DNA of 18,888 nucleotides from Amoebophrya sp. AT5.2 (Eukaryota; Sar; Dinophyceae; Syndiniales; Amoebophryaceae), in assembly GCA_005223375.1 (NCBI GenBank), contig RXOD01004718.1, forward strand, positions 1 through 18,888, read 5' to 3'. The position numbers and the translations under genes are program-made. The notes below the pieces were generated by a model. The model did not search any database, was not told the DNA's origin, and worked only from the letters and a program-made list of their open reading frames with translations. Shown here one piece after another: positions 1 through 18,888 of this stretch; position 1 is the stretch's first letter, and every line of letters begins with the position of its first letter.

Positions 1-794
1 AAGAGGATCCCTTGGATCAAGTAACGTTCGTTTCATTTAAGCACAGAGCCGGCATTCCGGCGCCGCGCTTCGCCATATGATCTCCAATTTTTGGAAGGGC
101 GGGCCATCGATTCGAGGAACAAGCCATCTTTGGGCTATGGAATTTTCCGAGAGGTGATGCACCGGCCGAATCTGACGATTGGACCAAACGGGCATTGCCG
201 GCCAAGGGGGCGGTATGAACCGGCATGGTTCATTCATTCAAAAGATTTCTTCTGAATCCCTTACCGCTTAGAGGTTAACAGAACGGACGCCGACGAAATC
301 GCTCTGGGAATCACAAGCATATTTTTGGTTGGAAACTGGACTACGATGAGCATGCGTTGAACCAACTACGATGAACATGATTCATTTATTTCAAATACAT
401 TGTACTTGTTTCATCTCGGTCTCGGAAGAATCACGAACAGGCCCACGGGACGATGGAGAGAGCCGTTTCGCTTCATGAACATGATGTGCATCATGTGCGG
501 TACTGACGCTGAAATTTATCTTCGTGCTTGCTATTTGCGCAGAGATTTTAACTTTCATGGTGATGGTACGATGCTGGATTTTTCCGGCGATAATCAGCAT
601 GGCACTCCATTCACTGCATTCTTTCGAATCGTCATGGTAATCGATCGGATTTATGCGTGTCTATCTGAGTAAGTACCTCGGTTGTGATGGCGCGATGTTG
701 GCCAGCCCCCCAAGAGAGAAAGAAAACCGCGTGAACAAGCTTTTTCCCTCCACCTCCCCCTCCGATTGTCATTGTTTCCACCATAATTCCCTAC
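1..794. other. Gene-free stretch downstream of the HicA-domain gene
   Basis: No convincing coding region is seen on either strand; the open frames here are short and have no recognisable domain or bias. On the minus strand it is the 3' flank of the gene ending at 795. It holds an imperfect direct repeat (340-355 against 365-379, core ACTACGATGARCATG, 25 bp apart) and an 18-bp palindrome at 479-496 (ACATGATG/CATCATGT around TG). A minus-strand AATAAA-like hexamer lies near 383-388 but is far from the stop codon, so its use as a polyadenylation signal is unproven. Confidence 0.5.
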
Positions 795-3700
795 TTACAT
801 ATTCAAATGTTTCTTCGCCTCCCGTGCGATGCGTTTCAGTTTTTCTGTCGAGATTCCCATCTCCTCTGCTAGCTGTTTGTTTGTCCACTCCGAGTTTTCG
901 CATTTCAGCTCCAAATACTTCTGCACCAAAGGGTCGCGTTCGTCGTTCATCGCAGTCGCATTCATCCGAGGTGGGGGCGCAAACGATGAGCCATTGGCTT
1001 TACACCCCCGCTCTCCCGCGGCCTTCATGTCGCTTTCTCCACCAAATACCGCAGCCCCGTAATCCACCTCCCCAATTCCGCATCCAATCGCCTTCCCAAT
1101 TTCCGCGATCGCTGCTTTCAGCTCCACCGTCTTCAACCTCGCAAGGAAATCCCCGCCAAACACCGGCTGCAGTTCCACTTTCAGCCGCTCCGAGCAGTGG
1201 GCCAGGTGCTTCAAGTCGGAAAGTAAGTCGCACACCTCCTGCTCCATGCATTCGGGCATTGCTTTGTTGTGTTGCTCCATGAACTCAACCATCAAGTCCA
1301 TCTGACGGACACCCCCCGAGAAGCAATTTGTGACCGATTCGAAGTCCCAGAAGCGAGACGTCTTTGCAATCTGCCGAAACCCGAGCAAACAATTCGCGCG
1401 GAAGAACTTTAGTCGTTGCAGCGTGCGGTCTCTCCGTTTTAGCAGCGGGAGAAGCGTCTGGGCGCGGGATTGGAGGGGGGCGACGAACTTCTCGAAAGTT
1501 TTTGCTTTCGGCGAGATGACGGAGGAGATGGCACCTGCTGAGGAACCGCCGGCGACTAAGACCAGCCGCAGGAGTTTCCACGTGAGCGCCTCGGCAGCGA
1601 GCAGGTCCAAGCTTTCCGTCTTCCGGCCGAACTTTATGGAATCGAACAGCGCCGCGTCGTTATATCCCTTCAAATGCGCGCAATGAGACGGAATGCAGCT
1701 CGCGATGGACAGTACCGGGGTGGGAATATTCGTCTTCGCATTCCGCGCCACGTCGCTGACGGGCTCTAGGTTCTCGATGCTCAAGGCTTTCTTCCCGCTC
1801 GCCGCAACAACAACCGACCACCTTCCCGTGGCCGCGATTTTGCCTTCCACACAGCCGAGTTTCCCGTTCAACGCCTGTCCCGAGGCGGACTTTAGATTTT
1901 GGATCTTTACCACCGAACCGATCGCGAGCCCCTTGTTGGGTTTTTTCCCAGGAGGCAGCACGGCGAGCGCATCACTCCTCGTCTCCTGCAGAATCAAGTC
2001 CTCGAGGTGGATGCACGCAAAAAACTGCACCTCGAACGTGCAGCGGAGTCTGTAAACGCCGGCGAGCGCACCCTCTAGTCCCATCCCCCGTGTCGAGGGG
2101 CTGCGCCTCTGCAGGTCCTCGCCCTTCTTCATGATTCCCTGATGGTAGAACCGCATCGACGGGCCGGCGCCGACGTGCGTTTGTCTCGCGGCGGCCCCGG
2201 AAGATGTTGAGCCTCCGGGTGGGAAGGCACCAGCATCTGCGTTATTATACGCCCAGACGATTTTGCCGATTTTCATTTTCTTCTCGGTTTCGGCCTTGAG
2301 ATGGAAGATCTTGTCCTCGTCGCCGAATATTCCCGGTAGCCCACACTCGTGTTCCATCCACTGGCAGATCGTATGACCGGACCAGATGGTAAGTGGGGAA
2401 CTGGTAAATTAAGTAAATTTCCGCCCTCATATGTCGCTCTGTAATGGGTTCCCAGCTTTCTTGGGTGGCGGATTCCCCTAGGGGGCGAGAGTGTTAAGGC
2501 GCTCTGAACCGCCCGGCGCGATGAATCGCCGGGCGATTTCAGAGATGCCCCATTGTGGTGGTTAGGAGGCAGAGGGCACTAGAGCTATGGGAAGGCTGGC
2601 ACAGGGAGAGCGAGAAGGTCACGGCAAGCTACTGGCTAGTATGATGGTGATACAGCCTGAAAGTAGGGCAACAGAGGGCGCAAAGAGTGCTGGCGCTCTC
2701 CTCCTGGTGTCAGCTGTAGGGCGCAACGGTGCCAATGCCAGGCCCGCCAACCGCAGAAAGCCGCCTGTGCCCTGTTCTTTTTAGGACCACCACACAAGGG
2801 GACCCCAAAAAGCGCCCAAAAGAATTTTGGGCCTCCCGAGGGACGCGGCTGCGGCCGCGAGAGATCCGACACACCCGATCTGCCAGTGGATGGAGCACTT
2901 AGTACTTAGCCACTTACCATCTGGTCTCGCCATAGATCGGGTGTTTCGGATCTCTCGCGGCCGCAGCCGCGTCCCTCGGGAGGCCCAACTGCGTGTCGGC
3001 GAGCTCCTGTTGCAAAACCGCCTTCTCGAACCACTCGTTGCAGATCGCCTTCAGGGAGTCGATTTTGTTCGGCACTTCGCGGGGCCCGGTTTTGTCCCGC
3101 AGGAAGCCCGTCCTCTCCATGAACGAAGGCAGGTACACCCAGCGGATGAGGCGGTAGATCTTCGCGAACTTGCACACGTCGTGCGCACCGGGCGCGATGC
3201 CCATGCGTTTCTGGGCGTTTTCGCGATACAGCTTGGAGTGCGCCGGCTCTCCGCGGTACGCGACCGTGACCAAAGACTCAAGTTGCGACTGCGAGCTGCT
3301 TGTTTTATTAGGAAAATTATTACAGGATGACTTGGCGCTCCCGTGAAAGAGCCAGCCCATCCCCGCGCGGTTCTCGTTTTCCGCCTCCACCTCGAAGCCG
3401 AGGCGAAAATTCAACAACACCGTCACCAGGTTCGAGCTCCACGCCTGCAGGTCGGTCATCACCGAGCTGTGGAAGTCCGCCCACTCGTTCCAGTACTTGG
3501 AGAAGACCTCGTGCCGCGGCTTGTTTCCGTGGCGTTCGAAGAGCTGGAAGACCTTCTGGGGGACTTCCTGCGTGCAGATCGTGTTGCTCCACTCGTAATG
3601 CAGCAGAAGAAGAATGTCGCCCATGGCCTGCAGCACGTCCACCACGAGCAGACCAAGCATGGTGGCCGCGACGGCGTCCAAATTCACGTCCAGCTCGCCG

Positions 3701-6700
3701 TTGGCGCGGCTCTTCGCGGCAGGGACGAAGAGGACGTCTGCGTCGGTGGAGCCCAAGTCTCCGCTTTTCGTGGCTGGCTGATCACGATGATGTGCACTAC
3801 TGCCACTGTGGACGGTGCTCGTGCTTCGTCCGTCTTCCCCGAACACCAGTCTCGCGAACGCCTCCGTCTTCGAAAAGTAGCTCTCCATGAGCTTCCGCAA
3901 TTTCTCGTCGTGCGGCACCTGTGGAACCAGCTCTATTTTCGCGTCCGGCACCGCCTGAACCAGTCGGAAAATTTTCTCCTGTGCCTTCTTCTTTTCTTTG
4001 CTGGTCTGCGGAAGGTGGACATCCTCGTCCGGCAGGCGGGGAGCCAGGTAGCCGACCTGCTCGGCCGCTTCGCGGTTCTGCATCAGACTGGCCATCTGGT
4101 GCCGAATGAGGACCAAATTCTCGGGCTTCAAGCTCAGCTGGTGCGGGGATTCTTTCGGTTTAATATTCGGTTTATTCGCTTGAACTTGCTGATGCAGCAA
4201 CTTCACCACATACAGCGTCTCGGAGGCCGATTTCTTCACGCAGTCCACGACTTCGCCGCGCTGGCCATTCAGCTCCGGCTTGGACCTCAGCCTTTTCACG
4301 TTGACACGATCGCCGACGCAGAAAATGTAGGGTCTTTGATCTTCCCCGCTTCCATCCTCCGACGAACAGTGGTCCACCTCTACGCTGTCTTCTTCCGTGA
4401 CGAAGCGGCGGGGCGGGTCGGTCTCGACGCCCCGCGGCATAGGCACTTTTTTCGTCCTAGAAGTCGTAGTCGTCTTCTTGTTCACCTGCCGCTGACGAAG
4501 ACGATCACGAGGAAGTAGCCCCTTCTTCGGAAAGAAGGCGTGCATTCCGTGGCAAAACGGCACCAACCCGTAAGCCTCCAGCTGGAGGTAAACAGGCGCC
4601 AGCTGCATCAGGTACCACGCACAGGCCGTGAACAGCTCCACCTGCTGCAGCATTGCGACCGCGGTGGTCGCGTCCGTCGCGCGAATAACGGTCGGCGCAG
4701 ATGAAGATGAGGTGAAGTTGTCAGCTTTGCTTCCTGCTCCGCCTCCCGTCAACTCCGCGGCATCCCCGTGCTTCACGTAGCCGTCGACTGTTTTCATTTC
4801 CACCTCTTTTCCTCGGCTCGCTTTCCCGGCTGCAATCTCGTTTCTTTCGGTTTCTCCCATCTCGGCTAAGAAACGCTCTACTTCCTCGCCGGTGATGATA
4901 TCGTCTTCCCTCCCGCCGCCTCCCTCCCGCGTCGGCGCCCCTTCCAGCGGATCCATGCCCCACTCCTTTTCCAGTTGCTTCCGTACCTGCACCTCCGCGA
5001 ACCAGCCGCCGACCGCTGCCAGGTGCTCCCTGGAGTAGCTTTGGCACGACCGCTCGGCGGCGTCGCAAAGCGTAGTGTACACCACGTACAGGCACTTCTT
5101 GCGAAAGTGCAGGAGCTTTTCCGTCAGAGCTTCATCAGTTCCGCAAGATCTTCCACTCTGTTCCTCTAATTTCCTGTCGCAGTACTTCAGCCCTGTAATC
5201 ATGGCGCCAAAAAAAATCTTTCCCCTAGATCCGCCTGGGGGCATTATCACCCCTAGATCCGCCTGGCAATGGTCTGGCGTGTAGAGCACGTAGTCGTGGT
5301 TCCTTTCCCTCTGGTCAGCGAGCTGCTTTTCGCGGTGCTGCTTCGAGAGAATCAATTTCGCTTGGACGGACGCGAGGGTGCTGGATGAAGAGGCGTTTTT
5401 CTTGCTTTTCACATTTGCACCTGAACCTAGTACGCCTTCGTCTAACCCTTGCAGGAAGAGTTTCCGCATGGCCGACGCGTTTTCTTTCACGGTCAAAGCA
5501 CCGGGCGCCAGACGCAATTCGTTGTCGGCTCTCGTTAGGTCCTCGGTCGATGGCTCCATCAGCACGTACCAGCTGGCGGGCGATATCTCCCCGCCAGAAA
5601 AGCCTGCCCCAACATCTGCGCCAGCACCTCGTCCCCCTCCCTCACAAATCGGCACTCCAAACACCTTCAGCAGTCGGTCCAGGACCCCCGCGGTTTTCTC
5701 GAACTCGCGGAACTGGAAGAACCGCGTCCGCAGGTCCTCCAGGAGGAAGGTTACCGACAGGGCGAAAGCGTGGCCAAAATTTTCCACCACGTAGTGCTTC
5801 TTCAGGTAATTTTTCTCTACGGTCTCCGCGACGAAGTTGAAAGCCTCGGTTACCGACGCGTGGAACACCATAACCCCCGCCAGGTCCTTGAGGTCGTCTG
5901 GTGCCGCCGACGAAAAACCACCGGGTGTATTCGTTCCATCGCGATCGTACCCGTCCGCACACCGCAGCGTTTCTACCTCGGTGGCCAGCCGCGCGTTGAA
6001 CCGCGTGGCGAGGCTTTTCAGCATGTCCTCCCGCTTGTCGGAAACGACCTCGGAACGCCGCCAGAACTTCGCATTCATGTCGTCCACGAGCGCCAGAATC
6101 TGCCACAGTCCGTCCGTCTCCACCTGGGACACGAAACCCGTGTCGACGACCCGGAAGACGCGCGCCCGGATCGTGGAAAGCAGCACGAAGTCGAGCTCCT
6201 CGAGCGTTTCCGGCGAGAGGAGCGACTTGACGTTCAGCAGTGAGGTGCCTACTCGATCTTCTCCTTCTCCGCTTCCCCTTTCCTCGTCAATCAGGCCCGG
6301 CGCTTCGCGTCCCTTCATCTCTTTCAGCACCTTCCCCGGCGAGAACAGTTTGTGCTCGTAGAAAAAGGTCTTCAGCGCCCGCTCCGCCTGCTCGAACGCG
6401 TCGATACCAAGAAGGTCGAACACTTTTTCGAGTAATCCGTCCACGAGCGAGTGCGCCTCGTCCCGCTGTTCGGCTCGTAGTCGCAACCCTTCCGCCGTGA
6501 GCTCCTCAAGCAACCCCGGCTCGTGTGCGAGTTCCTCGACCAGGACAACAGGCAGCCGCCAGGACGAATCTTCCGGTGATTTCGCCGGACTGGGAGAACA
6601 GGAAGTGTCAGGCGCACAGGTGCTGTCGGCAGTAGCAAACGACTCGGTGGAGTCGCTCCTCGGCTTCGTAGCATCATCTTCCCTGGGGGTCCGACGACCA

Positions 6701-6945
6701 CCTGGTCCTGCTGTCGCCTGCCGCTCCTTCGCCTTCTTCCGCTCTTCGAAAGCGCTGTCCCTCTCTTCGATGCGTTTCAGGGTGCCCATAAACGCGGCGC
6801 GGGAGATTGCATTCTTGGAGTGAATCGAGACAGGGATGCAGCCATAGCCCGGCTTCGTGAAGATATGGTGCGACCCGGTGATGCGCTCGCACGCCCAGCC
6901 GAGCTCCTCCAGGAGCCGGTGCAGCGACCGGGAAGAGGCGGCCAT
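795..6945 (-). CDS. HicA/YcfA-like domain multidomain protein, two exons (about 1860 aa)
   Basis: Exon 1 is 6945-2935 and exon 2 is 2366-795 if introner A (2372-2934) and one TSD copy are removed exactly; this joins in frame as ...KHPI|CQWMEHE.... An alternative GT-AG intron, 2917-2401 (donor GTAAGT, acceptor TTACCAG), is also in frame and adds 17 residues. Residues about 5-57 resemble the HicA/YcfA family: LLEELGW, the GSHHIF motif at 24-29 with the family's catalytic-type His, IPVSIHS, and a helix ending GTLKRI. A KOW/SH3-like module lies at about 876-950 (GDRVNVKRL...LNGQRGEVV...LKPENLVLI). A second lies at about 1485-1543 (GSVVKIQNL...LNGKLGCVEG...IENLEPV). The last 45 residues form a helix-turn-helix (TNKQLAEEMGISTEKLKRIA). 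The rest is not recognised. In bacteria HicA domains bind and cut RNA; here the domain is only a small part of a large eukaryotic protein, so an RNA-binding or regulatory role is inferred. The start ATG is in good context (purine at -3) and the domain begins right after it. Confidence 0.8.
2372..2934 (+). mobile_element. Introner A: TIR/TSD insertion forming the intron of the HicA-domain gene
   Basis: A 563-bp insertion flanked by the perfect 5-bp direct repeat GATCG (2367-2371 and 2935-2939). Its ends are inverted repeats starting TATG, with a 17-bp identical core GACCAGATGGTAAGTGG at 2380-2396 and its complement at 2910-2926. It has no coding capacity, so it is non-autonomous. Its body shares blocks with introner B (2460-2510 against 12220-12272, around TTGGGTGGYGGATT and AAGGCGCTCTGAA) and with introner C in opposite orientation (TTCAGAGATGCCCC, TTAAGGCGCTC). 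It lies antisense to the host gene, taking the body orientation as plus. It has a GC-rich hairpin at 2510-2535. At the element boundary the flanking bases are C on both sides, so exact removal would not be GT-AG. Confidence 0.85.
2510..2535. repeat. GC-rich hairpin in the body of introner A
   Basis: Perfect 9-bp stem CGCCCGGCG / CGCCGGGCG with an 8-nt loop. It sits just after the block shared with introner B (AAGGCGCTCTGAA). Introner B has unrelated stems in its own body, so secondary structure seems to be kept although the sequence is not. Confidence 0.7.
2827..2988. repeat. 55-bp inverted repeat: empty-site copy of the host exon inside introner A
   Basis: The arms 2827-2881 and 2934-2988 are complementary at 54 of 55 positions, with a 52-nt loop (2882-2933). 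The right arm is the last 55 nt or so of exon 1 of the HicA-domain gene. The left arm continues without break through 2882-2898 into a copy of the start of exon 2 (GCCAGTGGATGGAGCAC against GCCAGTGGATGGAACAC in the real exon). So 2827-2898, read on the plus strand, is the host gene sequence across the insertion point without the introner: 72 bp, two mismatches. The loop contains the GTAAGT donor (minus strand, 2917-2912). The copy is inverted relative to the gene. Confidence 0.92.
5222..5266. repeat. 17-bp exact direct repeat inside exon 1 of the HicA-domain gene
   Basis: CCCCTAGATCCGCCTGG occurs at 5222-5238 and 5250-5266, offset 28 bp. The offset is not a multiple of three, so the two copies are read in different frames (QADLG and PGGSRG). 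Removing one unit would shift the frame and give a stop after about ten codons, so the duplicated state is the coding one. Confidence 0.75.
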
Positions 6946-7975
6946 TTCTGTGGAGCTATCCGATGGACGAGAAGTCCTTGACGTTGTTGATCGATTCGAT
7001 GGCAGCTGTGGAAAAATCTAAAAAGCTGTATTACGTGGTGTTGGTGTATGCGGAGATAACGATATTACTTGCCTTAAGCTTAATTTCCTTCGTCAATGTC
7101 TTCAGTCTTCTTCTGATTCTGGTGTCCTTGATGAATCCAGCGCGTTCCTGGTGAGGATTTTACTTCACTCAGTCATTATTTTAGGTTTTTAGCGTGTCTG
7201 TACTACAGACGAAATGAATCTGACGAACCAGCGTCCCTCGACGCCAAGATCCTATTCCTCCCTTGCGACAAAATAAACATATGAACAATGAATCAATATT
7301 AAAGGACGAAGTAGAGTCATAATGAAAGCGCTTACCGTCTACGTTACCATATGGTAGTGGTTCCGTAACCGTAGCTCCGGGGGACTGCTGTGCCTCTGTG
7401 GTATGAGGTATGAGGTATCCTGGCCGCGGCCGCGTACCCGCCAGGTCTCCACTGTGCCTGTGGTAGGGCTGGAGGGATAATGATAGAAGAAAAAGTGTGA
7501 GTATACATAGCAAACCATAGCCTGCCGGTTTTGTATACGTGATGTGATCTAATGGGCCGTGATCAACTTTAGCACCAAAGAAATTATATGTGTTCGCGCT
7601 CGTCTCTGGCCAGCCGCTGGCCCACGGTAATCATGGTAGACGTATCGTATCTATGGGAAGATCAATCCACGACTCGTTGGAACAGCAAATGAAGATGCGA
7701 AGATCGGCAACAGATCGGCAACAGATGCCGCACGTATCTTCAGGCGGGGACGATGTGCGAGTGCGCGACAGGAGTGGTGTCACGACCGACCACGAATGTC
7801 AGCTGAAGTAGTAGATGAAGATGCTGATGTTTCAATTTTGGTAGAACACGTGAAACTTCTCAGGGCCACTGGCCCCGAAGAACAAGCTGTGCGATCAAAT
7901 GCAATCTCACATCATGCGGCATCATCAATCTCAATCAACAGCATCTCGTCTATTAGATATTAGAGGAGCCCCACT
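6946..7975. other. Intergenic: 5' flank of the HicA-domain gene and 3' flank of the tRNA-binding gene
   Basis: About 1 kb without a supported gene. It contains a 7-bp tandem (GTATGAG) at 7401-7418, directly followed by a GC-rich CCGCGGCCGCG patch, and an 11-bp tandem duplication (AGATCGGCAAC) at 7701-7722. A plus-strand frame at 6963-7154 encodes 63 mostly hydrophobic residues and begins 17 bp from the divergent start codon of the minus-strand gene. It has no family resemblance and lies on the strand with no other genes, so I do not call it. No TATA box or spliced-leader sequence is recognised. Confidence 0.5.
7701..7722. repeat. 11-bp tandem duplication
   Basis: AGATCGGCAAC is present twice head to tail, followed by a partial third unit (AGATGCC). 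It is non-coding; no function is proposed. Confidence 0.8.
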
Positions 7976-8701
7976 TCATCTCGGTTTTTTATCTGGTGGT
8001 CTGTCTCCTACTTTGAACGTTTGTTTATCTGAGAACTTCACGGCAGCGCCTTTCCCGCCCCCCACCCAATCCAGCATCACGCTATCGCAAAGCATGCCTT
8101 CGGAGGGCGTGCTCGATACACTGGCTTTCTTCACCTCCTCGCCGCCATCGTCGAGCGATTTCCCGGCAGGGACTATTGCGCCGATTTGTGCAACCACGAC
8201 GCGATCGTCGACCTTGACTTTCAAGTCGTTCGTCACGATGCACAGGAGGGCTGGGTCTGTGACGTGAAGCGTGAAGATTCAGATGTTGTATCAGTTGATC
8301 CTGACGTAGTTGTACACCTTTCGCGCAGCTGAAACGAGGGGAGTGCAACGTGCTTCGTGTTCGTTCTCAACGTCGACAACTAAAAACCTAGCTATAAATA
8401 CGCAAGCACCTTCCTCCCCATCTGGCGACACGCGGACCGTGAGTTTGTTCAGCTTCTTGTTGGCACCGCAGCCCTTCTCCACTTCTTCGACCGCCGCGAT
8501 TACGAAGTGCTCGTATTTTTTGACCCACGGGAACTCGGTGGGTGGCACGGACTCCCCGCAGCTCAAGCACATTGCGGAGGAATTCAATCCATTATCGGGG
8601 TCCTCGGGCTCAAACTCCTTCCCCCCGCAGCCGGGGGCTGGGCACTCGAGCTGCCCCCGGTAGATGTCGGTGTCCGAATCTGCACCAGCGTCCTCGGGCA
8701 T
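7976..8701 (-). CDS. Zinc-ribbon plus tRNA-binding-domain (EMAPII/Arc1-type) protein, two exons, 190 aa
   Basis: Exon 1 is 8701-8410, exon 2 is 8256-7976, with a 153-bp GT-AG intron between (donor AAG|GTGCTT, acceptor CACAG|ACC). The join is in frame and reads ...SPDGEE|DPALLCIVTND..., restoring a continuous OB-fold domain. Residues about 20-52 hold two cysteine pairs, CPAPGC (C-x4-C) and CLSC (C-x2-C), likely a zinc ribbon. Residues about 60-190 resemble the tRNA-binding domain found in Arc1, EMAPII and the C-terminus of some methionyl-tRNA synthetases: the strand FVIAAVEEVEKG, CIVTND, RVVVAQIGAIVPAG, the SEGMLCDS signature and a terminal VGDRPP. Such domains bind the outer corner of tRNA and often act as cofactors of aminoacyl-tRNA synthetases, usually in the cytosol. 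There is no catalytic synthetase domain here. The start ATG has no better upstream candidate. The zinc ribbon in front is less usual. Confidence 0.8.
8257..8409 (-). other. Conventional GT-AG spliceosomal intron in the tRNA-binding gene
   Basis: 153 bp, phase 1, with donor GTGCTTGCG and acceptor TTCACGTCACAG. It has no terminal inverted repeat and no flanking direct repeat, unlike the introners in the neighbouring genes. It is needed because the upstream frame stops soon after the donor and the downstream frame has a stop just before the acceptor, while the joined product is a continuous tRNA-binding domain. Confidence 0.8.
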
Positions 8702-9203
8702 GGTTTACATTCTACAATTTACAAGTATAGTATGATGTGTGCTGGGCGTGGGCGCCACGCAGCTACGATGATGGTCGCTAGTCGTACTCGACGCCCGTCC
8801 CCGTGCTGCTGGTGGAAGTGGATGTTGTCGATATTTCTCGTTGTAAAATTCTCGTGGTCGTTCATCGAGCAGATCTTGATCTTCTTCACGATGACACAGA
8901 CACTAGTGCATCCATGTACTTGTTGTACATTCTTGTGCAGCACGAGGATGAAGAACGACAAGAACAACATCAACATTACTGATCTCTAAATAAATTGCAG
9001 GAGAACTTCCACTTCGAGGATTGCCATTCATTGCTGAGAGCTGCAGCTACCACGCTGCACCGCGGCTTTGTCCTCGTCTACGTCTTTCCTGCGACATCCA
9101 CTACTAGTTCCTTACTGATAAAAGTTCTTTGACAAAAATTTTTGTTTGACCACATTGACAAAGATTCACCAAAGCCGCGGTCTGTCCGTCGTGCCATAAT
9201 TTT
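8702..9203. other. Intergenic between the tRNA-binding gene and the four-exon gene
   Basis: About 500 bp; no gene is supported. It is 5' flank of the gene starting at 8701 and 3' flank of the gene ending at 9204. The perfect 14-bp palindrome ACAAAAATTTTTGT at 9132-9145 lies about 60 nt past the stop codon of the four-exon gene and could mark its transcript end, but this is speculation. Confidence 0.5.
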
Positions 9204-12200
9204 TTAGTCTTGTTCGAGCATCTGACGCATCTCAGCGTCCATTTCTGCACCGAGTTCTTGGCCGCCCGACAACCCCTCATCCTGCAAGAACGGCTCAGCG
9301 TCCATTTCTGCACCAAGTTCTTGTCCACCCGACAACCCCTCATCCTGGAAGAACGGCTCTTCAGCAGCCGCCATGACTTCTTCATCGTCGACTTGCAGCG
9401 GAGGTATGCCACTCGCACTCGACGCAGCCGCCCCCGACGGCGATGCCTCGTCCTCGATTCCCCACCCTTCTTGATCCAGATCCAGATCCCACAATTGTTC
9501 CAAGTTGTTTTTGTTCTTGCGGTTGTTCGTCTGAGTTGACCGTCCTCCTTTTTGCGGTTTCCCGCGAGGTCGTCCTCCTTTATTTCGCGGGGGAGGAAGA
9601 ACTTGAGGTGCGGCTGACGCTGCGGATGACGAACCTCCTCCTCCTCCGTGGTTGCCGACGACGTAGTTTCCAGCTTCGTCTTCGCCGCCAACGCCATCAG
9701 CTTCGTCCGCCCCTGGCGGGATCTCCAGCTCCATGCAGTTTAGTCTGTACCAGCCCGGCCCGCCGTGGCGAAGCACCCACTCGACCAGTTCGAACTTCCG
9801 ACTCTTCTCGTTCTTTTCAAGAACCACACTCGATTTTCCGCACGGCTTCGCGCCGAGATTGCGCCAGCGGCCCTTGAGCGAGTCTGTCGGGCGGGCGAAC
9901 AAGTTGGCCAGCTTTTCTTGTGTTCCGGAGTTCAAACACCGGCCCAGCGGGTGCTTGCCTGGGTCGGCCTCAAGCAGAATCGGCACGGGCAGGTTGACGG
10001 CGGCGGTCTTGGCTCCTTCGGCCGCGGCTTGCTCTCTAAGGCCGCCTCCGTCAAGGCCCAGAACTTCATGATGTCCCCCAGCGCCCACTTCCTGTTCCAC
10101 CTTTAAGAACGCGAACGGGTCGGCTGGATCGTAGGAGGCTCCCGTCCTCGAGGGCAACCCCCCCTCGAAGTCCTCCAGAAACCAGAGGTAGAACCCAACC
10201 TGCCGCGCGTTCAGTTTCCATCGAGAGAGAAACTCAAATGTATTCACGATAGTTCTTGTCGTTGTGTTTGCTCAGTAGCCTTCGTCTGCGTCTGCTGTAT
10301 CTATGAGAGTATGACAGATTAATTCCGTTCCCACGACGGACTTGATAGGTTTCTCAGCTACTTTCATAGGGCCGGCGAGCACACCGACCTAGGCACACGC
10401 TGTAAGTTTAACATTCTTATTCATCGCACTGTGCTCGCAGCAGCACTCGATACAACTACTCAAACCTGTCAAGCAAACTACTTAGTATGCAAATCCAATA
10501 GAAACCATAACCAGAGGTAGAACCCCACCTGCAACGCGTTCAGTTTGTGCCGCCGCATCTCGCCCCGTTGCTCCTTCTCCTTCTCGTTTTCCGCCAGCTC
10601 CTTGCAGCGTTTCTTGTTGACATCCTCCCTGCACTATGCTGGGGCCAGGTGGTGACGGTGATTGTTTGTAAGTCGTCGGTAAGTAATTTCTTTAAAGCGA
10701 AATGTGGGGGCGGGGTTATTTCAGGGCCGCTTTTTCTTGTCCTGCGAGAAGAAGGCTGAAAAAGGAGGAAGGCAGCGAGCCGCAGCATCGAGACCGCTGG
10801 TGGCTGCAAATCTGCAACTTACAGCTGGCACTTCTAGATCGCCAACGCCAACCTAGGCACCCGCTGTTGCGCTTCTTTGAGGCTCTCGCCCCATCAGAAC
10901 AACTGGCAGGGGCTTATGATGGCACTCTTCACCGCCACCAACGGCTCACTTCCCTGCCGCCCCTAGAATTTCTACCGGAAACCGTAACCGCGACGGGGCA
11001 TCTCTGAAGAAACCGACCCAGACCCCCTCGCGCCGGGTATGAATCTTCCGAGCGCCTTAATATCCTTAATCGCAAGCGGTACTCGCCACCGCCAAGTGGG
11101 GACCCAACATTGCCTAGTCGGCGACAGCAACTAAGTCACTCACTTACCAGCACCTGGTCTCGCCTCATACGTACCAGTGCTTGAATTCGCTTTCGCGTAC
11201 TCCGCCCGTGCTGTATTCCTCCAACGCATGCAGCACCATGAGTAGGTCCTCCTTCTTGCTGAACTCCCTCCGCCCCTTCCGCGCCTTGCGACCGTTGGCG
11301 ACACAGCCGGGCGGGGGGCGCGATGACCCGGGGACGAGGGGGGCGCTGACGTTGCGCTGTCCCTGTGCGGCTGCGGACGATTCCGAGACATTGTCAAGTC
11401 GGCGTCTCTTTGCTTTTGCGCGGCCAACAACTCCGCCATTTAGTTCTACGCTGCGCATATCGAGGAGATCGTCTTCTTCTTGATCTTGCTCATTCAAATA
11501 CGAACTCACACCAGCCGCTTCTTCGTCGGCTGGGCGGCCGGGGCCGGTCCCTTCTGCTCCTCTGGGGCGGCGGAAGCTCGCGATGGCCGCTCCCTGCTTC
11601 CCTCCTTTTGGACGGTAGAGAACCGATTGCGACGACATCGTCGAGAGCGACGCTCTTTTCACGTTCGCGGCTCCGCGCGGTGCGCTGCTCGCTGGCGCGC
11701 CGTCCTCGAGTAAAATGTCGGGGCTCAGGAAGAAGTCGCGGCGCTGCGCTGCATCAGGAGGAGCTTCTGGCGCTGATGAGCTCGCTGCAGCTGATGGATT
11801 TCTTGCTGGTCCAGGTTGCGCGCCACGTCCACCTGTGGCAGCCACGACATCACGGCCGGACTTTTGCAACACTTGTGCGCCGCGCGGACAGTCTGCGTTG
11901 TTCCTCGCTAGGGCTTCGACGGCGCTTTCGAGGAGGTGGTCTACGTTTCCCGCCCGCTGTGCAGCCAGCATTCGCTTCACGACGGGCTCGACTACTTCCT
12001 TTACGTCTTGTTGATATTCTGGCGAATCATCCGCATCCTCCGCATTACTCCATTGCGCCTGGATCCGGATACTCGCTATCTGTCGCATCACATCCAGCGC
12101 AAGCTCCCGGCGGTTTGCATACTTCCGCGCATAGCGCCCTATGAAGAAGGGACCAGTGGCGATGAGTGAGTACCTGGCAAGTTGTGCTAGGTGATGTTCA

Positions 12201-13531
12201 GCACTCGCATTCTTCCCCACTTGGGTGGTGGATTGCCCCAGCGAGGGCGAGTGCGTCAAGGCGCTCTGAAGCCCGTCCCGCACATTGGACGTTTTTTCGG
12301 GTACAGCACTAGCTAGAAGTAGTAAAGTAGCGGTGCTACTTCTACGAGGGCTAGAGCCTGAAAGCAGGGCAAAACAAGGGCGCGCCTTCTAGTTCTTCTA
12401 GAGTGGCGGTTTATTGTTAGCTGTAAGTAGGGTGTAGCAAGGGTGTCAGGCCTGCTGCCGACCGCGGAAAGTAGCCGCCACTGCTCCTAGTATAGTTGTG
12501 TCCAGGAGCAGGACTGCTCCTCTTGCATTGTTCACTTAGGACGTACTTAGGCAAAGGGGCAAAGAGCCCCCCAAAAAATGAAAGAATCACTATCTTCACT
12601 ATCTTTCTACTTAAATCACCTCCACTTGCCCACTTCGCATCGCTGTTCCCACCATACGCTCAACGTTCCAGACTTTATCGTCCTCCTCCCTGCGGTTGAA
12701 AATTTTCATCATCTGCAGGTGCGCCTTCAGCTCCACACGGGCGATGCGCTGCCAGTGAAGGAGCTTGCTTTTGCTTTTCTCCTTCTCGACGTCGGCTTCC
12801 TCTGGAGTTTCGGTGCGGATGCGGGGGAGGGATCTGGATCTGGACCGTCGGCGCGGATGCGGGGGAGAGAGCGAATCGCACGAGCTTCTCCTCGCAGGGC
12901 GACCGAGCTGTACCGCTGGCACGACGTTGGGCTCGTCGTCCAGCATTCCGTAGAAGTCCTCGTCTCCGGACGAGCCGCCGGGGGCTCCTGCTGCTAGTTC
13001 GCGTTCTTCTTCTTGCCCCTCGTTCTTGTTCGTGTTTTCGTCCACCTTGTTGCTGTCGTCCTCGTCGTGCTCCTCGTTGGTGTACTTGGACTTTGCTTCG
13101 CCAGCACCCTTCGCTGTCGCCTTGGAGGGCCGATACTCCGAATATAAATGCTGTTGCTCCTCAACCTCAACTACAGCATTCTCATCTTCCTCCAGCTGCC
13201 CACCTCTGACTCGAGGTTCGAATCTGCGAGATTCGAATTGGCCCACATCCTCCTCCTCCGCCCTCGAGGCCGAGAGGGCGACGACGTCCTCCGGCCGCAA
13301 TCCGAAGTCGGGCTGGAACAGCCGTCCGTGCTGGTCGGCAGTGAGGTAGGGGTTGCGGGGAATGCTGTCGTTCGGGTGCTGGGGGGTGAACCAATGAGGA
13401 TGCGAGGAAAAATCCAGCGGAGCTTCTCCTTGTTCGCCATCCACCTCCGCGACCTCGGTCCTCGTCTCCGGAACAAGTTGCGGAGATTGATGCGCGCCGC
13501 GTTCGCGTTGGTCGTGTTGTACCTTTTTCAT
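9204..13531 (-). CDS. Predicted nuclear protein with possible SANT/Myb-like segments and an AT-hook-like motif, four exons (about 980 aa)
   Basis: Proposed exons: 13531-12658, 12138-11171, 10633-10529, 10199-9204. All phases agree (874+968+105+996 nt, 981 codons with stop). Exon 1 is acidic and Arg/Ser-rich (residues about 215-235 resemble an RS stretch) and ends in a charged helix (KVWNVER) that continues into exon 2 (YARKYANRRELALDVM). Exon 2 ends with FSKKEDLLMVLHALEEY, resembling the first helix of a SANT/Myb repeat, and exon 3 continues with a charged helical stretch. In exon 4, LANLFARPTDSLKGRWRNLG resembles a Myb recognition helix. A GGRPRGKP motif is AT-hook-like and the C-terminus carries a tandem 21-residue repeat. 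DNA or chromatin binding in the nucleus is inferred from these weak motifs; no named family is recognised. Two introns are introners B and C; the third is made by duplicated exon sequence. The start at 13531 is the first ATG after an in-frame TAG; an upstream exon cannot be excluded. Confidence 0.65.
9231..9356 (-). repeat. Tandem 63-bp (21-residue) repeat at the C-terminus of the four-exon gene
   Basis: Two head-to-tail copies, 9231-9293 and 9294-9356, with 4 of 63 bases different. They encode the acidic unit EPF[L/F]QDEGLSGGQELGAEMDA (shown as variants at one residue). The frame is preserved because the unit is a multiple of three. The low divergence suggests a recent duplication; copy number may vary between strains. 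Confidence 0.9.
10200..10528 (-). other. Intron with both splice sites in duplicated exon sequence (AGGT duplication)
   Basis: A segment of about 38 bp occurs at both ends of this 329-bp intron (minus strand, about 10550-10513 and 10221-10184; 35 of 38 bases equal). Each copy contains CAG|GT in the middle. Using the donor in the first copy (TTGCAG|GTGGGG) and the acceptor in the second (CGGCAG|GTTGGG) removes the interval in phase 0 and restores one copy of the peptide LNALQ|VGFYLWF. This matches the known mode of intron gain by duplication of an exonic AGGT. The interior shows no TATG-type terminal repeats, so it is not an intact introner of the type found next door. A 17-bp stretch at 10387-10403 resembles one in introner C (10851-10867, one mismatch). 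Confidence 0.8.
10635..11169 (-). mobile_element. Introner C: TIR insertion forming the exon 2/3 intron of the four-exon gene
   Basis: 535 bp with inverted ends: plus-strand TATGCTGGGGCCAGGTGGT at the left, and TATGAGGCGAGACCAGGTG reading inward from the right end. The flanking 5-mers TGCAC (10630-10634) and CGTAC (11170-11174) agree at three of five positions and look like a decayed target-site duplication. With the flanking G on each side the intron reads GTATG...CATAG and joins ...KHWY|CREDV... in frame. The stronger GTAAGT donor inside the TIR cannot be used in frame, because a TGA lies just before it. Body blocks shared with introner A (TTAAGGCGCTC, TTCAGAGATGCCCC) run on the minus strand, so it is in sense orientation to the host gene, opposite to A and B. 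Confidence 0.75.
12140..12656 (+). mobile_element. Introner B: TIR/TSD insertion forming the exon 1/2 intron of the four-exon gene
   Basis: 517 bp. The left end reads TATGAAGAAGGGACCAGTGG; the right end, read inward, is TATGGTGGGAACAGCGATG, a diverged inverted repeat. The flanking 5-mers CGCCC (12135-12139) and CGCTC (12657-12661) agree at four of five positions, as expected of an ageing target-site duplication. Including one flanking G on each side (minus strand) the intron is GTATGG...CATAG, 519 nt, and joins ...NVER|RYARK... in frame. The body shares blocks with introner A in the same orientation (12220-12272), and further on GCCTGAAAGYAGGGCAA. It contains the stems 12314-12322/12336-12344 and 12481-12488/12504-12511. 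It has no coding capacity. Confidence 0.8.
12314..12344. repeat. Hairpin in the body of introner B
   Basis: Perfect 9-bp stem TAGAAGTAG / CTACTTCTA around a 13-nt loop. A second stem, CTGCTCCT / AGGAGCAG, lies at 12481-12511. They are not conserved in sequence in introners A or C. Confidence 0.7.
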
Positions 13532-14416
13532 CCTATGTTCCGCGATCCCAGATGCTGCTGCCTATTTACCGTGTCGCGTAAAGGGTTACTGCTGCTCCCC
13601 CGATTGCGCGTCTAAATGTTGCGGCTATGGACGGTATCAGGCAACGACAAAGCGAAGCCAGGCAGGACATCAATGAAAGATATGAATGTTGATCATTCAC
13701 AGAGAAATACATCCTCGAAAGTGCATTTCGAACGCCAGCGCCACGCCCACGGGGGTATCGAAACTAATTCTAATTTTCAATTTCATCAGTCACCGTCGAT
13801 GAAGCAACAAGCTCGAGCAAGTAGTGGTCTCCTGCACTGTTACCTTCTTTTTGTGCTGCGGAGAGAACGGAGAGTTGTGATCGTGGGTGTTCCTGATAGC
13901 ACCAGCTAAACGCCGCTCCTGGGATGGGAAGTGAAAACTACTATAGTGCCAGTCCTGACGAAGTCGACGTCTCTCTGTATTGAGCCGAAGCCGTCTGATT
14001 CGTGATCCTCGCTGGGAAATTGAACAAACACAAAAACATGGGAAGTCAGGGGAGCGGAAGTAAGAAGTGGGACAAACACGAGTTCGACGAACATCAGCCG
14101 TAGGCGTCGAATTCGATTTACTCGAAGTAGAACTCAAGAGGACGCTCTGATGTCCTCGCTTTGCATTGATCGCGATGCTTTGCCGATCCAAATCCTTATC
14201 CTTTGCATCAAAGTCAAACCATGATCTTCAGATTCAGAACATGCCATACCCTATAGGGCTTTCTTGTTCTCCTTCAACAAGGTTTGTGGTCCGATGGATC
14301 AGAAGGAGCAGAGAACCGCGTCAACCCACAAAACGCGAACAAGTACAAAAGCAGATCCCGCCTCCCTCGACTCCCTAGCTGGGACGCTCAACTCATAGAC
14401 TCAATCGATCAATCGA
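13532..14416. other. Intergenic between the four-exon gene and the rhodanese gene
   Basis: About 885 bp with no supported gene. It is 5' flank of the gene starting at 13531 and 3' flank of the rhodanese gene. An 8-bp-period repeat (TCAATCGA) at 14401-14420 runs over the rhodanese stop codon. The plus-strand segment at 13537 (TATGTTCCGCGATCCCAGATG) resembles an introner left end, but no matching right end with a convincing target duplication is found. Confidence 0.5.
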
Positions 14417-15139
14417 TCAAGCATTTCCCCCACCCCCACCCCCTCCTTCCACCAGCATCTTGACTTCGTCCACGCCCCCGCCGTTTTTCACTCCCCCATA
14501 CCCGAGCGCCCGCAGCGCCTCCGCGGCCCGGTGCGAGCGGCCTCCGACCGCGCAGTACACTACTATAGGTGTGTCTTTGCCGACCTTCTTCTCTTTCAAT
14601 TTCACGACTGCCTCCTCGGAGTTGAGAACCGCGACCGGGTCGTCCGGCATGCGGATGGAGATGTTGATGCTGTTCGCAATCGATTTCTGCGCGAACTCCT
14701 CCGCCGTCCGGCAATCGATCAGCACCACGTTGCTGGCCTTCGCAGTCTCCTGCCAATTCTCGTCCCACTTCTGGGAGGCCTGGATCGACATGCCGCGGCG
14801 CTGATGGATGAAAGTTGAGCTAGTTGCAGCTGATGTTGATGTACCCACAGGTTGCGGCCTTTTGCCCTTGTTGAGGAGCGTTGACTTGGACGCAGTAGAA
14901 GTTGCAGTAGAGAAAGACGCAGATGAAGATGACCTTGACCACGGCGCAGTGCTACTGGTGACAAAGATAGGCCAGAAAGGTCGCTGCTGTAGAAGTGGGC
15001 CAACCAAGACGTGGGATTGCTGAAGAGAACGAGAAGAGGTCATCTGACTCGAAAGAAAAAGAATAGCAATGGTATTAAGTAGTTGATGTGTCCCTATCGC
15101 AATCTTTCGCTGTCGTTCAAGCCAAGAGAGACTTAACAT
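14417..15139 (-). CDS. Single-domain rhodanese-like sulfurtransferase, probably mitochondrial (240 aa)
   Basis: A single-exon frame. Residues about 122-228 form a rhodanese domain: VVLIDCRTAEEFAQ (139-152, with the family's IDxR motif) and the active-site loop YCAVGGRSHRAA with the catalytic cysteine at 196 and arginine at 201 (C-x-x-G-x-R). Such domains carry sulfur as a cysteine persulfide. The first 120 residues are rich in Ser, Thr, Leu and Arg with almost no acid, which suggests an organelle-targeting presequence. Translation may start at Met1 or at Met33 (MTSSRSLQQS), which would give a more typical presequence. The tail is a short glycine run (EGGGGGGGNA). Single-domain rhodaneses are common in thiosulfate metabolism and stress; the exact substrate cannot be told. 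No intron and no introner is present. Confidence 0.85.
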   Translation of the reverse strand: MLSLSWLERQRKIAIGTHQLLNTIAILFLSSQMTSSRSLQQSHVLVGPLLQQRPFWPIFVTSSTAPWSRSSSSASFSTATSTASKSTLLNKGKRPQPVGTSTSAATSSTFIHQRRGMSIQASQKWDENWQETAKASNVVLIDCRTAEEFAQKSIANSINISIRMPDDPVAVLNSEEAVVKLKEKKVGKDTPIVVYCAVGGRSHRAAEALRALGYGGVKNGGGVDEVKMLVEGGGGGGGNA

Positions 15140-16241
15140 TCAAAGTTGCAGCTTCTGAGGAGCAATTTGTAGTTTCTCTGCAGGCGAGGAGGAGAACCAC
15201 TTCTTGAGGAGCGCGAAAACCTAAAAACGGTGTGCCTCTGGTCTCGAAGTCGAATCGGGAGAACTACGAGCGGCAAGTGTGAAGCAGAAGACCCGCGTGA
15301 TAATTCAGTATTGGTTATACGTGAAAGTAGCGAGTGACAGTGAGCCGATGGTGCGACTGCGAGCACTTTCATTCATTCAAGTATGATCATTTGAGAAGTA
15401 GAACACGAAGAGATGGAGTTTGAGATCACGACGCGAAGTAGGACCTCAGGTCGTCGTCGTCGACATCGGCACCAGCGTAAAGAAATGCACCTGCCTCCGC
15501 CAGGAAAACGAGGCTCCCACCCGTCGAAGTCTGTAGATCTAGATCGCGTTTCTGCTTGCCCTTTGACGAGGAGCAAAATGTTTTAAAAGAAAATCTCCTC
15601 GTCGAAGGTCTTCAAGCAGGGCTGTTCATTTCAGTGCGACCACTATCCGATGGAGGTCTCTGTAGTCTCTCCAGAACTTTCTTATATTTCCCGACAAACA
15701 ACTTCTGGCCTGGTGTTGCAAGAACAAGAAGAAGAAATGCTAAAGCGGAAACTCTAGTTACAGTGATGCGACCGCAGTCGCTTTCAGGGTATGGAGCTGG
15801 AGGTTGCCACTACTATACTTCAATCATATCTTCAACCGCAGAACCAGATCGGAATCCGTGCAATGAGCGAGCTACCTACCGGTGTCTGGGTGACCACGTG
15901 CCGGTGCGGGTGCGTGGATAAAAAATAAAGTACTTCTCTGAGTAGACTCAGAGTTCCAAGAAAGTCAAAATATATGTAAAATCCGTCAGGCGAGGGTCGC
16001 AGGAGCCGCGGTCCTACAGACAGCATCACCTCCAGAACAAGAAAGAGTATATCAAGAATAGAAAAAATAGACCACAAAAAGGGTAAGAGCATACTTACAT
16101 CATATCCTGTGTGAGTGTGCGGCGTGAGCGGCTTCACCAGCTACGGCGCAACATTATTTCAAGAAAAGTCTTAATCTATAGAACCAGGCTACTGGAAGAA
16201 ATCTTAGTAGCGGAAATCAGTAATGGCATGCCCTGCAGCAC
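15140..16241. other. Intergenic between the rhodanese gene and the RGG/Lys-rich gene
   Basis: About 1.1 kb; no supported gene. A minus-strand frame at 15832-16137 has a hydrophobic stretch but no ATG at its beginning and no family resemblance. A strong donor-like GTAAGT lies on the minus strand at 16098-16093, so part of this may be a 5' untranslated exon and intron of the rhodanese gene; I cannot show it. An 18-bp palindrome (CTCTGAGT AG ACTCAGAG) lies at 15936-15953. Confidence 0.45.
15936..15953. repeat. Perfect 8-bp inverted repeat
   Basis: CTCTGAGT and ACTCAGAG separated by AG, in AT-rich non-coding DNA. It could form a tight hairpin or be a binding site; nothing else supports a role. 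Confidence 0.6.
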
Positions 16242-18888
16242 TTACAAAAAATCCAAGTGCCCGTCCTCTAAATCGGGACTCTGACTACTAGAGGTATGGA
16301 TGTCGTTTCTCAATGTACTAGTCGCGGGCGCCTTCTCCGTAGCCTTTTTCGCTGATCTGCAGCGGTTCCCGTTGCGCCCGTCGCTTTTCTTGTTGCGTTT
16401 CTGCACCACGCATTTATCACCTTTTTCGCCCCGGCGACAATTTTTATTTGTGCCATTGTTAGCTGAGCGTTTGTCTTTGTTATTGTTTTGTTTTTCTCTA
16501 TCTCTCGACCACGCGTCGAGCTGGAAGTGTTTCTGTTTGCCTTTGGCTCCTTTGGCTTTGCGATCGCGGCCGCGGCCCCCATGCGATCGCCCTCTGCCGC
16601 GTCTGCGCCGGCTGCTGCTGTCGTAGTCGTTGCTGCTTCTAGTTGTACTATCCTTGCGCTTCTCGGCCTCGGCGACGTGATCTCCCGTACTATCCTTGTG
16701 CTTCTCGGCGACGTGATCGACAAAGTCCTCAACATCAAACTCGAACTCTATCGACGATTGATGCATTTGCATAACGCCAGCGACATCAGCTGCAGGTGCA
16801 GCCGCTCGATGGTCGTCCTCATATTGTTCAAGTGGAAATAAACTCGCTCTAGCCTCCTCCAGCAACGCCTTGTCCGGCTTCGCGGGCGCGCAAAACGTCT
16901 TCACTTTCTTCACCTTCTCGGTGGCGAGCCGTAGTTGCGGCCGCTCCGCCCGGACGCGCTCTCCACCGGACGAAGCCGACGATGATCTGCGTGCTTCTGT
17001 AATCGTGGATGTTGTCGGGAAGGTGATTGTGGACGCCGTCCCGGGACAGGCCAATGTGTCTAGTCGACTCAACACAGACGGGTCGGGTAGTGCTGTCGCG
17101 CAGTTGAGTCCGAGTCCTCCTCGAGAAGTAGATGAAGTAGACGTCAGTCGTGAAGAATGCTGGACACCTGCTCCTCGTCCAGCTTGAAGAGTTGTACTCC
17201 TCTCATCTCTTTTGATTTTCTCGTGTAGACGTTGCTCGTGGTCCTGCTTCTCGGCGACGGGGTGGTGGGGTGGTGGATGAAGGTGGCCTCGACCAGACTT
17301 ACCCCGATGACTGGCTTCCGCTCCTTCGGCTTCCTCCGCGGCGCGCTCCACCACCTCGACGCTCTTGCTCTTCGCCTTCGCTCGTGGCAAAGAAGATCCT
17401 CTTCCGCTTGGTTTCCGGCAAAGAAGATCCTCTTCCTCTTCGTCTTCGCTGGTCGTGGCCCACGAGTCTACTTCGTCTTCTTCTTGCTCCGGCTCCGGAG
17501 CGGACTCAAGATTCAGGTTTTTGCCTGGAAGAGGCTCTTGTTCGTCTTCTATGCCGTCGTGCTGCACCGGACCGTCGCCGACGCCTTTACTTTCGATGAC
17601 AATCTTCTTCTTCTGGCGGTCAACTTCCACTTCGACTTTTCCACCTACGTCGTCTCTTATGCAACTGCTACTGCTGCCCGGAGCGGACCCGTGGGCCACG
17701 CATCTGTCCAAAACTTGCAGAGTATAGCTTTGGACAGCTACGTCGCTCTCGTCCTCGCTGTCCACCGCAATCTTGGGCGCGACAAAATGAAACACCCGTG
17801 GCTTGATGTTTTTTTTAGAAGTCTTGGGTCGCGCTTGGAGGCGAGACATCTTCGTGCCTTGATGCTTTCGTCCTTGAAAATCGTTTTTCCGAAATCGACC
17901 TTCTTGACCTCTGCGACCACGACCACCGCGGTTGTTGTCACGGTTACCCTCACAGCGGTTGTTATGGCGGATCCTCTGTCTCCCGCCCGGGCTCCGGTCC
18001 TCGCCGGTGCCCCTAATACCTTTCTCCATGCGACGCTCACGCTCTTGTTGTCCTTGTCGTGGCCTGGGGACGGCCCCGCGGGGTGGGAGGACCTGGCTGC
18101 TGCTCCGCGAGGAGGATGCTGGCGAACGCGACCCGTGCGCTACTCCCTCGGGACCCGACGGATCAAACGCAGCTGCAGGCTCTGGAGGGGGCATCATCCT
18201 CGTAGCGGCTGCCGGCGCATCCGAAGCGTGAAGACCTTGCGAAGGTTGCGGCTTGCTGTGTAGAACAAGTTGGTCCACCACCGCAACAAGTTGTATGTCC
18301 TTCTGCGATTTGGCCAGACTCTCCTCTGCCTCTTGTGCTTTATCTAGTACGTCTTGCTGCGTGAGTTCCAGTTTTGGCTCAACGATGGCGAGAGACAGTC
18401 CTGCTGCGCTCTCCGACAGCGGTGTCGCCGGTGGGACGAGAAGAAGAACTTCTGAGTCTGACGGCGGAAACAACGGGGAAGATGCTGCGACAACTGGAGG
18501 TAGTGCCGCTACATCTGCTGCAGGTGTACAAGGTGCGACTGCTGCATCAGAGGAATCTCGATGACTCTTAGTACAATCAACGGACGCTGCACCTCCAGCG
18601 GGCACGGCGGCTTTCTGTGGCGAAGCCGGCTCTGCGTCTGCCTCGGACGAAAAGTCGTTCCCGTTATCGTCACTGGAAGAGCCGGAGCAGGGGCGGGACG
18701 ATGAAGATGACGGACTACAGTTGTCCCAGCAGCTGTTTCCGTCCCCGTCCTCGTGGCCGCGACCACTAGCAGTTGCGCTGCCTGGCTTCGAATTCGTTTT
18801 GCCTTGGACCACGCGTCTCTTCTTCTTTTTGTGTCTTCTCTCTGACTCGACGTCCATCTGTTGCAAACCCCACTGCATGGCCTCCTCG
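16242..18888 (-). CDS. Hypothetical low-complexity, RGG/Lys-rich protein, 5' end outside the window
   Basis: The frame is open to the window edge; a Met lies four codons in, but codons before it (EEA) are also open, so the true start may be upstream. At least 880 residues. The first 290 or so residues are Ser/Ala/Pro/Asp-rich. Residues about 303-345 are Arg/Gly/Asn-rich with RGG-like clusters (NNRGGRGRRGQEGRF), followed by a more ordered-looking stretch (KPRVFHFVAPKIAVDSEDES) and acidic runs (TSEDEEEEDLL). The C-terminal third is Lys/Arg-rich (RRRRGRGRSHGGRGRDRK). No catalytic domain is seen. RGG and basic runs are typical of RNA-binding or nucleolar proteins, so such a role is a guess. The stop TAA lies inside TTTGTAAGTG, a perfect donor, so a further exon cannot be ruled out, although the end LEDGHLDFL looks natural. 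Confidence 0.65.
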   Translation of the reverse strand, partial: EEAMQWGLQQMDVESERRHKKKKRRVVQGKTNSKPGSATASGRGHEDGDGNSCWDNCSPSSSSSRPCSGSSSDDNGNDFSSEADAEPASPQKAAVPAGGAASVDCTKSHRDSSDAAVAPCTPAADVAALPPVVAASSPLFPPSDSEVLLLVPPATPLSESAAGLSLAIVEPKLELTQQDVLDKAQEAEESLAKSQKDIQLVAVVDQLVLHSKPQPSQGLHASDAPAAATRMMPPPEPAAAFDPSGPEGVAHGSRSPASSSRSSSQVLPPRGAVPRPRQGQQERERRMEKGIRGTGEDRSPGGRQRIRHNNRCEGNRDNNRGGRGRRGQEGRFRKNDFQGRKHQGTKMSRLQARPKTSKKNIKPRVFHFVAPKIAVDSEDESDVAVQSYTLQVLDRCVAHGSAPGSSSSCIRDDVGGKVEVEVDRQKKKIVIESKGVGDGPVQHDGIEDEQEPLPGKNLNLESAPEPEQEEDEVDSWATTSEDEEEEDLLCRKPSGRGSSLPRAKAKSKSVEVVERAAEEAEGAEASHRGKSGRGHLHPPPHHPVAEKQDHEQRLHEKIKRDERSTTLQAGRGAGVQHSSRLTSTSSTSRGGLGLNCATALPDPSVLSRLDTLACPGTASTITFPTTSTITEARRSSSASSGGERVRAERPQLRLATEKVKKVKTFCAPAKPDKALLEEARASLFPLEQYEDDHRAAAPAADVAGVMQMHQSSIEFEFDVEDFVDHVAEKHKDSTGDHVAEAEKRKDSTTRSSNDYDSSSRRRRGRGRSHGGRGRDRKAKGAKGKQKHFQLDAWSRDREKQNNNKDKRSANNGTNKNCRRGEKGDKCVVQKRNKKSDGRNGNRCRSAKKATEKAPATSTLRNDIHTSSSQSPDLEDGHLDFL
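16645..16718 (-). repeat. Imperfect tandem repeat in the RGG/Lys-rich gene
   Basis: Two copies of a segment (16645-16682 and 16687-16718) beginning GTACTATCCTTG and ending GGCGACGTGATC, differing by one base change and a 6-bp insertion. They encode DHVAEKHKDST and DHVAEAEKRKDST, so the reading frame is kept. Confidence 0.8.
17386..17436 (-). repeat. 20-bp exact direct repeat in the RGG/Lys-rich gene
   Basis: GGCAAAGAAGATCCTCTTCC occurs at 17386-17405 and 17417-17436, offset 31 bp, so the copies are read in different frames (acidic EEDLLC in one, GSSLPR in the other). It resembles the out-of-frame short duplication at 5222-5266 in the HicA-domain gene. Confidence 0.75.

Follow-up and report, generated by a model that had tools for sequence, protein, structure and literature searches.

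Copies of their own flanks inside introners of Amoebophrya sp. AT5.2, probably filler DNA from repair at inserted elements

Introduction

How does an introner come to contain, in inverted orientation, the site into which it is inserted, written as if the element were absent? The question is raised by an element in a minus-strand gene of Amoebophrya sp. AT5.2 (contig RXOD01004718.1, positions 1 to 18,888; this whole stretch of 18,888 nucleotides is called the window below). The way in which introners move is disputed, and DNA transposition, reverse splicing and an unknown way have all been considered (PMC7789003, in its passages on this point, is among the sources). The introners of Amoebophrya genomes, as portrayed in the intron passages of Farhat et al. 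2021 (PMC7789003), resemble the present ones in being repeated introns with inverted repeats at their ends and short direct repeats at their boundaries. The host gene of the window also has a relative in Amoebophrya sp. A120. Here we describe the copied site, search the introner family for similar cases and weigh the ways in which such copies may have arisen.

Results

The introner of the window and its host gene

The elements of this family end in TATG...CATA next to a 5-bp TSD, and these family-wide ends fix the window element at 2372-2934. The features of the locus are the following.

2372..2934, no strand: introner of 563 bp, TIR family, in the minus-strand host gene (TIR and TSD family model; the flanking frames join across it)
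2367..2371, no strand: TSD copy 1, GATCG (family model)
2935..2939, no strand: TSD copy 2, GATCG (family model)
2372..2395, plus strand: left TIR, TATGACCGGACCAGATGGTAAGTG (inverted-repeat search and TIR-core scan)
2911..2934, minus strand: right TIR (inverted-repeat search and TIR-core scan)
2827..2898, plus strand: filler that repeats the empty site (flanks joined) in inverted orientation, placed between the element core and the right TIR; a single TSD at 2876-2880
2896..2898, plus strand: CAC, common to the copied exon 2 sequence and the CACTTA of the element; a possible 3-nt microhomology at the switch
2935..2988, minus strand: end of exon 1 (coding), copied into nucleotides 1-54 of the filler (alignment)
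2349..2366, minus strand: start of exon 2 (coding), copied into nucleotides 55-72 of the filler (alignment)
2914..6945, minus strand: upstream frame of the host gene, a 1343-aa ORF entering the element (related proteins known from Amoebophrya sp. A120 and EukProt)
795..2357, minus strand: downstream frame of the host gene, listed as a 520-aa ORF (ORF list)

Once the element is skipped and one TSD is kept, the host gene translates into 1861 codons with one stop. A canonical GT-AG intron running from the GTAAGT of the TIR to the nearest exon CAG was discarded because, as read by eye, it would shift the frame. Judging from its copies, its TIR and TSD and the restored host frame, the window element is an introner of the TIR, DNA-transposon type.

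The two best relatives of the host protein come from Amoebophrya sp. A120 and from EukProt. With the element skipped, the host protein aligns across the site to both of them, with DLKHPICQWLE in the A120 protein and DPKLPMCCWLEHECGLPGIFG (which contains LPMCCWLEH) in the EukProt protein; both are predicted proteins and thus silent on the presence of an intron at the site, and a third match falls short of it. A paralogue in the same assembly (L009, contig C1990) aligns to both exons, and no element separates them in it. The empty site thus has independent support from the DNA of the paralogue, which holds it, and from the two predicted proteins, which read across it. The ancestral reading ...HPICQWMEH... 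put forward in a preliminary description of this DNA agrees with LPICCWME in the paralogue, HPICQWLE in A120 and LPMCCWLEH in EukProt. At the N-terminus of this large protist protein, residues 6-55 of the 2914-6945 (minus strand) product are predicted to form a HicA-like domain (Pfam, E 4e-8), and the same Pfam domain is listed in all three relatives.

An inverted copy of the empty site

The preliminary description had reported that 2827-2898 matches the minus-strand gene across the insertion point as though the introner were absent. We confirmed this match, which covers the joined flanks at 70 of 72 positions. The composition that it gave, 55 nt of one exon and 17 nt of the other, holds except for the split, which is off by one base: positions 2827-2880 correspond to the minus strand of 2935-2988 (54 nt) and positions 2881-2898 to the minus strand of 2349-2366 (18 nt). 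The two mismatches lie at copy positions 2870 and 2895, and one TSD only is present. A repeat finder returned the same structure as two pairs of inverted arms, 2827-2881 with 2934-2988 (55 nt, 98%) and 2349-2371 with 2876-2898 (23 nt, 96%), the next long inverted pair near the filler being the element's own TIR pair. The filler scored 67 against its own joined flanks, and no swapped-flank control reached 15 in 10 rounds.

The host K codon is common to the two related proteins and the paralogue, so the T of the copy is the derived state. At 2895 the copy reads GAG, as does the paralogue, and the host exon reads GAA; thus, at this one site and with this one paralogue, the copy probably keeps the older base.

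We searched the 50.7-Mb assembly for the 72-nt fragment, and 40 of 74 first-look candidates were scored. Among the matches listed, the only other one is the paralogous gene on C1990, at 81-83% identity. Occurrence of the fragment in many unrelated copies of the element, which had been named as evidence against a fossil of this site, was thus not seen among these matches. At just 81-83% likeness, the paralogue was also ruled out as the origin of the insert. In an alignment of the right ends made with the window insert removed, the insert is absent from 19 of 19 aligned relatives, of which a few are too diverged or truncated to judge and one, L021, bears its own filler at this end. The well-aligned relatives pass from the A/T-rich end of the core directly into CACTTA or a variant of it, which rules out the insert as a fixed part of the element.

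A family of TIR introners

The TIR core, with up to two mismatches, occurs at 758 sites in the assembly, against 8 for the reversed pattern, and at least 48 DNA matches to window positions 2700-3000 were obtained, including the window itself and the paralogue. Elements were gathered by similarity to that of the window and by the TIR core. The family model (TSD of at least 4/5) was passed by 63 elements, and three more from a generic scan for TIR elements brought the sample to 66, of which 13 were found by similarity (window included) and 53 by TIR core. The generic scan gave 16 candidates, compared with 7 in shuffled sequence; 13 of the 16 were dropped, and L025, L037 and L049, in which the family TIR is present, were kept. 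The TSD is 5/5 in 48 of the 63 elements and 4/5 in 15, one-base shifts being allowed, and these counts are non-independent support since the TSD was an entry criterion. Introners were counted if they had both ends, a TSD of at least 4/5 and at least 30 nt of flank on each side, copies at contig ends being left out. These 66 elements represent a fraction of the family, which may number ~380 if the 758 TIR sites pair up. The assembly consists of 2759 contigs, and many of the TIR matches listed sit no more than a few hundred bases from a contig end, which indicates that it tends to break at introners.

Ten introners with copies of their own flanks

Copies of their own flanks, 18-72 nt long, were found in 10 of the 66 introners tested (the window element, L002, L017, L021, L042, L061, L072, L093, L096 and L097), and swapped flanks gave about 0.3 per round. 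In this gapped test, control matches numbered 0.3 per round at a score of 13, and there were none at a score of 15. An ungapped test detected 11 matches in 10 of 63 elements, with 0.25 control matches per round at a score of at least 14 and none at 16 or above in 20 rounds. Four of the 13 elements found by similarity carry such a filler, and six of the 53 found by TIR core. The window insert, which had been regarded as a singular event, thus belongs to a group of ten, and one other member, L093, also holds a joined copy.

The fillers follow rules, which rest on these ten cases and were noticed after the cases had been seen. They lie 23-58 nt from the element end in 10 of 10 elements, just inside the TIR, with a probability of ~6e-6 under even placement, calculated after the fact. 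In addition, the nine one-sided copies all derive from the flank opposite the nearer TIR (two-sided 0.004), seven of them direct and two inverted. Beside the right TIR, left-flank copies are direct in L002, L021, L042 and L072 and inverted in L061; beside the left TIR, right-flank copies are direct in L017, L093 and L096 and inverted in L097. In the window, the part of the filler that touches the right TIR is left flank, from which the copy continues through the empty junction. The test took in flanks of 200 nt, and no source that was detected lies farther than ~57 nt from the insertion point; self-comparison with up to 1300 nt of flank added only element-like segments inside elements. The inverted copy in L061 stops within the TSD, as would be expected if the flank had been broken there. 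Beyond the CAC at one junction of the window filler, microhomology at the junctions is weak or, for most of them, could be judged only against the parental element.

The copies show 0-4 differences from their present-day sources in ungapped matches, with at least one in 6 of 10 (4/46 in L061 and 2/27 in L042; none in L093, L096 and L097), and L021 has more differences in its gapped match than in the ungapped one. Most fillers are therefore aged sequences.

We also compared each carrier with other sampled elements, at most seven listed relatives each, for element sequence missing at the filler. In L017, 80-134 nt are missing relative to 7 of 7 listed relatives, and in L072 128-167 nt relative to 6 of 7, the remaining one giving 274. 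Losses were also found in L097 (39-88 nt, four relatives), L096 (37-42 nt) and L061 (13-27 nt). Element sequence is probably missing in L093 (positive in 5 of 7) and in L042 (6 of 6, with long unaligned stretches). The window filler is accompanied by a loss of just 7 and 3 nt relative to the two closest listed relatives and of up to 81 nt relative to more distant ones, and L002 and L021 gave mostly negative values, with no clear deletion.

L093, the most complex case, has several switches. Besides a 27-nt copy of its right flank, it contains a 19-nt stretch that corresponds to its joined flanks and has the same core segment on either side. This direct joined copy (17/19, with a single TSD) was spotted by eye before being tested; it scores 14, and none of 1954 control comparisons reaches 13, two reaching 12. 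Joined copies of the empty site are thus present in 2 of 66 elements, the one in the window being the larger. Weaker matches crossing the junction in L004 (10.5), L057 (8) and L049 (7.5) fall within the control range and were left uncounted.

Rearrangements and repeats around introners

Apparent rearrangements of a related kind are found outside the elements, at several introner sites. On contig C19 (L100/L101, ~21.6-22.2 kb), filled and empty copies of one site stand in tandem, with left flanks alike at 43/47 and right flanks at 62/65 positions, and an inverted copy of the left flank lies between them. On contig C400 (L124, ~17.4-18.3 kb), an exon that we take, by eye, to be Cdc14-like is tandemly duplicated, one copy being empty and one carrying an introner, and a perfect 35-nt fold-back of the empty junction separates the two. 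At the end of contig C598 (L074), direct and inverted copies near an introner, in a gene that is presumably photolyase-like (also by eye), resemble these two loci and stop at the contig edge. A stretch of 54-56 nt near the introner L026 (C1821) occurs in direct and inverted copies; copy lengths at L074 and L026 are 30-56 nt. These four loci suggest that template switching at introner sites may be broader than the fillers inside the elements.

Local repeats were also seen away from introners, mostly short or tandem, so that local duplication is not confined to introners. The element L045, whose TSD is 4/5 only, has an exact 26-nt direct copy in both flanks, 27-30 nt from the element. Within the window, a 38-nt piece of exon is present at 10179-10217 and 10508-10546 as a direct repeat (35/38) with copies ~329 bases apart, apparently on either side of an intron of a minus-strand gene. 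At 9230-9359, a 63-nt unit occurs twice in tandem (62/66 matched bases) within overlapping reading frames.

Some elements hold stretches that the other sampled elements do not cover. In L126, such a stretch of 111 nt lies just inside the left TIR (offsets 35-146) and is 83% alike over ~66 nt to contig C1269, where a frame is open across all 501 bases fetched. In this one case, the stretch may be the stamp of a former host gene or of its relative. The uncovered stretch of L068 proved to be an ordinary subfamily segment, with 14 genome matches including itself, and was rejected as a stamp; that of L025 matched only itself in a genome-wide search.

Predicted folding of the host pre-mRNA

The inverted repeats of introners may form hairpins that let the exon boundaries join, according to the passage on this subject in Farhat et al. 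2021 (PMC7789003). In the predicted fold of the host pre-mRNA without the filler (RNA parameters), the two TIRs pair. With the filler, the end of exon 1 is predicted to pair with its antisense copy, the 5' TIR is caught in a loop and the TIR-TIR stem is lost; the isolated stem of exon 1 and antisense copy has a predicted energy of -141 kcal/mol, compared with a shuffle mean of -66. On these models, the filler may disturb the splicing of its own introner.

Discussion

Gap repair at an inserted element

The 72-nt stretch is, in our view, probably filler DNA made by template switching in the repair of a gap at the introner, most likely after excision by a transposase. Template switching had been proposed in the preliminary description, and the position of the fillers, the flank rule and the occurrence in 10 of 66 elements speak for it as the best class of mechanism. 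The events might have run as follows. The introner, or one sister copy of it, would already have been sitting in the host gene when a gap opened at it, most likely on its cutting-out by a transposase. Repair synthesis would have re-entered the element from the exon 1 side, presumably in that direction, and copied 36 nt of the right TIR end. The nascent end would then have left its template and annealed, through a few bases that may have been CAC/GTG, to the exon 2 flank across the gap. On an already-empty molecule, synthesis would have covered 18 nt of exon 2 and gone on through 54 nt of exon 1, before it returned to the element and completed the remainder. We infer an empty sister or homologue as this template, and likewise the polymerase used.

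A resynthesised TIR end that reaches across the gap accounts for the location of the fillers, their origin from the opposite flank and the missing element sequence. Direct copies, which form the majority, would result if the nascent end annealed to the 3' strand across the gap, and joined ones if an empty sister or homologue served as template. The end of the L061 copy inside the TSD fits the end of a broken flank. Other observations count against gap repair. Almost nothing has been lost in the window and no clear deletion is seen in L002 and L021, and interrupted gap repair usually deletes. A joined copy requires an element-free template, which is itself presumed. Lastly, the Amoebophrya genome paper, in its discussion of transposases, argues against general mobilisation by them, since A120 had none and A25 two putative ones (PMC7789003).

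The strongest rival to gap repair is fork stalling at a TIR hairpin, which also brings the flanks together. On single-stranded DNA, the TIRs would form a hairpin, and synthesis would stall after 23-58 nt of TIR, slip at the hairpin base onto the flank on the opposite side and return; a slip from TSD to TSD past the hairpin would provide the element-free template without any excision. On this account, no transposase would be needed for the fillers to lie inside the TIR and to come from the opposite flank; the TIRs do pair in the predicted fold without filler (RNA parameters), and the tandem filled and empty duplications with inverted snippets at L100, L124 and perhaps L074 resemble rearrangements of this kind. 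For animal Pack-TIRs, the relevant part of PMC8277862 sets out a proposed model of fork stalling and template switching (FoSTeST). Nevertheless, the missing element sequence at the fillers of L017 and L072 fits interrupted gap resynthesis better, and the point inside the TSD where the L061 copy stops resembles a DNA end, so that we regard fork switching as rather unlikely, with a real chance of being correct. It is improbable that the filler was made at insertion with an uninserted sister or homologue as template, the main idea of the preliminary description. The single TSD and the empty-site sequence do have the look of a pre-insertion target. Cut-and-paste insertion is completed by the repair of a few bases at the outer ends; the fillers instead lie inside the TIRs, several with missing element sequence, and the main copy stops short of the junction in 9 of 10. 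That the insert is a copy of the uninterrupted site stands; that it must date from insertion does not, since a filler just inside the TIR, drawn from the opposite flank and often accompanied by missing element sequence, points to repair at an already inserted element.

Two further explanations apply to the joined copy or to the data as such. Precise splicing that removes one TSD copy would give the same joined sequence in an RNA of the host gene, which reverse transcription could then have returned to DNA, and for Amoebophrya the splice-site passages of PMC7789003 describe introners whose splice boundaries fall on direct repeats. Eight of the ten filler elements have one-flank copies only, for which a spliced RNA is not required, and the opposite-flank rule follows from the geometry of DNA ends and not from RNA; a reverse-transcribed RNA, also suggested at the outset, thus becomes unnecessary and is barely probable. 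A chimera of amplification, library or assembly deserves mention because the assembly, in 2759 contigs, tends to break at introners and fold-back chimeras yield inverted copies. Such an artefact would have to include two junctions with a clean return to the element, to differ from its source by two bases in the window and by 0-4 in the other fillers (ungapped), to carry a GAG that agrees with the paralogue and not with the host exon, and to obey the positional rule at ten loci. With 6 of 10 copies differing from their present-day sources, a chimera of amplification or assembly is unlikely, and we consider an artefact of any of these kinds very improbable.

Relation to known systems

Abortive gap repair at maize Ds elements and insertions made by polymerase theta leave direct or inverted copies of sequence tens of bases from the break, primed by a few bases. 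The fillers described here are likewise direct or inverted copies of an element's own flanks, in our case known from sequence alone. Pack-MULEs are TIR elements that carry host gene fragments; the L126 stretch is like these, whereas the other fillers are short and come from the present site of the element itself. For P elements and Pack-TIRs, a gap-filling model in which the filler comes from adjacent DNA is presented in the corresponding sections of PMC8277862, and there too filler from adjacent external DNA interrupts the element by template switching. In those sections, the breakpoints of single-copy Pack-TIRs are skewed towards the interior; such a skew is not seen here, where 10 of 10 fillers lie just inside the TIR. 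Our cases also differ from Pack-TIRs as presented there in that the sources lie within ~57 nt of the insertion point and two elements hold the joined empty site. The fillers at excision sites in rice, in the summary figures of PMC4423477, are also short (average 13 bp, 1-123 bp) and arise from break repair at transposon sites; there the filler replaces an excised element, whereas here the element is kept and the filler lies within it.

Copies of flanking host sequence are not mentioned in the introner passages of PMC7789003, unlike in the TIR family with a 5-bp TSD studied here, where 10 of 66 elements have them. In the openly accessible literature searched, we found no report of own-flank fillers in introners. 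The process itself is known from other DNA transposons.

Implications

The own-site fillers preserve physical evidence of DNA repair at introners, and they favour DNA-based processes there, whether cutting or stalling. They provide a countable signature that can be sought in any genome with TIR introners, and they preserve, at the level of sequence, empty alleles and perhaps also genes that once hosted the element. They also represent a route by which a new intron gains antisense exon sequence, which may upset its own splicing. More tentatively, it is possible that introners of this lineage persist or multiply by excision and sister-templated gap repair, each faulty repair stamping a fragment of the current host just inside the TIR. 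If so, stamps that move with the element, perhaps including that of L126, would record former hosts and joined-flank stamps would record empty alleles, and these elements would be both creators of introns and small-scale shufflers of exon fragments.
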